From a virus, in IMG/VR virus record IMGVR_UViG_3300010391_001464, positions 1 to 64,000 of that record: 64,000 nt of DNA. One strand, 5' to 3'. Below are positions 1 through 64,000 of the stretch, piece by piece (within the stretch, counting starts at the first letter, position 1; every line of letters starts with the position of its first letter). The notes under the pieces are model-generated. The model did no database searches and was not told the origin of the DNA. It worked only from the letters and a program-made list of their open reading frames with translations. Both the position numbers and the translations under genes were made by a program.

Positions 1-1
1 A

Positions 2-637
2 AATAAATATGGTCATTCACCATTAACTATAAAGGTTATTAATTATTTAAATGAAAAATGTTCATATTGTTTTGAAAAGTATTTGATCGAATTAATAGGG
101 AGAAGAGATTTAAGTTTAGGACCTTTGACAAATCTTACAAATGGTGGGGAAGGAATGTCAGGATGGAAAAGAAAAACTCCTATATCAGAAGAAACTAGAA
201 AAAAACTTAGATCATTTAGAATAGGAAAGAAACATACGAAAGAAACAATAGAAAAAATTAAAAGAAATCATAAAGGTTTTAAAGGTAGAAAACATACAAA
301 AGAATCAAAAGAAAAAATAAGTTATTCAGTACCTAATAGAAGTGGTGTTAATAATCCAATGTATGGAAAGAAACAAAAAATTGAAACAATAGAAAAAATT
401 AAAAATATTCTTAAAGGAAAATTTATAGGAAAAAATAATCCTATGTTTTCTAAGAAGCATAATGTTAAATCTATAAATAAAATGAAAGAAAAGAAAAGAG
501 GGCTAAATAATCCAACTTTTAACAAAATAATGATTAATAATTATATTATAAATAAATATATTAAAAAAGAAGAATTACAAAAATATTTAGATTCTGGGTG
601 GATTAAAGGAAAAATAAAAATATTAATTAATAATTAG
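2..637 (+). CDS. GIY-YIG homing endonuclease, C-terminal part (5' truncated by window edge)
   Basis: The frame is open from the first bases of the window, so the gene begins upstream; the TTG at 83 is only an internal codon. The visible N-terminal part (YCFEKYLIELIGRRDL, then NLTNGGEG) matches the end of a GIY-YIG nuclease domain, with the Glu of FEKYLIE in the place of the catalytic Glu. After that come three or four NUMOD3-like DNA-binding repeats (NNPMYGKK, NNPMFSKK, NNPTFNK and the spaced GKKHTKETIEKI / GRKHTKESKEKI units), as in T4 Seg proteins. It is a free-standing homing endonuclease just upstream of RNA polymerase set 1. It ends with TAG, backed up by an in-frame TAA two codons later. 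Confidence 0.85.
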   Translation, partial: NKYGHSPLTIKVINYLNEKCSYCFEKYLIELIGRRDLSLGPLTNLTNGGEGMSGWKRKTPISEETRKKLRSFRIGKKHTKETIEKIKRNHKGFKGRKHTKESKEKISYSVPNRSGVNNPMYGKKQKIETIEKIKNILKGKFIGKNNPMFSKKHNVKSINKMKEKKRGLNNPTFNKIMINNYIINKYIKKEELQKYLDSGWIKGKIKILINN

Positions 638-676
638 AACAAATAATAAATTATATATTGATGGGAGGAACATTCT

Positions 677-1042
677 ATGAATCATAAACTTAAAAAACAA
701 TTAACAATTATTGAACAAACCATGATTAATTTAACCTCATTAGTAGATCCTATAAAGGATGAAAAAGAGTTTGAACATATCATAAATAAAAAATTTAGAG
801 ACAAATTCATAAATGATAAACCAGAATGTTTTCTCCCTCTTTCTATTATAAATAAAGGAATTAGGCCATTTTTTCCAATATGTAATAGATCAGGTGCACA
901 AGATCAAAAGCTTATAGATATTTCAAGAAAACTAGCTGACAAATTATTAGGAGATGAAAGATTTGATCAAAAACAACTCAAGAATGTATTAATAAAATTA
1001 AATCTAATGAGAAAGCAAGGGAGTGGTTTAGGACCTATATAA
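677..1042 (+). CDS. Unknown 121-aa protein preceding the RNA polymerase genes
   Basis: The start follows a strong GGGAGGA site. The N-terminal half looks helical and charged. A middle stretch with PFFPICNRSG precedes a basic C-terminal helical part. No family is recognised. The gene ends 3 bases before the beta' gene and is probably co-transcribed with it, so a polymerase-associated role is possible but is only an inference from position. Confidence 0.7.
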   Translation: MNHKLKKQLTIIEQTMINLTSLVDPIKDEKEFEHIINKKFRDKFINDKPECFLPLSIINKGIRPFFPICNRSGAQDQKLIDISRKLADKLLGDERFDQKQLKNVLIKLNLMRKQGSGLGPI

Positions 1043-1045
1043 AAT

Positions 1046-4000
1046 ATGATTAAATTTTTAAATTTGAGAAATTACATAAGAACTCTTGATCCTGTTACTA
1101 CAACAGATTTTTTAACTAGAGAAGGTGCTTGGCATGATGAAGGTTTATTTTCTGAAAAAATATTCGGTGCAGATGGTACAATGGATAGAAAAAATAAACA
1201 ATCATATATAAATCTAAATGCTAAAGTTATACATCCATCAGCATTAAAAGTTTTACATCAACTAGACCAAAAAATTAAAAAATTTATATCAACTGAAGCA
1301 TCATTCTCATTAGATAAAAATGGAGTTTTAATTGAAGATCCAAAAGGTGTTACAGGTATTAAAGAATTTATTAAAATATTTCCTAAAATAAAATTTAGGG
1401 GAGAAACTAAAACTAGAGAAAAATATATTAAATTATTAGAAGAAGCATATGAAAATGAACTTTTATTTATTCAATATCTTCCAGTAATTCCTCCAGATTT
1501 TAGACCAGCATATCGTGATGAAAGAAATCAATTAGTTATTGATAAATTAAATGAAGTATATCTTACTGTCATAAGAAGAGCATTTCAAATGAAATCTTCT
1601 GGTTCTGGTCCATTATATGACCTTCTTAATTTTGGGCTGCAGTCAGCAGTAATAGATCATGATAATTATATAAGATTAAAGCTTCAAAAAAAACAAGGAT
1701 TGATTAGACAACAAATTTTAGGTAAAAGAATTGACTTTTCAGGAAGAGCTGTTATTACCCCAGATCCAATTTTAAAAATAAATGAGATAGGTATACCTTT
1801 CAGAATAGCAGTTGCTATTTTTGAACCATTTGTCATTTTTCAACTTTTACACTCTGGAAAAACTGACAAGGCTGAGTTACAAAAAGAAATTAAAGGTTAT
1901 ACTAACATAGATTTATCTATAGAAACTATACATAGTATATTTAAATCTATAAAACAAGGTGATAAAATTCCAGATGGTTTATATAATATTTTCTTTGAAG
2001 CAACTAAACTTGCAATGGAAGGAAGAGTAGTTTTAGCTAAAAGAGATCCGGTTCTACAGGCTGAATCATATAGAGGTTTTAATCCAATTTTAACCAAAGG
2101 TGATACTATTACAATTTGCAACTTACAAGTTGGTGGATTTAATGCTGACTTTGATGGAGATCAAATGGCAATATATCATCCACTATCAGATGAAGCTCAA
2201 GATGAAGTTAAACAAAAACTTATGAGAGTTGAAACTGGTATTTCATCAAATTCTATAAACTTTGGCTTATCTAAAGAAATGTGGGTAGGTTTATATATAC
2301 TTACAAAAAATGTGGGGATTAAAAATTCAGCTCTTGAAATTACTAATGATGATATGTCTTCTATAAAGGATCCATATATTACTGTAAAATATAGAGGAAA
2401 AATAACTACTGCAGGAAAGGCTATTTTTAATAGCTGTTTTCCCCAGGACTATCCTTTTATTTTTGATCAATCTACTAAAAAATTAATATCTAAAGAAATT
2501 TTAAATATTATAACTAAGTATAGTTCTGATGTAGCTAGAGAAGTTACATATAAATTAGAACAAGTAGCATTTAAATGGGCAACAATAATTGCTCCAAGTA
2601 TCTCAATTAAAAATTTAATTCTTCCTAAAGAAATTATGGATTTAAAAATTATTTTGAATAAATCTACAAGTATAGAAGAAGCAGATAAAATTATAGCTAG
2701 TGCTAAATCTAAAATTGAAATATTTTTAAAGGATACTGGATTTGGAGATATTGTAGAATCAGATGCTGCAAAGGGATGGGATCAACCTACTCAAATCCTA
2801 TTTGCAAAAGGTATTATTTCTGATCCTACTGGAGAAAAACTTTCAGTAATAAAAGGATCATTTTCTGACGGTCTATCAAATGTAGATTTTTTTGATGCAG
2901 CATCAGGAGCAAGAAAAGGTATTATGGACAGAGTTCTAAATACTGCTGATACCGGTTATATGTCAAGAAAACTTGCATATTTATTAAATACTGTAGAAGT
3001 TGATAGACAACTAATAAATTGTAATACTAAAAGAACATTAGATTTAAAAATGGACTCTGATTTAGCAAATAGATTAACAGGTAGATTTGTGATTAAAAAT
3101 GGTAAAACACAAGAGTTTGATAAATCTATGTATAAAGATGGAGATACAATAAGATTAAAAAGTCCAGTTTTTTGTGAAAGTCCAAAATTATGTCATACAT
3201 GTTATGGTAGATTAATTGAAAGACACAGAAGTCCATATGTTGGAATTATAGCTGCCCAGATTATAGGTGAACGTGGTACTCAGTTGATAATGAGGACATT
3301 TCATACAGGTGGAGCAGTAACAATTATTAAGAAAAATATAATTAATGATATTATTAGTAATGATCCTTTAGTTACAAAAGATATAGTTATTAAAAATTTA
3401 TCTCAAAAAGAAAATCAATTAATAGCAGAAAATGATTGTTCTTTACTTCTAGATTTAACAGATGATTATACTGAAAATGAAAACCTGATAATAGATGAAG
3501 AAAAAGGAACAATATGGGTAAAAAGTATAATCTCAAAAATTGAATTCAAGGATTCTTTTTTTAATCTAATTTTAGATTATCCTTGTGAAATTGAAATTAA
3601 AGAAATGAATAAAGTAAATAAAGAGTCTATAAGATTAAATTTTAAATCTAGAGAAATGATACTTATTGCATCATTAGAAGCCGCAGAATTAAAAGGTCAA
3701 ATATTATATGTTGAAAGATTGATAAGCGGTAGAGAATTAGTTAAAGATCCCTCACACTTATTTAGAAAACTTATGAGAGTTTATGCACCTACTAGTAGTA
3801 TAGATGCAGTTCATTTAGAGGTTTTAGTATCACAATGTCAAAGGTATAGAGAAGACCCTAGATTTCCAGCTCGACTTGGTAAAGTTTGGGATCCTATAAC
3901 TATTAATATGAAACAAGTAATATTTAATGAAGGATTTATACAAGGTTTAGCTTTTGAGAATATAAATAACGCTATAAGTCAGGGGTTAATAGGAGAGGAC

Positions 4001-4069
4001 AAACCAGAAAATTCGGTTCTAGAGAAACTACTTCTTGGTACATTAGTGACAAAGGAGAAACGAAAATAA
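1046..4069 (+). CDS. DNA-directed RNA polymerase beta'-like subunit (set 1)
   Basis: A 1007-residue homologue of bacterial beta' that carries both the N- and C-terminal parts in one chain; in phiKZ-type phages beta' is usually split in two. The catalytic Mg-binding motif NADFDGDQMA is intact at residues 366-375 (Asp 368, 370, 372). Upstream is the conserved LGKRIDFSGRAVITPDP block. The later CHTCYGRL and AAQIIGERGTQLIMRTFHTGG-type segments correspond to the beta' C-terminal Cys cluster and the trigger-loop region. The usual N-terminal Cys4 zinc finger of beta' is missing here, although set 2 keeps it. The gene is followed without a gap (ATAATGA, one-base overlap) by the beta gene. Whether this is the virion or the non-virion polymerase cannot be told from the sequence. 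Confidence 0.95.
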   Translation: MIKFLNLRNYIRTLDPVTTTDFLTREGAWHDEGLFSEKIFGADGTMDRKNKQSYINLNAKVIHPSALKVLHQLDQKIKKFISTEASFSLDKNGVLIEDPKGVTGIKEFIKIFPKIKFRGETKTREKYIKLLEEAYENELLFIQYLPVIPPDFRPAYRDERNQLVIDKLNEVYLTVIRRAFQMKSSGSGPLYDLLNFGLQSAVIDHDNYIRLKLQKKQGLIRQQILGKRIDFSGRAVITPDPILKINEIGIPFRIAVAIFEPFVIFQLLHSGKTDKAELQKEIKGYTNIDLSIETIHSIFKSIKQGDKIPDGLYNIFFEATKLAMEGRVVLAKRDPVLQAESYRGFNPILTKGDTITICNLQVGGFNADFDGDQMAIYHPLSDEAQDEVKQKLMRVETGISSNSINFGLSKEMWVGLYILTKNVGIKNSALEITNDDMSSIKDPYITVKYRGKITTAGKAIFNSCFPQDYPFIFDQSTKKLISKEILNIITKYSSDVAREVTYKLEQVAFKWATIIAPSISIKNLILPKEIMDLKIILNKSTSIEEADKIIASAKSKIEIFLKDTGFGDIVESDAAKGWDQPTQILFAKGIISDPTGEKLSVIKGSFSDGLSNVDFFDAASGARKGIMDRVLNTADTGYMSRKLAYLLNTVEVDRQLINCNTKRTLDLKMDSDLANRLTGRFVIKNGKTQEFDKSMYKDGDTIRLKSPVFCESPKLCHTCYGRLIERHRSPYVGIIAAQIIGERGTQLIMRTFHTGGAVTIIKKNIINDIISNDPLVTKDIVIKNLSQKENQLIAENDCSLLLDLTDDYTENENLIIDEEKGTIWVKSIISKIEFKDSFFNLILDYPCEIEIKEMNKVNKESIRLNFKSREMILIASLEAAELKGQILYVERLISGRELVKDPSHLFRKLMRVYAPTSSIDAVHLEVLVSQCQRYREDPRFPARLGKVWDPITINMKQVIFNEGFIQGLAFENINNAISQGLIGEDKPENSVLEKLLLGTLVTKEKRK

Positions 4070-5466
4070 TGATAGTATTTAATTTAATTAGGCAATATTC
4101 CCAAAAAGTATCTCAGATCAAATTTCCAACAGATAAAGACCACCCTTTTTTTATTTCTTATTTAAGTGAGAATTCTACATTTGTTGAAGATTTACCTAAA
4201 TTAAAATTAAGATGGATTGATTTACATGATGTATTTATACCGTATACTAAAATTCCTTTCACTAAATATAAACCACAAGAAGATAGAAAAGGTTTTAGAG
4301 ACCTAAAATGGTTTCCACATTCAACTAATGAAAAAGTTCCATCTGGGAAGAGTATAGTATTTGATTACTCAAAATTTATAAAAGAAATTGAGAAAAAATT
4401 TAATCCAAAAACTTGGAGAATGAGAGCAGGAAATCTTTTAAAAAATATGGTAGTTAAATCTTTTTCTACAGTTCCTGACAATTATAAAAAAGTTTTATTA
4501 TATTCAATTGATACTTCAAAACCTCATAGAGATTTTATGGATAGAAAAATATTTCCCATTTTACTTCAAATAAGGGACGGAATTTTACCATATGATCATT
4601 TACTTTTATGTGTTATAAATGGTAATAGTTGTTATTATAGATTGATTATTAAAGACAGACAAGTAAATATTGGAAGAGCTAGGGCTTTATTAAGAAATAT
4701 AGCATTTGAAGACTCAGATAGTGATTCAGATACTGAAGAAGTTAAACAAGTTGCTGATATTATTTCTAAAAAAGTTGAAATTCATATTAAACCAGAAAAT
4801 AAAGAAAAAGTACATTCTATAGTAAAATTATATTTATCTAGGCAGCCAGAGGAAATAGAGAAAGTATTATCTAGTGAAGATCTTTCTGATTATCAAGCAG
4901 TACAAATAACTACTTCTGCATTACTTACATCTTTGCAAGGAAGTTCAAGAAGAGCTAAAGTTATATCAAAAAATATACCAAATGAGAAGAAAGTATCTGC
5001 TTTAAAAACAATAGATAAAAATCTAATAGATGAAATTCTTAAACCACAGAAGGCAATATCTACTTCATCCGAGATAATAGTTCAAGTTATAAATCCTTCA
5101 AAAGCTGTAGACGAAAAAACTCCAACTCATATCTTTGATAAAAGACAAATAGATTTTAAAACAAATCTTAAAAAAGATGTCGAAAATATATTTAATGTTC
5201 TTAAAGTAAAAGATATGCCTTTATTTGTTGATAAAATTGAAATATTAGACAAACCGTCGAAAAGTACTGAAATTGCAAAATCAGATGAAAGTACTATTGA
5301 AGCTAATCTAAAGGACTCGGAGGGAAAGATACATAAAGTTAAAATAGATATTCCTAAAATAAATCTAGATGGTACCTTTACAGTTAATGGTAGAAAGAAA
5401 TGTTTAGTTAACCAAATTATTTTAATACCTATAACATTTCCTAAGCTATATGAAAGTAGATTTTGA
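4069..5466 (+). CDS. RNA polymerase beta-like subunit, N-terminal part (set 1)
   Basis: A 465-residue protein in the first reading frame of a split beta gene. The last third contains GKIHKVKIDIPKINLDGTF and VNGRKKCLVNQIILIPI, the phage counterpart of the beta segment GTFIINGxERVIVSQL. The middle is acidic (SDSDSDTEE near residue 220). The frame stops at TGA 5464-5466 inside the region that in set 2 is continuous (GGRKKIPQFQLFDVPVI onwards). The next frame resumes beta homology with no residues missing, so this is either a separate N-terminal subunit or the upstream half of a frameshifted gene. Confidence 0.85.
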   Translation: MIVFNLIRQYSQKVSQIKFPTDKDHPFFISYLSENSTFVEDLPKLKLRWIDLHDVFIPYTKIPFTKYKPQEDRKGFRDLKWFPHSTNEKVPSGKSIVFDYSKFIKEIEKKFNPKTWRMRAGNLLKNMVVKSFSTVPDNYKKVLLYSIDTSKPHRDFMDRKIFPILLQIRDGILPYDHLLLCVINGNSCYYRLIIKDRQVNIGRARALLRNIAFEDSDSDSDTEEVKQVADIISKKVEIHIKPENKEKVHSIVKLYLSRQPEEIEKVLSSEDLSDYQAVQITTSALLTSLQGSSRRAKVISKNIPNEKKVSALKTIDKNLIDEILKPQKAISTSSEIIVQVINPSKAVDEKTPTHIFDKRQIDFKTNLKKDVENIFNVLKVKDMPLFVDKIEILDKPSKSTEIAKSDESTIEANLKDSEGKIHKVKIDIPKINLDGTFTVNGRKKCLVNQIILIPITFPKLYESRF

Positions 5467-8179
5467 ATCATTTTATGCAACATTTAGAATCAACAGTGTA
5501 AGAACTAAAAGAGAAAGTTATTTAATATCTTACATGGGTTCTTATTGGATTCCATTATTTTTAATATTATCATATGCATTTGGTTTTGATGAAGTATGTA
5601 AAAAATATGGTATAACATATTCGATAACTCAAATAAAACCAAAGAAAACAGTTCTATTTCATTCTAGACTTGATAAAGATAATTATATAATTTTTGGAAA
5701 TATAGATACTACACTTAAGGAAGAATTATGTCAGTCGTTTGTGCATGCCAATATTTATAAATTAGGAATTAAAAAAGAATTTAATTCAGAAGGATATTTT
5801 ACTGAAGTAATTACAGAATATACTGGAAGAATTAATTCTACATATAGAATTGAAGAACAAGTAGACAATATAGTAGACCCAGTTTCTAAACAAATCCTTA
5901 TAAATAAACAACTACCATTTAAACTAGAAGAAATTATGTACTATATGTCTTCTAAAGTTATTAATGGATTTAAACAAGATAGAAATGATCTAGAACAACA
6001 AAGGATAAGAAACTCAGAAGTTTTAGTTCATTTAATTTTAAAACAAATCTTAGCATCATATACTACATATAAAGAACAGATTTTATCTGGAAATAAAAAA
6101 GCAAAATTTGAGTTATCTCAATCTGAAGTATTAAATACATTTATAAATAATTCACAAATAGTTGTTGATATGGAATATGCTAATCCAGTAGAAGAAATGT
6201 CTACTATGACAAGGGTATCACCGGTAGGTAAGAATGTTGGTGGTATTCCAGACAAAAGATCATTACAAAATGATGCAAGAAATGTTCATGATAGTTATTT
6301 TGGAAATATAGATCCTTTAGATACTCCAGAAGCAGAAAATGTTGGTATAGTACAACATCTGACAGTAGATGCATTTATAACTTCTTCTAGGGGACTGTTT
6401 AGTAAAAAAGAAAAAAATAATAATATTAAATCAGGTATGTTATCAACGAGCGTTTCCTTGATTCCATTTGTTGAAAATAATGATGGTGCTAGAGTAATGC
6501 TTGGTGCAAACCAGGGAAGACAAACTATACCGTTAAAAAATCCAGAACCTCCTTTAGTACAATCAGGATATGAATCTTTATTAACTAATGTATTATCTGA
6601 AAATTTTATAAAAAGAGCACCATGTGACGGAAAAATTATTAAAATTACTAGTGATTATTTAATAATGACATGTAATGACGGAAAATCAAAAATTGAAATT
6701 CTTTTAACACCATCTCATTTAAGATCTGGATCTGGAAAAAATACATTAAGTGTATTTAAACCAGTAGTTGTAGATAATCAAAGTGTTAAAAAAGGTCAAA
6801 TTTTAGCGGAAGGTAGTTTTATATCACAAGGTTCTATATCATTAGGAAGAACTTTACTAACTGCTATAATGCCATATAAAGGATATAATTTCGAAGATGG
6901 TATTGTAATTAGTGAAAGTTTAGCAAATAGTGATAAGTTAACATCTCTCCACGGAATTCAAATTGATATAACTATTTCAGAAAAAGATAAATTAATTTTT
7001 ATTAATAAATTGGGTAAAGAAACAATTAAAGGAGAACCCTTACTAAGAAAAGTTGCTGGAGAATTAGGTGAAATAATAGGATTTGAAGATGAAGAAGCTG
7101 GACAAGAAATGGCTGCAGGTCAATTAATTAAAAAATCTCCTGGAGGTAAAATAGTAGACATTGAAGTTTTCTCTAATGTTTTTGATTCTAAATTCCCACA
7201 ATTAAAAGAATTATCAATAAGAACTGATAAAAGATATAAAAGAGATAGTAACGAAAAATATACTGAAAAGGGAATACCTATAGATGGTATCTTAGTAAGA
7301 TTTAAAATTGAGCAAGAGATGACTATTGGAATTGGAGACAAACTTACTAATAGACATGGTGCTAAAGGTATTATTTCATATATTGAAAAAGATGAAAATA
7401 TGCCAATAACTCCGTGGGGAGAGAAAGTAGATATTATAGTAAATCCAATTGGTATTATAGGAAGAATGAATGTTGGGCAATTATATGAACTATACACAGG
7501 TTTAATATGTAGATCATTAGCATATAAAATTAGCCTATTAAATGATAAAAATAAAGTAATTCCAATTTTAGATAAGGTTATGACTATGTTAGACACATCA
7601 AAAAATAAAGAGATGGCTAAAAGATTTATGTTAAATTTTAGATCATTGAGTGATAGACAATTTAAATTATTTATAGATCAAATAAAAAATAGAAAGGGAA
7701 TGTCTTTAATAATTCCTCCATTTAAAGCACCTAGCAATCAAGACTTAATAAAAATCTTAAATTATTTAGACTTGAAACCTGCATATAAATTAAAATTGCC
7801 TGAATTTAATATGAATACTTTTAATGAAGTTCCAGTTGGGTTTATGTACTTTTTAAAATTAGAACATATAGGAAGAGAAAAAATTCATGGAAGAAGTGTT
7901 GGACCTACAGTTGCTAAAACCCAACAACCAACTGCTGGAAAGCAAGCAGAAGGTGGACAGAGAATGGGAGAACTAGATACTTATAGTTTTATAAGTTATA
8001 ATGCATTAAAAACATTAAGTGAATCATTTGGTCCTTTATCTGATGATATAAAATCGAAGAATGAAATGTTGTCTGAAATAGTAACTACTGGACATGCTGA
8101 ATTTAAGGAACCACAGATGGTTCCTGTTAAAGATCTTTTAAATTTTTATTTTACCAGCTTAATTCTTGAGAGGAGATAA
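5450..8179 (+). CDS. RNA polymerase beta-like subunit, C-terminal part (set 1)
   Basis: A 909-residue C-terminal two-thirds of beta. Recognisable blocks in order are GNIDPLDTPEAENVGIVQHL (beta ETPEGxNIGL), PYKGYNFEDGIVISE, GDKLTNRHGAKGIIS (conserved active-site block), VNPIGIIGRMNVGQLYE and the C-terminal QAEGGQRMGELDTYSF. The in-frame ATG at 5450 overlaps the upstream frame by 17 bases and, unusually for this genome, has no Shine-Dalgarno sequence in front of it. That favours a +1 frameshift (or a sequence error) over independent initiation. It completes RNA polymerase set 1. Confidence 0.93.
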   Translation: MKVDFESFYATFRINSVRTKRESYLISYMGSYWIPLFLILSYAFGFDEVCKKYGITYSITQIKPKKTVLFHSRLDKDNYIIFGNIDTTLKEELCQSFVHANIYKLGIKKEFNSEGYFTEVITEYTGRINSTYRIEEQVDNIVDPVSKQILINKQLPFKLEEIMYYMSSKVINGFKQDRNDLEQQRIRNSEVLVHLILKQILASYTTYKEQILSGNKKAKFELSQSEVLNTFINNSQIVVDMEYANPVEEMSTMTRVSPVGKNVGGIPDKRSLQNDARNVHDSYFGNIDPLDTPEAENVGIVQHLTVDAFITSSRGLFSKKEKNNNIKSGMLSTSVSLIPFVENNDGARVMLGANQGRQTIPLKNPEPPLVQSGYESLLTNVLSENFIKRAPCDGKIIKITSDYLIMTCNDGKSKIEILLTPSHLRSGSGKNTLSVFKPVVVDNQSVKKGQILAEGSFISQGSISLGRTLLTAIMPYKGYNFEDGIVISESLANSDKLTSLHGIQIDITISEKDKLIFINKLGKETIKGEPLLRKVAGELGEIIGFEDEEAGQEMAAGQLIKKSPGGKIVDIEVFSNVFDSKFPQLKELSIRTDKRYKRDSNEKYTEKGIPIDGILVRFKIEQEMTIGIGDKLTNRHGAKGIISYIEKDENMPITPWGEKVDIIVNPIGIIGRMNVGQLYELYTGLICRSLAYKISLLNDKNKVIPILDKVMTMLDTSKNKEMAKRFMLNFRSLSDRQFKLFIDQIKNRKGMSLIIPPFKAPSNQDLIKILNYLDLKPAYKLKLPEFNMNTFNEVPVGFMYFLKLEHIGREKIHGRSVGPTVAKTQQPTAGKQAEGGQRMGELDTYSFISYNALKTLSESFGPLSDDIKSKNEMLSEIVTTGHAEFKEPQMVPVKDLLNFYFTSLILERR

Positions 8180-8181
8180 AA

Positions 8182-8835
8182 ATGTTAGATAATGAAAGTA
8201 TATTATATGGTCTAGCTACAACTCAACAGCTGGAAATGGATGATGAAGACTTTGATATAGTTAAAAAAAATGCTGAAATACAATATGATTATAATAATCT
8301 TTTAGATTCTATAGGAACATCTGAATTTAAGGAGACTTATTTAAATTTTATAATATCTATTCAATTTTCTCCATTATCAGAACAACAAATATTAGCATCA
8401 AATATATTACAGAAAATACAAGAATTATATAATTATGAGTTTAGTCCGGACCCAGATATTATAACTTCAATACAAATTAAAAGAGTATATGAATTAATTA
8501 GTTTTATAGAATATGATAATAATGATTTTATATCAACAGTATGGCAAAGACTTAACATAGATCTCAAAGATTTTGACTTTAAAGAATTTTGTAAAACCAA
8601 TACTAAAAGAGTAACAAATGCAATAGAAAAAATAGTTTTTGATATGCAATTTGGAACTATGAGTGACGGTATGTTGACTAAAATTTTTTTAAGAACATAT
8701 TATAAAAATGGTTTATTAAATATGTTTTCAAGAATGACAGAAAAGAATAAACAACTTATTATTCTAAAAATGAGAGAAGGAGAACTATATGGAAGCGGAG
8801 AAAAAAGTATCGAAACTAGTAATAAAGAAGGGTAG
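8182..8835 (+). CDS. Unknown 217-aa helical protein in polymerase operon
   Basis: Begins 2 bases after the beta stop behind a GAGAGGAG site. The sequence is mostly helical and acidic at the N terminus, with no cysteine or membrane motif and no recognised family. Its 3' end overlaps the next gene by 47 bases. It could be a polymerase accessory or promoter-recognition factor by position only. It stops with TAG and has an in-frame TAA two codons further on. Confidence 0.75.
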   Translation: MLDNESILYGLATTQQLEMDDEDFDIVKKNAEIQYDYNNLLDSIGTSEFKETYLNFIISIQFSPLSEQQILASNILQKIQELYNYEFSPDPDIITSIQIKRVYELISFIEYDNNDFISTVWQRLNIDLKDFDFKEFCKTNTKRVTNAIEKIVFDMQFGTMSDGMLTKIFLRTYYKNGLLNMFSRMTEKNKQLIILKMREGELYGSGEKSIETSNKEG

Positions 8836-9055
8836 TTTTAAGGTAGAATTAAATAAAGACGAAATGATTTCAGTTGAAGCAACACATGATGGTATTGTAT
8901 TTAATTTTAAACAAGGTTTACAATTATATTTTACTGATTCAAATATGCCATCAAATTATAAAAATAGTCTTAAAGCAGCAATAAATCAATATAGTGGATC
9001 AATTGTTACAGTCGATTTAAATAATCCATCAAGAGCAGTAAGCGTAGAAGTTTAA
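8789..9055 (+). CDS. Unknown 88-aa small protein
   Basis: Starts at ATG 8789 behind AAGGAG inside the 3' end of the previous gene. It looks like a small beta-rich domain with alternating hydrophobic and charged residues (KLVIKKGSFKVEL, then GIVFNFKQGLQLYF). Family unknown. It is the last gene before an intergenic stretch of about 150 bases. Confidence 0.7.
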   Translation: MEAEKKVSKLVIKKGSFKVELNKDEMISVEATHDGIVFNFKQGLQLYFTDSNMPSNYKNSLKAAINQYSGSIVTVDLNNPSRAVSVEV

Positions 9056-9079
9056 AAAATATTATTATCTTAGAATCTT

Positions 9080-9206
9080 TATATATATTAATTAGTAGGA
9101 AATATTATTTATTTTAATTTAGAAATAAAGGAGGAGTAGTAATGGTATAATGGTCTTAGTTTTTTGTTCTAAAGTTTATTAATTTATCGAATTGTGAAGG
9201 AGAAAA
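9080..9206 (+). promoter_or_regulatory. Leader with minigenes upstream of 9207
   Basis: The 14-mer TATATATATTAATT at 9080-9093 recurs exactly at 43583-43596 in front of another leader, so it is a candidate promoter element. A strong AAGGAGGAG (about 9128) drives an apparent start-stop minigene ATG GTA TAA (9142-9150). The last A of this overlaps a second tiny frame, 9150-9182 (MVLVFCSKVY). Neither is likely to make a stable protein. The layout suggests a translated leader regulating the 9207 gene. Confidence 0.4.
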
Positions 9207-9785
9207 ATGAGTAGTCAAATTGTACTAGAAAAGTTTATTGAAGAGATGAAAGTAGACCTATATCCTGTAACACTTTTAAAGTTCATTCTGAATAAGAAGA
9301 AGATTCTAAAGTATTTTCTTAATGCTAATGATCCAGAGTTTAAATTAAAATCTAATAAACAAATTACAATGGATCATAAAGACTGTGAACTATGTAAGTC
9401 TAAAGAAAGCGAAGGAATTCTCTGTAGGCAACATACATCTATTCATCGTACCATGTCTGCAAAGAAGGTAGTAAAAGATACAGATACAGATATTTATTTT
9501 TTCAAAAATGAAATTTTTAAGAAAACTACAGATAAACTAGTAATAATATATTGTCCTCATACTAAGCTTTTAAAAGGTGAAGTAACGGATGAAAAGGTTA
9601 GAAAAATTAATCCAATTACAATCATAGATAATTCAATTGAGCTTCCTAATTATGAAATAGTAGAAATTTCATCATCTGTATTACTGAATAGTATTTGTCG
9701 TTGTTGGTTTAATAATGAATTTAGTATTTTATCTATACCGAATAATAGTAATAGTTCTGATTGGGCTATTACGTCTAACAAATAA
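9207..9785 (+). CDS. Unknown 192-aa protein with zinc-like Cys/His cluster
   Basis: ATG 9207 follows GAAGGAG. Near residue 60 there is C-x2-C, then about ten residues, then C-x3-H (DCELCKSK... GILCRQHTSIH), suggesting a structural zinc site. The rest is mixed alpha/beta with no catalytic motif recognised. Codons are somewhat less AT-biased than those of the polymerase genes, as for the two genes that follow. It probably belongs to the same transcript as the SSB-like gene, which starts 14 bases downstream. Confidence 0.75.
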   Translation: MSSQIVLEKFIEEMKVDLYPVTLLKFILNKKKILKYFLNANDPEFKLKSNKQITMDHKDCELCKSKESEGILCRQHTSIHRTMSAKKVVKDTDTDIYFFKNEIFKKTTDKLVIIYCPHTKLLKGEVTDEKVRKINPITIIDNSIELPNYEIVEISSSVLLNSICRCWFNNEFSILSIPNNSNSSDWAITSNK

Positions 9786-9799
9786 TTGGGAGGTTAAAT

Positions 9800-10687
9800 A
9801 TGGGGTATGAAGAAGATTATGCAGGATTAGCTGATTCTGGTTTTGAAGGTGGAAAAGAACAAGTAAAACCAGAAGACGAATTTTTCCATAGTTTGTATAT
9901 TTCAGGAAAACTTAGAAAGAATCATCTTCTAATAGATGAACAACCTGGGAAGTTACAAATTAGAGGTGTTAAATATAACCTCGATGAAGTACATATGATT
10001 ATTACTAATGTAAAGAAGGTTTTAGTAAAAGAAGAGAAAAAGGACGGAAGAGATACAACTACATGTTTCTCATTTAAACAGGGAAATTCACCATATAAAG
10101 GAAATAGCGGTAATACATGTGGATTAAATTCTGCTGAAAGAGCATCTTCGACCTTTTGTTCAATATGTAAGGAACAAATAATTGTCTCTGGAATTCTTAG
10201 TTCAAAAGAAGGAAAACCAGAATTATCACCTGAAAATAAACCGATTTTTGTATTCTTAAGAGCTAAGGGAATGAAGTATTCTAATATTGGAAATTATTTA
10301 TCAGATCTAGTAAAATTGGATTTATCACCTATCATAACTCCAGCAACAGAAGAATCAAAGAAATTTGAGAAAATTGCAGTTAATAATAAAAGATTTGTAA
10401 CTTCAATAAAAGTAGGTACTGCTAATTCAAAACATGGAATTCAGCAAGTATTTGATTTAACTAAGGGAAATCAGCTTAGTGACAATGATGTTAAGAAAAT
10501 TTTAGAAATTGCAAAAAAGACAGTAGAAAAGTTTAATGAAAAATTTGACTGGTCTAAACGATCAAATTCTACATCTACTGGTTATGCTCCTCAAGCTTTA
10601 GCAGAAAATCAATTTGAAAGTAAAAAATCAGAAGAAACAACAAAGAAGGAAAATTCAAATTTTTCTTTTGACGACATTCAGTTTTAG
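9800..10687 (+). CDS. Probable single-stranded DNA-binding protein
   Basis: A 295-residue soluble protein. Its C terminus is a Ser/Glu/Lys-rich linker ending in NFSFDDIQF, an acidic hydrophobic tip like that of bacterial SSB (DDDIPF) and phage SSBs, used to dock replication partners. The core (residues about 30-220) is beta-rich with a CSIC pair and another Cys (TCGLNSAERAS) that may bind zinc, as gp32-type proteins do. Just downstream is a strong terminator, consistent with high expression. The assignment rests on the tail, size and context, not on a recognised OB-fold signature. Two TAG codons and a TAA end the gene in tandem. Confidence 0.6.
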   Translation: MGYEEDYAGLADSGFEGGKEQVKPEDEFFHSLYISGKLRKNHLLIDEQPGKLQIRGVKYNLDEVHMIITNVKKVLVKEEKKDGRDTTTCFSFKQGNSPYKGNSGNTCGLNSAERASSTFCSICKEQIIVSGILSSKEGKPELSPENKPIFVFLRAKGMKYSNIGNYLSDLVKLDLSPIITPATEESKKFEKIAVNNKRFVTSIKVGTANSKHGIQQVFDLTKGNQLSDNDVKKILEIAKKTVEKFNEKFDWSKRSNSTSTGYAPQALAENQFESKKSEETTKKENSNFSFDDIQF

Positions 10688-10705
10688 TAGTAAGGTTATA
10701 ACATA

Positions 10706-10744
10706 AAATAGAGAAGGGACAATTATCATCCCTTCTCTATTTTC
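10706..10744 (+). terminator. Rho-independent terminator after SSB-like gene
   Basis: Perfect stem AAATAGAGAAGGGA / TCCCTTCTCTATTT with a 9-base loop, running into a short T-rich tail (TTTTCCTCT). Confidence 0.85.
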
Positions 10745-10779
10745 CTCTAATAAAAATAAATTACTGAAGGAGAATGTTC

Positions 10780-12003
10780 ATGTCAAAGACACAAGAAGTA
10801 AAACATGTTGAAAAGCTTGGGATTCCAACTCTTGGGATTGATGGTATTAGAAAACTTATTGAAAATGATGTACGTCTTTCTATTGTTGCAATGGAAAAAG
10901 GTATGAAGTTTGAAAAGTGTACCTTTCATATTATCGGACCTGCTGGAGTTGGAAAGACCCAAATTTGTTATCAAATTGCAGAAAATCTCAGCAAGTTATT
11001 TAAAGTAACCTTTGAAGTAATGATGATTAAAGCTCCAGTATTGAGCCGTGATGATATGATTATTCCATTTCCAGTCATAGATAATGGAAGAACTGATTTT
11101 AAAATGTTATATTCAGATTTTATCCCGAAGGAAAAGGACTCATATGGATTATTCGTTATAGATGAATTTTCTAGGGGTGATCATACATTTCAACAACTTA
11201 TGTGGCAAGTACAAAATGAATATTCTCTTCATTTACATAAATTCCCAAAAAAATGGTTTGTTATTTCAATTGATAATCCTGACGACCAGGAATATTCAAT
11301 GGATACTCTTGAAGATGCAGCTGGTATGAGAAGAATGATTCATGTGTATGTAGAAGTAAATCCTTTAGAATTTCTTAACTATGCAAAAAAGGCTCAAATA
11401 CATCCTTTGATTATTGATTATATTGAGGCAAAACCTGATAAGTTATATGATTTTGAATCTCAGAAAAAGGGAGCTGTATATGCTAACCCTGCATCTTGGG
11501 AAAAGTTGTCTGATCATCTAAAGAAATTCGATTTAGATGGTGGATGGAATAAGCATATGGATGAAATCGATGTTATTTCTTCAGGCTTAATAAATAGTCA
11601 TCATACTAGACTATTTAGAGAATTTGCAATGGATTTAAAGGATGTAACACCAAAAGATATATTCAATAATTATAATAAGGTTCGTCCTATCGTATTAGAA
11701 TTTGTCAAAAAGGGAAACAATACAAAACTAGCTGAAATTGTAAAAGGCTTCTTTACATTTATATCAAATAGCAGGCCAGTATATTCTGAAGTAGAACTTC
11801 TCAATATTATAAACTTTTTAACTGATATGCCGATTGATACAGCAGCTGTATTTATTACAGACGTTGATAATCTAGGTAGAGGTTCTGAAGAATATAAATA
11901 TATGACTAAACTACATGTTTCATCGATAAAATATGATAAGTATAAAACAGATTTTTATGAAAAATTAGCAAATATTTCTGACAAAAAGATTTCTGGTAAG
12001 TAA
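10780..12003 (+). CDS. MoxR-type AAA+ ATPase
   Basis: A 407-residue AAA+ protein with Walker A GPAGVGKT at residues 53-60 and Walker B LFVIDEFSRG near residue 125, followed by sensor-like VISIDNPDD. MoxR ATPases act as chaperones paired with VWA-domain proteins, and the next gene encodes exactly such a partner. The start is placed at ATG 10780 rather than 10774 because AAGGAG (10767-10772) leaves one base before the first ATG and seven before the second. Confidence 0.85.
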   Translation: MSKTQEVKHVEKLGIPTLGIDGIRKLIENDVRLSIVAMEKGMKFEKCTFHIIGPAGVGKTQICYQIAENLSKLFKVTFEVMMIKAPVLSRDDMIIPFPVIDNGRTDFKMLYSDFIPKEKDSYGLFVIDEFSRGDHTFQQLMWQVQNEYSLHLHKFPKKWFVISIDNPDDQEYSMDTLEDAAGMRRMIHVYVEVNPLEFLNYAKKAQIHPLIIDYIEAKPDKLYDFESQKKGAVYANPASWEKLSDHLKKFDLDGGWNKHMDEIDVISSGLINSHHTRLFREFAMDLKDVTPKDIFNNYNKVRPIVLEFVKKGNNTKLAEIVKGFFTFISNSRPVYSEVELLNIINFLTDMPIDTAAVFITDVDNLGRGSEEYKYMTKLHVSSIKYDKYKTDFYEKLANISDKKISGK

Positions 12004-12006
12004 GAA

Positions 12007-12026
12007 GAGATATATAAATATATCTC
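12007..12026 (+). other. Short AT hairpin between MoxR and VWA genes
   Basis: Inverted repeat GAGATATAT / ATATATCTC with a minimal loop and no T tract. A very similar hairpin (GGGATATAT / ATATATCCC) sits at 43016-43035, also just before a ribosome binding site. Possibly an mRNA-processing or stability element. Confidence 0.4.
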
Positions 12027-12051
12027 CATATTATATATATAGAGAGGATAA

Positions 12052-13416
12052 ATGGAAGATACTGAGGATAGGTTAAAAGAATTAATTGCGAGAATGGTTC
12101 TCAGAACATCTTATTGGGGGTTCTTATTTTCATTAATTAGAAGAAAATCAAGCGACCAGTTTCCAGCACCAATGGGCGTGGCCCCAAATCGTGACGGAAC
12201 TATAACTTTATGGTATAACCCACAATATGTAGATAAAACTTCAGACAATTCGATCCTTAAAATTCTTGAACATGAAGGAATGCATTTATTAAATCAACAT
12301 GTTCCCAGATTAATAAGAATGATTGGAACTGAATCAGATCCTGTTAAAAAAAGTATAAAAATTAAAGTTTGGAATTTAGCATCTGATTGTTGTGTAAATA
12401 GTCAAATGAAAATGCCAAAGGAACTTGAAATATGTGGGATTACGGTGAAGCTTTGTTTTCCTGAAAAGTTTAAATTACCAGCAGGTAAAGCATCTGAATG
12501 GTATTATGATGAATTGATGAAAAGTGCCGAAAAATTAATGGAAGAATTATCTAAGTGTCCAAATTGTGGAGAACCAAAACCTGGGCATGGTGATGGTAAA
12601 GATGGAAATGGAAATGATAAAAGTAAAGATTTTTGTACTTGTGGTGAAGGGGTAGGACAATTAGCAGACGATCATAGTCAATGGATAAATGATGATGTTA
12701 AAAATTCTCCTGACCAACAATCTTTAGCAAGAAAACTTGAAATGAATACTGCAAATACAATTCGAGAATCTACTAGAAGTTTTAAACAAAGAGGAACTTT
12801 ACCCGCCGGGATTGAAGAATTAATTGGTGATATATTAAATCCTCCTAAACTTCCATATCATTTAATCATTAGAAAATTAGTAAAGGGGTCTAGATTAAGT
12901 AAATTCAAACCAAGTTCTACAAGAATTAATAGAAAAAGAACTTATACATTTGTAACTGGAAAAAAAATAAATATACCAGATATAAGTCCTTTTCCAGGAA
13001 AGAAAAGAGACTTTACATTTAACATAGGAATTCTTATTGATACTAGTGGATCAATGGGACCAGATGATATGCTTGAAGGTCTTTCTGGTATTAAAGGAAT
13101 TATTGAAAATGATAAAAATGTACAAACTACTGTAATTGAGTGTGATGGTGAAATACAAAAAGAATACATATGTAAAAAAGTTAAAGATATAGATCCTAAA
13201 ATGAGAGGTAGAGGTGGTACTACTTTAGGACCGGGCCTTTTCAGATTTAAAGAACTTAATCCAGATATTATTTTATGTTTTACTGATGGATATACTGAGA
13301 ATATAAATAATTATATTAGATCAGATCTTCCTAAGAAAATTGTTTGGGTATTAACCCCTGACGGTTCTGCTGAAGTAGTAGATAGAACTGGTTATGTTGT
13401 TAGATTGCCAAAATAA
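12052..13416 (+). CDS. VWA-domain protein with N-terminal metallopeptidase-like domain
   Basis: A 454-residue protein of the DUF2201/VWA-like type. The N-terminal part has HEGMH at residues 74-78 (HExxH zinc-peptidase signature). A Gly/Asp/Lys-rich linker with a CPNCG and CTCG cysteine pair follows near residues 180-200. The C-terminal VWA domain has the MIDAS motif DTSGSM at residues 330-335, plus GRGGTTLGPGL and CFTDGYTE for the other metal ligands. These proteins pair with MoxR ATPases; here the ATPase gene lies 48 bases upstream. The substrate is unknown. The pair could remodel a phage complex or attack a host one. Confidence 0.8.
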   Translation: MEDTEDRLKELIARMVLRTSYWGFLFSLIRRKSSDQFPAPMGVAPNRDGTITLWYNPQYVDKTSDNSILKILEHEGMHLLNQHVPRLIRMIGTESDPVKKSIKIKVWNLASDCCVNSQMKMPKELEICGITVKLCFPEKFKLPAGKASEWYYDELMKSAEKLMEELSKCPNCGEPKPGHGDGKDGNGNDKSKDFCTCGEGVGQLADDHSQWINDDVKNSPDQQSLARKLEMNTANTIRESTRSFKQRGTLPAGIEELIGDILNPPKLPYHLIIRKLVKGSRLSKFKPSSTRINRKRTYTFVTGKKINIPDISPFPGKKRDFTFNIGILIDTSGSMGPDDMLEGLSGIKGIIENDKNVQTTVIECDGEIQKEYICKKVKDIDPKMRGRGGTTLGPGLFRFKELNPDIILCFTDGYTENINNYIRSDLPKKIVWVLTPDGSAEVVDRTGYVVRLPK

Positions 13417-13431
13417 AAATATTAATAAATT

Positions 13432-13466
13432 GAAATTGTTGTCGGCGAGAATCCGACAACAATTTC
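13432..13466 (+). terminator. Hairpin after VWA gene, possible terminator
   Basis: Perfect 14-bp stem GAAATTGTTGTCGG / CCGACAACAATTTC with a 7-base loop. There is no proper T tract after it, so it could be an mRNA 3' end stabiliser rather than a terminator. Confidence 0.6.
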
Positions 13467-13492
13467 ATAACTTTAATCTAAGGAGAAAATAA

Positions 13493-13999
13493 TTGTCTAC
13501 TAAATTTTCAAAATATGTTTTAAAAACTAGAGAATCAGGTTCTAATGAGAATCATTGGAACAGATATACATTAAGATGTGAATGTGCGGACGGCGGTCAT
13601 GAAATTATTATAGATAGTTATGCTGCAGATAATGGTGAAGTTACATTAAATCTATATCAAAATCTTCATAGTCAAGAAGCATGGTATAGGTATAATAGAA
13701 CTAATATTAATACTGAAACATTTAAAGGTAAGTTGGAATATATATGGGAATGGACCAAGGACAATATTGATCTTTATAAAAGAAGAATTAAAATAGCAAT
13801 AAAAATTCTTTTCATCGGAGATGCAATGTTTCAGGGTGATATGTTAATATTAAGTCCAGATCATTTAGAAGAATTTATTGCGGCTTTAACTGAAGTAAAA
13901 GATGATATGAATATTTTTTATTCTAAATTAGCAAAAGAACATGAAGAATGGAATAGAAGAAAAAGTATTATATTAAATAAAAATATAGGGAATCTTTAA
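13493..13999 (+). CDS. Unknown 168-aa protein (TTG start)
   Basis: Starts at TTG 13493, seven bases after AAGGAG; no ATG fits. The N-terminal half is beta-rich and includes CECADGGHEIIIDSY. The C-terminal half is helical and charged. No family recognised. It heads a run of tightly spaced genes that leads into the topoisomerase B subunit. Confidence 0.7.
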   Translation: MSTKFSKYVLKTRESGSNENHWNRYTLRCECADGGHEIIIDSYAADNGEVTLNLYQNLHSQEAWYRYNRTNINTETFKGKLEYIWEWTKDNIDLYKRRIKIAIKILFIGDAMFQGDMLILSPDHLEEFIAALTEVKDDMNIFYSKLAKEHEEWNRRKSIILNKNIGNL

Positions 14000-14001
14000 T
14001 T

Positions 14002-14301
14002 ATGGAATTAAATAGTTCAGATAAATATAAAGAAATAGATAATTTAATAAATAATAATGTAGATTTATTTTGTAATGAAATAAAAATTACTTTGATGAAA
14101 AATGCTAGACTAAAAAATAAAGATAGTTGGTTAGGTTCATCTAAGGAGATATTAATATTAAAATTAACAGAAGAATTTGTTGAATTATTAACTGTTCTAA
14201 GACACTCAAATGATCCATATGAAATTACATTAGAAGCAACTGATCTAGCTGCTGTTTCTATGATGATTCATGATAATTATGGAATAAAGTTAAAAAAATA
14301 A
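14002..14301 (+). CDS. MazG-like nucleotide pyrophosphohydrolase-type small protein
   Basis: A 99-residue all-helical protein. The pattern DSWLGSSKEILILKLTEEFVEL followed by EATDLAAVSMMIHDNYG matches the phage MazG-like family, in which an E-x2-E-L motif on one helix and E-x2-D on the next bind Mg2+ for NTP pyrophosphate hydrolysis. Here the first motif is EEFVEL and the second EATD. Only the core is present, as in other short phage versions; activity is inferred. Confidence 0.55.
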   Translation: MELNSSDKYKEIDNLINNNVDLFCNEIKITLMKNARLKNKDSWLGSSKEILILKLTEEFVELLTVLRHSNDPYEITLEATDLAAVSMMIHDNYGIKLKK

Positions 14302-14314
14302 TTGGAGGATATAA

Positions 14315-16096
14315 TTGTTAGAATATAAAGCAAGCGATATACAAGTATTAAATGAAATTGAACATTTACAATTAAATCCAAGCATGTATGTTTCTAGAAC
14401 TAATGAACCAGGTCATTTAATTGAAGAACCATTTGACAATGCATTAGATGAAGCTTTAGCTGGTCATGCAACAATTATTGAAGTAAATTTAGACACAAAA
14501 AATCATATATATTCTGTAACCGATAACGGTAGGGGAATACCAATAGAAAATGATATACCAATTATTGTTTCTACTAAACTATTTTCGGGAGCAAAATTTC
14601 GGGACAGAAAATCAGCTTATATGATCTGTTCTGGTTTGCATGGAGTAGGTCTTGTTACTGTATTGGCTCTCTCTAAACAATATATGGTAGAGATCTATAG
14701 AAACGGAAAACATGCAAAATTTCTTTTTATTCAAAGTAAATTAAAAGAAAAAATTATCGAATCTTTTAATGGAGATAAGCCTTTTTCAACTAAAATAGAA
14801 TTTATTCCTGATAAAAAATATTTTAGTACAAATATTCCAGAAGTACATAGAATAAGACAAAGAATATTCTCAGCATCTGTAGAACTTCCTAATACTATAT
14901 TTAGATTGAATATAGATGGAAATATTGAAACTATTAAATTAGATAAAGACACACATTTTAAGAAAAACTGTCTAAATGATAGTGATGAAACAATATCAAA
15001 TATAATAGATATTAAAATAATTGATTCAGTAGAATTATTTGAATCTAAATTTTGTTATTCATGGAGTGGTGCTATAACTCCACGATTCATATCTTCTGTA
15101 AATCTTCTTCCGGTTCCTGATGGTGGATGCCATGTAAATTTATTTTATGAGTTTGTAAAAGATTATTTCACTGATAAAGGAAAAAAATCTAATTTAAAAT
15201 TTCAACCAAATGATACATTATGTGGATTACGATCTTATTTTAATTTACGTTTAATTAAACCTGAGTTTTCTGGTCAAGCAAAGTTTAGATTAGATAATAA
15301 GAAAGAAGATTTAGAAAGATTTATAAATAAATTAAAACCTACATTTGATGAATATTTTTCAAAGAATCCTCAAGTATTAGTTGATATCCTAGGTCATTTT
15401 GAAGATTATAGAAAAAGTATTGACTCTAAGAAGATTAAAGTTTCAAATGGAAGAAGAGGTTCTACAAAATTTACTAAGTTAAGAGAATGTACCAACCCAA
15501 ATGGAGAATTGTTTATAGTTGAAGGAGATTCTGCAGCTGGTGGTTTTGTACAGTCTAGAGATCCTAGAAAACATGCAATTTTTCCATTGAAAGGTAAAAT
15601 TCCATCAGCAGTTACTAAAAAAGAAATACTTGAAAATAAAGAAATGTCTGAAATGATTTTATCATTTGGTACTGGAGTTGGACCTCAGTTTGATATTTCT
15701 AAATTAAAATATAATAAAATAATATGTACTACTGACGCTGATGATGATGGGGCACATATTGCAGTCTTATTAACTATGAATATTGCTTTATTAACTCCAG
15801 AAATAATAAAACAAGGAAAATATTTTATTGCTATTACACCTCTTTATTCTATAAATGAAAAGAAAACATTTATACCACTATGGACAAAAGAAGAGTTAGA
15901 TAAAGCAGTAAATGATAAAAGAAATATAACCAGATTTAAGGGATTAGGAGAACTTAATCCAGAACAGATAAAAATTTCAATTCTAGATGAAAAAACAAGA
16001 TATTTAATCCCAGTACATTATTCAGAAAATATGGATTATCTTATAAAATTACTTTCTGACGCTAATGAGAAAAGGAAATTAGTGGAGGCCAAATAG
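14315..16096 (+). CDS. Type II DNA topoisomerase B (ATPase/Toprim) subunit
   Basis: A 593-residue GyrB/ParE-like protein starting at TTG 14315 behind GGAGG. The GHKL ATPase domain shows EEPFDNALDEALAG (catalytic Glu and Mg-binding Asn), DNGRGIP and GLHGVGLVTVLALS. The transducer is followed by Toprim motifs EGDSAAGGF, PLKGKIPS and TTDADDDGAHIAVLL, then FKGLGELNPEQ. It is continuous, unlike T4 where gp39 and gp60 are separate. The A subunit is at 17198. Together they would form the phage topoisomerase needed for replication and segregation. Confidence 0.93.
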   Translation: MLEYKASDIQVLNEIEHLQLNPSMYVSRTNEPGHLIEEPFDNALDEALAGHATIIEVNLDTKNHIYSVTDNGRGIPIENDIPIIVSTKLFSGAKFRDRKSAYMICSGLHGVGLVTVLALSKQYMVEIYRNGKHAKFLFIQSKLKEKIIESFNGDKPFSTKIEFIPDKKYFSTNIPEVHRIRQRIFSASVELPNTIFRLNIDGNIETIKLDKDTHFKKNCLNDSDETISNIIDIKIIDSVELFESKFCYSWSGAITPRFISSVNLLPVPDGGCHVNLFYEFVKDYFTDKGKKSNLKFQPNDTLCGLRSYFNLRLIKPEFSGQAKFRLDNKKEDLERFINKLKPTFDEYFSKNPQVLVDILGHFEDYRKSIDSKKIKVSNGRRGSTKFTKLRECTNPNGELFIVEGDSAAGGFVQSRDPRKHAIFPLKGKIPSAVTKKEILENKEMSEMILSFGTGVGPQFDISKLKYNKIICTTDADDDGAHIAVLLTMNIALLTPEIIKQGKYFIAITPLYSINEKKTFIPLWTKEELDKAVNDKRNITRFKGLGELNPEQIKISILDEKTRYLIPVHYSENMDYLIKLLSDANEKRKLVEAK

Positions 16097-16098
16097 TT

Positions 16099-16497
16099 AT
16101 GGAACTATTCATAGAGTTAGGTCCTATATTATTAAATATTAGTATATATTTATGGTTAGTAATAATAATAATTATGATTTTAAATATAATTAAAAAATAT
16201 GTAATACAAAAACATAATTTTATTTCAAAATATTTGATATTATTTTTACATAAATATAAAATTCTAACTGCAGTATGGATAAAAACAGAAGATAAATTAA
16301 TTTTAACTTTTAGATCTAATAAATTAAAACCAGATGAAACTAATTTTTCTTGGTGTTATTATTATCCGTTTTCTAATGAAACATATAAAAAAGTATTTCT
16401 TTTTAATAATGGAAAATGTTTTAGTATTTTAATTAAAGATAGAAATGGATACTGGAAAGACCATAATTCTATTCACTCAAAAATAATGGAGGTTTAA
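16099..16497 (+). CDS. Membrane-anchored unknown protein
   Basis: 132 residues with one long N-terminal hydrophobic helix (residues about 8-35), then a basic segment and a small soluble domain ending WKDHNSIHSKIMEV. The following frameshifted gene is a paralogue, with a matching C terminus (WKDYTSISLKIMEV). Unknown function; both lie between the two topoisomerase genes. Confidence 0.65.
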   Translation: MELFIELGPILLNISIYLWLVIIIIMILNIIKKYVIQKHNFISKYLILFLHKYKILTAVWIKTEDKLILTFRSNKLKPDETNFSWCYYYPFSNETYKKVFLFNNGKCFSILIKDRNGYWKDHNSIHSKIMEV

Positions 16498-16915
16498 ATG
16501 TTAAAGATTTGGATCAAAATTAAGATGACAGTAATTTACTATTATAATATATTAAAATATTATACTAAAGCATTTTTAAATAATTTACTTGACCGTTGTC
16601 TTTCATGTTTTTCATATATTTTTCTTATATTAATAACAGTCTGGTATAAGATATATAGAAAGTTTAATAAAGATATTAAATTAGTTTGGATTAAACTGAT
16701 TGATGTAGAAACTAATAAAAAATTAATTTTTCTGTCTGAAAAAAAAATATGAACCAATAAAAAGATATTATTATTGTAATCCGTATATTATTACTAATGA
16801 AGAAATTATTTTAAGTGATAATGGAAAAGCTTTTCCTCTTGAATATTCTTCTATAAAAGATGGTATGTTTTGGAAAGATTATACTTCAATCTCGTTAAAA
16901 ATAATGGAAGTTTAA
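16498..16915 (+). pseudogene. Frameshifted paralogue of the 16099 membrane protein
   Basis: The first frame from ATG 16498 stops at TGA 16750, just after a run of nine A (16739-16747). Skipping one base of the run continues as SEKKYEPIKRYYYC... and ends WKDYTSISLKIMEV at 16915, closely matching the upstream paralogue. The intact product would be about 138 residues. Either a real A-run mutation, polymerase slippage restoring the frame, or a homopolymer sequencing error. Confidence 0.6.
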
Positions 16916-16918
16916 AAA

Positions 16919-17168
16919 ATGAGAAAAGAAAAAATATTTAAAAATGATGATGAATTATTTAATTTTGCTGACAAAAATGATTATAGTAATGTCTACATGG
17001 TCTTCTGAGGCTAACGATGTTTTAGAAAATTTAGATATGCATCTAAAAAATTTTGGAATTCAAGTTGTTTTGATTATGGCAGTTGATTATTATGCTTATA
17101 AAATTGAACCAATAAATATACTTTCTGCAACTAAATTTTATTTGGAAAGAGGCATTAATATTGAATAA
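16919..17168 (+). pseudogene. Possible small soluble protein with frameshift
   Basis: ATG 16919 opens MRKEKIFKNDDELFNFADK and stops at about 17008. A +1 shift there continues SSEANDVLENLDMHLKNF to 17168, giving a sensible soluble acidic protein of about 82 residues. Reading only from ATG 16944 instead gives an implausible hydrophobic Met/Ile/Leu-rich N terminus. The frameshift interpretation is by composition only. Confidence 0.35.
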
Positions 17169-17197
17169 AAATAATATGAAATAGAAGGAGGAAACAA

Positions 17198-18526
17198 TTG
17201 GATAAAATCATTCCATCTTTTTATGAGCGCTACGGTAGAATGGTAAATTTATCTAGAGCAATTCCTTTAGCCATAGATGGGTTAAAGCCAGTTGAAAGAA
17301 GAGTATTATTATCAGTATATGATATAGCAAGAGATAAATTTACAAAATGTGCTAAAATAGATGGACATTGTATAGGTAATTATCATCCTCATGCTTCTGT
17401 ATACGGAACTATAGTATTATTTGTAAATCAAGGATTTTTAGATGGTCAAGGAAATTTTGGCGCGCATATAGGAGTAGACGATTGTCCTCCTGCAGCAATG
17501 AGATATACAGAAGTTAGATTAAATAAAGAAATGTATGATATGACATTTAGACTAGTTAAATATGTTCCATGGAAAGAAGGAGAAATTATTGGGGATCAAG
17601 AACCAGAATTTTTGCCAACTATGTATCCTATTTGTCTTTTAGGTAAATATTATACTCAAGGTATTGGTTTTGGATTTAAACCTTTAATTCCATGTTATAA
17701 AAAGGAAGATCTACATAAAAGACTTTTATGGTTATTAGGTAAAAGAAAAACTAAACCTATAATAAAACCAGTATCTAATTGTGATATTATATCTGGAGAT
17801 GATTTATTAGAAAGTTTATTAACTACTGGAAAGGCAGCAATAAAAGTAAAAGGAAAATATACCTTAGAACCACATTTAAATAAATTAATTTTACATTCAT
17901 GGCCACCTGGTAAAAGTTTTGAAACTCTTTTAAGAAAATTCTCTTTAGAATTAGACTCAAGTGATATTGGATTTCAAGATTTATCAGCTAATGATCAAAC
18001 TGAGATTGTATTTGAGGTCCTTAAACAAAGAAATAGAGATGTAATATATAAAAGTTTTATAAAGAAAATGGATGAAGTATTAAATGGTTCTATATCATTT
18101 GAAACTTTAGTAGTCAAAATAAGTGAAAATAATAATCCATATGTGGTACCAGTTTCAATTGATTCGATGCTTTTAAATACATATAAAATGTATTTAGATG
18201 TGAACAAAATAATGTTACAATCTGAAATGAAAGAAACATACTTAGTTATCGACGAATATAAAATTCTAGAAAAAATACGTCCGGAAATTTCGAAAGAAAT
18301 TCAGAATAAAATAACAAATATAGATATTGTAATTAAAAGAATCTCAGACAAAATCAAAATACCAGAAGATATAATTAGAAATTTATTTGGAAAGTATAGA
18401 ATCAGTAAGCTTTTGACTCTTGATACTGATACAGAAAATCTTTCCAATGATATAAATAATTATTCAAATAAATTAAAAGATATAAATAATTTCGTTTTAG
18501 GACAATATGGAGCGATTAATGTTTAA
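17198..18526 (+). CDS. Type II DNA topoisomerase A subunit
   Basis: 442 residues, the same length as T4 gp52, starting at TTG 17198 behind GGAGG. AIPLAIDGLKPVERRVL is the GyrA/ParC N-terminal block. IGNYHPHASVYG and GNFGAHIGVDDCPPAAMRY carry the winged-helix DNA-cleavage site with the catalytic Tyr at residue 103. The C-terminal beta-pinwheel of gyrase is absent, as in T4-type enzymes, so negative supercoiling activity is not expected. Partner of the 14315 product. Confidence 0.93.
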   Translation: MDKIIPSFYERYGRMVNLSRAIPLAIDGLKPVERRVLLSVYDIARDKFTKCAKIDGHCIGNYHPHASVYGTIVLFVNQGFLDGQGNFGAHIGVDDCPPAAMRYTEVRLNKEMYDMTFRLVKYVPWKEGEIIGDQEPEFLPTMYPICLLGKYYTQGIGFGFKPLIPCYKKEDLHKRLLWLLGKRKTKPIIKPVSNCDIISGDDLLESLLTTGKAAIKVKGKYTLEPHLNKLILHSWPPGKSFETLLRKFSLELDSSDIGFQDLSANDQTEIVFEVLKQRNRDVIYKSFIKKMDEVLNGSISFETLVVKISENNNPYVVPVSIDSMLLNTYKMYLDVNKIMLQSEMKETYLVIDEYKILEKIRPEISKEIQNKITNIDIVIKRISDKIKIPEDIIRNLFGKYRISKLLTLDTDTENLSNDINNYSNKLKDINNFVLGQYGAINV

Positions 18527-18872
18527 AGATAAAGATTTAGTCTCTTGTAAACGATGTGACGGAAAAGGAATTAAAAATATTATATTAATTTTAGTTCATC
18601 CTTGTGATTCTTGTAATGGTAGTGGTTTAGTTGAATGGATTAAAAATATAGTATCTAAAAAAAGAAAAAGAAAAAATGCAACATTAAAAAATAGATCTCT
18701 TATTTTAGAAAATATAATCAAATTAGAAACCGCCTTAAAAGAAGAATTTGAACTTCTTGGTGAAATATATGTTTATGATATTATTGAAGATCTTCATAAG
18801 ATAGATGAATCTAAAGATATTAACGAGGAAATTAATATTGTTCTCGAAGGTACAGATTTAAAAGATAATTAG
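18507..18872 (+). CDS. Small protein with DnaJ-like zinc motif and TM-like segment
   Basis: 121 residues, overlapping the topoisomerase gene end by 20 bases; ATG 18519 is an alternative start. CKRCDGKG and CDSCNGSG form a DnaJ-type pair of CxxCxGxG knuckles separated by a hydrophobic stretch. GLVEWIKNIV and a basic segment follow, then acidic helices. Many phages encode such small Cys-rich proteins of unknown role. Confidence 0.65.
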   Translation: MERLMFKDKDLVSCKRCDGKGIKNIILILVHPCDSCNGSGLVEWIKNIVSKKRKRKNATLKNRSLILENIIKLETALKEEFELLGEIYVYDIIEDLHKIDESKDINEEINIVLEGTDLKDN

Positions 18873-18905
18873 AATTATTAAATATAAACAAAATAGTTGA
18901 GTAAA

Positions 18906-18983
18906 ATGATATCAAGAGAAAGATACCCAATTAAAAGACAAAATGAAGGTATTGAATTCGCTTCTAGTCAAGTAGAATATTAA
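18906..18983 (+). CDS. Possible 25-aa peptide
   Basis: Small open frame MISRERYPIKRQNEG... filling the gap before the QueD gene. It has no clear ribosome binding site, so it may not be translated. Confidence 0.25.
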   Translation: MISRERYPIKRQNEGIEFASSQVEY

Positions 18984-18998
18984 GGAGGATGATGTTTT

Positions 18999-19535
18999 AT
19001 GTATAAAATAGGAAAGTCTTTTAAGTATGATTCTGCTCATAGAATTTTTAACCAAAATTTAAAAAAATTTAAAAAATCAATAGGATTATCTAATTTTGAA
19101 GAAAAATGTAAATGTTTGCATGGGCATACATTTAAAGTTATTATTGAACTTTGTTCTGAATCTTTAGTAGATGATATGATTTTAGATTTTAATTATTTAA
19201 AGTTTTTTAAAGATCATATTGATAAATATTTTGATCACAAAACAGTCTTATTTACTAAGGACCCTTTATTACAATTTTATATTAAATATAAAGATGATCT
19301 TCCAGAAGAAATTTTTAATGGAATAACAGTAGTTCCATTTAATCCTACCGTAGAAAATATGGCAGAATATTTCTTTTCTTATATTAGTCCTATATTGGAA
19401 CATACTGATGATATAAATGATATATTTTTATCAAAAGTTAAAGTTTATGAAACAGAAACTTCATATGCTGAATATATGAATGAAACTTATTTCTCATCAA
19501 ATATATATTCTTTAAAAGATTATCTTTTAAAATAA
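18999..19535 (+). CDS. queD: 6-carboxy-tetrahydropterin synthase / 6-pyruvoyl-tetrahydropterin synthase family (QueD-like)
   Basis: 178 residues behind AAGGAGG. The zinc ligands of the family are present: His14 in DSAH, and His41 and His43 in CLHGH. The catalytic Cys is in the CKCLHGH segment, and DFNYLK and KVYETETSYAEY (substrate-binding Glu) follow. In the queuosine/7-deazaguanine pathway QueD converts dihydroneopterin triphosphate to carboxy-tetrahydropterin. The enzyme producing its substrate, FolE2, is encoded at 61508. QueE and QueC are not seen in the window. Confidence 0.85.
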   Translation: MYKIGKSFKYDSAHRIFNQNLKKFKKSIGLSNFEEKCKCLHGHTFKVIIELCSESLVDDMILDFNYLKFFKDHIDKYFDHKTVLFTKDPLLQFYIKYKDDLPEEIFNGITVVPFNPTVENMAEYFFSYISPILEHTDDINDIFLSKVKVYETETSYAEYMNETYFSSNIYSLKDYLLK

Positions 19536-19545
19536 AAAGAATAAA

Positions 19546-21069
19546 ATGGACAATCTATTTACTATAAATAAAAATCCTATAAAGTTAAAAAAGAGAGCAG
19601 GAATCTTAATTCCTAATGAGTATGTCAACTCTCCGTTTTATAGTTATATAAGAGCTAATCTGACTAGGTCATTTTTAGAATATAATACTTCTGAATTGAT
19701 TATAAATAAATTTTTTCTTGAGTCAGATAAATTTCTTACTATTCCAAGATTTTTTCCAGTACAAGATTATATAGGAACTTATAATATAGAAGATATATCT
19801 AATCCTGGACAAGATATTAAAATAAACCATAATATAATTCCAAGAACTGAAACTCAAAAAAAGGCTATAAATTATATGTTGAAAAATGATAGCGGTCTTA
19901 TTCAGCTTCAACCTGGAGTTGGTAAGACCGTTATTAGTATATATGTTGTGGCCGAAAGAAAAAAGAAAACTTTTATATTAACACATAAAGATTATCTCGC
20001 CGAACAATGGATTGGTCCAGGAAAACAAGGAAGTAGAGCAGGTTTTTTAGATTTTACAGATTTGCCAAAAGAAGAAATAGTAAGATTAACATCTTCTAAT
20101 TTTCAAAATGCTCTTAAACGGTCAATAATAGTTACTACAGACCAAACCTTTATCTCCCTATTAAAGCGTAAGAGAAAAGAGTTCTTAGAAGCTCTACATA
20201 AGGCTAACATAGGGATTTTGATTGCAGACGAAGTACATACATCTGTCGGAGCTCCTACCTTTTCTGAATGTTCTATTCATATACCTGCCAAAGTTGTTTT
20301 TGGTTTAAGTGCAACTCCATATAGATATGATGGAAATGGAGATATAATTAAATATCATATGGGTCCATTATTTTCTGAAGATGATTCATCTGGTACTATG
20401 GATGCAAGAGTGTCAATATTTCTTTTTGACTTTGAAATAGTAAATGGTACAATTATAAGAAAGAAAAAGATAGTAAAGATAAATAGAACTAAATATTTAT
20501 GGTGGGAAGGTAAATTTCAAAGAGCTAGATATCTAAATTTATTTAAAAATTCTATACCGTTAATAAATTTATCAAAAAGTTTAATAAATAAATTTAAAGA
20601 TAATAAAGATATATTATTTATAGCTGAAAGAATAGAAAATTTTCTATTACCGATGTTTAATTGGACACCATCAGAAGATAAAGGTTTATTTATAAGTGGA
20701 AGTAAAGATGAAGATCTACAAAAAAACATAGTATATTCTACACCAGGAAAGATAAGAGATGGAGTTAATGTACCTAATAAAAATTTATTAATATTAACTT
20801 CTCCAATATCAAATATTGCCCAAATTACAGGAAGAGTCACTAGAACTAAAGAAGGAAAAGAAACTCCAATTGTAATAGATATGGTTGATACTGGTTGTAA
20901 AGACATTTATAAAACTTTATTTCAAAGATTAGACTACTATGATTTAAAAAAATGGCCAGTACAGTTTATAATAATAAGAAATGGAAAAACTGAAGTTATT
21001 GATAGAAAAGAAGCTTTTAAAATTTTAAATGATAAAAATGATAATCAGTTATCATTGGAGATTAAATGA
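19546..21069 (+). CDS. SF2 DNA helicase (UvsW/RecG-like DEAD/H family)
   Basis: 507 residues. A Q-motif-like RTETQKKAINYML precedes Walker A PGVGKT (123-128). Motif II is ADEVH and motif III GLSATPYR. In the second RecA domain are LTSPISNIAQITGRVTR (motifs V/VI with the arginine finger) and a C-terminal extension. The layout is like T4 UvsW and phage helicases acting in recombination and replication-fork remodelling, which fits the SbcCD genes downstream. The stop overlaps the start of the next small gene (ATGA). Confidence 0.85.
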   Translation: MDNLFTINKNPIKLKKRAGILIPNEYVNSPFYSYIRANLTRSFLEYNTSELIINKFFLESDKFLTIPRFFPVQDYIGTYNIEDISNPGQDIKINHNIIPRTETQKKAINYMLKNDSGLIQLQPGVGKTVISIYVVAERKKKTFILTHKDYLAEQWIGPGKQGSRAGFLDFTDLPKEEIVRLTSSNFQNALKRSIIVTTDQTFISLLKRKRKEFLEALHKANIGILIADEVHTSVGAPTFSECSIHIPAKVVFGLSATPYRYDGNGDIIKYHMGPLFSEDDSSGTMDARVSIFLFDFEIVNGTIIRKKKIVKINRTKYLWWEGKFQRARYLNLFKNSIPLINLSKSLINKFKDNKDILFIAERIENFLLPMFNWTPSEDKGLFISGSKDEDLQKNIVYSTPGKIRDGVNVPNKNLLILTSPISNIAQITGRVTRTKEGKETPIVIDMVDTGCKDIYKTLFQRLDYYDLKKWPVQFIIIRNGKTEVIDRKEAFKILNDKNDNQLSLEIK

Positions 21070-21146
21070 CGAAAAAATCATTGAATGAAGAACAACAATT
21101 TAGAAAACTTTTATATAAGTTTATAGAAAATATAGGTAATAAATAA
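21066..21146 (+). CDS. 26-aa coupled peptide
   Basis: MTKKSLNEEQQFRKLLYKF... starts at the ATGA overlap with the helicase stop and ends at a TAATG overlap with the SbcD start. It exactly fills the gap, which argues for translation by coupling. A basic amphipathic helix of unknown role. Confidence 0.55.
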   Translation: MTKKSLNEEQQFRKLLYKFIENIGNK

Positions 21147-22180
21147 TGGAATTTATATTTATATCAGATCTTCATTTATCGGGTTATACTAATGATAAAA
21201 TGATAGCCGAAGAAAACTTGTCTGAAAGATTATTTTATATTAAAAATGCTTTACATAATGTTATTACTTATTGTAAAGAAAATAAAATAAATAATATTAA
21301 AATAGGTGGAGATTCTCTTCATAATAAAAGTATTATTCATACTATAGCATTGTCTGTATTATTAAATTTTATTAGAGAAAATAAAGATATACATTTTGAT
21401 ATTATAGATGGAAATCATGATTTATCAGGTAAGGGAGAAACTGTAGTTTCTGCTTTAATATCATTAGATAATGAACCAAATGTTAAGAGGATTGGTGTTG
21501 AACATATACTTTTTAAAGATGAGAAACATGATATACTTTATGTCCCATACTCATCAAAAATGGTTAATATTATAAAAAATAATTCTGCTAAATATTTAAT
21601 ATCTCATTTTGGTTTAAATGAAGGAATATTAAATTCTGGTCAAAGTATAGTTGGTGAAATTAAATTAAGTGACTTAATAGGAAAATATGAAACAGTGTTA
21701 GTTGGGCATTATCACAATCCCCAGAAAATAATTAGAGAAGATATTAGTTTATATTATTCAGGATCTTTAATACATTTAACATGGAATGATAAAAATGAAG
21801 AAAAAAGATTTTTAGTTATAAATACTGATTCTAAACAAGTCATATCAGTTCCTACTACTGGTTATAGAAAATATTTTGAATTGATAATAACTTCAGAAAA
21901 TAAAGAAGAGATTATTAAGACAGCAAGAGAAATGAAAAAATCAGATCATTTAGTAAATATTAAAAAAGAGGTCGATATAGAAACAAAAGATATAGAGGAT
22001 GAATTTCAAATTATAGATAGAATAGATAAAGATATAACAAATCGAGGACTATCTACATCTATGACAGAAATGGAAATCATCAAAAAATATTTAGAAATTA
22101 AAAATATAAGAAAAGAAGATTTTGAATCATATCAAAAAGTAGCTTTAGAAATAATTTCAGAATCCTCAGAGAAAGTTTAA
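21146..22180 (+). CDS. SbcD/Mre11-like nuclease (T4 gp47-like)
   Basis: 344-residue calcineurin-type phosphoesterase. Metal motifs in order: SDLHL (Asp8, His10), GGDSLH, DGNHD, SHFGL and GHYHNP. The phosphoesterase domain is followed by a charged C-terminal part, as in gp47. With the SbcC-like ATPase at 22416 it would form the Mre11/Rad50-type complex that resects DNA ends for recombination-dependent replication. One-base overlap with the next gene. Confidence 0.9.
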   Translation: MEFIFISDLHLSGYTNDKMIAEENLSERLFYIKNALHNVITYCKENKINNIKIGGDSLHNKSIIHTIALSVLLNFIRENKDIHFDIIDGNHDLSGKGETVVSALISLDNEPNVKRIGVEHILFKDEKHDILYVPYSSKMVNIIKNNSAKYLISHFGLNEGILNSGQSIVGEIKLSDLIGKYETVLVGHYHNPQKIIREDISLYYSGSLIHLTWNDKNEEKRFLVINTDSKQVISVPTTGYRKYFELIITSENKEEIIKTAREMKKSDHLVNIKKEVDIETKDIEDEFQIIDRIDKDITNRGLSTSMTEMEIIKKYLEIKNIRKEDFESYQKVALEIISESSEKV

Positions 22181-22419
22181 TGGATAAAAAACAAAAAATT
22201 AAGATAATTATAGCTGGTTCATATGGGACTGGTAAAACTACTCTAGCTCAAATTATATTAAATGCTTTAGTTGAAAAAAATATTAAAGTTGATATTGTTG
22301 ATATTGATGAAGTAAAAGAAATGTTAGTATCTAAAACTTTAGAAAAAAGAATTGAGTCATTAAGTAAAACAGATATGATAGTAGAAATTAAAATTCAAAA
22401 CTTGAGTACTCATTTATGA
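22180..22419 (+). CDS. Small P-loop NTPase-like protein
   Basis: 79 residues. Strand-loop IIIAGSYGTGKTTLAQIIL is a Walker A motif and VDIVDIDEVKE is reminiscent of a downstream strand with an Asp. It is only the N-terminal part of a kinase-like fold and overlaps both neighbours (SbcD and SbcC) by 1 and 4 bases. Function unknown; possibly a nucleotide-binding cofactor. Confidence 0.65.
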   Translation: MDKKQKIKIIIAGSYGTGKTTLAQIILNALVEKNIKVDIVDIDEVKEMLVSKTLEKRIESLSKTDMIVEIKIQNLSTHL

Positions 22420-24611
22420 AAGAAGTTATATTAGAAGAAATAGGTTTTGAGAATTTTTGTTGTTATATAGAACCTATGACATTACAACTAGAAAGTCAGG
22501 GATTGACATGTATAACAGGACCTAATGGAATAGGAAAAACTACGATATTAGATGTTATTCCATATGTTTTATATGGAATAACATCAAAAGGTTTAAAAGG
22601 TGATGATGTTGTAAATGACGTAGTAAAAAAGAATTGTAAAGTATGGTTAAAATTTAGAATCAATGATATAAAATATGAAGCAATAAGATATGTAAAACAT
22701 TACAAAAATGGAAATACTGCTTATTTATATCGTGGTAGTGAGTTAATAAAAAAAGGACATACTGAAGTAAAAGCGGAAATTGAAAGATTAACAATATCTC
22801 AAAAATTATTTTTTAATACATTATTATTTGGACAAAAAATAAAAGATTTTTTTACAAATTTAACAGACTCAGAACAGAAAGATATTTTTAGAAATATTAT
22901 AAATCTAAACAAATATGTTATATATCGAGATCAAGCATCTAAAAAACTAGATGATCTAAATAACTCTTTAAATAAAATTTCTAATGAAATAGAAATAAAC
23001 TCTAAAATTCTAACAGATACTGAAACTGAAATAAATAAACTATTAAAAAATAAAGAAACATTCTATATTGAGAAAGATAAAGAATTAAATTCTATCTTAT
23101 CTGATATTGAAGAAATTAAAAATCAAATTGATTTAATTAATAAAGATATAGAATATTATGGAATTATAGATATTAATGGACTTAATACTATAAATAATAT
23201 GATCATTAATTTTTCAGTTAAAATATCTGAGATTCAAACTAATAAAAATAATATAAATAATGACATTATAAATAGAAAGAAAGTAAAGAGAGCAGAATTA
23301 GAGAAACAAGCTTTAGATGAAAAATCTAAAATAGTAAAAGAAGATAATGAAAATATATCAAAAATAAAGGAAGAGATATCTGAATTAAAATTAAGTTATA
23401 CAAATGATATAAATAGTTTTAATAATTTATTGACAGAAATGAACCACGATCTTTCAAAACTAAATGATGAATCAAAAAATTTAGAAAAAGAGTTGAAGGA
23501 AATTTCAAATATTCTTCTTTCAGATAAGTCCAGATGTTCTACTTGCAAACAATTACTTAACACTCCAGAATCTATTGAAATATTCAAACAAAAAGAAATT
23601 TTAAATAGAAATAGATTAGGAGTTTTAGATATAGAGATTAAAAGTTTTACAGAAGAAATAAATAAGAAAACTATATTAAAAAATGAAATTGAATCATCTT
23701 TTAAAAATTCAATATCTATATTAGAAGATATTTATAAAAATGCTCAAGCAGAGACTGAGGTAAAAACTTCTAAGGTTGATAATAAATTAAAAGATGTCTT
23801 AGATAGATTAGAAACAATTGCTAAAAAAGAAGTAGATTCTAAAACTTTAGAGATTGATTCTGAAATTAATAAGTTAAAAAACCAAATACATAAATGTAAT
23901 TCAGATAAGTCAAAGATTGAATCTGATATATTAAGTCTTAAAAATTTAGAAGATATGTTTGTTTCTAAGAAAAATGATTTAGTAGTAAAAAACAATATGT
24001 TGAAAAATATAAAAATTAGATCATTTGATGATTCTATTATAGACAGTTATAAGTTAAAAAATAAGATTCTTAAATCTAAGATAGATTCTGGAAAAAAGAG
24101 AAGTATAGAAATTATAGAAATGACAAAGGTTTATGAGTTTTGGAAAGTTGCTTATTCATCTATAGGAATTCCAAGTATGTTAATAGATGAATCTATTCCT
24201 TTTATGAATAAAAGAGTTTCTTATTATTTAGATAAGTTAACATCTGGTAGATTTACTTTATCATTTGATACGATGAGAGAGAATAAGAGTGGGGAATTTA
24301 AAGATAAAATATCTATACATTTAGTAGATAATCATACACATGCAAATTCTAGAACTAAACTGTCAGGTGGTCAAACTAGACTTATAGATATAGCAACAAT
24401 CTTAACATTATATGATTTACAATGCTATATACAAGATATAAAATTTAATGTAATGATATTTGATGAAATATTTGATAGTCTAGATGAAGATAACATAAGA
24501 TATGTTTCTATTTTACTTAAAAGTTTAATTCTTGACAAATCAATTTTTATAATAAGTCATAGACATATTGACCAATTAGAAGCAGATAATGAATTAAACT
24601 TATGGAACTAG
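22416..24611 (+). CDS. SbcC/Rad50-like ATPase (T4 gp46-like)
   Basis: 731 residues. Walker A GPNGIGKTT lies near residue 37. Two long Lys/Glu/Asn-rich coiled coils flank a zinc hook CSTCKQLLNTPE near residue 370. The C-terminal ABC head has SGGQTRLIDIA (signature) and MIFDEIFDSLDEDN (Walker B/D-loop), then ISHRHID (H-loop). Partner of the 21146 nuclease. Confidence 0.93.
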   Translation: MKEVILEEIGFENFCCYIEPMTLQLESQGLTCITGPNGIGKTTILDVIPYVLYGITSKGLKGDDVVNDVVKKNCKVWLKFRINDIKYEAIRYVKHYKNGNTAYLYRGSELIKKGHTEVKAEIERLTISQKLFFNTLLFGQKIKDFFTNLTDSEQKDIFRNIINLNKYVIYRDQASKKLDDLNNSLNKISNEIEINSKILTDTETEINKLLKNKETFYIEKDKELNSILSDIEEIKNQIDLINKDIEYYGIIDINGLNTINNMIINFSVKISEIQTNKNNINNDIINRKKVKRAELEKQALDEKSKIVKEDNENISKIKEEISELKLSYTNDINSFNNLLTEMNHDLSKLNDESKNLEKELKEISNILLSDKSRCSTCKQLLNTPESIEIFKQKEILNRNRLGVLDIEIKSFTEEINKKTILKNEIESSFKNSISILEDIYKNAQAETEVKTSKVDNKLKDVLDRLETIAKKEVDSKTLEIDSEINKLKNQIHKCNSDKSKIESDILSLKNLEDMFVSKKNDLVVKNNMLKNIKIRSFDDSIIDSYKLKNKILKSKIDSGKKRSIEIIEMTKVYEFWKVAYSSIGIPSMLIDESIPFMNKRVSYYLDKLTSGRFTLSFDTMRENKSGEFKDKISIHLVDNHTHANSRTKLSGGQTRLIDIATILTLYDLQCYIQDIKFNVMIFDEIFDSLDEDNIRYVSILLKSLILDKSIFIISHRHIDQLEADNELNLWN

Positions 24612-24618
24612 GAGATTA

Positions 24619-24816
24619 ATGTTAAAAGTTAATATTCAATCAATAGATACTTTATTAAACTATAATATTAATAAAGGAGATGTAATAGAAGTTAAAGGAA
24701 TAGAAGAACCTAAAAATGCATTTCTAGAAATATATCTCTCAGATGAAAATGAAATTACTATTACATTAAACCCATGGAAATTTAAAACGGAGGAAATAAT
24801 TGAAGATAAAAGTTGA
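24619..24816 (+). CDS. Unknown 65-aa acidic protein
   Basis: ATG 24619 behind GGAG. A small beta-rich acidic protein (GDVIEVKGIEEPKNAFLEIYL), perhaps an SH3-like fold. It overlaps the TTG start of the next gene by 17 bases. Confidence 0.6.
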   Translation: MLKVNIQSIDTLLNYNINKGDVIEVKGIEEPKNAFLEIYLSDENEITITLNPWKFKTEEIIEDKS

Positions 24817-25051
24817 TTTTGTTACAAACAGTTCTTCTACTAGTTTTATAATAGACGTTAATAAAATAACTAAGGAACAATCAGATAAATTATTCGATTG
24901 GGCACAATCAGAAAGAAACAAAGATGGTTGGAATATTCATTATAGTGTAGGGAGATATGAAATTGAAGGTTTTAGTATGATGGATAATGATGATATTTAT
25001 GAAATATTAGAAAAATTAGAAATAACAGACGTTATATGGGAGCATTCTTAA
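24800..25051 (+). CDS. SSS-motif protein 1
   Basis: 83 residues from TTG 24800 (GGAGG six bases upstream). The N terminus, KIKVDFVTNSSSTSF, is shared almost unchanged with three other proteins in the next 2 kb, whereas the remaining sequence is unrelated. The conserved stretch looks like a leader or recognition tag rather than part of a fold. The rest is small and acidic and ends with a Trp-Glu-His-Ser tail. Confidence 0.7.
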   Translation: MKIKVDFVTNSSSTSFIIDVNKITKEQSDKLFDWAQSERNKDGWNIHYSVGRYEIEGFSMMDNDDIYEILEKLEITDVIWEHS

Positions 25052-25474
25052 ATGAAAAATGCAAGTATTATATCATTAAGTAAATGTAAAGTAAATAAAG
25101 AATCATGCTCGATATTAAGAAGTAAAGATAAAAATCACCAATGTTATAAATTAAGAAAAGAAATTTTAGAGGGTACTGAGTCTTGGGAGCATTGTCGAGG
25201 TATTAGAACTCCACTAAATAAAACAAGAGTTGATATTTTAAAGAAAATAGAATCAGGTGCAACCTTATATTGGTGTGCTGGAGCATTTCTTAAATATATG
25301 ACTGAATGTAAAAGTTGTGGAGGAATAAAAGAAATTGAAAAAATAATCTCAATGAATGATTTCTGGCTTCTTAAACGTGGTGAGTATATAGAAGAAGGAA
25401 GATCTGGAGAAGGGTCTATTGAATACAACATTACTAAAAAAGGAATTGTATATGCTTTTATAAATGGAGAATAA
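25052..25474 (+). CDS. Cys-containing unknown protein within SSS-motif cluster
   Basis: 140 residues with eight cysteines, including CSILRSKDKNHQC, EHCRG, YWCAGA and ECKSCGG, suggesting metal binding. It lacks the SSS motif but is embedded between two genes that have it. No family recognised. Confidence 0.65.
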   Translation: MKNASIISLSKCKVNKESCSILRSKDKNHQCYKLRKEILEGTESWEHCRGIRTPLNKTRVDILKKIESGATLYWCAGAFLKYMTECKSCGGIKEIEKIISMNDFWLLKRGEYIEEGRSGEGSIEYNITKKGIVYAFINGE

Positions 25475-25475
25475 T

Positions 25476-25874
25476 ATGAAATTAAAAACAGACTTTGTAA
25501 CAAATTCTAGTTCAGTTTCTTATATGATTTCAATCTATAAAGTAACTGATCATATTAAACTAGAAGAGTATCTAGTCAATAATTTCGGAAAATTAGGACA
25601 GCAGATTATTAATCAAAAAATATCAGATAATCTAGAAGATGTGATAGAGAAATTATGTTTAAATGATTATGATGAAAATGAAAAAATGCCTTATGATGGA
25701 GATAAATTAATAAAAGAAGTAAAAAATGAAATATTAAATTCTGAAAAAGTTTTATATTCTAGGAGTAGATCTAATATAATAGAACCAATAGATTCTGTTA
25801 TATTTTATTTAAAATCTAAAGAAGCAGGAGTTGAGCCTATATTTAGTAACAGTTATTCTGGATATGATGGATAA
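25476..25874 (+). CDS. SSS-motif protein 2
   Basis: 132 residues. ATG 25476 was preferred over 25464 because GGAGA lies five bases before it and the product then begins KLKTDFVTNSSSVSY, in register with its paralogues. The remainder is acidic and mainly helical, with no recognised family. Confidence 0.7.
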   Translation: MKLKTDFVTNSSSVSYMISIYKVTDHIKLEEYLVNNFGKLGQQIINQKISDNLEDVIEKLCLNDYDENEKMPYDGDKLIKEVKNEILNSEKVLYSRSRSNIIEPIDSVIFYLKSKEAGVEPIFSNSYSGYDG

Positions 25875-25877
25875 CAA

Positions 25878-26465
25878 ATGAAAATAAAAACAGATTTTAT
25901 TACTAATTCTTCAAGTACTTCATTTGTTTTACATTCATGTTTGGCAACCGAGATTTATGGAAATTTTGATATTAAAAATTTAGAAAAAGATCTAAATAAA
26001 GAATATAGAAAAGTAATAGAAGAACTTGGAGGTTATGAAAAGGTTTTACATATTGAAGAAGATAGTGTGAAACTAGGGGAAGATGATGAAATATCTAATG
26101 TTCAGTCAATTATATCATTAATTGAAACAAGCTCAGGTAATGCTGGAAAAGAAATCCAAATAATGATGGACTCAGATTTAAATTATATTTGGGATTCTGA
26201 TCAACAAAAACCACATTTGTACCTAGCTACATTATTAAAAGAAATTTTAAACTCAATAAAATTTGATAAAGAAGTTAGAACTGTATATCATCAATTCATT
26301 AAAGAGTTTACTGGATCTGGTTGGCATGGAGGAGACCCACAAGGTAAATATATTTTACCTAGTGGTGCTGTCCTAAAAGAGACAATTGTAGGAACTATGG
26401 ATATTTCTAAAGATATTGATATTAGAGATACTTTATTGATTACTGAATGGACTAAAGGAAGATAA
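25878..26465 (+). CDS. SSS-motif protein 3
   Basis: 195 residues beginning KIKTDFITNSSSTSFVL. The longest of the four paralogues. It contains GSGWHGGDPQGKYILPSG near residue 150, suggesting a folded domain. Unknown function. Confidence 0.7.
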   Translation: MKIKTDFITNSSSTSFVLHSCLATEIYGNFDIKNLEKDLNKEYRKVIEELGGYEKVLHIEEDSVKLGEDDEISNVQSIISLIETSSGNAGKEIQIMMDSDLNYIWDSDQQKPHLYLATLLKEILNSIKFDKEVRTVYHQFIKEFTGSGWHGGDPQGKYILPSGAVLKETIVGTMDISKDIDIRDTLLITEWTKGR

Positions 26466-26500
26466 AGATATAAAAACCATTAGTATGGAAAGGGGTATTT

Positions 26501-26839
26501 ATGAAAATTAAAAGCGATTTTGTGACTAATAGTTCTAGTTCTTCATATATAGTATATATTCCTAAAAATGTAACATTTGATAAGTTAAAGATACAAGATA
26601 ATATTGAAGGATCAAACTTGGCAAGTTTAGAAAAAGTTTATAACGAATTACTAAAATCTAAAAAGTTTAATGAATATGACAGTTCCGAAATATTTAGTAC
26701 TCTTAGAACATTCTTATATAATAATAAGTTAATTGTGAGTTCAATAGATACGGGACCTGATTTTGGTTCTATTATATTGGTAGATTTAGAATCGATAAAT
26801 AAAATAAATGAGAGGTTTTCTGATGATACGAATAGCTAA
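26501..26839 (+). CDS. SSS-motif protein 4
   Basis: 112 residues beginning KIKSDFVTNSSSSSYIVYIP, preceded by an AAGGGG-type site. The rest is small and mostly helical with a DTGPDFGS segment. Its end overlaps the start of the radical-SAM gene by 18 bases, implying coupled translation with that enzyme. Confidence 0.7.
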   Translation: MKIKSDFVTNSSSSSYIVYIPKNVTFDKLKIQDNIEGSNLASLEKVYNELLKSKKFNEYDSSEIFSTLRTFLYNNKLIVSSIDTGPDFGSIILVDLESINKINERFSDDTNS

Positions 26840-27844
26840 CTGGTTATTGACAAGAAGATGTAATCTTAAATGTTCTTATTGTGCTATTGCAATGGATTAT
26901 CCTAAAATGCCATTAGAATATCCTGAAATGGCTCATTATTCAAAATATGAAATGAGAACTGAAATAGTATTAGATTATTTAGAAAGACTTAAAGCTCATA
27001 ATCCAAATATGTTTCATATTTTCTATGGTGGTGAACCGCTCTTAAGAAAGATCTTCCTGAAATAATTAAGTTTTGTAATGATAAAGATATTCAATATACT
27101 ATTATTACAAATAACTCAAATGCTATTCAACCCGCTTTAAATGAATTAGTACAAAAAGTTGGAACTTTAAAAGGACTAACTTCTTCAGTTGATCCTATAA
27201 TTATGAGGTCTGACTATTCCGATTTAGATAGATTAAAGAAAAGTAAGGCTGGATTTGAAAGATTAACTGAATGGAAGAAAAAAATAAATGACGTAGTTGC
27301 AGAAGTAACAGTGGATGAAGAAATGCTAGATGATTTAATACCATTAGTATCAATGTTAACCGAAAATGGTATTAGTAGTTCTATAACATTTGTGGATATT
27401 TCAAAAAGTAAATATTATGATTTTTCAAATATAACAGATGAAAAAGTACTAGTCAATAAGAGTGAAAAAGTAAGGAATATTCTTAAAGAATTGGAAAATG
27501 ATAAATATGACGTTCATATGGCTAAAGAGCTATTGCCTAGGATTTATGATATATTACCATCAAATCTAGATTGTGGACTTGATAAGAATGTGCATAATTT
27601 AACCATAGATGCTGATGGGTCTGTCAGATTATGCCTTAGAGTTAGAGGATGTAAAACATCTGACCATTATCTAGATGAATATATTAACTATGATGGAAAT
27701 ATAAATGATAATCTATTATATAATATTAGAGAAGATAAAAAAGAGTTTTGTCTTAGATGTAATTGGACATGTGGAATCATGACATCTTTAATTGAAGAAG
27801 GAAGTTCAAATTATAATAAGTTAGTACATTCTGATAGGAGATAA
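26822..27844 (+). CDS. Radical-SAM enzyme with C-terminal Cys cluster (interrupted by a -1 frameshift)
   Basis: ATG 26822 begins MIRIANWLLTRRCNLKCSYC, with the CxxxCxxC cluster that binds the [4Fe-4S]/SAM cofactor, and GGEPLL follows. The frame then hits TAA at 27063. Slipping back one base after AAG (about 27047) continues RKDLPEIIKFCNDKDIQYTIITNNS, exactly the expected family continuation, and runs to 27844. The C-terminal part has CGLDKN, LCLRVRGC, CLRCNWTC, a SPASM/Twitch-like auxiliary Fe-S region typical of peptide-modifying enzymes. The intact protein would be about 340 residues. The break is a missing base, an error or programmed -1 shifting (A-AAG). Confidence 0.75.
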
Positions 27845-27849
27845 TTATT

Positions 27850-28179
27850 ATGGCTAATGTAATTAAAACTGCAGTTGAATTTTTGCAAAGAGTTAAAGAA
27901 GGAGATTTTGTTTTAATTAAGTTTGTTAAAAAAGATGGTACTGATAGAATTATGAAGGCCACTTTAAATTTTTTAAAAATACCAAATGATAAAAAACCTA
28001 AGGGAGTAGATTTAGTAAAAATTTTAAAACTACTTCAAAATAGCAAAATGCTTAGAGTTTTTGATATAGAAAAAATGGACTGGAGAACTGTACCATTTGA
28101 ATCAGTTGAATGGTTAAAAACCTTGGATAAACAAAGAAAAATAACAACATATACTATCGAAAAAAGAATAAAGGAATAA
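27850..28179 (+). CDS. WYL_2/Sm-like SH3-fold phage protein
   Basis: 109 residues. The pattern RIMKATLNF...IP..., then MLRVFDIEKMDWRTVPFESVEWL fits the small phage family annotated as Sm-like SH3 beta-barrel (WYL_2/DUF2693). Such proteins may bind nucleic acids; the role is unknown. It abuts the radical-SAM gene. Confidence 0.55.
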   Translation: MANVIKTAVEFLQRVKEGDFVLIKFVKKDGTDRIMKATLNFLKIPNDKKPKGVDLVKILKLLQNSKMLRVFDIEKMDWRTVPFESVEWLKTLDKQRKITTYTIEKRIKE

Positions 28180-28515
28180 TTGAAATTTATGAGAATAAAA
28201 AAGAATCTATCTCTCGCTATATTAGAAGTAGATACTAAAACAGGAAAACTTTGGTTAAATTCACCAGGATGTGTACTAAGAATTAGTGGAATAGAATTTA
28301 TTAACAAATCTATAACAGATAAATTTTCTTTTATTGATATTATTGATAATAAAGCAGTATTAATAAAAGGAGAAGCATCATCTTATTTTGATGAAAACTT
28401 AAATGATTTTCTAATACAGTTAATTCAACTAATGCATTTAAATCTACAAGAAAAAACTAATATAATACAAAAACAATATTATAAAAAATTAATGAAAGTA
28501 ATTAAAGAGTTTTAA
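28180..28515 (+). CDS. Unknown 111-aa protein (TTG start)
   Basis: TTG 28180 immediately follows the previous stop, behind AAAGGAATAA. A basic N terminus, then alternating hydrophobic strands (KLWLNSPGCVLRISGIEF) and a helical C terminus. No family recognised. Confidence 0.6.
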   Translation: MKFMRIKKNLSLAILEVDTKTGKLWLNSPGCVLRISGIEFINKSITDKFSFIDIIDNKAVLIKGEASSYFDENLNDFLIQLIQLMHLNLQEKTNIIQKQYYKKLMKVIKEF

Positions 28516-28599
28516 GGAGTAAGATTAATAAAATATTATTTGTTTAAAATGTAGTAGAAGTGGTATTAGAATAACTTAAACCTCTTATTGGAGAAAGTA

Positions 28600-28962
28600 G
28601 TGACAATTCTAGATGAAATTTTAAAAGAAATAAAAGAACCTGATATTGATAATAAAATTAGACAAATATGTGATAGAATAGCAGAAGAAGAAAAAGTAAA
28701 ACATAGCCTCCCACCTGAAGCACCAAAAGGCCCAAATATTTTTCTAGTTCTAGAAACTTTCCCAATTAGTAACTATGATAAAAATTATACATTTTTGACA
28801 TTAGAACGAGAGTCGTACGGAAAATATATAATTGGAGTTTGGAAAGAAATTGAAATTGGAAAAGTTAGAAGAGTTAGAGTAATAGATATTAATGAAGACG
28901 ACCCGAAAAGAATTATAAGAAAATATGCAGAGAAATACAAAGTTATGACTATTAAAAAATAA
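28600..28962 (+). CDS. Unknown 120-aa protein
   Basis: GTG 28600 was preferred over TTG 28588 because TTGGAG lies six bases before it. N-terminal acidic helices, a Pro-rich turn (LPPEAPKGPN), then a basic beta segment. It could be a small interaction protein. Unknown family. Confidence 0.6.
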   Translation: MTILDEILKEIKEPDIDNKIRQICDRIAEEEKVKHSLPPEAPKGPNIFLVLETFPISNYDKNYTFLTLERESYGKYIIGVWKEIEIGKVRRVRVIDINEDDPKRIIRKYAEKYKVMTIKK

Positions 28963-28978
28963 CTGAAAGGGTAAAAAT

Positions 28979-29050
28979 ATGTCCATTCCGAAACCTATAG
29001 AAAATAATACAAAAGAAGTAGAAATTAAAATTAAAAGAATAAAGATATGA
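28979..29050 (+). CDS. 23-aa coupled basic peptide
   Basis: MSIPKPIENNTKEVEIKIKR... starts behind GAAAGGG and its TGA overlaps the ATG of the E2-like gene. It fills the gap exactly, suggesting translational coupling into the ubiquitin-like operon. Confidence 0.45.
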   Translation: MSIPKPIENNTKEVEIKIKRIKI

Positions 29051-31680
29051 TGAATTCAAATTCTATATTAATATCTCCCAATCAAGTAAGTATAGTATCA
29101 ACTGATTTATTTTATACACATGTTGGAGAATCTAGTGTTGTTGATCCAGTGGCTAGAACAGTAAAAAAAGTGATAAATAGTGAAGATTTTATACGTAAAG
29201 TTTCTTCTAGAATGTATCCAGACACATCTAGTAAACTTCTTCCGCCTAATTGTAGATATCATAAATCTCTACCAAATAATCGAAGTATAGTTGTTATAGA
29301 AGAACAACCTCAAATGAGAACTATTTTAACTAGTAATCAAGTTAGTAGAGATATTGAAGCTTTAAAGAAAACTGGAGCATGGGAACAATATGGATATAAG
29401 GGTCTTGAAAATACAAAATATGGTTTAGGGGATGGTTCATCATTTAAATTTACTTTATCTTTTCCATATATAGTATATATTATGTCATTTAATGGAAATG
29501 ATTTATGCAATATGACTATATATTTCAGACTGTCTCCTATAACTACATTGAATGATTATTTATTATTAGCCCCTTTACATAATATACCACAAGATCAAAG
29601 AATATGTTTAGGTTCATGGAGGGACTCCAAAACTATATCTGGTTCAGTATCCGAAGAAGTAGAAAAGGTAATAACTACTTTTTGGTCTGGAGTATTTAAT
29701 ATGGATTATACAAATAATTGTCTAAAATACTCAGACGTGTATGAATTAAGCAACTATTTTGTATGGCAATATTTCTCAAAAACTAATCCAATGTTTATTT
29801 TTAAAGTTAAATGGCATCAATGGAATAGTAATTTAATTACTGAAGTAAAACGTCTTCAGAGTATTCTTGGAGTTGGTACTAATACTGTGCCGTTTAGTTT
29901 TCCAGCTCTATGTGATGTATTATTATCTCCTACATTAGTTGCTGAAGAGGAAAAATCTCCTGATGTAAAGTTTCCTCTTTTTGAAAATTTTGTGGAGTCA
30001 ATACATCTAGGAAACGGAAGTCTCTCAATTGGAGATGACATTGTTTATCTAGGAAAAAAATATTATATAACAGACTTTTTGGGAAATGTTAATTACAGTA
30101 ATAGTCCCAGTTATATAGTTTTTACAGATGAAGAAGGTAAAAAGGATTCACTTAAATTAGACAGTAATACTAAAACAGAATTAAATAGTGTATTTGCTAC
30201 AACAAAAGAATCAAAAACTATTAAATTACCTGCTTGTGGAGTTACTATAAATATTGGAGATATAGTAGAATTTACTGTAGATGAAACATTTAAAGGATAT
30301 AGAAAAGTTGAAAATATCAGACTAGGTCTTGATAAGAGAAACCATATTAGACTAGGGAATGACTATTATTTTGCAGATTCTTTAAAAGTAAAAATTCTTG
30401 ACTTAAGTAAAGGTATTGAACTACCTAACGGAACTACTATTATAATCGGCAATACATATTCATTTTTAGTAGATATAGGAACTTCATTACCAATTAAAAG
30501 AATTTTTGATGTAAAAGTTGAAGAATATATAGTACAAAGTGATAAATTAGCCATTAAAATAAGATACTTAGAAGGTGGAAGACTTGAAATTCATGATATC
30601 CATAATCTTTCCAATTTAGGAAATATTATTGATTTTTCTAAATTAGAAATAGTAGAATATAAAGAGAAAGTATTAAGACTTGGATTTAATTTACTAGACT
30701 TTAAAAAATCAATATTTGAAAAAGCATATATAGATACTAACAATTTAGATTTATATGTTAAATATACTCGAGCAGCATCAGAAAATTATGGAACTTATCC
30801 GATACAACAATATTTAAGTCAAAACTTCCCTCCATCTATAAATGATATATTAATCGAAAATAGACAAAGATTATTTATTCCTAGTTTTGAATTTAATATA
30901 GATTTTAAAATTGGAGATAATGTAGTAGTTGCTGATTGGTCTAATCCTCAAGAAATATTAAAAGTAAGAACTATTCAAGGATTTACTTTCGATGAGTCAA
31001 CATATCTTTTAAATATAATTGTTAATGATCCAATAACTAATACTTCAAAGGTAGTTCCTTATGTAAATCTAGATCTAAGATTAGTAAAAGTTGGAAGTGT
31101 TAGAAAAGTATCTATAAAGCAAAGTTCTTATGAGATAGGAGATCAAATAAGAGCAATGTCAAGAGGAATTGCAGATTTTCCAATGAAAGATACTGTTTCT
31201 ATTGTAGCATTTTTAATTGATACTGGAATTGAACCAATGGTGTTATGTTCAAATTTAGCAACTATATGGTTCAGTGATTTGAGGAAACATTTTGCTAAAG
31301 TTCCTGGTAAGAATATAACAATAGATCCATCTACATTTAAGAAGTTTACAACAAGTCCAGGAAATATGGTAATACTTGGAAGAGATAGTTCTTGTCCATG
31401 TTTTATATTAGAATATACAAAATCTCCACAAGATGTAGAAATTATGGAACAAGAGAAATTATTTAGACCAAGACTTATTGATCCACAAAAAGGAGGTTCT
31501 GTTTGTAGTGCTGAAGGATCATTAACCTATCATTTACCATATGGAATTCCAATTCCAAGACTAAGCCAAGCAGAATATATGAGTAAAAAATTACAAAAAT
31601 GTTATATGAATGCACATGGTAGTTATATAAAGAATAAAAATTCACAATATGGAATAAGAGCTACTAAGTTTATGAATTAA
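29047..31680 (+). CDS. Large E2-like (PRTRC-B/prokaryotic E2-type) protein
   Basis: 877 residues. The N-terminal domain (about 1-240) contains LAPLHNIPQDQRICLGSW, like the conserved P-L-x-N-(V/I)-x4-R-(V/I)-C-x-G motif of the PRTRC protein B / prokaryotic E2 group, making Cys187 the candidate thioester cysteine. The region after residue about 320 has at least four spaced IGD-x-(V/I) units (IGDDIVYLG, IGDIVEF, IGDNVVVADW, IGDQIRAM) that look like SH3/KOW-type beta repeats. The C terminus is basic. JAB, E1 and ubiquitin-like genes follow directly. The E2 assignment is from motif plus neighbourhood. Confidence 0.6.
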   Translation: MMNSNSILISPNQVSIVSTDLFYTHVGESSVVDPVARTVKKVINSEDFIRKVSSRMYPDTSSKLLPPNCRYHKSLPNNRSIVVIEEQPQMRTILTSNQVSRDIEALKKTGAWEQYGYKGLENTKYGLGDGSSFKFTLSFPYIVYIMSFNGNDLCNMTIYFRLSPITTLNDYLLLAPLHNIPQDQRICLGSWRDSKTISGSVSEEVEKVITTFWSGVFNMDYTNNCLKYSDVYELSNYFVWQYFSKTNPMFIFKVKWHQWNSNLITEVKRLQSILGVGTNTVPFSFPALCDVLLSPTLVAEEEKSPDVKFPLFENFVESIHLGNGSLSIGDDIVYLGKKYYITDFLGNVNYSNSPSYIVFTDEEGKKDSLKLDSNTKTELNSVFATTKESKTIKLPACGVTINIGDIVEFTVDETFKGYRKVENIRLGLDKRNHIRLGNDYYFADSLKVKILDLSKGIELPNGTTIIIGNTYSFLVDIGTSLPIKRIFDVKVEEYIVQSDKLAIKIRYLEGGRLEIHDIHNLSNLGNIIDFSKLEIVEYKEKVLRLGFNLLDFKKSIFEKAYIDTNNLDLYVKYTRAASENYGTYPIQQYLSQNFPPSINDILIENRQRLFIPSFEFNIDFKIGDNVVVADWSNPQEILKVRTIQGFTFDESTYLLNIIVNDPITNTSKVVPYVNLDLRLVKVGSVRKVSIKQSSYEIGDQIRAMSRGIADFPMKDTVSIVAFLIDTGIEPMVLCSNLATIWFSDLRKHFAKVPGKNITIDPSTFKKFTTSPGNMVILGRDSSCPCFILEYTKSPQDVEIMEQEKLFRPRLIDPQKGGSVCSAEGSLTYHLPYGIPIPRLSQAEYMSKKLQKCYMNAHGSYIKNKNSQYGIRATKFMN

Positions 31681-31690
31681 TGGAGGATTA

Positions 31691-32887
31691 ATGTTTAACG
31701 TACATATTAATGATGGATCTAAACCAATACCCAATGATGATATTTGTTATATTATTGGAAAAGATGGAATATATTTAAAGAAAAAATTAGGAATGGTTGA
31801 AAGTTGTACAAAAGTTGATAATATTTCAATATTAAATCCAGTAAATATATATGGAAAGATACATCTTCCTAAAATACCATCTAAAGTATTTTGTAAAGTA
31901 GTCTCTTTCTTTAGAGCAGCATATGAGAAATATAAAGGTGAGTCAGCTATAGTTTTATATTTCAATGAAAAAAAGAATCAATATAAAATTGTAGTACCAG
32001 AACAAAAAGTTTCTGGTGTTGCAGTTGATTATGAAGTTGATACAGAACAGACTGTTCCTGGATATAAATTAGTAGGTACTATTCATAGTCATGCCAATTT
32101 TGGCGCTTTTCATTCAGGAACAGATCAAAATGATGAAAAGAATTTTGATGGACTTCATATAACTGTAGGAAATGTAGCCGAACCTGATGGGTCATTTTCT
32201 TTATCTACTTCTGTAGTTATAAATGCTTCAAGATTTATTGAAAAATCTGAAGATTATTTAGAAGATGTTATTTCTACAGATGGCGAAAAGAAAACATTTG
32301 TTGTAGAAGGAAAAATATATGAATATATATCTCAGGCTAATAAAGATAGATTTATATTTAAAGATAATGTAAAAGATGAAGATTTTGAATTCAACCCAAA
32401 ATGGATGGATAAGGTTGAAGCAAAGAAATATATTACATATTATAGTGCTGGAAATAGTTATACACCACATTGGCAAAATTGGTTCGATCATGATGATTAT
32501 GATCGAATGATGCAATATAGAAAAGATGCTCCTTATCGATATAAAGGCAAATATTGTTATAAAAATGCTAATGGAAAACATAGTAAGAAAAACGGTAATA
32601 GGAGAAACGATAATATTATACAATTTCCTAATGAGAAGCATGAAGAAGATTTACAAATTAATATGTTTAAATTAAATGAAGCAGAAAGAAATACTCAAAC
32701 TGATGTTCCATGTGAGAAATGCATCTATAAAGATTTAAAATTAGATATTATAATTGATGAAATAGATGAACAAGCTGAAGAATTAAAAGAGGAAAAAGAT
32801 GAGTTAAGACAATATGTTAGACAAATGTATCCAGATTTACCAGATAATGAGGTAGATAAAGTAATGGAGGGTATGCATTTTGAATAA
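31691..32887 (+). CDS. JAB/JAMM metalloprotease-like protein
   Basis: 398 residues. GTIHSHANFGAFHSGTDQND carries the JAMM zinc motif H-x-H-x7-S-x2-D (His-Ser-His, then Ser and Asp), with an upstream Glu (KYKGESAIVLYF) as likely catalytic acid. Such domains remove ubiquitin-like proteins or trim their C termini. The C-terminal half has a basic Asn/Lys stretch, a CEKC pair and an acidic coiled coil. The gene overlaps the E1 gene by eight bases, which points to a joint function. Confidence 0.85.
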   Translation: MFNVHINDGSKPIPNDDICYIIGKDGIYLKKKLGMVESCTKVDNISILNPVNIYGKIHLPKIPSKVFCKVVSFFRAAYEKYKGESAIVLYFNEKKNQYKIVVPEQKVSGVAVDYEVDTEQTVPGYKLVGTIHSHANFGAFHSGTDQNDEKNFDGLHITVGNVAEPDGSFSLSTSVVINASRFIEKSEDYLEDVISTDGEKKTFVVEGKIYEYISQANKDRFIFKDNVKDEDFEFNPKWMDKVEAKKYITYYSAGNSYTPHWQNWFDHDDYDRMMQYRKDAPYRYKGKYCYKNANGKHSKKNGNRRNDNIIQFPNEKHEEDLQINMFKLNEAERNTQTDVPCEKCIYKDLKLDIIIDEIDEQAEELKEEKDELRQYVRQMYPDLPDNEVDKVMEGMHFE

Positions 32888-33578
32888 TATTAAAATAGTA
32901 GGTTTGGGTGGTATTGGGTCTGTACTAATAGAATCTATTTCAAGATTTTTAAACTATTCCATTCAATCACAAGATCCTATATATATAACTTTAATAGATG
33001 GAGATGTTTTTGAATCAAAAAATTATGAAAGACAAATCTTTCATATGTTAGGTAATAAGGCCGAAGTTAAAACTAAAGAACTTCAAATGAAATTTGATAG
33101 AGTAAATTTTAAGGCCATAAATTCTTTTGTTAATTCAGAAAATATTTCAAGTATAATTTCGAACGGTGATATATTGTTTTTATGTGTTGATAATCATAAG
33201 ACAAGAAAATGTGTATCAGATTTCTGTAAAACTTTAGAAAATGTTACTTTAATAAGTGGTGGTAATGAAATTACAGATGGTAATGTTCAAGTCTTTATAA
33301 GAAGGGAGGGAAAAGATTTAACTTCATCACTAACTGATTATCATCCTGAGATAGAAAATCCTACAGATAAATCTCCAGATGAAATGAGTTGTGAAGAATT
33401 AAGTAAATCAGCACCACAACTATTTTTTACTAATCTAACTGTAGCAACTATTATGTGTTGGACATTTTTTAACTTTGTAGCAAATAATAAAGTCACAACA
33501 TATTCAGAAATATATTTTGATATTAAAACAATGAGCACGTTACCAAAATTTAGAAAAGTGAAACAAAAAGCAGCTTAA
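32880..33578 (+). CDS. E1-like/ThiF-family adenylyltransferase
   Basis: 232 residues from TTG 32880, nine bases after GGAGG inside the end of the JAB gene. The N-terminal Rossmann motif is GLGGIGS, followed by LIDGDVFESKNYERQIF (Asp and the Arg of the ATP site) and CVDNHKTRKC. SCEEL offers a candidate thioester Cys. ThiF/E1 proteins adenylate the C terminus of a ubiquitin-like partner; the probable partner is at 33695. Confidence 0.88.
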   Translation: MNNIKIVGLGGIGSVLIESISRFLNYSIQSQDPIYITLIDGDVFESKNYERQIFHMLGNKAEVKTKELQMKFDRVNFKAINSFVNSENISSIISNGDILFLCVDNHKTRKCVSDFCKTLENVTLISGGNEITDGNVQVFIRREGKDLTSSLTDYHPEIENPTDKSPDEMSCEELSKSAPQLFFTNLTVATIMCWTFFNFVANNKVTTYSEIYFDIKTMSTLPKFRKVKQKAA

Positions 33579-33694
33579 ATAAACTTTTTAAATTCAAACA
33601 GTCCTTATTTTAAAATGATAATTATTATGTTTATTTTCTTAAAAGATTCCTAATTATCATAAACCTTTATAAACAAAAAATTAGGAGATATAGA
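33579..33694 (+). promoter_or_regulatory. Intergenic promoter-bearing region before the ubiquitin-like gene
   Basis: 116 extremely AT-rich bases between two otherwise tightly packed genes, ending in a TTAGGAGATATAG ribosome binding site. Because the next gene has its own terminator, a promoter must lie here. TTTATAAAC (about 33666) is a possible core, but no consensus could be confirmed. Confidence 0.4.
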
Positions 33695-34255
33695 ATGGAT
33701 AGTAAGTATACCTATGAGAATCTTGAAGTAATGACAGTTGCAGAATTAAAGGGAATTGTAAAGGAACTTGGTGTTACTGGTTATAGTAAGTCCACAAAAT
33801 ATGATATTATTGATATGATTCTTTCAGAACAGGGAGTAGAAGTAACTCAAGAAAATTTAGCAGAGAAGACTATTGCAGAGTTAAAAGACATTGCAAGAAA
33901 TCTTGATATGAAGGTTGAGAAGGGTGTTACCAAGGCAGATTTATTAAACAGAATTCTTGCAGTAGATGCAGGCGGTAAGGATGAAGTACATGCATTCGGT
34001 GGTAACATAGAAGCAGCACATAATATGGTTCAGGGTGGTCCTGCAACTATTACCGTATCATGTGGTGCTTCTGGTGGTAAATTTCCTGTTATCGGAAAGA
34101 CAGTTAATGCAGTTGCAGATTTCTTAAAAGAAATCCTCAACATTGATCCGACCGCAACAGCCATGGTTAACGGCGAGTCAGTCAAAGGAAACTTTGTACT
34201 CGGTGAGGGTGACAACGTCGAATTTGTAAAGCAAGCTGGATCAAAAGGCTGCTAA
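33695..34255 (+). CDS. Ubiquitin-like (beta-grasp) protein with two SAP/Rho_N-like N-terminal repeats
   Basis: 186 residues. Two helical repeats, MTVAELKGIVKELGVTGYSK and KTIAELKDIARNLDM...TKADLLNRIL, look like SAP/Rho_N domains. The C-terminal 65 residues (FPVIGKTVNAVADFL, then MVNGESVKGNFVLGEGDNVEFV) form a ThiS/MoaD/PRTRC-C-like beta-grasp ending QAGSKGC. PRTRC protein C ends in a similar G-T/S-K-G, so the tail could be activated directly or after loss of the Cys. It has its own upstream region and a strong terminator, and G/C-rich codons such as AAG, GGT and CTC, all signs of high expression. Confidence 0.7.
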   Translation: MDSKYTYENLEVMTVAELKGIVKELGVTGYSKSTKYDIIDMILSEQGVEVTQENLAEKTIAELKDIARNLDMKVEKGVTKADLLNRILAVDAGGKDEVHAFGGNIEAAHNMVQGGPATITVSCGASGGKFPVIGKTVNAVADFLKEILNIDPTATAMVNGESVKGNFVLGEGDNVEFVKQAGSKGC

Positions 34256-34266
34256 TTAAATAAAAA

Positions 34267-34305
34267 TCCGAGGATTTAAAAATAGTACAAATCCTCGGGT
34301 TTTTT
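34267..34305 (+). terminator. Strong terminator after the ubiquitin-like gene
   Basis: Stem TCCGAGGATTT / AAATCCTCGGG (11 bp, one wobble pair) followed by six T, starting 11 bases after the stop codon. Confidence 0.92.
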
Positions 34306-34425
34306 AATTGAAAAATTAAAAAAATAATTTAAAATAATACAAAAATATGCTTCAAAATATAAAATAAATTCGGAATCTAACTGTTTTAATAAGAACATAA
34401 TAAATGATATGGAGGTGCAAAAATT

Positions 34426-35367
34426 TTGCATCAAGATATAGAAAGAATAAAAACTGTAAATGAGTTCTTAGAAAAAACTTCTACAACTACATATATTACT
34501 ATATGTGTTATAGGGATAGGAACTCTAGGTGGATTTCTTTCTAGATGCATCTCTGACCTGGAAGAAGTAACTGAATTATGCATAATTGATTATGATATTA
34601 TAGAAGAAAAGAATTTAATAAATTCAATATACACATATGAAGATCTGGGGCAGTATAAAGTAGATGCATTAGAAAGAATAATTAAAAGAGAGAATAAGAA
34701 TATAAATATAACAAAAATAAACGAGAGATATATTGAAAGTAAAACGATTCTACCGAAGAAATATGATTTAGTTTTAGATTGTAGAGATTTTACTTATGAC
34801 AGACTAAAAGAAATATCTGCTCGATTATATATTACATCAAGATATCTTATTATCGATTGTAGAAAAAATGTAACATATGATACTCATACAGAAGGAAAGT
34901 ATTTATCTTTTTTAAGTAAAAATGATTTAAGATATGCAAGCGTTGAAGCAACAATGTTGATTATTAAAGGTGGTTTAAAGTTACTTATAGAAAATGAGTC
35001 AGTTATGTCAATTGAACTAGATCATCTAGATAGAAAAGTACATGATGACATTTCAAAATCAAAAGAAGTAGATATTATATATGAGCCTCACCAAAATGAA
35101 AAAAGATTCGTTAATTTAAAAGAAGTATTTAATTTGATAATCGAATATAATAAACTAAACGATTTAGTCATATGCTTGGGCAGTAAAAACGATTCCAATA
35201 TAGATAAACTTGTTCAAAGGTCAAGTCTAAAAAGTTATCAAGATGTTTTACAAGTTTTAATGCCGCTAGTTTCTCTTCCCTATACACATTCAAGCTATCT
35301 AATTAAATTACAGATAGTAGATAATAAATATTATATTGAATTATTACCTGACACAGGAGCCGCGTAA
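34426..35367 (+). CDS. Second E1-like/ThiF-family protein, divergent
   Basis: 313 residues from TTG 34426, ten bases after GGAGG. ICVIGIGTLGGFLSR is a Rossmann GxGxxG motif, LCIIDYDIIEEKNLINSIY the following Asp-containing strand, and LVLDCRDFTYDR resembles the C-x-D-x5-R region. The key Arg of canonical E1s after the Asn is not obvious, so catalysis is uncertain. It ends IELLPDTGAA. The next gene begins directly at its stop. Likely a partner or regulator within the ubiquitin-like system. Confidence 0.65.
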   Translation: MHQDIERIKTVNEFLEKTSTTTYITICVIGIGTLGGFLSRCISDLEEVTELCIIDYDIIEEKNLINSIYTYEDLGQYKVDALERIIKRENKNINITKINERYIESKTILPKKYDLVLDCRDFTYDRLKEISARLYITSRYLIIDCRKNVTYDTHTEGKYLSFLSKNDLRYASVEATMLIIKGGLKLLIENESVMSIELDHLDRKVHDDISKSKEVDIIYEPHQNEKRFVNLKEVFNLIIEYNKLNDLVICLGSKNDSNIDKLVQRSSLKSYQDVLQVLMPLVSLPYTHSSYLIKLQIVDNKYYIELLPDTGAA

Positions 35368-36054
35368 ATGATCCCATTCAAACACGAAAAAGTAGGAGAC
35401 ATTGAAAGCTTCAACTTTAATATAGAAATAGTTCCGGAATTTATACAATATCAAGGAAAGATTAAGAAAATTGTAAAAATACCAAATGACTATTTCAAGA
35501 TTAGAGAGTTTAGAATTATAGTAAACAAAAATGTAGTTGAAGATTTAATTATAATGAATGCATTTCATCCAAATGCAACTCCAAATCCTAATGAAGTAGG
35601 ACTAAAATTTGGAGAAACACCACCTTATATTCAATTTTTCTGTCTTCCAGAAAATTTGAAGAATAAAGATATGGGAATAGATTTTAATATTGAGCATTAT
35701 ATAGAATATTTTATCCAAATGTTAAAAACATATAACTATGATTCATCTTATTGGATAAGATGGAATGGATTTACTCTAATTGATTATGAACATGTGATAG
35801 ATAAAGATGATAAAAAGTTAGAGAAAAAAGGTAAGAAGGAAAATCTTAAGTCTGCTTTAAAAGACTTAGGTACTTATGTAATATCAGATACTACTAATGC
35901 AGCTAAAAAATCATTATCAGAAGTAGTTTCATCTGATAATTTTAGGTTTCCTAGAAGTTCTTTTGAACTGGAATTGAGGATGGATCAACTATTATTACAA
36001 CTAGAAAGAAATTTAATATTAGCGTTGCAACGGAGATTAGATGGTAAACAATAA
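35368..36054 (+). CDS. Unknown protein paired with second E1-like gene; possible E2-variant
   Basis: 228 residues, starting at the base after the previous TAA. The N-terminal 140 residues are beta-rich and include NAFHPNATPNPNEVGLKFG, reminiscent of the HPN...G-x-C-L segment of E2 enzymes but without a Cys at the usual place (a Cys occurs later in QFFCLPE). A helical, basic/acidic C terminus follows. An inactive E2 variant is possible; this is a weak similarity seen by eye. Confidence 0.5.
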   Translation: MIPFKHEKVGDIESFNFNIEIVPEFIQYQGKIKKIVKIPNDYFKIREFRIIVNKNVVEDLIIMNAFHPNATPNPNEVGLKFGETPPYIQFFCLPENLKNKDMGIDFNIEHYIEYFIQMLKTYNYDSSYWIRWNGFTLIDYEHVIDKDDKKLEKKGKKENLKSALKDLGTYVISDTTNAAKKSLSEVVSSDNFRFPRSSFELELRMDQLLLQLERNLILALQRRLDGKQ

Positions 36055-36235
36055 AGAAGATTCATTAGAAGTAGTTATAAGAAAAATGATTCATAAAGAA
36101 TTAGAAATAGTTGAACGAGAAAAGGTTGACCAACTTGTAAAAGAATTAATTCCTGAGTTAGATAAATTAATTTGTATTAAGGTTAAAGAACATCTAAAAG
36201 GAATTGCAGAATTTATATTAGAAAAGACTAAGTAA
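36041..36235 (+). CDS. 64-aa helical protein
   Basis: ATG 36041 lies six bases after GGAG and overlaps the previous gene by 14 bases. Entirely helical and charged (KELEIVEREKVDQLVKELI), a likely small coiled coil. It precedes RNA polymerase set 2. Confidence 0.6.
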   Translation: MVNNKEDSLEVVIRKMIHKELEIVEREKVDQLVKELIPELDKLICIKVKEHLKGIAEFILEKTK

Positions 36236-36254
36236 TATATGGGGAGGTTTATGG

Positions 36255-38957
36255 ATGCCCAAATTTTTAAATTTTCATGAATTTTGTAAAGAGTTGCCAG
36301 AAATAACAAGTGTAAAAATTATAGATAAAAAAAATTTCCATTCAGAAGGTTTATTTTCTGAGCAGATCTTTGGACCATTAAATAATTATACATGTCAATG
36401 TGGTATTTATTACGGCTCATCAAAGGATGGTTATTTATGTCCTGAATGTAATGTACAAGTTGTAAATAGTGATGAGAGGAGAAGAAGATTTGCAAAAATT
36501 ATACTTCCTATTCCAGTAGTAAATCCATTATTTTATGATATGTTAGTAGATATTGGAGATGGAGATTTAAAAGATATATTAGATGAAATTATGAAAAGTG
36601 ATGTTAGTATTATGTATAAAGATAAAGATGTTTATTATGTTACGGAACAAGGAAAACAACCGGAAGGAGTAGAAACCTGGGAACGACTTGATGCAATATA
36701 TGAAGTAGTAAGTAATATCTCAAATAAATTAGCTGAGAAAGGAATCGAAGAGTGGAAAATAGTTAATAAAAATTTAGATAATCTAATAATAGATCAGATT
36801 ATCGTGTTACCACCTGACTTACGGCCAGCAGCTAAGGGAATTGAGAGAAATAATCAAGTACTTGACCAAATTAATAGGTACTATGCTCAAATCCTTCATA
36901 AGAAGGAATCTATGAAGGATACAATTATTGATATTGAAAAAGATAAGAAACTATATTATAGTTATTATAGGCAAATTCAAAAAGATGTGTCAGAACTATA
37001 TAAACATATACTTGAAAAACTTTCTAAAAAAGAAGGACTAATTAGAGGAAATATTTTAGGGAAAAGAATTGATTTTTCAGGAAGAGCAGTTATTGTTCCT
37101 GACCCAACTCTTGACTTAGATTCATGTGTATTACCTTATCTTATGTTTTTAGAATTATTTAAACTTCAAGTATCTAAACGATTAATATATAAAGGAAAGT
37201 TTAAACTTCTCAATAACGCAATTGATTTTGTTGATAAATGTATTGAATTAAAAACTACATCATTATTTAGAATATGTGAAGAAATTGCAAAAGATGAAGT
37301 ATGTATTTTAAATAGACAACCATCTTTACATCGTTTAAGCATGATAGGTTTTAATATAAAAATATCATTAGATGAAGTAATTAAAATTCATCCATTGGTA
37401 TGTCCTGGATTTAATGCTGACTTTGACGGGGATCAAATGGCAGTATATGTTCCTATTACTGAAGTCACTAAACAAGAAGTTAAAGATAAGCTTCTAATGT
37501 CAAAGAATTTAAATAATCCATCTGACAATAGTTTGAGTACTACTCCTAGCCAAGATATTATTTTAGGTCTTTATTCTTTATCTGCAAATTTATTTCCAGA
37601 TTTACTGGAAATAGTTGAATTTAAAGGAAGAAAGATTACAGAAAGTAGAAAAATTGTAAATGAATGTTTTCCAGATGATTATCCAATAGTAGATGAAGAG
37701 TTAAAAAAATTAAATATTATAAAAATTTTGAATGATATTAAAGACAGATATCCTGAATCAGTTATAAAGGAAGTATTAGATAAAACTAAATTAGTAGGTT
37801 TTAAATATTCTACATTGTTTGGTTCAACAATGGCATTAAATGAATGTTACCTTAAAGATGCTGACAAATATAAACAAATTATTTATTCTGAACAAGCAAT
37901 ATCACAACAGTTGAATAGAGTTTCTTCTAATGAAACCAAAGACTTAATGAAAAAGAACTTTAATTATGCATATACAGTTGAATCTGGAGCTAGAGGAAGT
38001 TGGGATCAAGTTAGACAAATCATTTTAACTAGAGGATTTATATCTAACTTTAAAGGACAGATACTTCCAGTTCCAATTAAACATAGTTTAATAGATGGAT
38101 TAAATCAAGAAGAATTTTTTCTATCAACATATGGTTGTAGAAAAGGACTTCTTGATGTAGCTTTAAATACTGGAATCTCAGGTTATTTATCTAGAAAATT
38201 AATATTTACTTGTTCAAATCTTCAGTTAGATGAAAACTTAAAAGATTGTGGAACTACCGATACATTAAGTATTTTTGTAAAAGATGAAAAGAAAGCAAAA
38301 ATGTTAATCGGTAGATGGTTTGTAATTAATAATAATTTAATTTTGATTACAAAGGCTAATTACGAATCTTTTGTAGGTCAAACTTTAAATTTAAGAAGTC
38401 CAATATTATGTAAAAGCCCAAAAGTATGTACTACTTGCTATGGAGATTTATATAAATCTTTACATAGTAAATTTGTAGGAGTTATATCAGCTCAGTCTTT
38501 AGGTGAATGTAATACTCAACTCGTTCTCCGCACGTTTCACACGAGTGGAGTTGCATCTGTAAAAGATAAGATAAATAATAAAGATATGATCCAACAAGAT
38601 ATTATTGGAGATTTATCTTCAGTGTCTAAAATGCTTCATAATTTTCAAGGAAAAAATTATACAGATTTAGTTAGTAAGCTTTTTGAGGTATATAATAATA
38701 GTAGAAAAATTCATCATGTTCATTTTGAAGTATTGGTTGCACAATTGATGTGGAATAATCTCCATAAGTGGAGATTATTAGAAGATAGAGATAAAAAAGA
38801 AATACAATTTTACTCAGTTCAAACTGTGCCAGCAAAAGAAAGTTGGTTGTTAGGTTTAGCATTTAGCAACCCAAAGAAAAATATCCTTAGTGGTATTCTT
38901 TATCCTGGAAACTATACTGGAGTAATGGATAAAATTCTATGTGGAGAAAAGATATAG
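36255..38957 (+). CDS. DNA-directed RNA polymerase beta'-like subunit (set 2)
   Basis: 900 residues, one chain covering both halves of beta'. An N-terminal zinc finger is present (CQCG ... CPEC, residues about 48-73), followed by ILGKRIDFSGRAVIVPDP and NRQPSLHRLSM. The catalytic NADFDGDQMAVY is at 387-398 (Asp 389, 391, 393). CKSPKVCTTCYGDL and ECNTQLVLRTFHTSG are the C-terminal Cys cluster and trigger-loop block. It is clearly distinct from the set 1 protein, which lacks the N-terminal finger. An endonuclease gene follows, then the beta gene. Confidence 0.95.
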   Translation: MPKFLNFHEFCKELPEITSVKIIDKKNFHSEGLFSEQIFGPLNNYTCQCGIYYGSSKDGYLCPECNVQVVNSDERRRRFAKIILPIPVVNPLFYDMLVDIGDGDLKDILDEIMKSDVSIMYKDKDVYYVTEQGKQPEGVETWERLDAIYEVVSNISNKLAEKGIEEWKIVNKNLDNLIIDQIIVLPPDLRPAAKGIERNNQVLDQINRYYAQILHKKESMKDTIIDIEKDKKLYYSYYRQIQKDVSELYKHILEKLSKKEGLIRGNILGKRIDFSGRAVIVPDPTLDLDSCVLPYLMFLELFKLQVSKRLIYKGKFKLLNNAIDFVDKCIELKTTSLFRICEEIAKDEVCILNRQPSLHRLSMIGFNIKISLDEVIKIHPLVCPGFNADFDGDQMAVYVPITEVTKQEVKDKLLMSKNLNNPSDNSLSTTPSQDIILGLYSLSANLFPDLLEIVEFKGRKITESRKIVNECFPDDYPIVDEELKKLNIIKILNDIKDRYPESVIKEVLDKTKLVGFKYSTLFGSTMALNECYLKDADKYKQIIYSEQAISQQLNRVSSNETKDLMKKNFNYAYTVESGARGSWDQVRQIILTRGFISNFKGQILPVPIKHSLIDGLNQEEFFLSTYGCRKGLLDVALNTGISGYLSRKLIFTCSNLQLDENLKDCGTTDTLSIFVKDEKKAKMLIGRWFVINNNLILITKANYESFVGQTLNLRSPILCKSPKVCTTCYGDLYKSLHSKFVGVISAQSLGECNTQLVLRTFHTSGVASVKDKINNKDMIQQDIIGDLSSVSKMLHNFQGKNYTDLVSKLFEVYNNSRKIHHVHFEVLVAQLMWNNLHKWRLLEDRDKKEIQFYSVQTVPAKESWLLGLAFSNPKKNILSGILYPGNYTGVMDKILCGEKI

Positions 38958-38958
38958 G

Positions 38959-39972
38959 ATGTACTTTTGCGATTATGGTTGTGGTAATGAAGCAATAATT
39001 ACGTTCAAAAATGGAAAAAAGTGTTGCCAAGAAAAATATTCAAAATGTCCCGGGTTACGAAAAAAATATAGTAACCCGGGATCTAAAAATCCAAGATTTG
39101 GTAAGCATTGGTCTGAGGAATGGAAAAAAAATCATTCTGAAAAATTAGTAGGAAGAAAGATTAAAAGAACTTTTATTCCTATAAAATTAGAAGAAGACAA
39201 AAATATCTTATGTGATTTTTGTAATAAAAGACTAGCTAAGTATAAATTAAATAATGGAAAAAATTGTTGTGAAGAACATCAAAGTAAATGTCCAGAAATA
39301 AGAGTTAAAATAGGAAAAAAAATAAAAGGAAAAATGGTTGGTATAAATCATCCATTTTTTGGAAAAACTCACACAGATGAAGTTAAACAATTACAATCTA
39401 TTAGAGTAAAAGGAAATAAATATAATTTAAATACATTAAATAAGATAAATAAAAAGTATCCATTTTTTTCAGAGATTGAAAATACAAAAGAGATAAATGG
39501 AAGTTTAATAGTAAAATGTAAACATTGTAAAAAATGGTTTGAACCTACAAGATCTCAGTTATATGAAAGAATTTATGCTATAAAAAATAAAGGGACTATT
39601 CATGATACAGGAAATTCATATTTTTACTGTTCTTCTGAATGTAAACTAGAGTGTGTATATTATTACAGAAAAAAAGATCCTGACATTCTAAGAGAATATG
39701 AAAGATATAAACAAAATGTATTAAAATATACTAATAGAAATATAAAATTTAACTTTGATAAAATCGAAAATTCAAGTAAAAAAATAAATGGAGATAACTT
39801 AGAACTGGATCATAAATTTTCAATATATTCAGGTTTTATAAATAATATTGATCCAAAAATAATTGGTCATTGGAAAAATTTAAAATATATAAAAAAAGTA
39901 GAAAATAGAAAGAAAAGAGAATCTTGTTCTATAACTATTGAAGAAGTTCTTTCATATTCACAGGAGGTTTAA
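38959..39972 (+). CDS. HNH homing endonuclease between RNA polymerase genes
   Basis: About 337 residues from ATG 38959 (GTG 38941 is an alternative). It has two similar N-terminal Cys modules (CDYGCGNEAIITFKNGKKCC and CDFCNKR...NGKNCCEEH), two NUMOD3-like NNP/NHP-x-FGK units (KNPRFGKHWSEE, NHPFFGKTHTDE), a CKHCKKWF zinc pair, and a C-terminal HNH-type LELDHKFSIYSG ... HWKNLK ... ENRKK. It sits between the beta' and beta genes and its 3' end contains the ribosome binding site of beta. A GC-rich hairpin (CCCGGGTTAC / GTAACCCGGG, 39048-39079) lies inside the gene. Confidence 0.85.
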   Translation: MYFCDYGCGNEAIITFKNGKKCCQEKYSKCPGLRKKYSNPGSKNPRFGKHWSEEWKKNHSEKLVGRKIKRTFIPIKLEEDKNILCDFCNKRLAKYKLNNGKNCCEEHQSKCPEIRVKIGKKIKGKMVGINHPFFGKTHTDEVKQLQSIRVKGNKYNLNTLNKINKKYPFFSEIENTKEINGSLIVKCKHCKKWFEPTRSQLYERIYAIKNKGTIHDTGNSYFYCSSECKLECVYYYRKKDPDILREYERYKQNVLKYTNRNIKFNFDKIENSSKKINGDNLELDHKFSIYSGFINNIDPKIIGHWKNLKYIKKVENRKKRESCSITIEEVLSYSQEV

Positions 39973-39976
39973 AATA

Positions 39977-42900
39977 TTGAATATTATTAATCCTAATTTT
40001 AAAGTTAATGAAGATAAAAATATTTTTAATATTAGACAAAAGGAATTTGATAACTTAGAACCTTTAATAAGACAAACTATTTCTCCAGTAGAGGAACTTG
40101 GTTTTACTGTTAAAGAATTTGGAATCAGAGAAAGTAGATATACTGCAGGAGATCTAAGTAAAACTTTAAAACAAAATATAGTTATTAAACTTGAGAAAAA
40201 TAGTACTGATATAGATATAACTTTAGCAATGCCAACATTGGTTGATAAAAATTATATAGTTATAGGTGGAAGAAAAAAAATTCCTCAATTTCAATTATTT
40301 GATGTTCCAGTTATAACAAGAGGAAAAAGTACTAAAATAAGAACGAATGTTGCTACAATTATAGTAGAAGAGGAAAAAAATCCACCATTTATTAGCGTAA
40401 CTGTATTAAGTAAAAAAGTTCCACTTTCTCTTATTATTTTTGCTAAATATTCTAAACAAGAAATTATTGATAGATTTAAATTAGTGGACCTTGATGAGGA
40501 GTCATTAAAAAGAGATAATTATTATGAAAAATTATTATATGATTTAAAGAAAACATATATTGAAGCAATAAATTCTGAAATGACTCAAGATGATTTTATT
40601 AAAGCTCTCGGTGAGTACTACTCAAAATATAATGCTAAAGTAAAAGGTGAAGATGTCATATATGCTTTAGATATTATGTTAAAAGTAGATATTATGACCG
40701 CTAGATTTTTTAAATCTAAAAATATCATAGATGAAATAATTGAAGTAATAAAATTAGGTGAGATTGATGATCTAGATTATAGAAATAAAAGAATTAGATG
40801 TTTTGAGTATATAGTATTAGCAAAAGTTTCAAAAATTATATTCGACCTTTGTACATCAAATAGATCGCTAAAACAACCAAAATTTAATGTAAATTCTACT
40901 CAAATTTTAACTGAATGTAACGTGTCTGATATAGTTCAGTTTGATTTTTCTATTAATCCTATAGAGGAATTAACTAAACTATCTAGAGTAAGTTTAGTAG
41001 GCCCAGGTGGTTTTGATAAACAAAATATTCCGGAGCATCTAAGGGATGTAGCTCCTACAATGTTTGGAAGAATATGTCCAGTTGATACTCCAGATAGAGA
41101 AAATTGTGGAGTTCAGCATAATTTATTACCAAATGTTGATTTAGACGAAAATCTTAAATTTACAGATAAAATCCTAGATAAACAACCAATATCTATTCCA
41201 GTAGCAATGGTTCCATTCCTAGAACATGATGATCAAACCAGACTTCAAATGTCTTCTTCACAAATGAGACAGGCAATTATGTTAAAGGATTTTGACCAAG
41301 CATTAGTACAATCTGGAATAGAAGGAATATATACTGATCAAACTCAGTTTTTAAAACGTGCTAAAAAAGATGGAGAAATATTATATGTAGATAATAAATA
41401 TATAATAGTTGTTTATGATGATAAAGAAGTTGAAATATTTGATATATCATATAGAAAAATTTATGTAGGAAATATGGACATATTCAAAGTCTATATAAAA
41501 CAAGGAGACAAAGTAAAGCGAGGTGATATATTAGCTGAAAGTAATTATTGCCATGATGGAAGGATACAATTTGGAAAGAATTTATTAACAGGTGTAATGA
41601 TTCATTATGGTTATAATTATGAAGACGGTATAGTAATATCAGATAGATTAGTAAAGGATGGAATTCTTACTTCTCCTCATTTTGTAGATTTATCATTTAA
41701 TATCCCAACTAATAAGGTTTTATTAACTCTTGATTCTAAGAAGTATAAACCCTTGCCAGAAATAGGCGAAGAGATAAAAAATGGTAATCCCTACGCAATA
41801 ATAAAAGAAATGCCAACAGATAACATGGTTGATTATTATACTGTGTTCGAAGAATCAAATCCATTATTAACTAAAAATGACACGATTGTAACTGAAGCAA
41901 ACATATTTATTAATGAATGGAATGAGAATATTCCAGAATTTAATCATTGGGTTAAAGATGTAATTAAAAAGCAAAATAGAGAAGAAGAACAATTTCAAGG
42001 AATTCTTAATGAATATTTACCGAAAGACTCAGCTACTAAATTTATAAAAGATAATGATTTAGATAAATTTTCATCAGTTGGTAAATATAAAATAAAGAAT
42101 GAAAAAATAAATGGTATTCATGTAGAAATGTATGGAATATTCTTTAGGCCTATAAAGGTCGGAGATAAAATTGGAAATAGACATGGTAATAAAGGTATAA
42201 TTTCAAATATAGTACCACATGATAAAATGCCAAAGTTAGAGGATGGTAGACATCTTGATATTTGTATAAATCCACTTGGTATTATATCTAGAATGAATAT
42301 TGGTCAATTATTTGAATTACATTTAACAATGTCTATTAATGATTTAAAGAAAAATCTTTTAGTAATGTTGAACAGTAGTTCAAATACTAAACAGATTGAT
42401 ATGAAAAAATATTTAATAGAATATATTAAGATTTTAGATAATACTGTTGGTAATTGGTATTCTTGTCAGTTCATATCTCAAATTCCAAAAGTTATAGATG
42501 AAAACTTTATAAATAATTTATTTATAGTTCAACCACCGTTTGAATCAACTCCAATACAAAAGATTGAAGAGGCATTAAAATTTACAGGTACTAATTTTAC
42601 TTATAATTTACATGATCCTATTTCTAATCATAATTTCTTAAATAAAATAGCAGTAGGTTATATGTATTTCTTCAGAATGGTACATATAGCTGAAAACAGA
42701 CTAGCGGCTAGAGGTATTGCATCTTACGCTAGAAGAACTCTTCAACCATTAGCAGGAAGAAAAAACCGTGGTGGACAAAGATGTGGAGAAATGGAAACTG
42801 CATGTTTAATTGCGCATGATGCCCCACATAATTTATATGAATTTCAGACTACTAAATCTGACTGTATAGATTTAAAAAATAAATATATTCGAGAACAAAT

Positions 42901-43006
42901 AGAAACAGATTTAGTTAAAGAAGAAAAAGAGATTGATTCTGTATCAGAGTCAGTTAAATTACTGAATGCATACCTCACTGTAATAGGTGTAGATCGTAAA
43001 AACTAA
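39977..43006 (+). CDS. DNA-directed RNA polymerase beta-like subunit (set 2)
   Basis: 1009 residues in one uninterrupted chain from TTG 39977, nine bases after AGGAGG at 39962; earlier in-frame codons overlap the endonuclease gene. Conserved blocks are GRICPVDTPDRENCGVQHNL, YGYNYEDGIVISDR, GDKIGNRHGNKGIIS, NPLGIISRMNIGQLFE and GRKNRGGQRCGEMETACL. With the 36255 product it forms a complete second polymerase core. Comparison with set 1 shows that the set 1 beta was split within a conserved region. Confidence 0.95.
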   Translation: MNIINPNFKVNEDKNIFNIRQKEFDNLEPLIRQTISPVEELGFTVKEFGIRESRYTAGDLSKTLKQNIVIKLEKNSTDIDITLAMPTLVDKNYIVIGGRKKIPQFQLFDVPVITRGKSTKIRTNVATIIVEEEKNPPFISVTVLSKKVPLSLIIFAKYSKQEIIDRFKLVDLDEESLKRDNYYEKLLYDLKKTYIEAINSEMTQDDFIKALGEYYSKYNAKVKGEDVIYALDIMLKVDIMTARFFKSKNIIDEIIEVIKLGEIDDLDYRNKRIRCFEYIVLAKVSKIIFDLCTSNRSLKQPKFNVNSTQILTECNVSDIVQFDFSINPIEELTKLSRVSLVGPGGFDKQNIPEHLRDVAPTMFGRICPVDTPDRENCGVQHNLLPNVDLDENLKFTDKILDKQPISIPVAMVPFLEHDDQTRLQMSSSQMRQAIMLKDFDQALVQSGIEGIYTDQTQFLKRAKKDGEILYVDNKYIIVVYDDKEVEIFDISYRKIYVGNMDIFKVYIKQGDKVKRGDILAESNYCHDGRIQFGKNLLTGVMIHYGYNYEDGIVISDRLVKDGILTSPHFVDLSFNIPTNKVLLTLDSKKYKPLPEIGEEIKNGNPYAIIKEMPTDNMVDYYTVFEESNPLLTKNDTIVTEANIFINEWNENIPEFNHWVKDVIKKQNREEEQFQGILNEYLPKDSATKFIKDNDLDKFSSVGKYKIKNEKINGIHVEMYGIFFRPIKVGDKIGNRHGNKGIISNIVPHDKMPKLEDGRHLDICINPLGIISRMNIGQLFELHLTMSINDLKKNLLVMLNSSSNTKQIDMKKYLIEYIKILDNTVGNWYSCQFISQIPKVIDENFINNLFIVQPPFESTPIQKIEEALKFTGTNFTYNLHDPISNHNFLNKIAVGYMYFFRMVHIAENRLAARGIASYARRTLQPLAGRKNRGGQRCGEMETACLIAHDAPHNLYEFQTTKSDCIDLKNKYIREQIETDLVKEEKEIDSVSESVKLLNAYLTVIGVDRKN

Positions 43007-43015
43007 CTAAAAGAA

Positions 43016-43035
43016 GGGATATATTTATATATCCC
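43016..43035 (+). other. Short AT hairpin before 43051 gene
   Basis: Inverted repeat GGGATATAT / ATATATCCC, closely similar to the hairpin at 12007-12026. It has no T tract and lies just ahead of the AAGGGAG ribosome binding site. Confidence 0.4.
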
Positions 43036-43050
43036 ATAAGGGAGAAACAA

Positions 43051-43347
43051 ATGACTACTGTAACAATCGTAACATTAACTATCGAACAAGTAAAAGCTTA
43101 TTTTGAAGGAAAGGGTCTAAATGTTGAAGATCCTGGAACCACTAATCTAACTTATAACAAGATGTTAGTTATAGAAAAAGATGCTGAAGCAACATATGGC
43201 AAAGAATTTTCAAAGTTCGTACGTAGTATCTGGGACAAAACCACAAAAGAGTCAGCAACAGGAAAGCGTAAATTTTGGAATTACTTTCCAAAGTACAAGT
43301 CATGGAATGATTTGACAACTGCCTATACTGCCTCTATAAAGAAGTAA
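43051..43347 (+). CDS. Unknown 98-aa basic protein, probably abundant
   Basis: MTTVTIVTLTIEQVKAYFEG..., helical, basic and Trp/Tyr-rich in the C-terminal half (KRKFWNYFPKYKSWNDL). The codons (AAG, GGT, ATC) are less AT-biased than those of the neighbours. It is followed by a structured 3' region and a strong terminator. It could be a small DNA-binding or host-interaction protein; no family recognised. Confidence 0.7.
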   Translation: MTTVTIVTLTIEQVKAYFEGKGLNVEDPGTTNLTYNKMLVIEKDAEATYGKEFSKFVRSIWDKTTKESATGKRKFWNYFPKYKSWNDLTTAYTASIKK

Positions 43348-43349
43348 GC

Positions 43350-43490
43350 TTAGATAAAAGTGGAGTTGGTTAACCCTGCCATATAATAGGGAGTGGTAAA
43401 CACTTTTTCTAAACTACAGTTGGTGGAAACTTTAAAAGCCATATAGGATTTTTTAAATTGGTAGGGACCATGGTTGGAGGGGACTCTATA
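43350..43490 (+). ncRNA. Candidate structured RNA or 3' UTR
   Basis: The 140 noncoding bases after the 43051 gene begin with a long hairpin (TTAGATAAAAGTG, 43350-43362, with CACTTTTTCTAA, 43401-43412). This encloses a CCCT / AGGG stem, and repeated G-rich segments (GTTGGTGG, TTGGTAGGGACC, GGTTGGAGGGG) follow. The region ends at a terminator. No known RNA family could be named. Confidence 0.45.
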
Positions 43491-43519
43491 AAATCTATTC
43501 ATTAGAATAGATTTTTTTT
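43491..43519 (+). terminator. Rho-independent terminator
   Basis: Perfect 10-bp stem AAATCTATTC / GAATAGATTT with an ATTA tetraloop, running into a run of T. Confidence 0.92.
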
Positions 43520-43582
43520 AGTCAAAAAAAGTTTTAAAAAAATATCTAGTACACGTTTTTAATTTTAATTGAAACAAATTCC

Positions 43583-43704
43583 TATATATATTAATTTCTA
43601 AGGAGGAAGTTTATTATGACCAAACACTAGCTTATTCGTCCGCCGTAAAGTAATCTCTTTTATGTAGTATTATTAATTAAAAAACTAAAAAGGAGATTAC
43701 TAAA
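43583..43704 (+). promoter_or_regulatory. Leader with ribosome-binding-site-sequestering hairpin for the 43705 gene
   Basis: TATATATATTAATT at 43583-43596 repeats the element at 9080 and may be promoter-related. A very strong AAGGAGG (43600-43606) serves a short leader frame at 43616. A 13-bp hairpin then pairs AGTAATCTCTTTT (43649-43661) with AAAGGAGATTACT (43689-43701), burying the AAGGAG site of the 43705 gene. The left arm begins at the base after the stop codon of the read-through leader frame. Confidence 0.65.
43616..43648 (+). CDS. Leader peptide with in-frame amber codon
   Basis: ATG 43616, nine bases after AAGGAGG, reads MTKH then TAG (43628-43630). Decoding the TAG continues LIRPP and stops at TAA 43646-43648. 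The Pro-Pro-stop end is a known kind of ribosome-pausing context. A ribosome held there would cover the left arm of the downstream hairpin. Translation of the four-residue form is likely from the strong site. Read-through is a hypothesis, supported by the CUA-anticodon tRNA at 44503. Confidence 0.5.
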
Positions 43705-44118
43705 ATGAATACGATTCAAAACACACCAAAAGAACTATTCAAATCAAAAGAACAATATCTACAGTTCATTCAAGCATGGAAAAAAGCATATAAAGAAAAT
43801 AAACAATCTTTAACTTTAAAGCAACATATGTTGTACGCAATGTTCAGAAATAAAGATTGGAGAAAATGTTGTACTCCATGTACTAATAAAAATAAAATTA
43901 ATAATGGTCAAAAACCAAATCAAACCACATTTACTGCATTTTTTGAATTAAGAAGAAATTATAGAAGTTTATGTGTTTTTGGTGAAAATGTTACGAATGA
44001 AATGTACGATAATTTAATTTCAAAATATCTTCCTGACCCAAAAGAGTTTAATTTAGGCGATTCAATTCCAAATTCCCCATATAAGGTTATAAATGAAACT
44101 GTTTGTTCTGGTTCGTAA
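43705..44118 (+). CDS. Unknown 137-aa protein under leader control
   Basis: MNTIQNTPKELFKSKEQYLQFIQ..., a basic helical N terminus, then KDWRKCCTPCTNKNKI (three Cys in CC-x2-C) and an aromatic/basic middle. No family recognised. Its ribosome binding site is buried in a hairpin behind an amber-containing leader peptide, so its expression is probably conditional. The peptidyl-tRNA-hydrolase-like gene overlaps its 3' end by 26 bases. Confidence 0.7.
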   Translation: MNTIQNTPKELFKSKEQYLQFIQAWKKAYKENKQSLTLKQHMLYAMFRNKDWRKCCTPCTNKNKINNGQKPNQTTFTAFFELRRNYRSLCVFGENVTNEMYDNLISKYLPDPKEFNLGDSIPNSPYKVINETVCSGS

Positions 44119-44389
44119 GGACCTTAGTAAAAATCAACAAGCAGTTCAAGCTGGACATGTAGTAGCTCAATATCTATTACATGTCCAGAATCATTCATGG
44201 ACTAACGGAACATTAATCTATCTCGGAGTTGATAATAAAGAAGAGCTAGAGATATGGGGAGATAAATTAGACATGCAAGGATTAAACTGGGTTGGATTTA
44301 AAGAACCTGATTTGAATAATGAAATGACTGCATTAAGTATTGCTTCAGATGAAAATCCTTTCAAAAGATTAAAACTAATGGAATTATAA
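44093..44389 (+). CDS. Peptidyl-tRNA hydrolase 2 (PTH2)-like protein
   Basis: 98 residues. KLFVLVRKDLSKNQQAVQAGHVVAQYLL matches the N-terminal block of PTH2 (V-x-R-x-DL...K...AAQ-x-GHA), and GLNWVGFKEPDLNNEMTALSI the later strand pair (F-x-DP-x2-TA). PTH2 enzymes release peptides from tRNAs after drop-off. This fits a locus with a minigene-like leader and an unusual tRNA. It lacks an obvious ribosome binding site and is probably translated by coupling to the 43705 gene. Confidence 0.65.
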   Translation: MKLFVLVRKDLSKNQQAVQAGHVVAQYLLHVQNHSWTNGTLIYLGVDNKEELEIWGDKLDMQGLNWVGFKEPDLNNEMTALSIASDENPFKRLKLMEL

Positions 44390-44487
44390 ACATGGGATTG
44401 ATGTAATAACCAAGACAGTACGAAGAGGATAGACATATAACACACCATCATTCTCTTAACGACAATCGGGTAAATCAGTCCCATGTT
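44389..44487 (+). ncRNA. Candidate structured RNA A (14-bp closing stem)
   Basis: AACATGGGATTGAT (44389-44402) pairs with ATCAGTCCCATGTT (44474-44487) in a 14-bp stem with one wobble, enclosing about 70 bases that include an AAGAG / CTCTT helix. It lies between the PTH2-like gene, whose TAA it touches, and the amber-anticodon tRNA. The size and layout resemble the elements at 48994 and 51535. Confidence 0.5.
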
Positions 44488-44502
44488 ATTAAAAAAGTAA
44501 AC

Positions 44503-44574
44503 ACCTCATTAGCTCAGCGGTAGAGCGATGGTCCCTAAAACCAAATGTCACGGGTTCAAATCCTGTATGAGGTA
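44503..44574 (+). tRNA. Putative suppressor tRNA, anticodon CUA (amber)
   Basis: Cloverleaf by eye: acceptor ACCTCAT / ATGAGGT (7 bp), D stem GCTC / GAGC, anticodon stem TGGT / ACCA (fifth pair A-A mismatched), 7-base loop CCCTAAA with CTA at positions 34-36, 5-base variable loop, T stem ACGGG / CCTGT with TTCAAAT loop. A37 and A38 follow the anticodon as expected for a UNN-reading tRNA. Oddities: C instead of the near-universal U at position 33, and no encoded CCA end, unlike the other three tRNAs here. A CCA-adding enzyme is encoded at 54510. Confidence 0.7.
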
Positions 44575-44608
44575 TTTAATATTAACCACTAACCAATAAG
44601 GACAAAAC

Positions 44609-45355
44609 ATGAAGAGGATTTTCGGAACTATCATCTTATTAGTTTTAGTAGCATCTAGTGCTTTCGCATATCGTCCCTTTTACACAGAAGATGCTGAGAT
44701 TGTAGGTGATAAAGTATTTCAAAATGAATTCAGTATCGATCAAATAGAATGGAAGTCAGAAGACACAGACACAATTATTACTGACATTGTTTATTACGGA
44801 ATAAATAAGAATATTCATGTTGCTGCTGGCATCCCTTATTCCAAACATAAGATCTATAAAGGAGACTCATTCAAAGGATATGGAGATTTTTTCCTTGTCG
44901 GAAAATATATTGTTATAAGAGATAAGAATGATATGGCAAGGATTGCTATCAAAGCTACCGGAAAATGGAATAATGGTAGTTATGATAAATATGTTGGTTT
45001 TGGAGATAAGGAATATGCAGGTATTCTTTGTTTTACTCAACCAATATCTGAAAAGATACTTGTCCATGCTCAAAGTGGATATACAGTCGTAACTGACAGA
45101 AAAAATCCCGACTATAAGAATTATTGGTTATATGCTGTCGGTACTGACCTTACCATAACAAAGAAAGGTCATTTAATTGCAGAATTAATCGCCAATAAAA
45201 ATTTAATCTCAACTCTTCAACAGCAGAGGTTCATAAATGTTGGAGGATATTATATTATTAATAATTACTGGAATTTTGACTTAACTTATCGTAATGGATT
45301 AACTGATACAGCTCAAGATCATGGTTTTGGTGTTGGCCTTGTATTTCATTATTAA
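44609..45355 (+). CDS. Predicted outer-membrane beta-barrel protein
   Basis: 248 residues. Signal peptide MKRIFGTIILLVLVASSAFA, with cleavage before YRPF, then amphipathic beta strands throughout (GINKNIHVAAGIPYSKHKI, KGYGDFFLVGKYIV). The terminal strand ends GVGLVFHY, with a final aromatic residue typical of outer-membrane barrels. It resembles MetA-pathway/DUF3187-type transporters in layout. A phage-encoded outer-membrane protein could alter the host surface or exclude other phages. It is the first gene of the envelope/ABC island, where codons are less AT-biased. Confidence 0.7.
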   Translation: MKRIFGTIILLVLVASSAFAYRPFYTEDAEIVGDKVFQNEFSIDQIEWKSEDTDTIITDIVYYGINKNIHVAAGIPYSKHKIYKGDSFKGYGDFFLVGKYIVIRDKNDMARIAIKATGKWNNGSYDKYVGFGDKEYAGILCFTQPISEKILVHAQSGYTVVTDRKNPDYKNYWLYAVGTDLTITKKGHLIAELIANKNLISTLQQQRFINVGGYYIINNYWNFDLTYRNGLTDTAQDHGFGVGLVFHY

Positions 45356-45370
45356 AAAATTTGAGGAAAT

Positions 45371-45744
45371 ATGAAACCTATCAAAAATATAACTAAATGT
45401 GGAGCAATATGTATGGATAAGACCAAATAATAAGATTACCAAGAGGACTCCCTGTTTTATATATAGTTGCTTGGCCATTCGATTTTTTATATACTATATA
45501 TAAGAAAGAATTTAAAAGATATGGGATCAGTTATACAGAAGATGACACTAAGTTTTATATTAAAGGATTTGTTTCTGGAGATACTCATGAGAAAGGACTT
45601 AGTATTGTAGCACTCGACAATGAGAAATGCTGTCTTTTGTATTATCGAGATGAAAAAGCTGAAATAATACGAAAAACTGCAAGGCTCGGATGGTACAGAA
45701 GAAATGAAATTATGGATGCTGGTATTGCAAATTGTCCCTACTAA
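45371..45744 (+). pseudogene. Broken gene for a ~125-aa protein
   Basis: ATG 45371 behind GAGGAAAT gives 19 residues and stops at TAA near 45430. A -1 shift there opens IIRLPRGLPVLYIVAWPFDFL..., which continues to 45744 and ends ANCPY. The downstream frame has no usable start of its own. The product would have one hydrophobic segment followed by a soluble domain. A decayed gene or a single-base sequence error. Confidence 0.55.
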
Positions 45745-45765
45745 ATTATTAAGATAGGAGTAAAT

Positions 45766-46386
45766 ATGTCTACGAGTACACCTACTACACCAGAAGTAAA
45801 AAAGAAAGGGATCTTCAATAGGGCCCTTGATATTTTAGTTCCGCCAATTGAAGAAAAACCTTCAGTACAACCTCAAACACAGAGTGTTGTATCTGAGGTA
45901 AAAAGTATAAAATCTCCCAAAATTGACCAGGATATGTACGCATCTATCATGGAAGCATTGAAGGGAAGAGGGAGAGTTTTTCATGAATTTATGGGGAAGT
46001 CAGAGGAAATGAAAACCTTCGTTCCTGACGAGCCGGCGAGAATAAAAGCAACATCTATTGCGATGTCAGTTTCTAAGGAAGCTCTTTCATCTGCCATTAA
46101 TGAGATCAGAACTGGTCTTACTGTTGAGAAAAATGGGTTTAGTATTGAAATTGAAAAAGCTTTAAAAGATAATTCACTCATTACAAACAATATCAACAGC
46201 ATAGAGAAACAAATATCAGATCTTCAAGAAAAACTTGTTAGTCTTACAGAAAAGAAAACAAGTATGGCAACAGAACTTCAGGAGAAAATTCAAAAAGTTG
46301 AATCAATAAAAGAAATTTTTGAAGCAACTCTTGCAGCAATTACATCTGAGATCGATGCAATGGAATCAAAAATAAACTTCATATAA
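45766..46386 (+). CDS. Coiled-coil protein of the envelope/ABC island
   Basis: 206 residues. An N-terminal Pro/Thr/Ser-rich flexible region, then helical segments and a long C-terminal coiled coil (NSIEKQISDLQEKLVSLTEKK...). No signal peptide. Together with the next gene it resembles PspA-associated cytoplasmic coiled-coil proteins. Likely the cytoplasmic partner of the 46397 membrane protein. Confidence 0.65.
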   Translation: MSTSTPTTPEVKKKGIFNRALDILVPPIEEKPSVQPQTQSVVSEVKSIKSPKIDQDMYASIMEALKGRGRVFHEFMGKSEEMKTFVPDEPARIKATSIAMSVSKEALSSAINEIRTGLTVEKNGFSIEIEKALKDNSLITNNINSIEKQISDLQEKLVSLTEKKTSMATELQEKIQKVESIKEIFEATLAAITSEIDAMESKINFI

Positions 46387-46396
46387 GGGGGCAACC

Positions 46397-47416
46397 ATGG
46401 ATATAGGTGATAAATCAAAATCATTTTGGGAACGTCCGGAGGGAACAACTGGAATGATAACATTAGCACTTCTAGGAATAGGCGGTGCTATTCTGTTAAG
46501 TACTGTTCTTCCCTTCATCATATCTCTTTTACAGAATACTATATATGCAGCTTTCCTTTTTACGATCCTTGCAGCTATTGTATTTCTGGTAACAAATAAG
46601 AAGATAAGAACTATAGTATCTTATATGTTCAAATCAATCATGAGGTCAATGACAAATGTTTTTATTACAATTGACCCTATCGGAATATTAAAGAATTATA
46701 TTTCCGATCTTGAAAGTAGTCTTGTAGACATGGATGAACAGAATGCAATAGTGAAAGGACAAATAAGAGCTCTAGACATAGAAATAAATAATAATGAGTC
46801 TAAGAGACAAAAGTCCCTAAATATCGCAAAGGTTGCAAATGAACAGGGACAAAAACTTGCTGTTACTCTTGAAGGAAGAAAGGCCGGAAGACTTAAAGAA
46901 ACAAATTTAACATATCAAGGGCTCAGAACCAAGTTTGAGCTCTTATATCGTACATTAATAAAAATGTACGAAAGATCTGACTTTCTTCTACAAGATATGA
47001 AGTCAGAAGTAGAAGTAAAAGAAAAAGAATATAATATAGTTAAAGCATCCTATTCTGCCTATAGGTCGGCAGTAAAGATAGTCAATGGTGATAAGGATGC
47101 AAGAGAACTTTTCGAACAGACCATGGAATATTTGGCTGAAGACTATGGAAAGAAGCTCGGAGAAATTGAACACTTTATGGAAACCAGTCAAAAATTTGTA
47201 GCTTCAGTTGATATTCAAAATGGAATATATGAAGCAGATGCTCTGAAGAATCTGGAAACATGGGAAAAAGACATGGATAATATTCTTCTTCCGGGCCCAG
47301 AAAAAAGAGAACTGATCGAAATGTCAAACGATATCAGTCATCCCCTTGTTTTTGAAAAAGAAAAAGTACCAGTTGCTGCAAGAAAGAAATCTGGAAATAA
47401 ATATCTGGATGTTTAA
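46397..47416 (+). CDS. Membrane protein with PspA-like coiled coil
   Basis: 339 residues. Two adjacent transmembrane helices (about residues 17-40 and 46-66), then an amphipathic segment and long PspA/IM30-like helices (ESSLVDMDEQNAIVKGQIRALD...). The C terminus is basic. It could scaffold or stabilise the inner membrane around the ABC transporter encoded next. Confidence 0.65.
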   Translation: MDIGDKSKSFWERPEGTTGMITLALLGIGGAILLSTVLPFIISLLQNTIYAAFLFTILAAIVFLVTNKKIRTIVSYMFKSIMRSMTNVFITIDPIGILKNYISDLESSLVDMDEQNAIVKGQIRALDIEINNNESKRQKSLNIAKVANEQGQKLAVTLEGRKAGRLKETNLTYQGLRTKFELLYRTLIKMYERSDFLLQDMKSEVEVKEKEYNIVKASYSAYRSAVKIVNGDKDARELFEQTMEYLAEDYGKKLGEIEHFMETSQKFVASVDIQNGIYEADALKNLETWEKDMDNILLPGPEKRELIEMSNDISHPLVFEKEKVPVAARKKSGNKYLDV

Positions 47417-47444
47417 AAATCAATCGGAAAAGGAGAACATCTAC

Positions 47445-48986
47445 ATGCAAGGAAGACGTATGGGTCCAGCACTAAAAGGAATAATTATTTTCGCAGTTGC
47501 AGCAGCACTTTTCTTCGGATTCGTAAAGTACAAACATATGATCATACCCGAAGGAAGACAAACAAAATCAATTCTTTCTGATGACACCAAAAAGGCGGTC
47601 AAGGACGGGACCAAGGTTTACAGTATATGTGTTGTTACTTGGCCCGGATATGCAGGAGCCCAGTTATTTAACAATGGATTCTCTGCAAACAAGGATTCTG
47701 AGTATTACAAAAAGTATGGGATCATGGTTGATTTCAAGATTATAGATGACCTTAAACCCAGTCGGGATGCTTTCATTGATGGTAAATGTGATCTTCTATG
47801 GATGACATTTGACTCAATGTCCCCAGAAGCAGATTCCTTAGCTAAAGTTGGGGCAGAAGCTGTATGGGGGGCTGATAAGAGCAGAGGTGGAGATGTTGTT
47901 GTTGTTACACATGACATCAAAACTATAAATGATCTGGCCGGTCAGCCAGTAGCTTTTGCCCAAGCATCACCATCAAACTCATATCTTTTGATTCTTTTGA
48001 AAGCGGCTGGAAAGGAATGGAGTTTTATAAAACCAGTTGCTGTCGACTCGGCTATCACTGCAGCAAAATATTTCCAAGATGGGAAAGTAAAGGCTGCAAT
48101 CGTATGGTCTCCAGACGATGAAACATGTGTAAGTAAGGTTCCGGGTGCAAGAAAATTTGCATCTACAAAGACCCATACAGATGTGATAAGCGATGGATTT
48201 TGGGCCAAGAAGGAAAATGTTGAAGCCAACTTCAATGACTTCGTCAATATCTATCGTGGATGGATGATTGGAAATGCTAGAATAAATTCTTCTTCTGAGC
48301 AAAAGATTAAAGCTGCTAAGATTTTATCTTCTGGATTAAATATATCAGAAGGAGATGCAATGAATGCCTTGGATAAGGTGAGGCTTCTAACTCATGGTGA
48401 TAATATAAATCTATTTGGAATGAATTCCTCGTTTACAGGTATAACTGCAGACGACCTTTATTCCAATACTGCAAGGATTTATGAAGCCATTGGTTATGCC
48501 TCAAATTCTCCTTCATGGCGAACTGTAAGTACTAATAAGATCATTGCGGCTGCTAGTGACCTTACGTCAGAACCAGGTCAGAATGCAGAAGGTCAAATGA
48601 AATTTACCGCTGCATCTCCAAGTCTCCTAAATGAACCGGTTATCGCAAGTCAAGCTGTAAGTATTACCTTCAACACAGGTTCATCTGAAATTGATGACAA
48701 TGGAAAAGTTATCCTTCAGATAGCAGTTGGTGAAACTCTCCGGAAACTATCTTGATCAAGGGTAAAAATTGAAGGACATACTGATAACATCGGAGATCCA
48801 GCAAGCAACAGACGTCTATCAAAAAGAAGGGCAGAGTCCGTTGTTGGATATCTCGTATCTAAATATAACTTCGATCGAAACAGATTTATTGTTGATGGGA
48901 AGGGACAAGAACATCCCATTATGACAAATGAAACAGAAGAAGGTCGAAGAACAAACAGAAGAACTGAAATTGCAATTTTGAATTAA
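47445..48986 (+). CDS. ABC-transporter substrate-binding protein fused to OmpA domain, with in-frame TGA
   Basis: ATG 47445 (GGAG nine bases upstream) is preferred to earlier in-frame codons inside the previous gene. An N-terminal membrane anchor (residues about 11-26) is followed by an NMT1/SsuA-like periplasmic binding domain (TKVYSICVVTWPGYAGAQLF ... FAQASPSNSYLLILLKAAG). The C-terminal OmpA peptidoglycan-binding domain begins SITFNTGSSEIDDNGKVIL. TGA at 48753-48755 interrupts it, and the same frame resumes RVKIEGHTDNIGDPASNRRL and ends GRRTNRRTEIAILN at 48986. Intact length about 513 residues. A nonsense mutation, read-through or sequence error. Confidence 0.8.
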
Positions 48987-48993
48987 ACTTCAA

Positions 48994-49090
48994 GTGGAGA
49001 TGTATTATTAAATAATATTTGTTCGATAGTGTAAATCCTAGATTGCTTGTTGCAATAGGTATATCGATAAATCTGATAATACATCTCCAC
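48994..49090 (+). ncRNA. Candidate structured RNA B (17-bp closing stem)
   Basis: GTGGAGATGTATTATTA (48994-49010) pairs with TGATAATACATCTCCAC (49074-49090), one wobble pair. Nested inside are TCGAT / ATCGA and then CCTAGATTGC / GCAATAGG hairpins. This three-tier rod fills the gap between the binding-protein and permease genes. It could be a processing or attenuation element or a stand-alone small RNA. Confidence 0.6.
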
Positions 49091-49110
49091 AATTTCTTTA
49101 AAGGAGAACT

Positions 49111-49914
49111 ATGAATTATTCTTCTCTGTTTGAATTGAGAGGATTTGTACAAGAACGAGATAAAAAAATTTTAAGCATTATTGGAACGATGGGTGTTATA
49201 TTTATATGGCAATTAATTGTAACAATATTTAATATAAATGAGGCAACATTACCTTCACCGATTAAAGTAATGTACTCATTTAAGGAGTTGCATTTTGAAG
49301 ATGCATTGATAAGAAATGCATTATATTCATTAAAATTGAACCTTCTTGGTATGACATATGCAGTTTTATTTGCATTACCCTTAGGGTTTTTAATTGGACT
49401 ATTTCCAATATTTAAACATCTTACTGAAAAACAAATAGCAGTGTTTAGATATTTACCATTGACATTACTTATAGGTGTTTTTATACATGCTTTTGGATTT
49501 TATGATATGATGAAGATGAGTTTTTTAGCAGTTGGTATTTTCGTTTATCTTCTACCTACTGTTGTACTTCGAGTAAGTGAAGTAGATGAAGTATATGTAC
49601 AAACTGTTAAAACTCTAGGTGCGTCAAAATGGCAAACGATAAAGACTATTTTTGTCCCAGGAGTCTTATCAAAAACCTTTGATGACATAATAGTCTTAGC
49701 ACCAATATCCTGGACATATATTATCATTGCTGAAATGATGAATAATACAGGTGGTTTAGGAGCTCTAGCATATCTTGCTGGACGACAATCAAGGGCAGAT
49801 AAAGCATTTGCAATCCTTGTAACTGTCTTTATAATAGGAATGATTCTAGATAAAGGATTTTCCTATCTAGATAAAATTTTCTTTAAATTCAAATATGTAA
49901 AGAAGGGGGATTGA
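49111..49914 (+). CDS. ABC transporter permease (SsuC/TauC/NrtB type)
   Basis: 267 residues, ATG behind AAAGGAG. About six transmembrane segments. The cytoplasmic EAA-type loop VQTVKTLGASKWQTIKTIFVPG docks the ATPase. The family imports nitrate, sulfonate, taurine or bicarbonate; the substrate here is unknown. The ATPase gene starts four bases after its stop. Confidence 0.88.
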   Translation: MNYSSLFELRGFVQERDKKILSIIGTMGVIFIWQLIVTIFNINEATLPSPIKVMYSFKELHFEDALIRNALYSLKLNLLGMTYAVLFALPLGFLIGLFPIFKHLTEKQIAVFRYLPLTLLIGVFIHAFGFYDMMKMSFLAVGIFVYLLPTVVLRVSEVDEVYVQTVKTLGASKWQTIKTIFVPGVLSKTFDDIIVLAPISWTYIIIAEMMNNTGGLGALAYLAGRQSRADKAFAILVTVFIIGMILDKGFSYLDKIFFKFKYVKKGD

Positions 49915-49918
49915 TAAA

Positions 49919-50719
49919 ATGAGTGTAGAATTTAAAAATACATCCCTTCCAGATATTATTGAGTTGAGAAATATAAATCAGTCATATGGTGACAAAGTAA
50001 TTATAAAAGATTTTAATTTATTAGTTGAAGATAAACCAAATATGGGGCAATTTGAAGTAATTCTAGGCGAATCTGGATGTGGAAAGTCTACTATTTTAAG
50101 ATATATCGCAGGACTACAAAAACCTACTTCAGGTGAAGTTTTTATTCATGCAAAACCAAGAACTAATGAACCGATAAGTATGGTATTCCAAAGATACTCT
50201 TCAATTCCGTGGTTATCAGTCCTTCAAAATGTAATACTTCCCTTAGATATTAGAAATGAGGGAGATAAAAAGGAAAGAGAACAAAAAGCAAGAGAAATGA
50301 TAAAAACGGTTGATCTAGAAGGGCATGAAGATAAATATGCAGTTTATCCTCTCCTTTCTGGTGGACAACTTCAGAGAGTAGCTATTGCTAGAAGTTTGAT
50401 TTCCAATCCTGAAATTTTATTAATGGATGAGCCTTTTGGGGCTCTTGATAATAATACAAGAAATAAGATGCAGGTAATGTTAGCAAAATTATGGGAGAAG
50501 TACCAATCAACTATAATCTTTGTTACCCATGATATACGCGAAGCAGTATTTTTGGCAGATAATATCTACATAATGAAGTCAAATCCCGCATATATTGAAA
50601 AACTAATTCATATTGATTTACCTTTAGTAAGAGATAGATATACTAAGAATGAAAAGAAGTTCTTAGATCTCGTAGATTATGTTGAGAATGCTCTACTAAA
50701 TATCAATGTGAAAAAATAA
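49919..50719 (+). CDS. ABC transporter ATP-binding protein (SsuB/TauB/NrtD type)
   Basis: 266 residues with Walker A GESGCGKST, Q-loop VFQRYSSIPWLSVLQNV, signature LSGGQLQRVAIARSL, Walker B ILLMDEPFGALD and H-loop FVTHDIREA. All catalytic residues are intact. It completes a putative importer with the 47445 binding protein and the 49111 permease, which is unusual for a phage. Confidence 0.93.
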   Translation: MSVEFKNTSLPDIIELRNINQSYGDKVIIKDFNLLVEDKPNMGQFEVILGESGCGKSTILRYIAGLQKPTSGEVFIHAKPRTNEPISMVFQRYSSIPWLSVLQNVILPLDIRNEGDKKEREQKAREMIKTVDLEGHEDKYAVYPLLSGGQLQRVAIARSLISNPEILLMDEPFGALDNNTRNKMQVMLAKLWEKYQSTIIFVTHDIREAVFLADNIYIMKSNPAYIEKLIHIDLPLVRDRYTKNEKKFLDLVDYVENALLNINVKK

Positions 50720-50791
50720 GTTTGATTCTTAAAAAGTCAGAATAAATAATATAAAAGTCGGGGGCATTAATAGAAGACCTGTGAATCTTCA

Positions 50792-51001
50792 ATGCCTTTG
50801 AATTTTGGAGAAATTATAGAGATGAAAGAAAATGGAATATGGACTCCAGAAGTAGAAAATGGAAAAATATTTATAGAAAGTTCTGACTTCTCTCATGATG
50901 TAAGATTATATATCGATGGTGATTTTAAAGACATAAAACAAAAGATGAAATATGCAACTGAACTTGCAGTAAGATTAAATTTTGTGAATTTAATAAAGTA
51001 G
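50792..51001 (+). CDS. Unknown 69-aa protein
   Basis: ATG 50792 or, more likely, ATG 50822 (behind TTTTGGAGAA). An acidic small alpha/beta protein. Just upstream a hairpin (GGCATT..GAAGA / TCTTC..AATGCC, 50763-50796) covers the first ATG and may regulate translation. It ends with TAG followed three codons later by TAA. Confidence 0.5.
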   Translation: MPLNFGEIIEMKENGIWTPEVENGKIFIESSDFSHDVRLYIDGDFKDIKQKMKYATELAVRLNFVNLIK

Positions 51002-51033
51002 AAAAAGTCTTAAACCTTATAAAATATAGAAAT

Positions 51034-51107
51034 TCGGGAGTCATCTAGTGGTAGGATGTAGTCCTTTGAAGACTGTCACGGTCGTTCGACCCGACCCTCT
51101 CGAACCA
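51034..51107 (+). tRNA. tRNA-Gln (anticodon UUG)
   Basis: Acceptor TCGGGAG / CTCTCGA, D stem ATCT / GGAT with a short loop, anticodon stem TAGTC / GACTG, loop CTTTGAA giving TTG, T stem CGGTCG / CGACCG-type arm with TTCGACC, encoded CCA. Confidence 0.9.
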
Positions 51108-51140
51108 TTTAAAAAATAATTTAACATATGAGAGAAAAAA

Positions 51141-51347
51141 GTGAAAAATAATATTACATTTATTCAGTGGTTTAAATCCTCCGGTATTTATATATCTATT
51201 ATTTCATTAATAGTTTTAATCTACATGGGAATATTTTTAAGATTTGGATTTTATATGGTATATGAATTTCAATATAAAAAATATGTTCAAGAAGAAATCA
51301 AAGGAATGATTAATAAGGAGTGTTTAACGAATGATCATAAATATTAG
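51141..51347 (+). CDS. Small membrane protein (GTG start)
   Basis: 68 residues with one transmembrane helix (ISIISLIVLIYMGIFL) and a short charged tail. It overlaps the next gene by 17 bases. Unknown function. Confidence 0.55.
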   Translation: MKNNITFIQWFKSSGIYISIISLIVLIYMGIFLRFGFYMVYEFQYKKYVQEEIKGMINKECLTNDHKY

Positions 51348-51516
51348 TTGCAAAATATGTAAAAAAAGAGTACAAATTGATTCAACAGAGTATATATTAA
51401 AAACAGATGACTTCGGTAAATGTCCTGATTGTACAGGATTAAAAAAGATCATTCAACCAAAATTAGAAGACAAACATGAATGTAATATCTGTACAGATTA
51501 TTGCACATGTAAATAA
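51331..51516 (+). CDS. Zinc-ribbon-like small protein
   Basis: 61 residues with CKICKKR, CPDC, CNIC and CTC cysteine pairs, likely two zinc knuckles. Starts behind AAGGAG inside the previous gene. Unknown function. Confidence 0.65.
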   Translation: MIINISCKICKKRVQIDSTEYILKTDDFGKCPDCTGLKKIIQPKLEDKHECNICTDYCTCK

Positions 51517-51534
51517 AGTTATCGCTCGGGGGCT

Positions 51535-51628
51535 AATGAATGGTGGTCATTAAAGGGCATTCCAGGTGATGTAAGACCATATGGGCCATGCTACAGATAT
51601 TAAATCGTGGACTTGACTGCCATTCATT
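51535..51628 (+). ncRNA. Candidate structured RNA C (15-bp closing stem)
   Basis: AATGAATGGTGGTCA (51535-51549) pairs with TGACTGCCATTCATT (51614-51628), two wobble pairs. It encloses 64 bases with further short helices such as CCATATGG. The gap from 51517 to 51677 holds no gene. Same architecture as the elements at 44389 and 48994, and again next to tRNA sequence. Confidence 0.5.
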
Positions 51629-51677
51629 TTCTTTACTAAACTTTTGAGTATTGTTTTAATAGTAATCATTAATATAA

Positions 51678-51712
51678 GCCCTTATAATTCAACTGGTAGA
51701 ATAGCTGATCTC
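51678..51712 (+). tRNA. 5' fragment of a disrupted tRNA
   Basis: GCCCTTATAATTC... reads as a tRNA acceptor arm and a complete D arm (ATTC / GAAT around AACTGGTA), then the start of an anticodon stem GCTGA. The 3' half is missing. An endonuclease gene begins directly afterwards, so the tRNA was probably destroyed by its insertion. Confidence 0.5.
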
Positions 51713-51745
51713 TTTCTATATAGAACATATATAGAAAGAGGTTAG
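51705..51745 (+). promoter_or_regulatory. 18-bp hairpin in front of endonuclease gene
   Basis: CTGATCTCTTTCTATATA pairs over its full length (two wobbles) with TATATAGAAAGAGGTTAG around a GAACA loop. The right arm contains the AAGAGG ribosome binding site of the gene at 51748. Hairpins that hide the ribosome binding site of homing endonucleases in some transcripts are known in T4. Confidence 0.65.
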
Positions 51746-51747
51746 TA

Positions 51748-52421
51748 ATGTTTTGTAAATTTTGCAATAAAGAATGTAAAAACAATAATTCGATTATAAA
51801 TCATGAAAGATTATGCAAATTAAATTCTAATAGACATATAAGTTCATTTATAGAATATAATAAAAAAGTAAAGAATTTAGAAGTAATAAAATTAAATACT
51901 AATGGTGCTACAAAAGCAAAAAATTTAGGAAAAGTATTTATAATATCTAATAAAACTAGAGAAAAAATTAGAATTAAAAGTTTAGGAAGAAAACATTCAG
52001 AAAAGTTTAAGACTAACCAAAGATTTAATGCTTTTAAAAATAAATTAGGTGGGCACACTTCTAAAAAAGTCTTTATTATAAAAAAGAACATGGAGATATA
52101 GTATATTTACATTCAAGTTATGAATTAATAGTCGCTAAAGAACTTGATTATTATCATATAGAATGGACTAGACCTGATCCTTTAATTTGGACAGATAATG
52201 TAAAACATAGATATTATCCAGATTTTTATTTACCTGAATTTAATATATATTTAGATACAAAGAATGATTACTTGATAGAAAAAGATAAATATAAAATAGA
52301 TAAAGTTATAAAAGAGAATAATATCAAATTATTTATAATAGATAAAAATAATCTATCATGGCTTAAAATAAAAAATATAATTTGCCCGCTAAGCATTAAT
52401 GGTGATGCAGAGGTTTTGTAA
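51748..52421 (+). CDS. Homing-endonuclease-like gene in tRNA cluster, with -1 frameshift
   Basis: The first frame (51748-52101) starts with a zinc-finger-like MFCKFCNKECKNN...INHERLC and a NUMOD-like SLGRKHSEKF segment, then stops. A -1 shift at ATA AAA AAG (A-AAA-AAG slippery heptamer, about 52080) continues KEHGDIVYLHSSYELIVAK, YYPDFYLPEFNIYLDTKN, a PD-(D/E)XK-type nuclease core (Asp, Asp and Lys in PDFYLPEFNIYLDTK). The frame runs into the tRNA-Thr gene and stops at 52421. About 224 residues in all. Confidence 0.6.
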
Positions 52422-52458
52422 ACCTCAGAACTCGGTTCGATACCGGGAGTGGGCTCCA
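52384..52458 (+). tRNA. tRNA-Thr (anticodon UGU)
   Basis: Acceptor GCCCGCT / AGTGGGC, anticodon stem GAGGT / ACCTC with loop TTTGTAA (TGT), T stem CTCGG / CCGGG with TTCGATA, discriminator T, encoded CCA. It overlaps the 3' end of the endonuclease reading frame. Confidence 0.9.
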
Positions 52459-52477
52459 TTTTAGGAGAAAAAGAAAG

Positions 52478-52513
52478 ATGAGATATAATTATTATAAATG
52501 GTACTTCCATTAA
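52478..52513 (+). CDS. Possible 11-aa leader peptide
   Basis: ATG 52478 behind TTAGGAG reads MRYNYYKWYFH and stops at 52513. An ATTAAG / CTTAAT hairpin (52509-52528) then directly precedes the AGGAGG site of the 52541 gene. Similar in idea to the leader at 43616. Confidence 0.3.
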   Translation: MRYNYYKWYFH

Positions 52514-52540
52514 GTAATTTTGCTTAATAGGAGGTACATA

Positions 52541-52846
52541 ATGAAATTTTATACTTATAATTATTATAAAGGGGATAGATTTAAAATGTATTATAATTTT
52601 AGATCTGACTCAGTTCCAGGAATACATAAAAGAAGAAGATGGTTCAAAATTTATTATCATTGCCATATTGATTGCATGAATGAAAAAAGAAGATGGACTG
52701 ATGATTTTAAGTTAATAAAAGAGTACCATATAAAATTCAGAATTAAAAGATCTATATCAAATCTTCCAGATACTTGGGATGATATTCCTAAAGGTAGAAC
52801 AACTAAAGGTTGGAAAAGATCAAGAAAACAAAAACAATGGATGTAA
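52541..52846 (+). CDS. Unknown 101-aa basic aromatic protein
   Basis: ATG 52541 behind AGGAGG. Many Arg, Lys, Tyr and Trp residues (KRRRWFKIYYHCHIDC, then TWDDIPKGRTTKGWKRSRK), with a C-H-C group. The terminal WDDIP...KGWK...KQW pattern occurs in short proteins of many phages, to my recollection. Function unknown. Confidence 0.65.
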   Translation: MKFYTYNYYKGDRFKMYYNFRSDSVPGIHKRRRWFKIYYHCHIDCMNEKRRWTDDFKLIKEYHIKFRIKRSISNLPDTWDDIPKGRTTKGWKRSRKQKQWM

Positions 52847-52873
52847 TTTGGTGAATATAAATGGAGGAATAAA

Positions 52874-53350
52874 ATGAAAACCAAAGAAGAATTATTATCT
52901 GATTTAAAAAAGAAATATAAAGAATATGATGATAAATTTTCTATACTATCTAGAGAAAGTAGAACTATAGAACAAGAAATAGAAAAATTAAGTTCTGATA
53001 TAATTTTAGAGAATAAATATCTATCTAAAGAATCTTGGACTCTATCTATCGGAAGAAGTAAAAAAGATTTTTATTTAACTAGTCATTTGAAAAATAGAAA
53101 GAATTTTCATGAAATATTAAAACTATCAAGTGGACCATATCATCATTCAATTTCAATTAATGAAGTTACATTATCATTTAATGACAATGATGTATATTTA
53201 TATTTTAAATCTTCAAAACAAGGATTAGAATTTATAAAAGAACAAGGTATAAAACCAAATATAACAACACTCAAAAAAGATTTTGATGAATTAGAATCAT
53301 CATTAATTAGTATTAAAACTATTCTGGAGATGTTTAGTGAAAACAATTAA
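52874..53350 (+). CDS. Unknown 158-aa protein with N-terminal coiled coil
   Basis: ATG behind GGAGGAAT. A Lys/Glu coiled coil over residues 1-45, then a mixed domain and an acidic helix. No family recognised. A perfect palindromic terminator-like hairpin follows. Confidence 0.65.
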   Translation: MKTKEELLSDLKKKYKEYDDKFSILSRESRTIEQEIEKLSSDIILENKYLSKESWTLSIGRSKKDFYLTSHLKNRKNFHEILKLSSGPYHHSISINEVTLSFNDNDVYLYFKSSKQGLEFIKEQGIKPNITTLKKDFDELESSLISIKTILEMFSENN

Positions 53351-53356
53351 CGAATA

Positions 53357-53399
53357 AGTTCCTTTGAGTATTATAATACTCAAAGGAATTATTTTTTTT
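53357..53399 (+). terminator. Palindromic terminator overlapping the NADAR gene start
   Basis: Thirty-base perfect palindrome (53359-53388; TTCCTTTGAGTATT / AATACTCAAAGGAA) followed by eight T at 53392-53399. It sits over the presumed TTG start codon of the next gene. Confidence 0.8.
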
Positions 53400-53804
53400 G
53401 ATGGTGAGTATAGATTTTTATCAAATTTCTATATATGTGAAGTACCATTTGAAGGGAATATTTATTCTTCTTCCGAACATGCATATCAAGCTGCAAAAAG
53501 TTTAGATGTTGAAATTAGAGAACAAATTAGACTTTTAAAAACTCCAGGTGAGTCTAAAAAGTTCGGCGGAAAAATTAAAATAAGACCTAACTGGAATCAA
53601 ATTAAATTCAATAAAATGTATGAAATAGTTTTAAATAAATTCTATAATAATAAAGAATTAAAAAAATTATTACTAGAAACTGGAGATGCAGAATTAATTG
53701 AAGGAAATTACTGGAATGATACTTTTTGGGGTATATGTAATGGAGTAGGAGAAAATAACTTAGGAAAGATTCTTATGGCAGTAAGAGAATTATTGAAAGG
53801 TTAG
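53364..53804 (+). CDS. NADAR (YbiA/DUF1768)-family protein
   Basis: About 140 residues. FFDGEYRFLSNFYICEVPFEG, then SSEHAYQAAK and NYWNDTFWGICNGVGENNLGKILM are the conserved NADAR blocks. Members of this family act on ADP-ribosylated bases or N-glycosides, and some counter DarT-type ADP-ribosylation. The start is unclear: TTG 53364 lies inside a terminator-like hairpin and the only ATG nearby (53401) is out of frame. Translation may begin at a non-standard codon after AAAGGAA. Confidence 0.8.
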   Translation: MSIIILKGIIFFDGEYRFLSNFYICEVPFEGNIYSSSEHAYQAAKSLDVEIREQIRLLKTPGESKKFGGKIKIRPNWNQIKFNKMYEIVLNKFYNNKELKKLLLETGDAELIEGNYWNDTFWGICNGVGENNLGKILMAVRELLKG

Positions 53805-53805
53805 T

Positions 53806-54360
53806 ATGAGTAATTCGTATTATACAGGCGATGAACATTATAATCATAAAAATATTATAAAATATTGTAATCGTTCATTTAAGAATATAGAAGAGATGAA
53901 TGAAACTATGATTGAGAATAATAATAAAGTTGTCAAATATGGTGACAAGGTTTATCATGTAGGGGATTTTTGCTTTGGTTTAGGTAAAGATATAGTTGAT
54001 AGATTAAATGGACAACATTATTTAATAATTGGAAGTCATGATAGAAATAATCAAAAAATATATGGTACTATGGTTATAATTGGAGAAGTATATGAGGTTA
54101 AAATAAATAATACTTTTATTTTTCTTAATCATTATGCTCAAAGAGTTTGGCCAAAATCTCACTATGGTTCATGGCATTTATTCGGTCATTCACATGGTAA
54201 CTTGCCTTCATATGGTAAATCATTTGATGTTGGTGTTGATTCACATAATTTTACACCATGGTCATATAGTGAGATTAAAGAAAGAATGGACTCTATAGAA
54301 GTATCTGAATATAAAATATTCGAATCAAGATGGGATAGACCTATTAAATCAAAAGAATAA
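53806..54360 (+). CDS. Calcineurin-like metallophosphoesterase
   Basis: 184 residues. Motifs YYTGDEHYNHKN (D-x-H), VYHVGDFCFG (GD), LIIGSHD (GNHD with Asn replaced by Ser), FLNHYAQRVW and LFGHSHGN. The loss of the Asn in GNHD may alter activity. Similar small phosphoesterases are common in phages next to NADAR and tRNA genes. The gap 54361-54509 after it shows only a short broken frame. Confidence 0.8.
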   Translation: MSNSYYTGDEHYNHKNIIKYCNRSFKNIEEMNETMIENNNKVVKYGDKVYHVGDFCFGLGKDIVDRLNGQHYLIIGSHDRNNQKIYGTMVIIGEVYEVKINNTFIFLNHYAQRVWPKSHYGSWHLFGHSHGNLPSYGKSFDVGVDSHNFTPWSYSEIKERMDSIEVSEYKIFESRWDRPIKSKE

Positions 54361-54509
54361 GGTTAAAATAAAATGTTTAGAAAATATGAAAAACATTTAG
54401 AATTATTGTTCCAAGTATAGATATTAAAGGAAAATTATTTTTATCAAAGGAAGAAGATAATAATTGGACATATAAAAAATTAATAAAAATAAGTTACTTG
54501 GAGAATAAC

Positions 54510-55835
54510 GTGGAAAAAGTAATACAAATAGCTAAAGAAATAAAAAAGAATAATGGTTATTGTTATATAAATGGAGGATATGTAAGAGATAAAGTTTTAG
54601 GATATCCTTCTAAAGATATTGACGTTGAAGTTTATAAGTTAAATCCACAGATTCTTTTCAATATTCTTTCTAAATTTGGAACACCAAAATTAGGAGGTAA
54701 AAGTTTTGGAGTATTCAAATTAGATGAATATGATTTTAGTCTTCCAAGAAGAGAGAAAAAGATAGGGTCCAAACATACGGATTTTGATGTAGAATGTGAT
54801 AAAAATATGACTCCAGAAGAAGCATGTATAAGAAGAGATCTAACAATAAATGCGTTATTAATGGATCCCTTTACAAATTCTATTTACGATTATTATGGTG
54901 GTCTTGACGATATAAAAAATAAAATTATTAGACATGTGTCTAATAAATTTTCTGAAGATCCTTTAAGAGTAATAAGAGTTGCAAGATTCAGTTCAAGATT
55001 TGAATTTGAAATTTATAAAGAAACTAAACTATTATGTGAGTCTCTATTATGTGAATTAAAATATTTACCAAAAGAAAGATTTTTTACTGAGTTTGAAAGT
55101 ATTTTATTAAAGAGCAAAAATCCTTCTATTGCATTTAATTTCTTATCTTCAATTGGTATAATAGAATCTTATTATCCTGAATTAGATGTATTAAAATATA
55201 TTGAGCAGGGAGAAAAATATCATCCTGAAGGATCTGTATGGAACCATGTTTTAATGGCATTAGACCAAATACCTTTAGAGGAAAGAACATTAACAACAAT
55301 GTTAGCAATTCTATGTCATGATATGGGAAAAGCAATAGTGAAGCAAGAAGATAAAGGTGATGGTCATATCTCATTTAAATATCATGCAGATGATGGTGTT
55401 TATCCAGCTGAAAAGTTTTTAAAAAGTATAACTAATGAAACTCAGTTAATAAATAATGTTTTAAATTTAGTAAAACATCATATGAGGCCATATGATTTAA
55501 AGAAACAAATTAATAAAAATAACATAAGAAGACTTGCATTAACTGTTGATATTCCTTCATTAATGATAGTACATAAAGCAGATAAATTAAGAAGAGGTTA
55601 TCAAGAATTAGATTTAGACTATATTCAGAAGATGATAAAAGTATATAATGAAATAAAAGATGAAGTTAAACCTTTAATTCAAGGAAGACATTTAATTGAA
55701 TTAGGTTTAGAACCAGGAAACTATTTTGGCCCGATCTTAAAACAAATATTTGAGTTACAAATAAATGGTGAATTCTCAAATATTGAAGATCGAATTAAAT
55801 TAGCGAAAGAGAGAAATATAATATGTCTAAAATGA
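54510..55835 (+). CDS. CCA-adding enzyme / poly(A) polymerase family with HD domain
   Basis: 441 residues from GTG 54510 (GGAG six bases upstream; TTG 54498 would overlap that site). NGGYVRDKVLG and KDIDVEVYKL (catalytic Asp pair) define the nucleotidyltransferase head. RRDLTINALLMD and GGLDDIKNKIIRHV follow, then DPLRVIRVARF. A C-terminal HD domain has LCHDMGKA and VKHHMRPYDL. Such enzymes add CCA to tRNA 3' ends. The amber-anticodon tRNA at 44503 lacks an encoded CCA and would need this activity. Confidence 0.88.
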   Translation: MEKVIQIAKEIKKNNGYCYINGGYVRDKVLGYPSKDIDVEVYKLNPQILFNILSKFGTPKLGGKSFGVFKLDEYDFSLPRREKKIGSKHTDFDVECDKNMTPEEACIRRDLTINALLMDPFTNSIYDYYGGLDDIKNKIIRHVSNKFSEDPLRVIRVARFSSRFEFEIYKETKLLCESLLCELKYLPKERFFTEFESILLKSKNPSIAFNFLSSIGIIESYYPELDVLKYIEQGEKYHPEGSVWNHVLMALDQIPLEERTLTTMLAILCHDMGKAIVKQEDKGDGHISFKYHADDGVYPAEKFLKSITNETQLINNVLNLVKHHMRPYDLKKQINKNNIRRLALTVDIPSLMIVHKADKLRRGYQELDLDYIQKMIKVYNEIKDEVKPLIQGRHLIELGLEPGNYFGPILKQIFELQINGEFSNIEDRIKLAKERNIICLK

Positions 55836-56257
55836 TATTAAGAGAAATGTATCAAGGTTGTTATAAGATGTGGAATTGGTTAGCAAAAAATCCTAAACAT
55901 GATAAATCTGAATATCTTAATATTATTGGTATTTGTAGACCAATTCTTAAAAATAATTGTTATGCCTGTGAATATGTTAAACAACGATATAGAGGAGTTA
56001 GATCTAGTGGATGTAGAAGATGTCCTTTAAAAAGTTTATGGGTATCTAGAAGATCTTTAATAGATGATTATGGTAATAAAGTTAATTCATATTTTTGTGA
56101 AGATATAGAAGGGTCACCTTATGAAATTTGGGTTAATAATAATAGTTTTTATAGAAAAAGTAGTGCCAGAAAAATTGCAAGTTATTGTAAATTAAAACTA
56201 AAACAACTTGATAAGAAAAATGAAAGAAGACATGCAAAAAATAAAAGTAAGGTGTAA
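55823..56257 (+). CDS. Cys-rich basic protein
   Basis: 144 residues overlapping the CCA-enzyme gene by 13 bases. NNCYACEYV, SGCRRCPLKSLW and YFCED supply Cys ligands for a likely zinc site. The C-terminal third is strongly basic. Similar small proteins are common in phages; function unknown. Confidence 0.65.
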   Translation: MSKMILREMYQGCYKMWNWLAKNPKHDKSEYLNIIGICRPILKNNCYACEYVKQRYRGVRSSGCRRCPLKSLWVSRRSLIDDYGNKVNSYFCEDIEGSPYEIWVNNNSFYRKSSARKIASYCKLKLKQLDKKNERRHAKNKSKV

Positions 56258-56408
56258 ATGGGAATTTAACCATTTTAATAATTGTAATATTTGTTTATTT
56301 CAATTTGATTTTAAACATAAATATGTTAAATGTAATGAAGTTTTTGAAGTCGACTGGACATCTTTTTTAATTAATAAACATTTATTTACTGAAATAGGAG
56401 ATAGGTAA
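56220..56408 (+). CDS. Small Cys-containing protein
   Basis: About 62 residues (start 56220 or 56232; no strong ribosome binding site), overlapping the previous gene by 38 bases. CNICLFQFDF and KYVKCNEVF suggest a half zinc knuckle. Weakly supported start. Confidence 0.45.
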   Translation: MKEDMQKIKVRCKWEFNHFNNCNICLFQFDFKHKYVKCNEVFEVDWTSFLINKHLFTEIGDR

Positions 56409-56410
56409 AA

Positions 56411-56689
56411 ATGAAAGTAAAAATTGAAACTGTAATAGATATTCCAGATAAAGTTTTATTAAAAGAAAGTGAATTTGCCTCAGCAGTTCAATTAATTTTT
56501 GATGATATTACTAACTATATAACATGTAGTCATTTACAAGATGCAATTATTTGGTGTTCTAAAGCTAAAACTGGAAGTCCAGAAGAAAATAAAAATTCTA
56601 CTGAATATAGTATATATAAACATCACGAATGGTGGGGCAAAACATGTGGAGAACTTGATTGGAAATATAAAGAGATTAAAAAGGAATAA
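56411..56689 (+). CDS. Unknown 92-aa protein
   Basis: Starts just after the previous stop behind GGAGATAGG. A small acidic protein with a Trp-rich C-terminal half (HHEWWGKTCGELDWKY). No family recognised. Its stop overlaps the next start (TAATG). Confidence 0.6.
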   Translation: MKVKIETVIDIPDKVLLKESEFASAVQLIFDDITNYITCSHLQDAIIWCSKAKTGSPEENKNSTEYSIYKHHEWWGKTCGELDWKYKEIKKE

Positions 56690-57642
56690 TGAATAACTAC
56701 GAAGAAAATAAAATACTAGAAGTAGTAACTGGTTCTAATTTATATGGAACCAACACTCCTTCTTCCGATAAAGATTATGTAGATGTTATGATAGGAGATA
56801 TAAATACTTATCTAGGACTTGAAAAAGTTAAAGAGGTAGACCTATCAATAAAATCAAAAGACGAAAATGGAGAAAATAATAAAAATGCAGTAGATAGGAA
56901 ATTATATGAGTTAAGAAATTTTATAGGATTAGCTATGCAAAATAATCCCAATTTAATAGAAATATTATTTGTAAATAAAGAGAATATAGTTTCTATAAAT
57001 GACTTTGGAAATCGTCTTTTAGAAAATAAACATTTATTTCCATGGAAGGGCGCAAAACAAAAATTTTTAGGATATGCATTTAGTCAAAAGCATCATATGA
57101 TAATAAGAACTGAGAGCTTTTTTGAATTAAATGCTGCATTTAATTATATATCTGAGAATCTACATTCGTTCCATGAAATATTTGGTAACAAACTATTAGC
57201 AGAATTTAGAGATAAAAATTTACCATTTTTAAATTTTACTAAAGGAACTTCATGTTCAATAGGAGACTTAAGTTTTGACATATCGAGAAAAATGAAAGAT
57301 GTTGTTAAGATATTAAATGATAGAATAAGTAAAGCAACTAATAGAGCTGGACTAATGGAAAAGTATGGATATGATACTAAATTTGCTTCCCATTTAGTCC
57401 GGCTTTTATTAGAAGGGAAAGAACTTTTACTAACTGGAGAAATAAAATTTCCATTAAGTTATAGAAATTTTTTATTAGAGATAAAACAAGGTAAATATTC
57501 TATAAAACATGTATTGGATCTTGCAGATAGTATAGAATCTGAATTTGAAGAAATAACAAATAAAAGTAAACTTCCTTCAAAACCAAAATATGATGAAATA
57601 AATAATCTTTTAATTGATATGGTTAAAGAGTCATTATTCTAA
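56689..57642 (+). CDS. Nucleotidyltransferase of the RlaP/YcgL (PF10127-like) family
   Basis: 317 residues. EVVTGSNLYGTNTPSSDKDYVDV is the nucleotidyltransferase head motif (G-S followed by D-x-D). LYELRNFIGLAMQNNPNLIEILF is the typical following block. Members are often associated with RNA repair. The neighbours include a CCA-adding enzyme and tRNAs, which suits an RNA-end-modifying role, but the substrate is unknown. Confidence 0.75.
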   Translation: MNNYEENKILEVVTGSNLYGTNTPSSDKDYVDVMIGDINTYLGLEKVKEVDLSIKSKDENGENNKNAVDRKLYELRNFIGLAMQNNPNLIEILFVNKENIVSINDFGNRLLENKHLFPWKGAKQKFLGYAFSQKHHMIIRTESFFELNAAFNYISENLHSFHEIFGNKLLAEFRDKNLPFLNFTKGTSCSIGDLSFDISRKMKDVVKILNDRISKATNRAGLMEKYGYDTKFASHLVRLLLEGKELLLTGEIKFPLSYRNFLLEIKQGKYSIKHVLDLADSIESEFEEITNKSKLPSKPKYDEINNLLIDMVKESLF

Positions 57643-57655
57643 GGAATAATAATTA

Positions 57656-57898
57656 ATGAATAGCTTCAAGTATTTTAAAAATTCAGAGTGTAAATTCTTT
57701 CCATGCCATCATATGTGTGGAGATTTTTATAACTGTCTTTTCTGTTTTTGTCCAATTTACAAATTCAAATGTAAAGGTAATTATAAATTAAAAGATGGAA
57801 TAAAAGATTGCTCTAATTGTATTTTACCACATGAAGAAACTGGATGGGATTATGTAGTTAATTTTTTAAAAAAACATCATTTCGAAAGAAAGGAGTGA
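57656..57898 (+). CDS. Cysteine-rich small domain protein (PF04071-like)
   Basis: 80 residues with ten Cys: CKFFPCHHMCG, NCLFCFCPIY, FKCKGNY and GIKDCSNCILPH...GWDYV. This order matches the cysteine-rich small domain family found alone or near cobalamin genes in bacteria. Likely binds zinc or an Fe-S cluster. Confidence 0.75.
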   Translation: MNSFKYFKNSECKFFPCHHMCGDFYNCLFCFCPIYKFKCKGNYKLKDGIKDCSNCILPHEETGWDYVVNFLKKHHFERKE

Positions 57899-57908
57899 GA
57901 TCCTATTA

Positions 57909-58406
57909 ATGGAGTCGGTAGTATTATTAAATCAAGATTTTTCTTTTATACAAGTTATTAATTGGCAACGAGCACTTCGGTTACTTATAAAAAAGAAAGT
58001 TGAAGTAATTGAATATACAGATAAAGTTGTAAAAAATGAAGAAAGAACATTTGTTATAACTTTACCCAGAATTTTAAAACTTATTTATTATGTTAAGAAT
58101 TTCTACAAGAAGAAAGTAAAATTCAACAGAAAAAATATGCTTCTTAGAGATAATTATGAATGTGCTTATTGTGGAACTACCGGCAACAAAAATAATAAGC
58201 TCACTATGGATCATATAATTCCTAAGTCAAAAGGTGGTAAAAGTACTTTTGAAAATACAGTTACTTGTTGTACCTCATGTAATAGTAAAAAGAAGAATAG
58301 AACTCCTGAAGAATCAGGAATGGTTTTAATAAAGAAAGCATATGAACCAACACGTTATGATTTATTTAAAGACCAAATCTCTAATATAATTGCAAGATTT
58401 TTATAA
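57909..58406 (+). CDS. HNH endonuclease
   Basis: 165 residues. N-terminal VVLLNQDFSFIQVINWQRAL is the typical start of stand-alone phage/bacterial HNH proteins. CAYCGTT, TMDHIIPKSKGGKSTFEN and CTSCNSKKKN make up the HNH core with its structural zinc. No NUMOD repeats, so not obviously a homing enzyme. Confidence 0.85.
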   Translation: MESVVLLNQDFSFIQVINWQRALRLLIKKKVEVIEYTDKVVKNEERTFVITLPRILKLIYYVKNFYKKKVKFNRKNMLLRDNYECAYCGTTGNKNNKLTMDHIIPKSKGGKSTFENTVTCCTSCNSKKKNRTPEESGMVLIKKAYEPTRYDLFKDQISNIIARFL

Positions 58407-58414
58407 GGAGAAGT

Positions 58415-58612
58415 ATGTTACAAAGACTAAAACAAATTTTTAGAAACTCATTTACATTTCACAATCAATGGACATCAGTGTGGTTAAAACAAATAATATG
58501 GTTTAATATTAATTTTAGTACAGAATCACATAGATCTGTAATCAATCTTAAAATTATAAGTTTTGAATTATATCTTTGCGGTTTTGGTATTATTATTGAT
58601 ATCTTCATATGA
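58415..58612 (+). CDS. Unknown 65-aa protein
   Basis: ATG behind AAGGAG. A basic, aromatic N-terminal half and a hydrophobic C terminus (LYLCGFGIIIDIFI) that may insert into a membrane. No family recognised. Confidence 0.55.
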   Translation: MLQRLKQIFRNSFTFHNQWTSVWLKQIIWFNINFSTESHRSVINLKIISFELYLCGFGIIIDIFI

Positions 58613-58621
58613 GGATAATAA

Positions 58622-58912
58622 ATGAACGAAAAAGAAAAACACATCGTAGGGATGTTATTATTACTTCAAGCTCATTCTGACCCAAATTCAGACTTTACAA
58701 AAAATGGCTTTTGTTGTGTAGGTTATGATTCATCACATAAAATTATAAGTCCAACTATATATGAAGTTCCAACTTCAATATTATTTTCTATAGTAAAAGT
58801 AGGAGATATATTAGAAAAAATTAAAAATGATGACTCTATAGAATTTCTAGATGTTGCTATCACTGGAAAAAGAATAGTTCCAGTACTTAAAGATAAAAAT
58901 CTTAAGGATTAA
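58622..58912 (+). CDS. Unknown 96-aa protein, paralogue of the next gene
   Basis: GFCCVGYDSSHKIISPTIYEVPTSIL... aligns by eye with the next gene (GYCFVVFDDKHLEPTSIL), and both end with a Val/Ile-Pro/Cys-Pro-Val strand. A small alpha/beta protein of unknown function. Confidence 0.6.
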   Translation: MNEKEKHIVGMLLLLQAHSDPNSDFTKNGFCCVGYDSSHKIISPTIYEVPTSILFSIVKVGDILEKIKNDDSIEFLDVAITGKRIVPVLKDKNLKD

Positions 58913-58922
58913 CTAGGAAAAA

Positions 58923-59193
58923 ATGAATGACTTAGAAAAAGATTTATGTAAAAAAAATGCTTTCTCTTCAAGGATATCTAGAACCAACAAGAGCAGGATA
59001 TTGCTTTGTAGTTTTTGATGATAAACATCTAGAACCAACTAGTATTCTTAATGATTCAATACATATATTAAATATAGAAACTATGGAATTAGGAAAAATT
59101 ATTGACATTATTAATGAAGATAAAGTTAAATTAGTAGATTTTACGGTAATACATAAATTTATTTGTCCAGTATTCGATAGAGTACTTGTATAG
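58923..59193 (+). CDS. Paralogue of the 58622 gene with A-run frameshift
   Basis: ATG 58923 opens MNDLEKDLCKK, then meets eight A (58950-58957). Dropping one A joins it to MLSLQGYLEPTRAGYCFVVFDD..., which runs to TAG 59193 and restores alignment with the 58622 paralogue. Without the shift, translation could start only at ATG 58957, which has no ribosome binding site. Confidence 0.55.
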
Positions 59194-59201
59194 ATTAAAA
59201 T

Positions 59202-59275
59202 GGGGCCATAGTTTAGAGGGAAAACAACACGTTTGCACCGTGTAGTCCAGAGTTCAAGTCTCTGTGGTTCCACCA
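59202..59275 (+). tRNA. tRNA-Ala (anticodon UGC)
   Basis: Acceptor GGGGCCA / TGGTTCC (two G-T pairs, none at the G3 position 4), D stem GTTT / AAAC, anticodon stem ACACG / CGTGT with loop TTTGCAC (TGC), T arm CAGAG / CTCTG with TTCAAGT, encoded CCA. Confidence 0.9.
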
Positions 59276-59345
59276 GTCTATTATAATCCTCCACCATTAA
59301 TAGAGTGAATTATTAAAACTCTACCATAGAGGTTAATATATAAAA

Positions 59346-59714
59346 ATGAAAGTGATTATCGCAGGAACTAGAACATTTAATGATTATAAACTTCTTAAAT
59401 CAAATTTAGATATATTTAAAAATCATATTGAAATATATCATAAAGATAAACTACCTATCATAATAATTTCAGGTAGTGCTAGAGGAGCTGATTCTCTAGG
59501 TAAAAGATATGCTATAGAAAATAATTTACAAGTTAAAGAATATCCAGCAGATTGGGATAAATATGGTAAATCTGCTGGATATCGTAGAAATGAAGAAATG
59601 GGAAAGATAGCAGATGTTCTTATATGTTTTTGGGATGGAAGGTCTAAAGGAACATTACACATGTTAAATATAATGAAGAAATTAAAAAAAGAGTGGAAGA
59701 TTATTTATTTTTAA
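59346..59714 (+). CDS. SLOG-fold DUF2493 (YspA-like) protein
   Basis: 122 residues. KVIIAGTRTFNDYKLL, ISGSARGADSLGKRYA, EYPADWDKYGKSAGYRRNEEM and LICFWDGRSKGTLHML are the conserved blocks of the DUF2493/SLOG family, which binds nucleotides or nucleotide-derived ligands. Role in phages unknown. Confidence 0.85.
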   Translation: MKVIIAGTRTFNDYKLLKSNLDIFKNHIEIYHKDKLPIIIISGSARGADSLGKRYAIENNLQVKEYPADWDKYGKSAGYRRNEEMGKIADVLICFWDGRSKGTLHMLNIMKKLKKEWKIIYF

Positions 59715-59724
59715 GGAATTTAAA

Positions 59725-59913
59725 ATGACTGAAAAAGCAAGTCTAAAAGTATTTTTTACTATCCTAGGAGTTGACCAAATAAAAACATCAGTAACATATG
59801 AAGGAATAACTAAAGAACGTATAACCAATAAACAAAAAAGAGTTTATGAAACTATGAATTTAATAAAAGAAATAATAATAGAAAAACATGGTCCGGACAG
59901 TTTTAAAGGATAA
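59725..59913 (+). CDS. Unknown 62-aa protein
   Basis: ATG behind AAGGA. Small basic alpha/beta protein, no family recognised. Followed by 84 AT-rich noncoding bases. Confidence 0.55.
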   Translation: MTEKASLKVFFTILGVDQIKTSVTYEGITKERITNKQKRVYETMNLIKEIIIEKHGPDSFKG

Positions 59914-59997
59914 TTATAAAATTAGTTTGTTTCTTATTTAAAAAATAAGAACAAAATTATAAATAAAATAATCAATGTATAATAAGGAGATTTAAAA

Positions 59998-60216
59998 ATG
60001 GTAAGGCTTCAAGATTCAATTCATTTTCCTAAATATATTAGGACTAATGAAAAATGTAGTATTGTAGAAAAGGGACATAGATGTGAAAATAAAGCTGAAA
60101 TAGAAATGATAGTTGATGGAGATAAAATTTCTACAATAGTAAAATTCTGTGATACTCATGCTAAACTTTATGATGAACAATCTTATAATGAGTTAAAGTA
60201 TAGAGATGAATCTTAA
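59998..60216 (+). CDS. Small Cys/His protein
   Basis: 72 residues. NEKCSIVEKGHRCENKAEIEM and VKFCDTHAKLY give a C-x7-C ... C-x2-H pattern, likely a single zinc site. ATG behind AAGGAG. Overlaps nothing of note; unknown function. Confidence 0.6.
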   Translation: MVRLQDSIHFPKYIRTNEKCSIVEKGHRCENKAEIEMIVDGDKISTIVKFCDTHAKLYDEQSYNELKYRDES

Positions 60217-60229
60217 TAACGGAGGAAAT

Positions 60230-60469
60230 ATGTTAATATGTGAATGTGGAAATTCTACTAAATTTTATGAAAGAATTGTGACCGTATATAAGGTTGATGA
60301 GGTGGGAACTAGGCATCTTAGAGAAGGACAAGTTACTAGACAATATTTTTGTGCTAATTGTATAAATATGAAGGAGGTATTTAAAAGTGAAAAATCCATA
60401 TGTGGGACTTACTCATATACTACCAACATGGGAGTGGCTCCTAAAGTTGTGGAAAAAGATTCTGTGTAA
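60230..60469 (+). CDS. Small zinc-ribbon-like protein
   Basis: ATG 60230 behind GGAGG rather than 60206, giving MLICECGNS ... YFCANC, a CxC/CxxC zinc ribbon in the first 55 residues. The last 28 residues overlap the next gene, which has its own strong ribosome binding site, and may be poorly conserved. Confidence 0.6.
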   Translation: MLICECGNSTKFYERIVTVYKVDEVGTRHLREGQVTRQYFCANCINMKEVFKSEKSICGTYSYTTNMGVAPKVVEKDSV

Positions 60470-60584
60470 AAGAGGATGGCATTTATTTGATGAAGTATAT
60501 TCACCACCTAATCATTATCTTTCATGTGATGCTTGTGACCTAGATGTACATATTGAAAAAATAGAGGAGCATAAAAATGATTAG
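60387..60584 (+). CDS. Small Trp-rich protein with Cys pair (GTG start)
   Basis: 65 residues from GTG 60387, nine bases after GGAGG. A Trp/Leu/Lys amphipathic N terminus (WEWLLKLWKKILC), then SCDACDLDVHIEKIEEH. It overlaps both neighbours. Unknown function. Confidence 0.55.
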   Translation: MKNPYVGLTHILPTWEWLLKLWKKILCKRGWHLFDEVYSPPNHYLSCDACDLDVHIEKIEEHKND

Positions 60585-60867
60585 AAAAAAGTGTCCAGTT
60601 TGTAATAACAATATTGTTTTTGATTTTGTAGTTCCTACTAAACATTTCTATATTAGTGAAGTTGGTGAAATCAAGAGGGAAGAGTCCAGTATATGGATGG
60701 AAAATGCACGTTCACATTGTATTACACAATGTGATTCTCCAGGACTAGAATTTTATTGTAATCTAGACAAAGATCATAATATTGATACTCTGGAAATTAT
60801 TGAATGGATGGATCAAGTTGAAATTGAATTTAGAGAAAAGAAATGTTTAGATTTAATAGGAGAATAA
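60577..60867 (+). CDS. Small zinc-finger-like protein
   Basis: 96 residues. KKCPVCNNNIVF at the N terminus, then HCITQCDSPGLEFYCN. An acidic C terminus. Likely zinc-binding; no family recognised. Confidence 0.6.
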   Translation: MIRKKCPVCNNNIVFDFVVPTKHFYISEVGEIKREESSIWMENARSHCITQCDSPGLEFYCNLDKDHNIDTLEIIEWMDQVEIEFREKKCLDLIGE

Positions 60868-60868
60868 A

Positions 60869-61180
60869 TTGTCCTTCATATATAATATTTTAATTGGATT
60901 AGGTATTATTTTAGGAATTTATATTTATGTAGTTTTAGTACTTAAAAACTTTAGAAGATTAGAACGTATTATAGGTTGTAATTATTACAGTGATTATTTT
61001 GAAATCCTAGAATTAAAACATAAAACTATAATAGTTTTATGTTTTATCCCTTGTTCACTTAATATCTTACAACAAACAGAAAGATTTATAAAAAGATTTA
61101 TAGAACATTTTAATTTTACTAAAAAATATATAGAATATGACAATTCGCTTGAAAAAATTATAGATAATGTAAGGAAATAG
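60869..61180 (+). CDS. Small membrane protein, paralogue 1 (TTG start)
   Basis: 103 residues behind AGGAG. Two hydrophobic segments (ILIGLGIILGIYIYVVLVL and TIIVLCFIPCSLNIL) separated by a basic loop. The C terminus YIEYDNSLEKIIDNVRK matches the next protein. A tandem duplicate. Confidence 0.6.
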   Translation: MSFIYNILIGLGIILGIYIYVVLVLKNFRRLERIIGCNYYSDYFEILELKHKTIIVLCFIPCSLNILQQTERFIKRFIEHFNFTKKYIEYDNSLEKIIDNVRK

Positions 61181-61188
61181 GAGAAGTA

Positions 61189-61494
61189 ATGGATATTAAA
61201 CTAATATTATTAGTAATATTTGGGTTCTCTCTTTTGGGATTTGCATATGTTATGACTGTATTATTAAATTTTAGTTTTATAAAAGATTCATACATAAGTA
61301 AAACTAAACTATTTAAATATATAAAATTAAAAAATATAACTATAGTAATAATAGCTTTTATACCTTTTTCTATAAACTTTATTTTTCTCTTAGAACATTT
61401 ATATAAGAAACTTAAAGAAGCTATAAAATTTCTGAAAGAATATATTGCTTATGATAAATCGATCGAAAAGATTATAGATAAATCTAGAGAATAG
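61189..61494 (+). CDS. Small membrane protein, paralogue 2
   Basis: 101 residues with the same two-helix layout as its neighbour and a matching tail (YIAYDKSIEKIIDKSRE). ATG behind GGAG, eight bases after the previous stop. Unknown function; possibly superinfection or lysis related, without direct evidence. Confidence 0.6.
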   Translation: MDIKLILLVIFGFSLLGFAYVMTVLLNFSFIKDSYISKTKLFKYIKLKNITIVIIAFIPFSINFIFLLEHLYKKLKEAIKFLKEYIAYDKSIEKIIDKSRE

Positions 61495-61507
61495 AGGTAA
61501 TGAATAA

Positions 61508-62365
61508 GTGGTAAAAGAAAATCTACCTGATGTTCAAGAAACTAAACCGAAGATTCAAATACCAATTAATCAAGTTGGTGTAGAAAATGTAGAAGTTCCT
61601 TTCATGCTACAAACTAAAAATGGTCCTTTTCATGAGCTTACTGCAAAGACATCAATTCGTACTAATTTAGGTTCAAATAAAAAAGGAATATCAATGTCAA
61701 GGCTAATATTAACATTAAGACCTTTTTTAATGAAACCTTTAAAACACTTCTTAATTAATGATATTCTAACACAATTAAAAACAAATTTAGGAACAGATGA
61801 TAGTTTCATCAAATTTGAATTTAAACTTCCCCTGATTAAAAAATCACCAAAGTCAGAAAATGAATTTCCTTTATATTATAATTGTCAATTTGAAGGAAAA
61901 TTAGTAAATGATAAATTCTCATTTTATCAGGCAGTTAAAGTTCAATATGCATCTTATTGTCCATGTTCTGCAGAATTGTCAAAAGATTTATTAAATAAGG
62001 GTTACTCATCTCAAGGATTTCCTCATGCTCAAAGATCATATGCAACTGTAGCAATTGAACCAGTAAAAGATAAATATATATGGTTAGAAGATATTATTGA
62101 ACTAGTTGAAAAGTCTATTGCTACAATTCCATATCCAATTATTAAAAGAATAGATGAACAAGAAATAGCTCGAATTGCGTCTGAAAATCCTATTTTCGTT
62201 GAAGATGCTATTCGACAAATATCTAGCAGTTTAAATTCAAAAAGTGAAATATATGATTGGATTATAAAATGTTCTCACGAAGAGTCTATACATACTCATG
62301 AAGCTATTGCTATATCATATAAAGGAATAAAAGAAGGATTTAACGATAGATCTTTTATAATATAG
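61508..62365 (+). CDS. folE2: GTP cyclohydrolase FolE2-type
   Basis: 285 residues from GTG 61508. VGVENVEVPFML, KGISMSRLILTLRPF (KGxHMSR with His replaced by Ser), YASYCPCSAELSKDL (conserved zinc/active-site Cys) and HAQRSYATVAIE follow the FolE2 (COG1469) pattern. FolE2 makes dihydroneopterin triphosphate from GTP, the substrate of the QueD encoded at 18999. The His-to-Ser change in the KGxHMSR motif is notable. Stop TAG is followed at once by TAA. Confidence 0.8.
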   Translation: MVKENLPDVQETKPKIQIPINQVGVENVEVPFMLQTKNGPFHELTAKTSIRTNLGSNKKGISMSRLILTLRPFLMKPLKHFLINDILTQLKTNLGTDDSFIKFEFKLPLIKKSPKSENEFPLYYNCQFEGKLVNDKFSFYQAVKVQYASYCPCSAELSKDLLNKGYSSQGFPHAQRSYATVAIEPVKDKYIWLEDIIELVEKSIATIPYPIIKRIDEQEIARIASENPIFVEDAIRQISSSLNSKSEIYDWIIKCSHEESIHTHEAIAISYKGIKEGFNDRSFII

Positions 62366-62385
62366 TAAAGATAGGAATTTATAAG

Positions 62386-62724
62386 ATGGAATATGAAAAA
62401 ACTGAAGACACGCCAGGAGATCTAATATTATCTATCACACAAGAACTTTATAGTTCTGATATATCTATAATTATTAAAAATTTAAATAATAAACCTATTA
62501 TAAAAATAGTAAAAAATCGAATGGGAAATAATATTTCTTATACTAATGGAAAAGAATTTATACCATTTGCAGCTTGGTTATTAGCTATAATGAGAGACAA
62601 AAAAAGTGGTATAAAATTTTTTGAAGAAGCTACAGTTAAAGATATTCAAGAAAAGATAGAAGAATTAATGAGACCTTATATGGATGAAAAGATGGATGTA
62701 CCTGACATACCTGGAGGTATATAA
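62386..62724 (+). CDS. Unknown 112-aa protein
   Basis: An acidic alpha/beta protein. FIPFAAWLLAIMRDKKSGIKFFEEATVKDIQEKIEELM resembles the corresponding part of the next protein (LVTHMLVAMRPDRTKIRLFEDGIKEEVKNEIKKLM), so the two are probably divergent duplicates. Confidence 0.6.
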   Translation: MEYEKTEDTPGDLILSITQELYSSDISIIIKNLNNKPIIKIVKNRMGNNISYTNGKEFIPFAAWLLAIMRDKKSGIKFFEEATVKDIQEKIEELMRPYMDEKMDVPDIPGGI

Positions 62725-62729
62725 TAGAA

Positions 62730-63017
62730 ATGAAATTTCCAAAAATCCCATTTGATAGAAAAGATATATTTGAATCAGATTTAAATTTTTCTTGTAGTAT
62801 AGATGAACATATTGAAAAACCTATAATACTTGTTGGAACGAATAGATATCTTATAATAGATAGTATAAAAAATTTAAATGATACAATAGATCTAGTTACT
62901 CATATGTTAGTAGCAATGAGGCCAGATAGGACAAAAATAAGATTATTTGAAGATGGTATTAAAGAAGAAGTAAAGAATGAAATAAAAAAACTAATGAAAA
63001 ATATACGGAGGAAATAA
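62730..63017 (+). CDS. Unknown 95-aa protein, related to the previous one
   Basis: See the similarity to the 62386 product. The first half is beta-rich (KPIILVGTNRYLIIDSI), the second helical and basic. Its TAA overlaps the ATG of the next gene. Confidence 0.6.
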   Translation: MKFPKIPFDRKDIFESDLNFSCSIDEHIEKPIILVGTNRYLIIDSIKNLNDTIDLVTHMLVAMRPDRTKIRLFEDGIKEEVKNEIKKLMKNIRRK

Positions 63018-64000
63018 TGACAAAGCCTAAGGAAGTCGCAAAATCTCTGAAGGAGATTTTAGTAAATAATGATATGAAAATAATTCTTGACAAATCATCT
63101 AATATAGAACCTATTATAGAAAAAGTAATTGATTGGTGGTCTTATGATTTATACTCAAGGAGACCTGGTCCAGCATATACAGATGATAATGTATTCCAAG
63201 GTACTGATTTAGATATGGCTGCATTTTTATATGCTTTATCTGATAGAGGTGCTGCAATAAATATTCCATCATATGATAGAATGAGAAAATCTAGACTAAA
63301 AGAAGGACAAATTATAATCTCAAAAGAAAATAGACATGGTGAAATTGTAGGCCTTACTGCTAATAAAGAAACATTTACTTTTTCTGTAAAAATTAAAGAT
63401 ATGAATGTTATGAAAAGTAATGGTTTTGGAGATTTTAGAAACTTTTCTCTAACAGATATGGATGGTTCATGGTATGAAGGATGGAAACAAATTCAATTTA
63501 TTCCATCAGAAAAAGAAGATAATTTTTTGAATGAATTTAGAGTAAAAGCAAATCATAATACTGTAATGTTTAAGAATTTTATTCATCCCAATAGGTGGAT
63601 TAGTTTTTTCGGTCAATATTATTTTATAACAAAAGCACTTATAAATAGATTAGACGAAGAGTCAAAAGATTTAAATATTCAAATAAAAAGAATGTTAGAG
63701 AATGGGATTAATTACCCTCCTATAAGTGAAGAAGCTCAATCTAAACCAGCATCAATTCCTCAAGAGAATGGAAAACGAATTAATGTTAAGGCATTTGAAG
63801 TTGAGATTGATGTTCCTAATAATAGTACTAAATTTCCAGTATATTCAGATAGTCAGGAAAATTTAATATTAATTACTAGAAAAAGAAAAGATTATGTATA
63901 TAAAATAATTCCTAAGTTACGTTTTGCAACTAGAGCAACAGAATATGCTTATTATTCAAATGGAGAAGGAAAATTTCCAACATGGTTAGAAAATGTAAAA
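63017..64000 (+). CDS. Unknown protein, 3' truncated by window edge
   Basis: ATG 63017 behind GGAGG; open through the last base of the window (at least 328 residues). A helical N terminus (VIDWWSYDLYSRRPG) is followed by a mostly beta-strand domain (LKEGQIIISKENRHGEIVGL). WFGQ/FFGQYYFITKALINRL precedes a Pro/Ser/Glu linker and another beta-rich part. No family recognised. Confidence 0.7.
   Translation, partial: MTKPKEVAKSLKEILVNNDMKIILDKSSNIEPIIEKVIDWWSYDLYSRRPGPAYTDDNVFQGTDLDMAAFLYALSDRGAAINIPSYDRMRKSRLKEGQIIISKENRHGEIVGLTANKETFTFSVKIKDMNVMKSNGFGDFRNFSLTDMDGSWYEGWKQIQFIPSEKEDNFLNEFRVKANHNTVMFKNFIHPNRWISFFGQYYFITKALINRLDEESKDLNIQIKRMLENGINYPPISEEAQSKPASIPQENGKRINVKAFEVEIDVPNNSTKFPVYSDSQENLILITRKRKDYVYKIIPKLRFATRATEYAYYSNGEGKFPTWLENVK

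Follow-up and report, generated by a model that had tools for sequence, protein, structure and literature searches.

On the plus strand of a 64-kb window, the whole stretch analysed out of the 90-kb virus record IMGVR_UViG_3300010391_001464 (the 26 kb beyond it were sampled), six open reading frames lie between positions 29047 and 36054, directly upstream of the genes for RNA polymerase (RNAP) beta' and beta. They encode, in order, an E2-like protein of 877 aa (29047..31680), a JAMM/JAB metalloprotease (JAB) predicted to act in deconjugation and precursor trimming (31691..32887), an E1-like activating enzyme, E1a (32880..33578), a candidate ubiquitin-like modifier, Ubl (33695..34255), a second E1-like protein, E1b (34426..35367), and a putative E2 variant, E2v (35368..36054). 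A sequence-only reading had described these six as one tight run with characteristic motifs, which the ORF check of the window and the gene order in relatives both bear out. The conserved block reaches beyond this island. Upstream it takes in a radical SAM gene and two small genes, one between the radical SAM gene and the island (27850..28179) and one directly upstream of E2 (28588..28962), each co-conserved in most relatives; downstream it includes the RNAP beta'-like gene (36255..38957; RNA_pol_Rpb1 domains, E=1.8e-33), which served as the syntenic anchor, and a co-conserved RNAP beta-like gene (39938..43006). A small protein encoded between E2v and RNAP beta' (36041..36235) is also kept in most relatives. 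Small TDFVTNSSS genes lie upstream of the island. A promoter scan gave matches no more numerous than in shuffled sequence, and amber recoding, an idea raised by a tRNA with a CTA anticodon, was not supported (TAG is the stop of 9 of the 58 main ORFs).

A search with RNAP beta' kept 80 IMG/VR relatives, and synteny was assessed in 57 related contigs that are anchored on RNAP and extend for 9 kb or more upstream of it. The E2-JAB-E1-Ubl module is present in 51 of these 57 and the E1b/E2v pair in 53; both occur together in 50, with identical gene order in all 50, an arrangement far beyond chance. Protein distances for E2, JAB, E1a and Ubl correlate with those for RNAP beta' (Mantel r 0.66-0.82; 0/999 permutations), as do those for E1b and E2v (r 0.44-0.58; 0/999 permutations). 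Since these distances track RNAP, the island is core, vertically inherited equipment, not cargo. Its carriers are a large, uncultivated and very diverse group of jumbo (giant) phages, and jumbo-phage reviews of 2021 and 2026 do not describe the island.

Domains and catalytic residues of the island proteins

Residue conservation was counted over 56-63 aligned homologs per protein. The proposal that the 29047 protein begins with an E2-type domain finds support in profile comparisons. Its N-terminal UBC-type domain (residues ~1-267) carries a PLHN...RICLG motif with a predicted catalytic Cys187 and Asn179, both invariant in 56/56 homologs, and is followed by a beta-rich C-terminal region of about 600 aa. 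Prok-E2_D (PF14460) matches the window copy at E=3.1e-4 and 20.9 bits, under its gathering cut-off of 25 bits, and matches 26 of 34 homologs at E<=0.01 (best 1.4e-7); PRTRC_B (TIGR03737) matches 11 of 34 relatives (best 5e-5), with no match to the window copy. By hhalign, the E2 profile aligns to the PRTRC_B-like E2s of plasmids and phages with a probability of 99 and a score of 123.8 (shuffled maximum 17.2). An AF2 model (pLDDT 83) places a helix, four strands, the Cys loop and further helices in that order. A fold search with the full-length model, a query in which beta-rich regions predominated and gave weak Tudor-like matches, returned no significant match and no E2, and the window E2 as a single-sequence query against viral contigs found nothing.

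JAB matches Prok-JAB (E=4.2e-6) and carries a JAMM site composed of E84, HSH (132-134), S142 and D145, with E84, H132, H134, S142 and D145 invariant in 60/60 homologs. E1a matches ThiF (E=6.7e-23); the GxGGxG, R51-Q52, K60 and D104 of its ATP site, together with C171, are likewise invariant in 60/60.

The 33695 protein combines two N-terminal Rho_N domains (E=3.8e-13) with a tail that had been read as beta-grasp, a reading that now has profile matches behind it. Among 60 homologs, ThiS is matched by 10, TGS by 17 and MoaD by 2, and the Ubl profile aligns to the PRTRC-type Ubl of plasmids and phages (hhalign probability 92, score 36.6; shuffled maximum 11.6); the window domain itself has no direct family match, the family matches coming from its relatives. 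It ends in AGSKGC, with K184-G185 invariant in 60/60, and in 37 of the 60 the protein already terminates at KG, without the extra residue. That this end is KG and not GG counts against a ubiquitin-like conjugation reading. Tandem Ubl repeats in related phage and plasmid modules, with junctions of the type ...GVKG-M and ...GTKG, suggest processing by JAB.

E1b matches ThiF (E=1.7e-13) and aligns to E1a by hhalign (probability 98), retaining GxGxxG, K78 and D118, with Asn replacing the Arg of ThiF's NxxRQ. Its conserved C-terminus, ETGAA, raised the idea of a hidden Ubl in the C-terminal domain, which was rejected at an hhalign score equal to the shuffled level. The 35368 protein had been called a possible E2 variant. 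H67 and C92 of its HPN...FC motif are invariant in 63/63 homologs, with HPN itself in about 60 of 63, and the window copy has no family match. We regard it as a putative E2 on the strength of this motif. It could instead be an unrelated small protein that carries HPN...C by chance, an account we think somewhat unlikely but deserving of real weight: hhalign to the large E2 reaches just 2-5% probability, near the shuffled level, which also led us to reject E2v as a divergent copy of that protein, and searches with the E2v model against PDB and viral libraries gave no significant match. Against coincidence, HPN-x8-C is an E2 active-site signature whose H and C never vary, strands are predicted before the HPN loop and a helix after it, and, beside weak UQ_con and E2 structure-sequence matches, a Pex4-type E2 is the top PDB sequence match in one search and the second in another (E 0.13-0.42), aligned in active-site register.

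A module related to PRTRC but separate from it

The first reading likened the island to PRTRC, and the resemblance holds at the level of related modules. PRTRC (TIGR03735-TIGR03738), or type 6d of Iyer et al. 2006 (PMC1779556), likewise combines a JAB and a ThiF-type E1 with a separate Prok-E2_D-type E2 and a small Ubl of the beta-grasp kind whose C-terminus is ...KG. A Cytobacillus plasmid PRTRC has the same E2-JAB-E1 gene order, and the island, in keeping with type 6d, places a C-terminal-Gly Ubl, JAB, E1 and E2 as neighbours. However, the His that type 6d conserves absolutely on the C-terminal side of the E2 Cys is absent from the island E2, in whose alignment no His is invariant or nearly so; unlike PRTRC, the island fuses its Ubl to Rho_N domains and encodes it after E1, has an E2 of about 850 aa, carries the second E1/E2v pair and adjoins a phage RNAP.

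Membership in PRTRC itself did not hold. The window JAB reaches 39.7 bits (E=3.7e-10) against PRTRC protein A (TIGR03735; cut-off 101.8 bits), and E1a reaches 53.9 bits (E=1.5e-14) against PRTRC ThiF (TIGR03736; cut-off 144.75 bits). PRTRC protein C (Ubl, TIGR03738) matches nothing in the record at a threshold as loose as E<=10, and the ParB-related protein TIGR03734 is absent from the 90-kb record, itself possibly a fragment. In the midpoint-rooted E1 tree, a branch with 100/100 support and a length of 1.12 splits the PRTRC-type entries from the phage clade plus bacteria; the JAB tree, also midpoint-rooted, joins the phage clade, bacteria and three other viral entries at 99/94. In both trees the island stands apart from the PRTRC of plasmids and from the PRTRC-like modules carried by the isolated phages KLEB27-3 and Arash. 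Given scores under the curated cut-offs, the missing ParB and protein C matches and the separate trees, the island is not PRTRC; judged from sequence, it would act like PRTRC yet differs from it, the modules being related but separate. Our literature search turned up no work on the function of PRTRC as a Ubl system.

The module has its closest relatives among bacteria, and the island groups with an E2-JAB-E1-Ubl family from NC10, Desulfobacterota, CPR and Lentisphaerota, a bacterial sister family that apparently has not been described before. These loci share its E1/JAB clade and a Ubl mostly ending in KG (none was detected in Desulfobacterota-type loci), but have neither E2v nor linkage to RNAP. 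The Uhrbacteria copies resemble the island further: they have an N-terminus that is Rho_N-like, and their E2s are about 1,000 aa long. In most of the others the E2 is shorter and the Ubl is short. E2-JAB-E1 modules with identical catalytic motifs also occur in Bacillus phage KLEB27-3 (gp194-199), Salmonella phage Arash (gp246-250) and Vibrio phage D69; unlike the island, these sit in the other E1-tree branch, have single-domain E2s (about 230-255 aa) and poly-Ubl without Rho_N (tandem repeats in KLEB27-3 and D69), and are not adjoined by RNAP in the stretches examined.

Among host defences, Bil and Bub are bacterial conjugation systems that act against phage with E1, E2, Ubl and JAB-type logic. 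The window E1 proteins match generic E1-E2 defence models only, and Bil component models match none of the window proteins. Type II CBASS (Cap2/Cap3) shares E1-E2-type conjugation and JAB reversal; in contrast, its Cap2 is a fused E2-E1 that conjugates the CD-NTase, whereas the island encodes E1 and E2 separately alongside a Ubl of its own, and none of its proteins was recognised as a nucleotidyltransferase.

A candidate conjugation pathway and its alternatives

We consider a reversible ubiquitin-like conjugation pathway the best explanation of the island, and a probable one. The original proposal, that a phage encodes a complete activating, conjugating and deconjugating set adjoining an RNAP operon, is supported by homology, invariant catalytic residues, synteny and co-inheritance. 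JAB would trim the final Cys from the 33695 precursor and leave ...GSKG at its end, a step that the 37 relatives ending at KG would not need. E1a would use ATP to adenylate the Gly at the end of the Ubl, which would then be handed on as a thioester, possibly via Cys171 of E1a, to Cys187 of E2 and finally attached to a lysine on its target; JAB would later cut the isopeptide bond. No E3 was identified for this pathway. E1b and E2v may form a second, separable activating and conjugating pair, or an E1 partner and a specificity factor.

The two Rho_N domains would give each conjugate a nucleic-acid-binding patch. Given this patch and an RNAP operon inherited alongside the island, the likeliest targets would be the phage's transcription or nucleoid proteins, or the transcription proteins of the host. 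RNAP adjacency is no proof of transcription proteins as substrate, and we propose transcription and nucleoid proteins as targets tentatively. In a wider, likewise tentative reading, this jumbo-phage clade might depend on a core, vertically inherited Ubl signalling system, comprising two E1/E2 pairs and a Ubl that binds nucleic acid, to tag such proteins reversibly during infection, its phage and bacterial branches forming a Ubl-conjugation family apart from PRTRC. Bacterial Ubl conjugation has mainly been studied as antiphage defence; here a complete pathway appears as the phage's own core equipment, which suggests that some phages control proteins via a ubiquitin-style code and offers a testable case of such viral control in prokaryotes.

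It is also conceivable, though unlikely, that the system tags the phage's own structural proteins in head or tail assembly. In lambda-type phages, tail assembly involves a Ubl/JAB pair (PMC1779556), the distant Arash and D69 homologs have a PAAR spike gene no more than about 8 kb away, and mass spectrometry of Arash particles detected its E1, JAB and E2 homologs (Gp246, Gp247 and Gp248; PMC10585845), a finding that also counts in favour of conjugation as such. The same particles yielded 116 proteins, metabolic enzymes among them (PMC10585845), so this virion association may be contamination; moreover, Arash falls in the opposite branch, on the PRTRC side, and the island in this clade adjoins RNAP, topoisomerase and helicase genes, not structural genes.

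Sulfur carriage is a poorer fit and, in our view, quite improbable. E1a would form a thiocarboxylate on a ThiS/MoaD-like tail for tRNA, cofactor or peptide thiolation, E2 and JAB being otherwise employed; this would suit the ThiS, TGS and MoaD matches of the Ubl homologs, the similarity of E1a to ThiF/MoeB, and the upstream radical SAM and TDFVTNSSS genes. Yet the conserved block showed no rhodanese, sulfurtransferase or ThiG-type partner, the E2 Cys187/Asn179 and the JAMM site are invariant, and related modules carry tandem Ubl repeats; E2 and JAB beside the Ubl favour conjugation.

A last option, that the phage disturbs host Ubl immunity (Bil, type II CBASS, Bub) with, for example, a decoy Ubl or a deconjugating JAB, draws on the defence that host Ubl systems such as CBASS mount against phage (PMC10097602) and on the bacterial affinities of the module, but appears very unlikely, as sabotage needs no full E1-E2-Ubl set and the island, in contrast to sporadic counter-defence genes, is inherited vertically with RNAP across a very diverse clade.

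Gene content and inheritance of the island

All six ORFs named in the sequence-only reading are present on the plus strand of the window at 29047-36235, tightly packed together with one ORF of 64 aa, and RNAP beta' (36255-38957) begins 20 bases after the island ends. A first module encodes a large E2 (29047-31680), JAB (31691-32887), E1a (32880-33578) and a predicted ubiquitin-like modifier, Ubl (33695-34255); a second encodes another E1-like protein, E1b (34426-35367), and a putative E2 variant, E2v (35368-36054).

To collect related loci, IMG/VR was searched with RNAP beta' and with JAB, and 80 loci were kept from each. Upstream sequence of 9 kb or more is available at 57 of the RNAP-anchored loci; 51 of these carry the first module, 53 the second and 50 both, with gene order up to RNAP beta'/beta identical in 50/50 of the latter. 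Because one locus has the first module alone and three have the second alone, the two are separable. Pairwise protein distances also follow those of RNAP beta' across 49 loci (Mantel r of 0.82 for E2, 0.79 for E1a, 0.76 for Ubl, 0.66 for JAB, 0.58 for E1b and 0.44 for E2v; 0/999 permutations reached the observed r for any of the six). E1a comes close to RNAP in conservation, at a median p-distance of 0.46 against 0.41. The island behaves as core genes, not cargo. Carrier contigs reach 312 kb (L144), so carriers include jumbo phages.

The full record (90,144 bases, of which the window covers 1-64000) also encodes a type II topoisomerase, a helicase, an SbcC-like gene, a terminase and a second RNAP beta'/beta-like set (1046-8179); two such sets are the pattern of phages with virion and non-virion RNAPs.

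Predicted conjugation, activation and deconjugation proteins

The recognised signature of Ubl conjugation is an E1, an E2 with an invariant Cys, a JAMM protein and a processed Ubl (PMC1779556). The E2-like identity first proposed for the large protein is supported: Prok-E2_D is matched by the whole protein (0.002), by its N-terminal domain alone (3.1e-4) and by 26/34 relatives (best 1.4e-7), PRTRC_B is matched by 11/34, and the E2 profile aligns with that of PRTRC_B-like E2s from other phages and from plasmids at probability 99 (score 123.8; shuffled maximum 17.2). N179 and C187 are invariant in 56/56 aligned homologs. The AF2 model (pLDDT 83) builds the N-terminal domain from a helix, four strands, a Cys loop and helices; fold search with the full-length model returned no E2 among its matches. 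Two adjacent E2-family ORFs replace the single one in L127 and L035; the Uhrbacteria loci L198 and L210 also have two E2-family ORFs.

Family profiles identify JAB (Prok-JAB, E=4.2e-6; PRTRC_A, E=3.7e-10), E1a (ThiF, E=6.7e-23; PRTRC_ThiF, E=1.5e-14) and E1b (ThiF, E=1.7e-13). In 60/60 aligned homologs each, JAB keeps E84, H132, H134, S142 and D145, and E1a keeps GxGGxG, D40, R51, Q52, K60, D104 and C171. E1b retains GxGxxG, K78 and D118; since Asn (N66) replaces the ThiF NxxRQ arginine in 40/63 homologs, it may be a pseudo-E1 or an E1 partner.

The Ubl, read initially as a beta-grasp protein ending AGSKGC, does end so and also carries a pair of Rho_N domains at its N-terminus (E=3.8e-13). No beta-grasp family is matched directly by the window copy, but relatives match TGS (17/60), ThiS (10/60) and MoaD (2/60), and its profile matches PRTRC-type Ubls of plasmids and phages (probability 92, score 36.6; shuffled maximum 11.6). 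K184-G185 is invariant in 60/60 aligned homologs, with C-termini exactly at KG in 37/60, at KGC, as in the window, in 15/60, and longer in a few. Trimming by JAB is thus required in some members only, and deconjugation would be its general role. The CPR loci L198, L210 and L186 have KA, not KG, at this position.

For E2v, a possible E2 variant, support is at the motif level: H and C of HPN...C are invariant in 63/63 homologs, but fold searches with its model gave no significant match (Bub complex chain 9eae_C only at rank 29, E=1.3). Spacing is HPN-x8-C in most relatives, and the window copy has an insertion between HPN and C. Pex4-type E2, the best PDB sequence match in one search and second in another, aligns in active-site register, weakly (E=0.13 and 0.42); one relative matches UQ_con (0.006), and the AF2 model (pLDDT 79) places strands before the motif and a helix after it.

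Relation to PRTRC and to bacterial loci

Likeness to PRTRC, the plasmid and bacterial system, was the original comparison, and it stands in part. Related modules occur in Bacillus phage KLEB27-3 (E2, JAB, E1 and a Ubl of four tandem repeats with GVKG-M junctions), a Cytobacillus plasmid (E2-JAB-E1 and a two-repeat Ubl with GTKG junctions), Salmonella phage Arash and Vibrio phages D69/D148/D181. We suggest that the island works like PRTRC yet is a sister lineage, because PRTRC_A and PRTRC_ThiF scores of the window JAB and E1a fall below curated PRTRC cut-offs, the 90,144-base record has no match to PRTRC ParB or PRTRC_C, and the trees separate. In the midpoint-rooted E1 tree, a 100/100 branch of length 1.12 parts the window clade from the isolated-phage and plasmid modules and groups it with bacterial sequences, nearest Uhrbacteria (90/88, not decisive); the JAB tree (61 rows, also midpoint-rooted) agrees (99/94; sampled phage clade 95/98).

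When the E1a profile was run against genomes of bacteria and archaea, 47 loci came up, distributed over NC10/Methylomirabilota, Desulfobacterota, several CPR lineages and Lentisphaerota; JAB is present in most of them, and E2 and Ubl in many. In two Uhrbacteria loci the Ubl has a Rho_N-like N-terminus and the E2s are about 1,000 aa long. An island of the phage type, together with RNAP, is found on the MAG contigs L171 (Thermoplasmatales) and L200 (Woesearchaeota, 211 kb); these archaeal labels may reflect mis-binned phages or hint at a host. In four Lentisphaerota/Victivallales genomes a reverse transcriptase ORF lies about 3 kb upstream of E2-JAB-E1-Ubl (L216:3524-4429; also L206, L214, L215), and members of one conserved ORF family, with a median length of 585 aa and a maximum of 713 aa, lie about 3.3 kb upstream of E1 in ten loci, mainly NC10 (L175, L176, L178, L180, L182, L183, L190, L194-L196).

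Possible targets and neighbouring genes

Given the Rho_N domains of the Ubl and the RNAP linkage, we favour transcription or nucleoid proteins as its candidate targets. The predicted conjugation system may alternatively have a virion role: among the 116 proteins of the Arash particle proteomics list, Gp246 (E1), Gp247 (JAB) and Gp248 (E2) have 5, 3 and 2 unique peptides (PMC10585845). ThiF and JAB do not occur in a survey from 2021 that covered 224 jumbo phages and in which "ubiquitin" appears twice, once on eukaryotic viruses (PMC7824862), and a 2026 review mentions none of ubiquitin, JAB and ThiF (PMC13282480); we claim no priority from this open-licence literature.

Between RNAP beta' and beta (39938-43006), and overlapping both, lies a homing-endonuclease-like ORF (38941-39972), HNH-type by eye, with weak PHROG matches to families of unknown function. 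A tRNA at 44503-44574 has a CTA anticodon (amber-suppressor type, called tRNA-Pyl), and TAG remains a stop codon in other ORFs. At least four small tandem genes (24800-26839), starting M-K-x-K-[TSV]-D-F-[VI]-T-N-S-S-S-x-S, precede a radical SAM gene (26808-27844); they resemble precursor peptides with a maturase and are kept beside the island in many relatives. A frameshift near 27060, either a sequencing error or a local mutation, splits the radical SAM gene in this record; relatives have intact copies of 340-360 aa.

Follow-up and report, generated by a model that had tools for sequence, protein, structure and literature searches.

The locus raises a question of purpose: why is a ribosome site followed by a reading frame of four codons, the TAG of which is succeeded in frame by five more codons ending in Pro-Pro-TAA, directly ahead of a hairpin that hides the ribosome site of the next gene? 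The sequence analyzed here, referred to as the window, comprises 64,000 nucleotides of a 90,144-base virus record (IMG/VR IMGVR_UViG_3300010391_001464) which carries phage-type rpoB/rpoC genes. An earlier note proposed that amber read-through gates the expression of the genes starting at 43705 and 44093, and that the leader senses either suppressor tRNA or release factor 1 (RF1).

Leader, hairpin, and operon in the window

The features are as follows.

43600..43606, + strand: leader SD, AAGGAGG (6/6 against AGGAGG)
43616..43630, + strand: leader ORF without suppression, ATG ACC AAA CAC TAG (MTKH-stop)
43628-43630, + strand: TAG, the putative gate codon of the window leader, with counterparts in 49 pth2 clusters
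43631..43648, + strand: read-through segment CTT ATT CGT CCG CCG TAA (LIRPP-stop), the proposed stall site
43646-43648, + strand: TAA closing LIRPP
43649..43661, + strand: hairpin left arm (folding)
43689..43701, + strand: hairpin right arm, holding the SD AGGAGA (43691-43696) of the 43705 gene (folding)
43705..44118, + strand: first gene of the putatively gated operon, 137 aa
44093..44389, + strand: pth2, peptidyl-tRNA hydrolase 2-like, 98 aa (profile, fold of a relative)
44390..44486, + strand: structured region separating pth2 from the tRNA, with a closing stem of 13 bp (folding)
44503..44574, + strand: tRNA gene with CUA anticodon, putative suppressor (Rfam 63 bits, ARAGORN)

The leader anatomy described in the earlier note (SD, ATG, four codons, TAG, five codons, and Pro-Pro-TAA at 43648) is exact to the base. 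Folding reproduced the hairpin as well: its left arm begins right after the TAA, 43649-43661 pairs with 43689-43701 over 13 bp, and the SD of the ATG at 43705 is buried. Folded alone, 43649-43740 reaches −16.0 kcal/mol (z −3.8), and none of 200 shuffles was equally stable. The predicted accessibility of this SD is 0.00 in the free RNA, 0.00 with a ribosome at the TAG, and 0.68 with a ribosome at the Pro-Pro, which agrees with the claim that the former ribosome leaves the site shut and the latter opens it. Bases ~43649-43658 would be situated under a ribosome stalled with the TAA in its A site; the partner of the SD lies +11 to +16 past CCG CCG. The arrangement is that of an attenuation leader: a short ORF that has a ribosome site of its own sits immediately ahead of the gene to be regulated and is followed by a hairpin which, by computation, sequesters the SD and places one arm beneath the stalled ribosome. 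The Arg-x-Pro-Pro core is absent, the leader ending in I-R-P-P-stop.

Further upstream, 43345-43530 is non-coding and moderately structured, with a terminator-like hairpin and T run at its end, before the presumed leader promoter. The AT-rich stretch 43582-43610 upstream of the leader recurs once, on the minus strand of the record at 71735-71765 (87% over 29 bases), and perhaps represents a shared phage promoter.

The 43705 gene has the same position as a helical "middle" family in related loci. No direct relatives of its protein were found in viral contigs, and the search was therefore shifted to pth2. Of the two targets originally named, pth2 (44093) proved to be conserved, whereas no homology was detected between the 43705 protein and the middle-gene family of the relatives. 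The start of pth2 overlaps the end of the 43705 gene, and the two are presumably translationally coupled. Against the PTH2 Pfam profile (cut-off 23 bits) the window protein scores 17.5 bits and its relative P0001 31.1 bits. The pth2 profile (A1) matches the archaeal PTH2 structure 2zv3 (E 1.8e-5), and a model of the relative L074 (the window protein itself was not modeled) reveals a PTH2 fold with a pLDDT of 92.6, the best solved matches being the PTH2 structures 2zv3, 1q7s, and 1rlk. To judge from the A1 profile and the fold of the relative, gene 44093-44389 is a Pth2-like peptidyl-tRNA hydrolase.

The CUA tRNA gene lies 0.8 kb downstream of 43705, as had been stated. Its anticodon loop reads CCCTAAA, with C33 replacing U33, and it may be a weak decoder. 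The CUA tRNA at L101 2498-2571 has this loop too, and CCCTAAA or CCCTAAC loops occur in 10 of the 88 suppressor tRNAs of the set, that of ME3 among them. Between pth2 and the tRNA, 44390-44486 (z −4.8; 0/200 shuffles as stable) may serve in processing or regulation; Rfam gave no match to it, nor to anything near the locus except the tRNA. The rpoB neighbors (L003-L014) possess neither pth2 nor the tRNA. The window Pth2 and the middle protein of L015 had no match among deposited phages, and the pth2 profile had none in bacterial genomes; more distant Pth2 queries matched deposited phages.

Stop codons ahead of and within phage pth2 genes

The comparison set consists of 103 phage pth2 loci, equivalent to 84 clusters at 80% identity; 80 loci came from a profile search, and in most of these a CUA tRNA is found directly behind pth2. 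Their sequences indicate that the hairpin leader is one of two ways of building the gate and that elsewhere pth2 itself has the gate codon. In 49 clusters (architecture A) the gene that is coupled to pth2, or fused with it, has a mini-ORF ahead of it whose usual form is M-x-stop-(V/I)-...-PP-stop. With stop codons written as slashes, the leaders of the first three informative relatives are MT/GFDKQRAPPYFY.. (L015), MTPFL/IDTFT/VQNRPP/ (L016), and MHR/IYYQTGPP/ (L017), to which the profile search added leaders such as MT/VNQQRPP/, ML/VKKPP/, and MH/VNRPP/. The gene between leader and pth2 encodes a small helical protein (family A2; invariant residues R51, I55, I68, and E69), and its end usually overlaps the pth2 start. 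A2 is fused to Pth2 in L059, L065, L073, and L074, where enzyme and partner domain thus form a single unit. L053 carries the same leader, MTY/VLINAPP/, twice in tandem upstream of the operon (~core −777 and −608), and predicted tmRNA genes are located near the gated operon in L027 (7054-7404) and L036 (3356-3751).

The specificity of the stop was assessed by searching upstream of the related pth2 genes for SD-ATG-≤10 codons-X-≤16 codons-ProPro, with X being each of the 64 codons in turn. TAG occupied this position in 29 of 44 loci and every other codon in none; these loci had been classed as leader-type partly through the same pattern, which leaves the comparison between codons unaffected. TAG was encountered once in the downstream control region and in 0/36 regions upstream of architecture-B genes.

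Of the 45 leaders, which were chosen partly for the presence of Pro-Pro, 38 contain it behind the gate stop, 29 of them as PP-stop. Like the RxPP (RAPP/RGPP) arrest peptides in the available portions of PMC10951233 and PMC12992588, 14 leaders contain such a motif (RGPP 7, RSPP 4, RAPP 2, RDPP 1), and all four motifs cause or permit arrest in the tested peptides described in the accessible text of the latter. In leader-type loci the median predicted SD accessibility is 0.17 both in the free RNA and with a ribosome on the gate stop, and rises to 0.66 once the ribosome is at the Pro-Pro; the corresponding values of control genes are 0.46, 0.48, and 0.58 (gain p 2e-10); hairpin and Pro-Pro geometry with significant predicted opening is present in ~36 loci. 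The bases pairing with the SD coincide with the Pro-Pro codons or, usually, come 6-20 bases after them, the distance from the second Pro codon being 6-26 bases in about half of the loci; as modeled, a ribosome stalled at the Pro-Pro would cover them or come close to doing so. Retention of Pro-Pro purely as an anti-SD (CCUCC pairing with the SD) was rejected as the sole cause because of the loci in which the partner lies past these codons.

In another 27 clusters (architecture B) pth2 itself begins M-x(0-3)-TAG, with starts such as MTH/VSSTEKLRVITRRDL and MK/INNHKLIIITREDL. The isolates include GAP32 (MAQ/NEKTWIYVFVR), CBB (MAQ/NEKTW), Serratia phage BF (MTH/NDKTW), Arash (ML/NKHWIYTF), ME3 (MT/IHENKKHTYVF), pT24 (MK/ITKNSN), I3 (M/VTNPQSPGKFYIAV), and Myrna, which shares V/V.. 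with ScoobyDoobyDoo; XbC2 starts MAH/NEKTW. In XacN1 and RAS14 an N-terminal extension, HD-like by eye, is joined to Pth2 and starts MK/T... In 22 of 30 near-non-redundant loci the sequence from the TAG to the first conserved strand contains no ATG, GTG, or TTG, so that an ordinary start behind the stop is unavailable there. As background, an ATG ≤5 codons before a TAG without a start behind it was found in 29 of 2275 frames of the same loci; four of these have a good SD, one being the RAS14 Pth2 fusion and two lying in pth2 operons (I3, L048). Deposited annotations begin pth2 behind the TAG or omit the gene (AP018399, NC_019401, KU574722, OQ632216, NC_041917, MW879342, and others). Shortly ahead of its gated pth2, I3 (L100, ~2595-2640) has another amber leader, M-F-TAG-V-T-R-H.., which is preceded by a good SD and overlaps the beginning of gene 165.

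The gate stop matches the suppressor anticodon in all 70 gated clusters in which a suppressor tRNA was seen (permutation p 8e-9), and such a tRNA is present in 70 and absent from 6 gated clusters versus 2 and 6 ungated ones (Fisher p 5.5e-5), both p values assuming independent clusters and being weakened by shared ancestry. With pth2 genes more than 80% identical removed, the pairs are 65 TAG/CUA, 3 TAA/UUA, and 2 TGA/UCA. The prediction for loci with other suppressors held: the loci with a UCA (opal) tRNA (L040, L045) have the TGA leader MKR(I/L)(TGA)TRNKGPDN, and those with a UUA (ochre) tRNA (L076/L077, L087, L115) have the TAA leaders MELQHW(TAA)VTCDRGP, MRPFF(TAA)ILRSRSPPV, and MHH(TAA)LPYCRGPPLAL. 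The base 3′ of the gate stop is a purine in 68/70, the window (CTT) being one of the two exceptions, and the residue behind the stop is V or I in 57/70. A 3′ purine is a context favoring amber suppression.

In six gated clusters no suppressor tRNA was present within the stretch read. The CUA tRNA is sited elsewhere in the genome, not nearby, in gated XacN1, RAS14, BF, CBB, and LR756511. Two clusters have a CUA tRNA and no clear gate, L037 (cut by the contig end) and L048. Lack of a CUA tRNA tends to go with lack of the gate; in RaK2, Aeromonas phage 65, and Hallingskeid neither was found. Atu_ph07, for which a UCA suppressor was reported, has no gate at gp680, one of its two pth genes. At 2980-3000 in RaK2 (L097), where no CUA tRNA was found, CAT-TAG-GTA is followed by the ATG used as start, possibly a relic gate.

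Gate stop, Pro-Pro, and hairpin geometry thus recur across pth2 loci, and leaders retaining the hairpin while lacking the stop, which would have told against the earlier note, were sought among the relatives and none was found. Sequence comparison establishes how the gate is built, that it is conserved in two architectures, and that its stop agrees with the anticodon.

The proposed switch and its alternatives

The locus very likely acts as a translational switch, with suppression of a stop by the phage's own tRNA as its input and the Pth2 operon as its output. In the OFF state the leader ribosome would terminate at the UAG after MTKH, its footprint short of the hairpin, and the intact hairpin would shut the 43705 ribosome site and, via the overlapping start, pth2. 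In the ON state charged tRNA-CUA would decode the UAG; the ribosome would go on through LIRPP and stall, its P/E sites occupied by Pro-Pro and its A site by UAA, covering the left arm, and the SD would be freed and the operon translated. In architecture B, with the stop directly behind the pth2 start codon, read-through would yield the enzyme itself. Hairpin opening at the Pro-Pro is predicted by folding; read-through, stalling, coupling, and the direction of the effect (suppression turning pth2 on) we infer. The central claim of the earlier note, that amber read-through gates 43705 and 44093, is in this sense strongly supported by the 70/70 match and the predicted opening, with read-through itself presumed. 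Quite probably phages of many lineages pair a suppressor tRNA with a matching stop, placed where a single operon begins, as a private signal, the tRNA serving to switch on Pth2 and not to recode the genome. The enzyme may clear peptidyl-tRNA that accumulates when the suppressor is active or termination is disturbed (feed-forward protection); alternatively, it may lower suppressor activity (negative feedback).

Several points weigh against the switch. The window peptide, at 10 residues, is shorter than known arrest peptides and ends in IRPP, not a tested RxPP; the C33 tRNA perhaps decodes weakly; the 43705 gene lacks detectable kinship to the middle family; and there are the six gated clusters with no suppressor tRNA in the stretch read, together with L037 and L048.

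It is improbable, although this alternative survives best, that the leader gauges RF1 (or RF2) in the way the prfB site does for RF2, the suppressor tRNA being incidental. A read-through leader necessarily responds to release-factor level, and a phage lowering RF1 would open it; however, some gates are TGA (RF2) or TAA (both factors), and in 70/70 clusters the stop is the one that the tRNA anticodon matches, and RF1 sensing is therefore less likely as a general function. In the leaders read, moreover, the segment downstream of the internal stop is in the zero frame and there is no prfB-type frameshift site. Of the two inputs first suggested, suppressor tRNA is the one retained.

There is a very slight chance that the M-x-stop mini-ORFs shed peptidyl-tRNA, as in lambda bar, so that Pth activity controls pth2 and the stop is simply a terminator. 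About half of the gates consist of two sense codons, and the target is a peptidyl-tRNA hydrolase, but this scheme leaves unexplained why the stop is followed by a segment that has Pro-Pro and sequesters the SD, as well as the anticodon match and the in-frame stop inside pth2. Equally doubtful is termination at the gate stop followed by re-initiation just behind it, with no read-through. GTG is found behind the TAG in I3, Myrna, and ScoobyDoobyDoo, and ATT (a rare start codon), ATA, or GTT behind the stop in many others; yet the codon in this position is mostly ATT, GTT, or GTA, and also AAT, AAC, or ACA, which are not normal starts, and neither the anticodon match nor the Pro-Pro stop of the leaders is accounted for.

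Least credible of all is that TAG is reassigned throughout the phage (code 15), leader and pth2 being ordinary ORFs: L076/L077, which read TAG as sense genome-wide, gain 39-45% coding under this code, and an internal TAG occurs in the pth2 of L016, but in the window and most loci TAG ends ordinary genes and code 15 adds little coding, the gate of L076/L077 is TAA, and gate stops are always a few codons from the start, never scattered. In these two code-15 phages TAA is still a stop, and a UUA tRNA is carried. Genome-wide recoding of the window was rejected, since TAG terminates 12 of its 65 ORFs and coding rises by a mere 0.5% (gain 0.005) when this codon is taken as sense; the window phage uses TAG as a true stop. 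Its TAG-ended genes have a backup TAA or TGA at a median distance of 2 codons, against 7-8 codons for other genes (p 0.012 in a small sample), a difference that occasional read-through of TAG would lead one to expect.

Relation to known systems

Leader attenuation, arrest motifs, suppressor tRNAs, and Pth2 are already known. The erm leaders, SecM, MifM, and ApdA/ApdP likewise possess a short upstream ORF, a stalling motif, and an SD-hiding hairpin opened by the stalled ribosome; where those leaders respond to a drug, an amino acid, or secretion, the switch proposed here would respond to the reading of an internal stop by its cognate suppressor tRNA, and its leaders can be 7-10 residues long. 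They differ from the RxPP arrest peptides in that the window has IRPP-stop and many other leaders KPP-stop, with the Pro-Pro sitting behind a stop codon; no stop-codon gates upstream of phage pth2 are reported in the available portions of PMC10951233 and PMC12992588. In prfB, too, the gene for a translation factor carries close to its start an in-frame stop that serves as a sensor, but there the response is a +1 frameshift governed by release-factor level, and here it would be zero-frame decoding by a suppressor tRNA. Phages which recode stops (code 15, code 4; theta ribozymes, PMC10879173, as far as its accessible text goes) similarly encode suppressor tRNAs that read stops, whereas most phages considered here use the standard code with a single gated operon, and in L076/L077 the gate has shifted to TAA. 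In an engineered feed-forward loop (PMC7969014, accessible part) gene expression also hangs on a co-regulated suppressor tRNA; that loop is a man-made leak dampener, whereas the pth2 gate would be natural.

No earlier description of this gate was found in a search confined to open-access papers; as far as can be told, a suppressor tRNA naturally coupled to one stop-gated operon is new. Many standard-code large phages have suppressor tRNAs lacking known targets, for which pth2 is a concrete candidate. According to the available text of PMC5852040, the XacN1 authors sought such targets and found none. The XacN1 pth2, with its N-terminal extension and MK-TAG-T start, is a candidate target testable in a cultured phage. 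If the switch is real, suppressor-tRNA level would join the inputs sensed by leader peptides, a stop codon would act as a conditional regulatory codon, mis-annotated N-termini in well-known phages would be explained, and a natural orthogonal gene switch would be on offer. It would also raise the question of why a peptidyl-tRNA hydrolase is needed exactly during stop-codon suppression.

The same enzyme family occurs in large phages according to PMC7824862, where PTH2 of jumbo phages is thought to rescue jammed ribosomes; the accessible portion of that paper contains neither a stop-codon gate nor a link to suppressor tRNAs. Annotations of several isolates miss the N-terminus of Pth2.

Follow-up and report, generated by a model that had tools for sequence, protein, structure and literature searches.

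The UAG-decoding tRNA found in the window (the whole stretch of viral DNA analyzed here, 64,000 nucleotides in length) lies directly downstream of, and on the same strand as, a gene for a divergent peptidyl-tRNA hydrolase 2, hereafter called PTH2-like, and the same pairing recurs in distant large phages that mostly use the standard genetic code. We consider it fairly probable that the tRNA and the PTH2-like gene constitute one module across these phages, when the explanation is taken whole and includes the recycling of tRNAs; the functional coupling of the two, by itself, is nearly certain. In part of the related lineages the frame of the hydrolase is interrupted by an in-frame UAG just after its start, hereafter the UAG gate, and this codon is very probably read through. 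The chances that the hydrolase serves in recycling or feedback appear evenly balanced.

The CUA tRNA and Its Surroundings

The features of the window considered in this study are the following:

43705..44118, + strand: ORF of 137 aa that overlaps the 5' end of the PTH2-like gene (ORF list)
44093..44389, + strand: PTH2-like (divergent peptidyl-tRNA hydrolase 2) gene, 98 aa, with a clean ATG, no UAG gate and a TAA stop
44388..44486, + strand: strongly folding spacer with a 14-bp basal stem, located between the PTH2-like stop codon and the tRNA (fold)
44503..44574, + strand: tRNA with CUA anticodon, C33, A27-A43 and A73, CCA not encoded (ARAGORN, Rfam RF00005, fold)
54498/54510..55835, + strand: tRNA nucleotidyltransferase/poly(A) polymerase-type protein with HD domain (Pfam)

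The window contains four tRNAs according to ARAGORN, namely CTA (44503-44574, + strand), Gln(TTG), Thr(TGT) and Ala(TGC), the first being labeled tRNA-Pyl because of its CTA anticodon. Against the Rfam model RF00005 the CUA tRNA scores 63 bits (E 2.6e-11), at the top of the three window tRNAs above the cut-off (Ala 62.3, Thr 45.9), the Gln tRNA falling below the gathering score; an Rfam search of the whole virus record of 90,144 bases returned no tRNA beyond those of the window. The molecule folds as a clean cloverleaf in which the cmscan alignment places a single non-standard pair, A-A at position 27-43 of the anticodon stem. Its acceptor stem pairs perfectly (ACCTCAT/ATGAGGT), its anticodon loop reads CCCTAAA (C32 C33 C34 T35 A36 A37 A38) and A73 precedes TTT, which leaves the tRNA without an encoded CCA; at the 3' end of each of the other tRNAs CCA is present. 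An earlier note on this DNA had described a suppressor-type tRNA with a CUA anticodon, C33, an A27-A43 mismatch and, alone among the four, no encoded CCA, all of which agrees with our results; ARAGORN, named there as a check, calls CTA, and the covariance model accepts the tRNA at 63 bits. The assignment of 44503-44574 as a UAG-decoding tRNA of the suppressor type is thus well supported at the level of sequence.

The gap of 114 nt between the PTH2-like gene and the CUA tRNA contains a 98-nt folding insert, the corresponding gap in relatives being 1-45 nt; the window pair belongs to the lineage having the tRNA directly behind the hydrolase gene, with the insert added. Folding of the spacer (44388-44492) is strong (z -5.38, with 0/200 shuffles equally stable), and its hairpin corresponds to no Rfam family and has no close match among the related loci compared. 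A search of the + strand in the interval separating the two revealed neither a promoter-like nor a terminator-like site. The ORF at 43705..44118, a possible third member of the operon, lacks Pfam matches, reaches phrog_22448 only at E 0.0061 and is not recognized by the HMM built for the small proteins encoded upstream in 17 related loci (see below).

The protein encoded at 54498..55835 has the Pfam domains PolyA_pol (E 2e-18), HD and PolyA_pol_RNAbd, and the CCA-adding-type enzyme formerly reported at 54510 is confirmed to this extent, namely as a nucleotidyltransferase-type protein. This product could add CCA to the CUA tRNA. The tie that had been drawn between the CCA-less tRNA and this enzyme, 10 kb away, is unspecific, because a missing encoded CCA is common among the tRNAs of related phages (CCA in 14/43 suppressor vs. 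93/313 other tRNAs, p 0.72). A scan for relatives of the enzyme, run as a control, found none.

Elsewhere in the window, PHROGs identify subunits of a multi-subunit RNA polymerase (RNAP), as in jumbo phages, at 1046-5466 and 36255-38957, the 90-kb record probably representing part of a larger genome. In 12 loci related by the RNAP gene ARAGORN detects no tRNA, and these therefore provide no orthologous locus for comparison. A phage-borne ABC import system occupies 47346-50719 (permease E 1.1e-12, ATPase E 1.3e-27), its phosphonate/NMT1-like binding protein remaining slightly under the cut-offs. Inspection by eye of 51660-52380 shows a stretch resembling the 5' half of a tRNA, a long hairpin and then an endonuclease-like ORF that extends to the Thr tRNA and seems frameshifted near 52100; a homing element may have disrupted a tRNA here.

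The PTH2-Like Protein

Any effect of the tRNA had previously been proposed to be local or late; "local" provides the best fit, but the PTH2-like gene directly upstream had been overlooked. The protein encoded at 44093-44389 matches phrog_1866 and phrog_3668 ("hydrolase"), and its score against Pfam PTH2 (PF01981) is below the cut-off (17.5 bits vs. 23, E 0.0048). Relatives above this cut-off are found in loci L018 (23.2), L021 (32.9), L023 (32), L024 (28) and L092 (31.3), and a profile built from nine relatives matches solved archaeal PTH2 chains in a PDB profile search. The AlphaFold model of the window protein has a pLDDT of 94.8 and Foldseek ranks 1-13 in the PDB (E 7.9e-7 to 1.7e-4) are all occupied by known PTH2 structures; the predicted fold of the window product is that of PTH2.

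The catalytic residues of PTH2 are the Lys of the GK motif and the Asp of DAGxT. In the subfamily linked to suppressor tRNAs, the profile alignment places Q or another residue at the position of the GK lysine and Glu opposite the conserved Asp, which is why we use the name PTH2-like and not that of proven PTH2. The linked subfamily has its own invariant motif, EPD..N..T, and Q19, H22, F69, E71, P72, D73, N76 and T79 do not vary over 42 sequences. (These represent 42 of the 49 cluster representatives defined below; L023, L033, L035, L039, L041, L045 and L094 were omitted for in-frame stops or as partial or long rows.) Given the changes of the GK lysine and of the Asp, hydrolase activity may have been lost or altered in the linked proteins, and the GK motif coexists with the UAG gate only in L163.

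Gene callers overlook or shorten the gated form of the gene. Serratia phage BF has no annotated CDS across the PTH2-like domain, the annotated CDS of CBB and GAP32 begins 25 codons within it and PHROG 34073 is a truncated form, matching only residues 26-102 of the BF domain.

Linkage of Stop-Decoding tRNAs and PTH2-Like Genes

Relatives were collected by an alignment search of viral contigs, of which the best 80 of 135 loci were kept; these 80, together with the window and loci L022-L025, form 49 clusters at 70% identity. In an early case, L018, the CUA tRNA begins within ten bases after the stop of the PTH2-like gene. Among the best 80 of 135 loci, ARAGORN detects a CTA, TTA or TCA tRNA in the fetched flank of 70, at a distance of at most 50 nt in 20, 200 nt in 36, 1 kb in 62 and 1.5 kb in 66 (the counts from 50 nt to 1.5 kb use the default match ends for most loci, the nearest-tRNA test below the listed ends). 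By cluster, again for the best 80 of 135 loci, 43 of 49 have a stop-decoding tRNA at no more than 10 kb from the gene and 38 at no more than 1.5 kb, and gene and tRNA are co-stranded in 43/43. We define the module as a stop-decoding tRNA co-stranded with, and no more than 1.5 kb from, a PTH2-like gene of the EPD type, and this is what the window contains. The remaining 6/49 clusters from the best 80 of 135 loci have no suppressor tRNA by ARAGORN, one of the six, L086, possessing a CUA tRNA poor in D arm. Other tRNAs occur as well in 29 loci (best 80 of 135), and in 27 of these the suppressor is the tRNA nearest to the gene, the expected number being 4.9 (P=1.4e-22).

The suppressor tRNAs of the 43 clusters have a median mutual identity of 0.53, same-anticodon pairs of other tRNAs having 0.54, and the ordinary tRNAs nearest to them belong to 14 different isotypes; different tRNAs have thus been recruited to one place. 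Linked tRNAs other than the UAG-reading ones are found as UCA in L038 and L040 and as UUA in the Lak phages and L091, all with ungated genes. In Lak-A1 the UUA tRNA adjoins the gene, a CUA tRNA lies ~64 kb away and the main tRNA arrays are distant. Because UAA- and UGA-reading tRNAs are linked without a gate, the partnership appears to involve stop-reading tRNAs as such, the gate being an added layer. A scan of the genome contigs of 84,980 species yielded two loci, each with a CUA tRNA downstream, which are probably phage contigs.

The gene for a small protein with the motif R-H-x-H-I-A-x-x-x-x-R-G immediately precedes the PTH2-like gene in 17/49 representatives from the best 80 of 135 loci (15 by script, to which we add L031 and L035, where frame and domain share 85 bases). 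Pfam does not recognize these proteins and their PHROG matches are weak at best; a member in Stenotrophomonas phage DLP5 (gp070, L281:1874-2263) lies 8 nt ahead of the Sup-CTA tRNA, and the family is a possible third partner of the module. Phage tmRNA genes are also present 1-5 kb from the gene and its suppressor in L278:5155-5527, L279:6579-6937, L042, L046, L048 and L095, which would fit a theme of ribosome rescue.

The linkage was also examined in reverse with a DNA pattern for CUA-type tRNAs that is blind to PTH2, taking 80 loci among the matches listed. According to ARAGORN, 45 of these do hold a suppressor tRNA, and 15 of the 45 have a PTH2-like gene, within 2 kb in 13 cases and co-stranded in all 13; the other 30/45 show no PTH2-like gene in the stretch examined. 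Four of the 35 loci without an ARAGORN suppressor hold a PTH2-like gene, and in two of them, L110 and L148, a CUA tRNA overlooked by ARAGORN lies right upstream. The PTH2-like genes of the reverse set are TAG-gated in 9/19 cases, clean in 9 and without gate assignment in one; the gate states of L176 and L180 are unreliable, since the alignment of L176 starts only at profile position 48 and L180 lacks a usable domain start. Forward and reverse sets overlap, L118 and L029 being parts of one contig.

Canonical PTH2 genes of phages Atu_ph07, Munch, phiM12, phiCbK and Baka, used as controls, have no tRNA of any kind within 2.5 kb (0/5) and ordinary starts without gate (0/5). Against the linkage, the out-of-sample check of phage DLP5 revealed a suppressor tRNA and no PTH2-like gene; RaK2, RAS14 and Hallingskeid possess an ungated PTH2-like gene with no suppressor tRNA within 3 kb.

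The UAG Gate

Between the PTH2-like domain and the nearest upstream in-frame stop, no usable start (counting ATG, GTG and TTG only) is present in 41/86 sequences and 18/49 clusters from the best 80 of 135 loci. The stop in question is TAG in 41/41, with an in-frame ATG 2-8 codons ahead of it in 39 (best 80 of 135 loci). A second TAG is present in L097 and L099, and internal TAGs occur in the PTH2-like genes of L023, L033, L035 and L039. The gene in L041:10001-10276 has an in-frame TGA at a Trp position, its linked tRNA being CUA with C33. The gate, absent from the window gene, is present in 9 of the 14 phage records that we inspected (12 isolates and two metagenome genomes), namely Serratia BF, CBB, GAP32, ME3, Arash, pT24, XbC2, LR756500 and LR756511.

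A CUA tRNA accompanies the gate in 18/18 gated clusters from the best 80 of 135 loci (17 by ARAGORN, L086 by cmscan and reading) and in 9/9 gated phage records. It is mostly close to the gene, with distances of 3.3 to 8.2 kb in BF, CBB, XbC2 and LR756511. The tRNA of L086 (9890-9955), nearly devoid of D arm and scoring 23.7 bits with cmscan, lies directly upstream of the gated gene and is overlooked by ARAGORN even on the whole contig.

In the 25 cases compared, the base 3' of the gate is always a purine, A 19 times and G 6 times (p about 2e-6), an excess in keeping with good contexts for amber suppression. Frames composed of an ATG, a short run of codons, a stop and then an open frame have TAG, TAA and TGA in proportions of 13/1/1 at the PTH2-like gene vs. 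13/28/36 elsewhere in the same loci, where no excess of TAG and hence no sign of other UAG-gated genes is apparent. One of the 13 TAG cases elsewhere, L073:4195-4938, has the gated PTH2-like N-terminus repeated just before the full gene, the extra copy being fused to a homing-endonuclease-like protein (phrog_655, E 3.7e-42); a gated gene also ends prematurely in L110 near 720-933. Homing elements seem to invade the PTH2-like gene. The gate changes state at least eight times on a tree of 60 rows (the 49 representatives and 11 of the 14 phage records, leaving out CBB, XbC2 and LR756500), and the tree gives no signal of correlation between gate and tRNA adjacency, the independent pairs being too few.

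Proposed Mechanism and Alternatives

In the mechanism that we propose, the CUA tRNA would be charged by a host synthetase and would read UAG in competition with RF1, and the hydrolase would cleave the peptidyl-tRNAs that drop from ribosomes when a tRNA reads a stop, the suppressor and other tRNAs being thereby recycled. Drop-off is frequent in early elongation and Pth recycles its products in E. coli, according to PMC10192219. In gated lineages, the in-frame UAG lying 2-8 codons past the AUG would tie full-length hydrolase to a suppressor that is present and charged, so that the gate would act as a feed-forward or feedback loop; placed this early, it would leave only a short peptide if unsuppressed, providing a tight off-state. 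In the lineage of the window the coupling would instead operate through position, with hydrolase and then tRNA on one strand and no gate. If this is true, unrelated tRNAs would have been used repeatedly to rebuild the switch, operon order would take the place of the gate in lineages like that of the window, and many of the target-less suppressor tRNAs of non-recoding phages would be explained. A conserved partner and a visible UAG target make the purpose of these tRNAs testable in the cultured phages GAP32, CBB, BF, ME3, Arash and pT24.

The pair could alternatively serve in counter-defence, rescuing ribosomes and tRNAs after the action of host anticodon nucleases or RelE-like cleavage at stop codons. 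The idea of Iyer et al. (2021; PMC7824862) that jumbo-phage PTH2 hydrolyzes peptidyl-tRNA upon cleavage of tRNAs at the ribosome points in this direction, as do the tmRNA genes near the module in a few loci; counter-defence alone, however, leaves the choice of stop-decoding tRNAs and the UAG gate unexplained, and we regard it as unlikely.

That the gate is not read through is a distinctly unlikely possibility, in which ATG-xx-TAG would be a leader mini-ORF (an attenuator or a drop-off minigene) and the hydrolase would be made from a non-AUG start. The 2-8 codons fall in the range of frequent peptidyl-tRNA drop-off (PMC10192219), ATT, ATC or ATA follows the TAG in 12/25 cases and, in Myrna and Astraea, the start codon is directly followed by TAG and then by GTG as the next potential start. 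However, ATG, GTG and TTG are absent between stop and domain in all 41 sequences and a leader could use any stop, yet TAG is the one found throughout. Moreover, GAP32, CBB, XbC2, BF and Arash read on with AAT or AAC, four of them keeping N-[ED]-K-T-W-I directly past the TAG, and a CUA tRNA is present in all the gated genomes that were checked.

The tRNA of the window could alternatively be decaying or non-decoding, for U33 is nearly universal in tRNAs and A27-A43 weakens the anticodon arm. We consider this decidedly improbable: the molecule is the best tRNA of the window, and C33 recurs in 9/43 linked suppressors vs. 16/313 other tRNAs of related phages (p 0.0011), which points to a tolerated or selected weak suppressor in which C33 may tune suppression down. 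The oddities listed in the earlier note are present as described, but two of them weigh less than it implied, the missing CCA being ordinary (cf. above) and C33 recurrent.

A global or late recoding of TAG, as in code 15, by which the tRNA would insert an amino acid in many genes, is very improbable. TAG-recoded Lak phages do have a relative of the PTH2-like gene, and late genes timed by suppressors were reportedly proposed by Borges and colleagues in 2022. Against it, treating TAG as sense does not lengthen the ORFs of the window (mean of 217 aa with TAG as stop vs. 209 aa with TAG as sense, positions 30001-60000) and shifts mean ORF length by only -8 to +6% in 16/18 gated clusters from the best 80 of 135 loci, the exceptions L081 and L090 being G+C-rich loci in which ORFs lengthen more with TGA. 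Nineteen ORFs of the 90-kb record end in TAG, and 18 of these run no more than 10 codons further, in line with the previous statement that most genes end cleanly without general recoding; the absence of TAG stops among minus-strand ORFs of the record (0/19) is uninformative because these ORFs are few. The search for in-frame TAG elsewhere in the genome, which had been named as a check, leads to no UAG-gated target in the 90-kb record, no gated or read-through gene being found in the scan of the 64-kb window or among the TAG ends of the record. Code-15 status of the window phage is thus not supported by its sequence. Back-up stops after TAG ends were considered as a sign of suppression, being more frequent in the record (18/19 vs. 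65/96 other ends, p 0.022), and were rejected since the pooled related loci show the opposite (52/105 vs. 409/683, p 0.055).

Mere hitch-hiking of gene and suppressor tRNA in a shared mobile, tRNA-rich region, to which the abundance of tRNAs at many PTH2-like loci and the presence of homing endonucleases might point, is extremely improbable in view of the nearest-tRNA test (27/29, P 1.4e-22), the several lineages of linked tRNAs, the Lak-A1 UUA tRNA lying far from the main arrays and the unlinked canonical phage PTH2.

Comparison with Known Systems

We found no prior report of the linkage or of the UAG gate in the open-access literature. The PTH2 of jumbo phages is known and, according to the proposal of Iyer et al. 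(2021, PMC7824862), would hydrolyze peptidyl-tRNA after tRNA cleavage at the ribosome; it resembles the present proteins in its fold, its phage origin and the idea of ribosome rescue, whereas the word "suppressor" appears 0 times in the main text of the article. The linked subfamily differs by the lack of the GK lysine and the invariant EPD..N..T motif, and the canonical genes are unlinked and ungated (5/5).

Orphan stop-decoding tRNAs in phages of standard code, comparable with those studied here, are described for XacN1 (PMC5852040), Atu_ph07 (PMC6102473) and Summit (PMC9022506). Those of XacN1 and Summit are presented without target, the latter with the words "the purpose ... remains unknown", so that such single-phage papers left these tRNAs without explanation. 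XacN1 and Atu_ph07 are also reported to encode Pth (PMC5852040, PMC6102473). The PTH2-like gene of the linked type in XacN1 is ORF364, annotated as hypothetical, and DLP5, close kin of Summit, has no PTH2-like gene. Theta ribozymes likewise form a conserved element beside phage suppressor tRNAs, with a role in tRNA 3'-end processing ("hydrolase" occurs 0 times in the text consulted of PMC10879173); the hairpin of the window, in contrast, lies upstream of the tRNA and belongs to no Rfam family.

Suppressor tRNAs are also known from recoded phages (PMC13037316). The code-15 phages (Lak, crAss-like) share with the present ones a phage CUA tRNA on a host of standard code, but here the code of the phage is standard too and the target, in those phages that show one, is a single gene, PTH2-like and gated at its start. 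Pyrrolysine and selenocysteine decoding also combine a dedicated stop-reading tRNA with genes having an in-frame stop, whereas no dedicated synthetase or special amino acid is seen here and the phage tRNAs are of many unrelated types. A comparable design is the engineered feed-forward loop of PMC7969014, in which a dedicated suppressor tRNA switches on an amber-blocked gene; that circuit is synthetic, whereas the phage module is natural and recurrent. It could, with about equal chances for and against, be a self-contained switch in which a dedicated suppressor and a single UAG-gated PTH2-like gene, clearing the peptidyl-tRNAs that arise from suppression, form a natural circuit.
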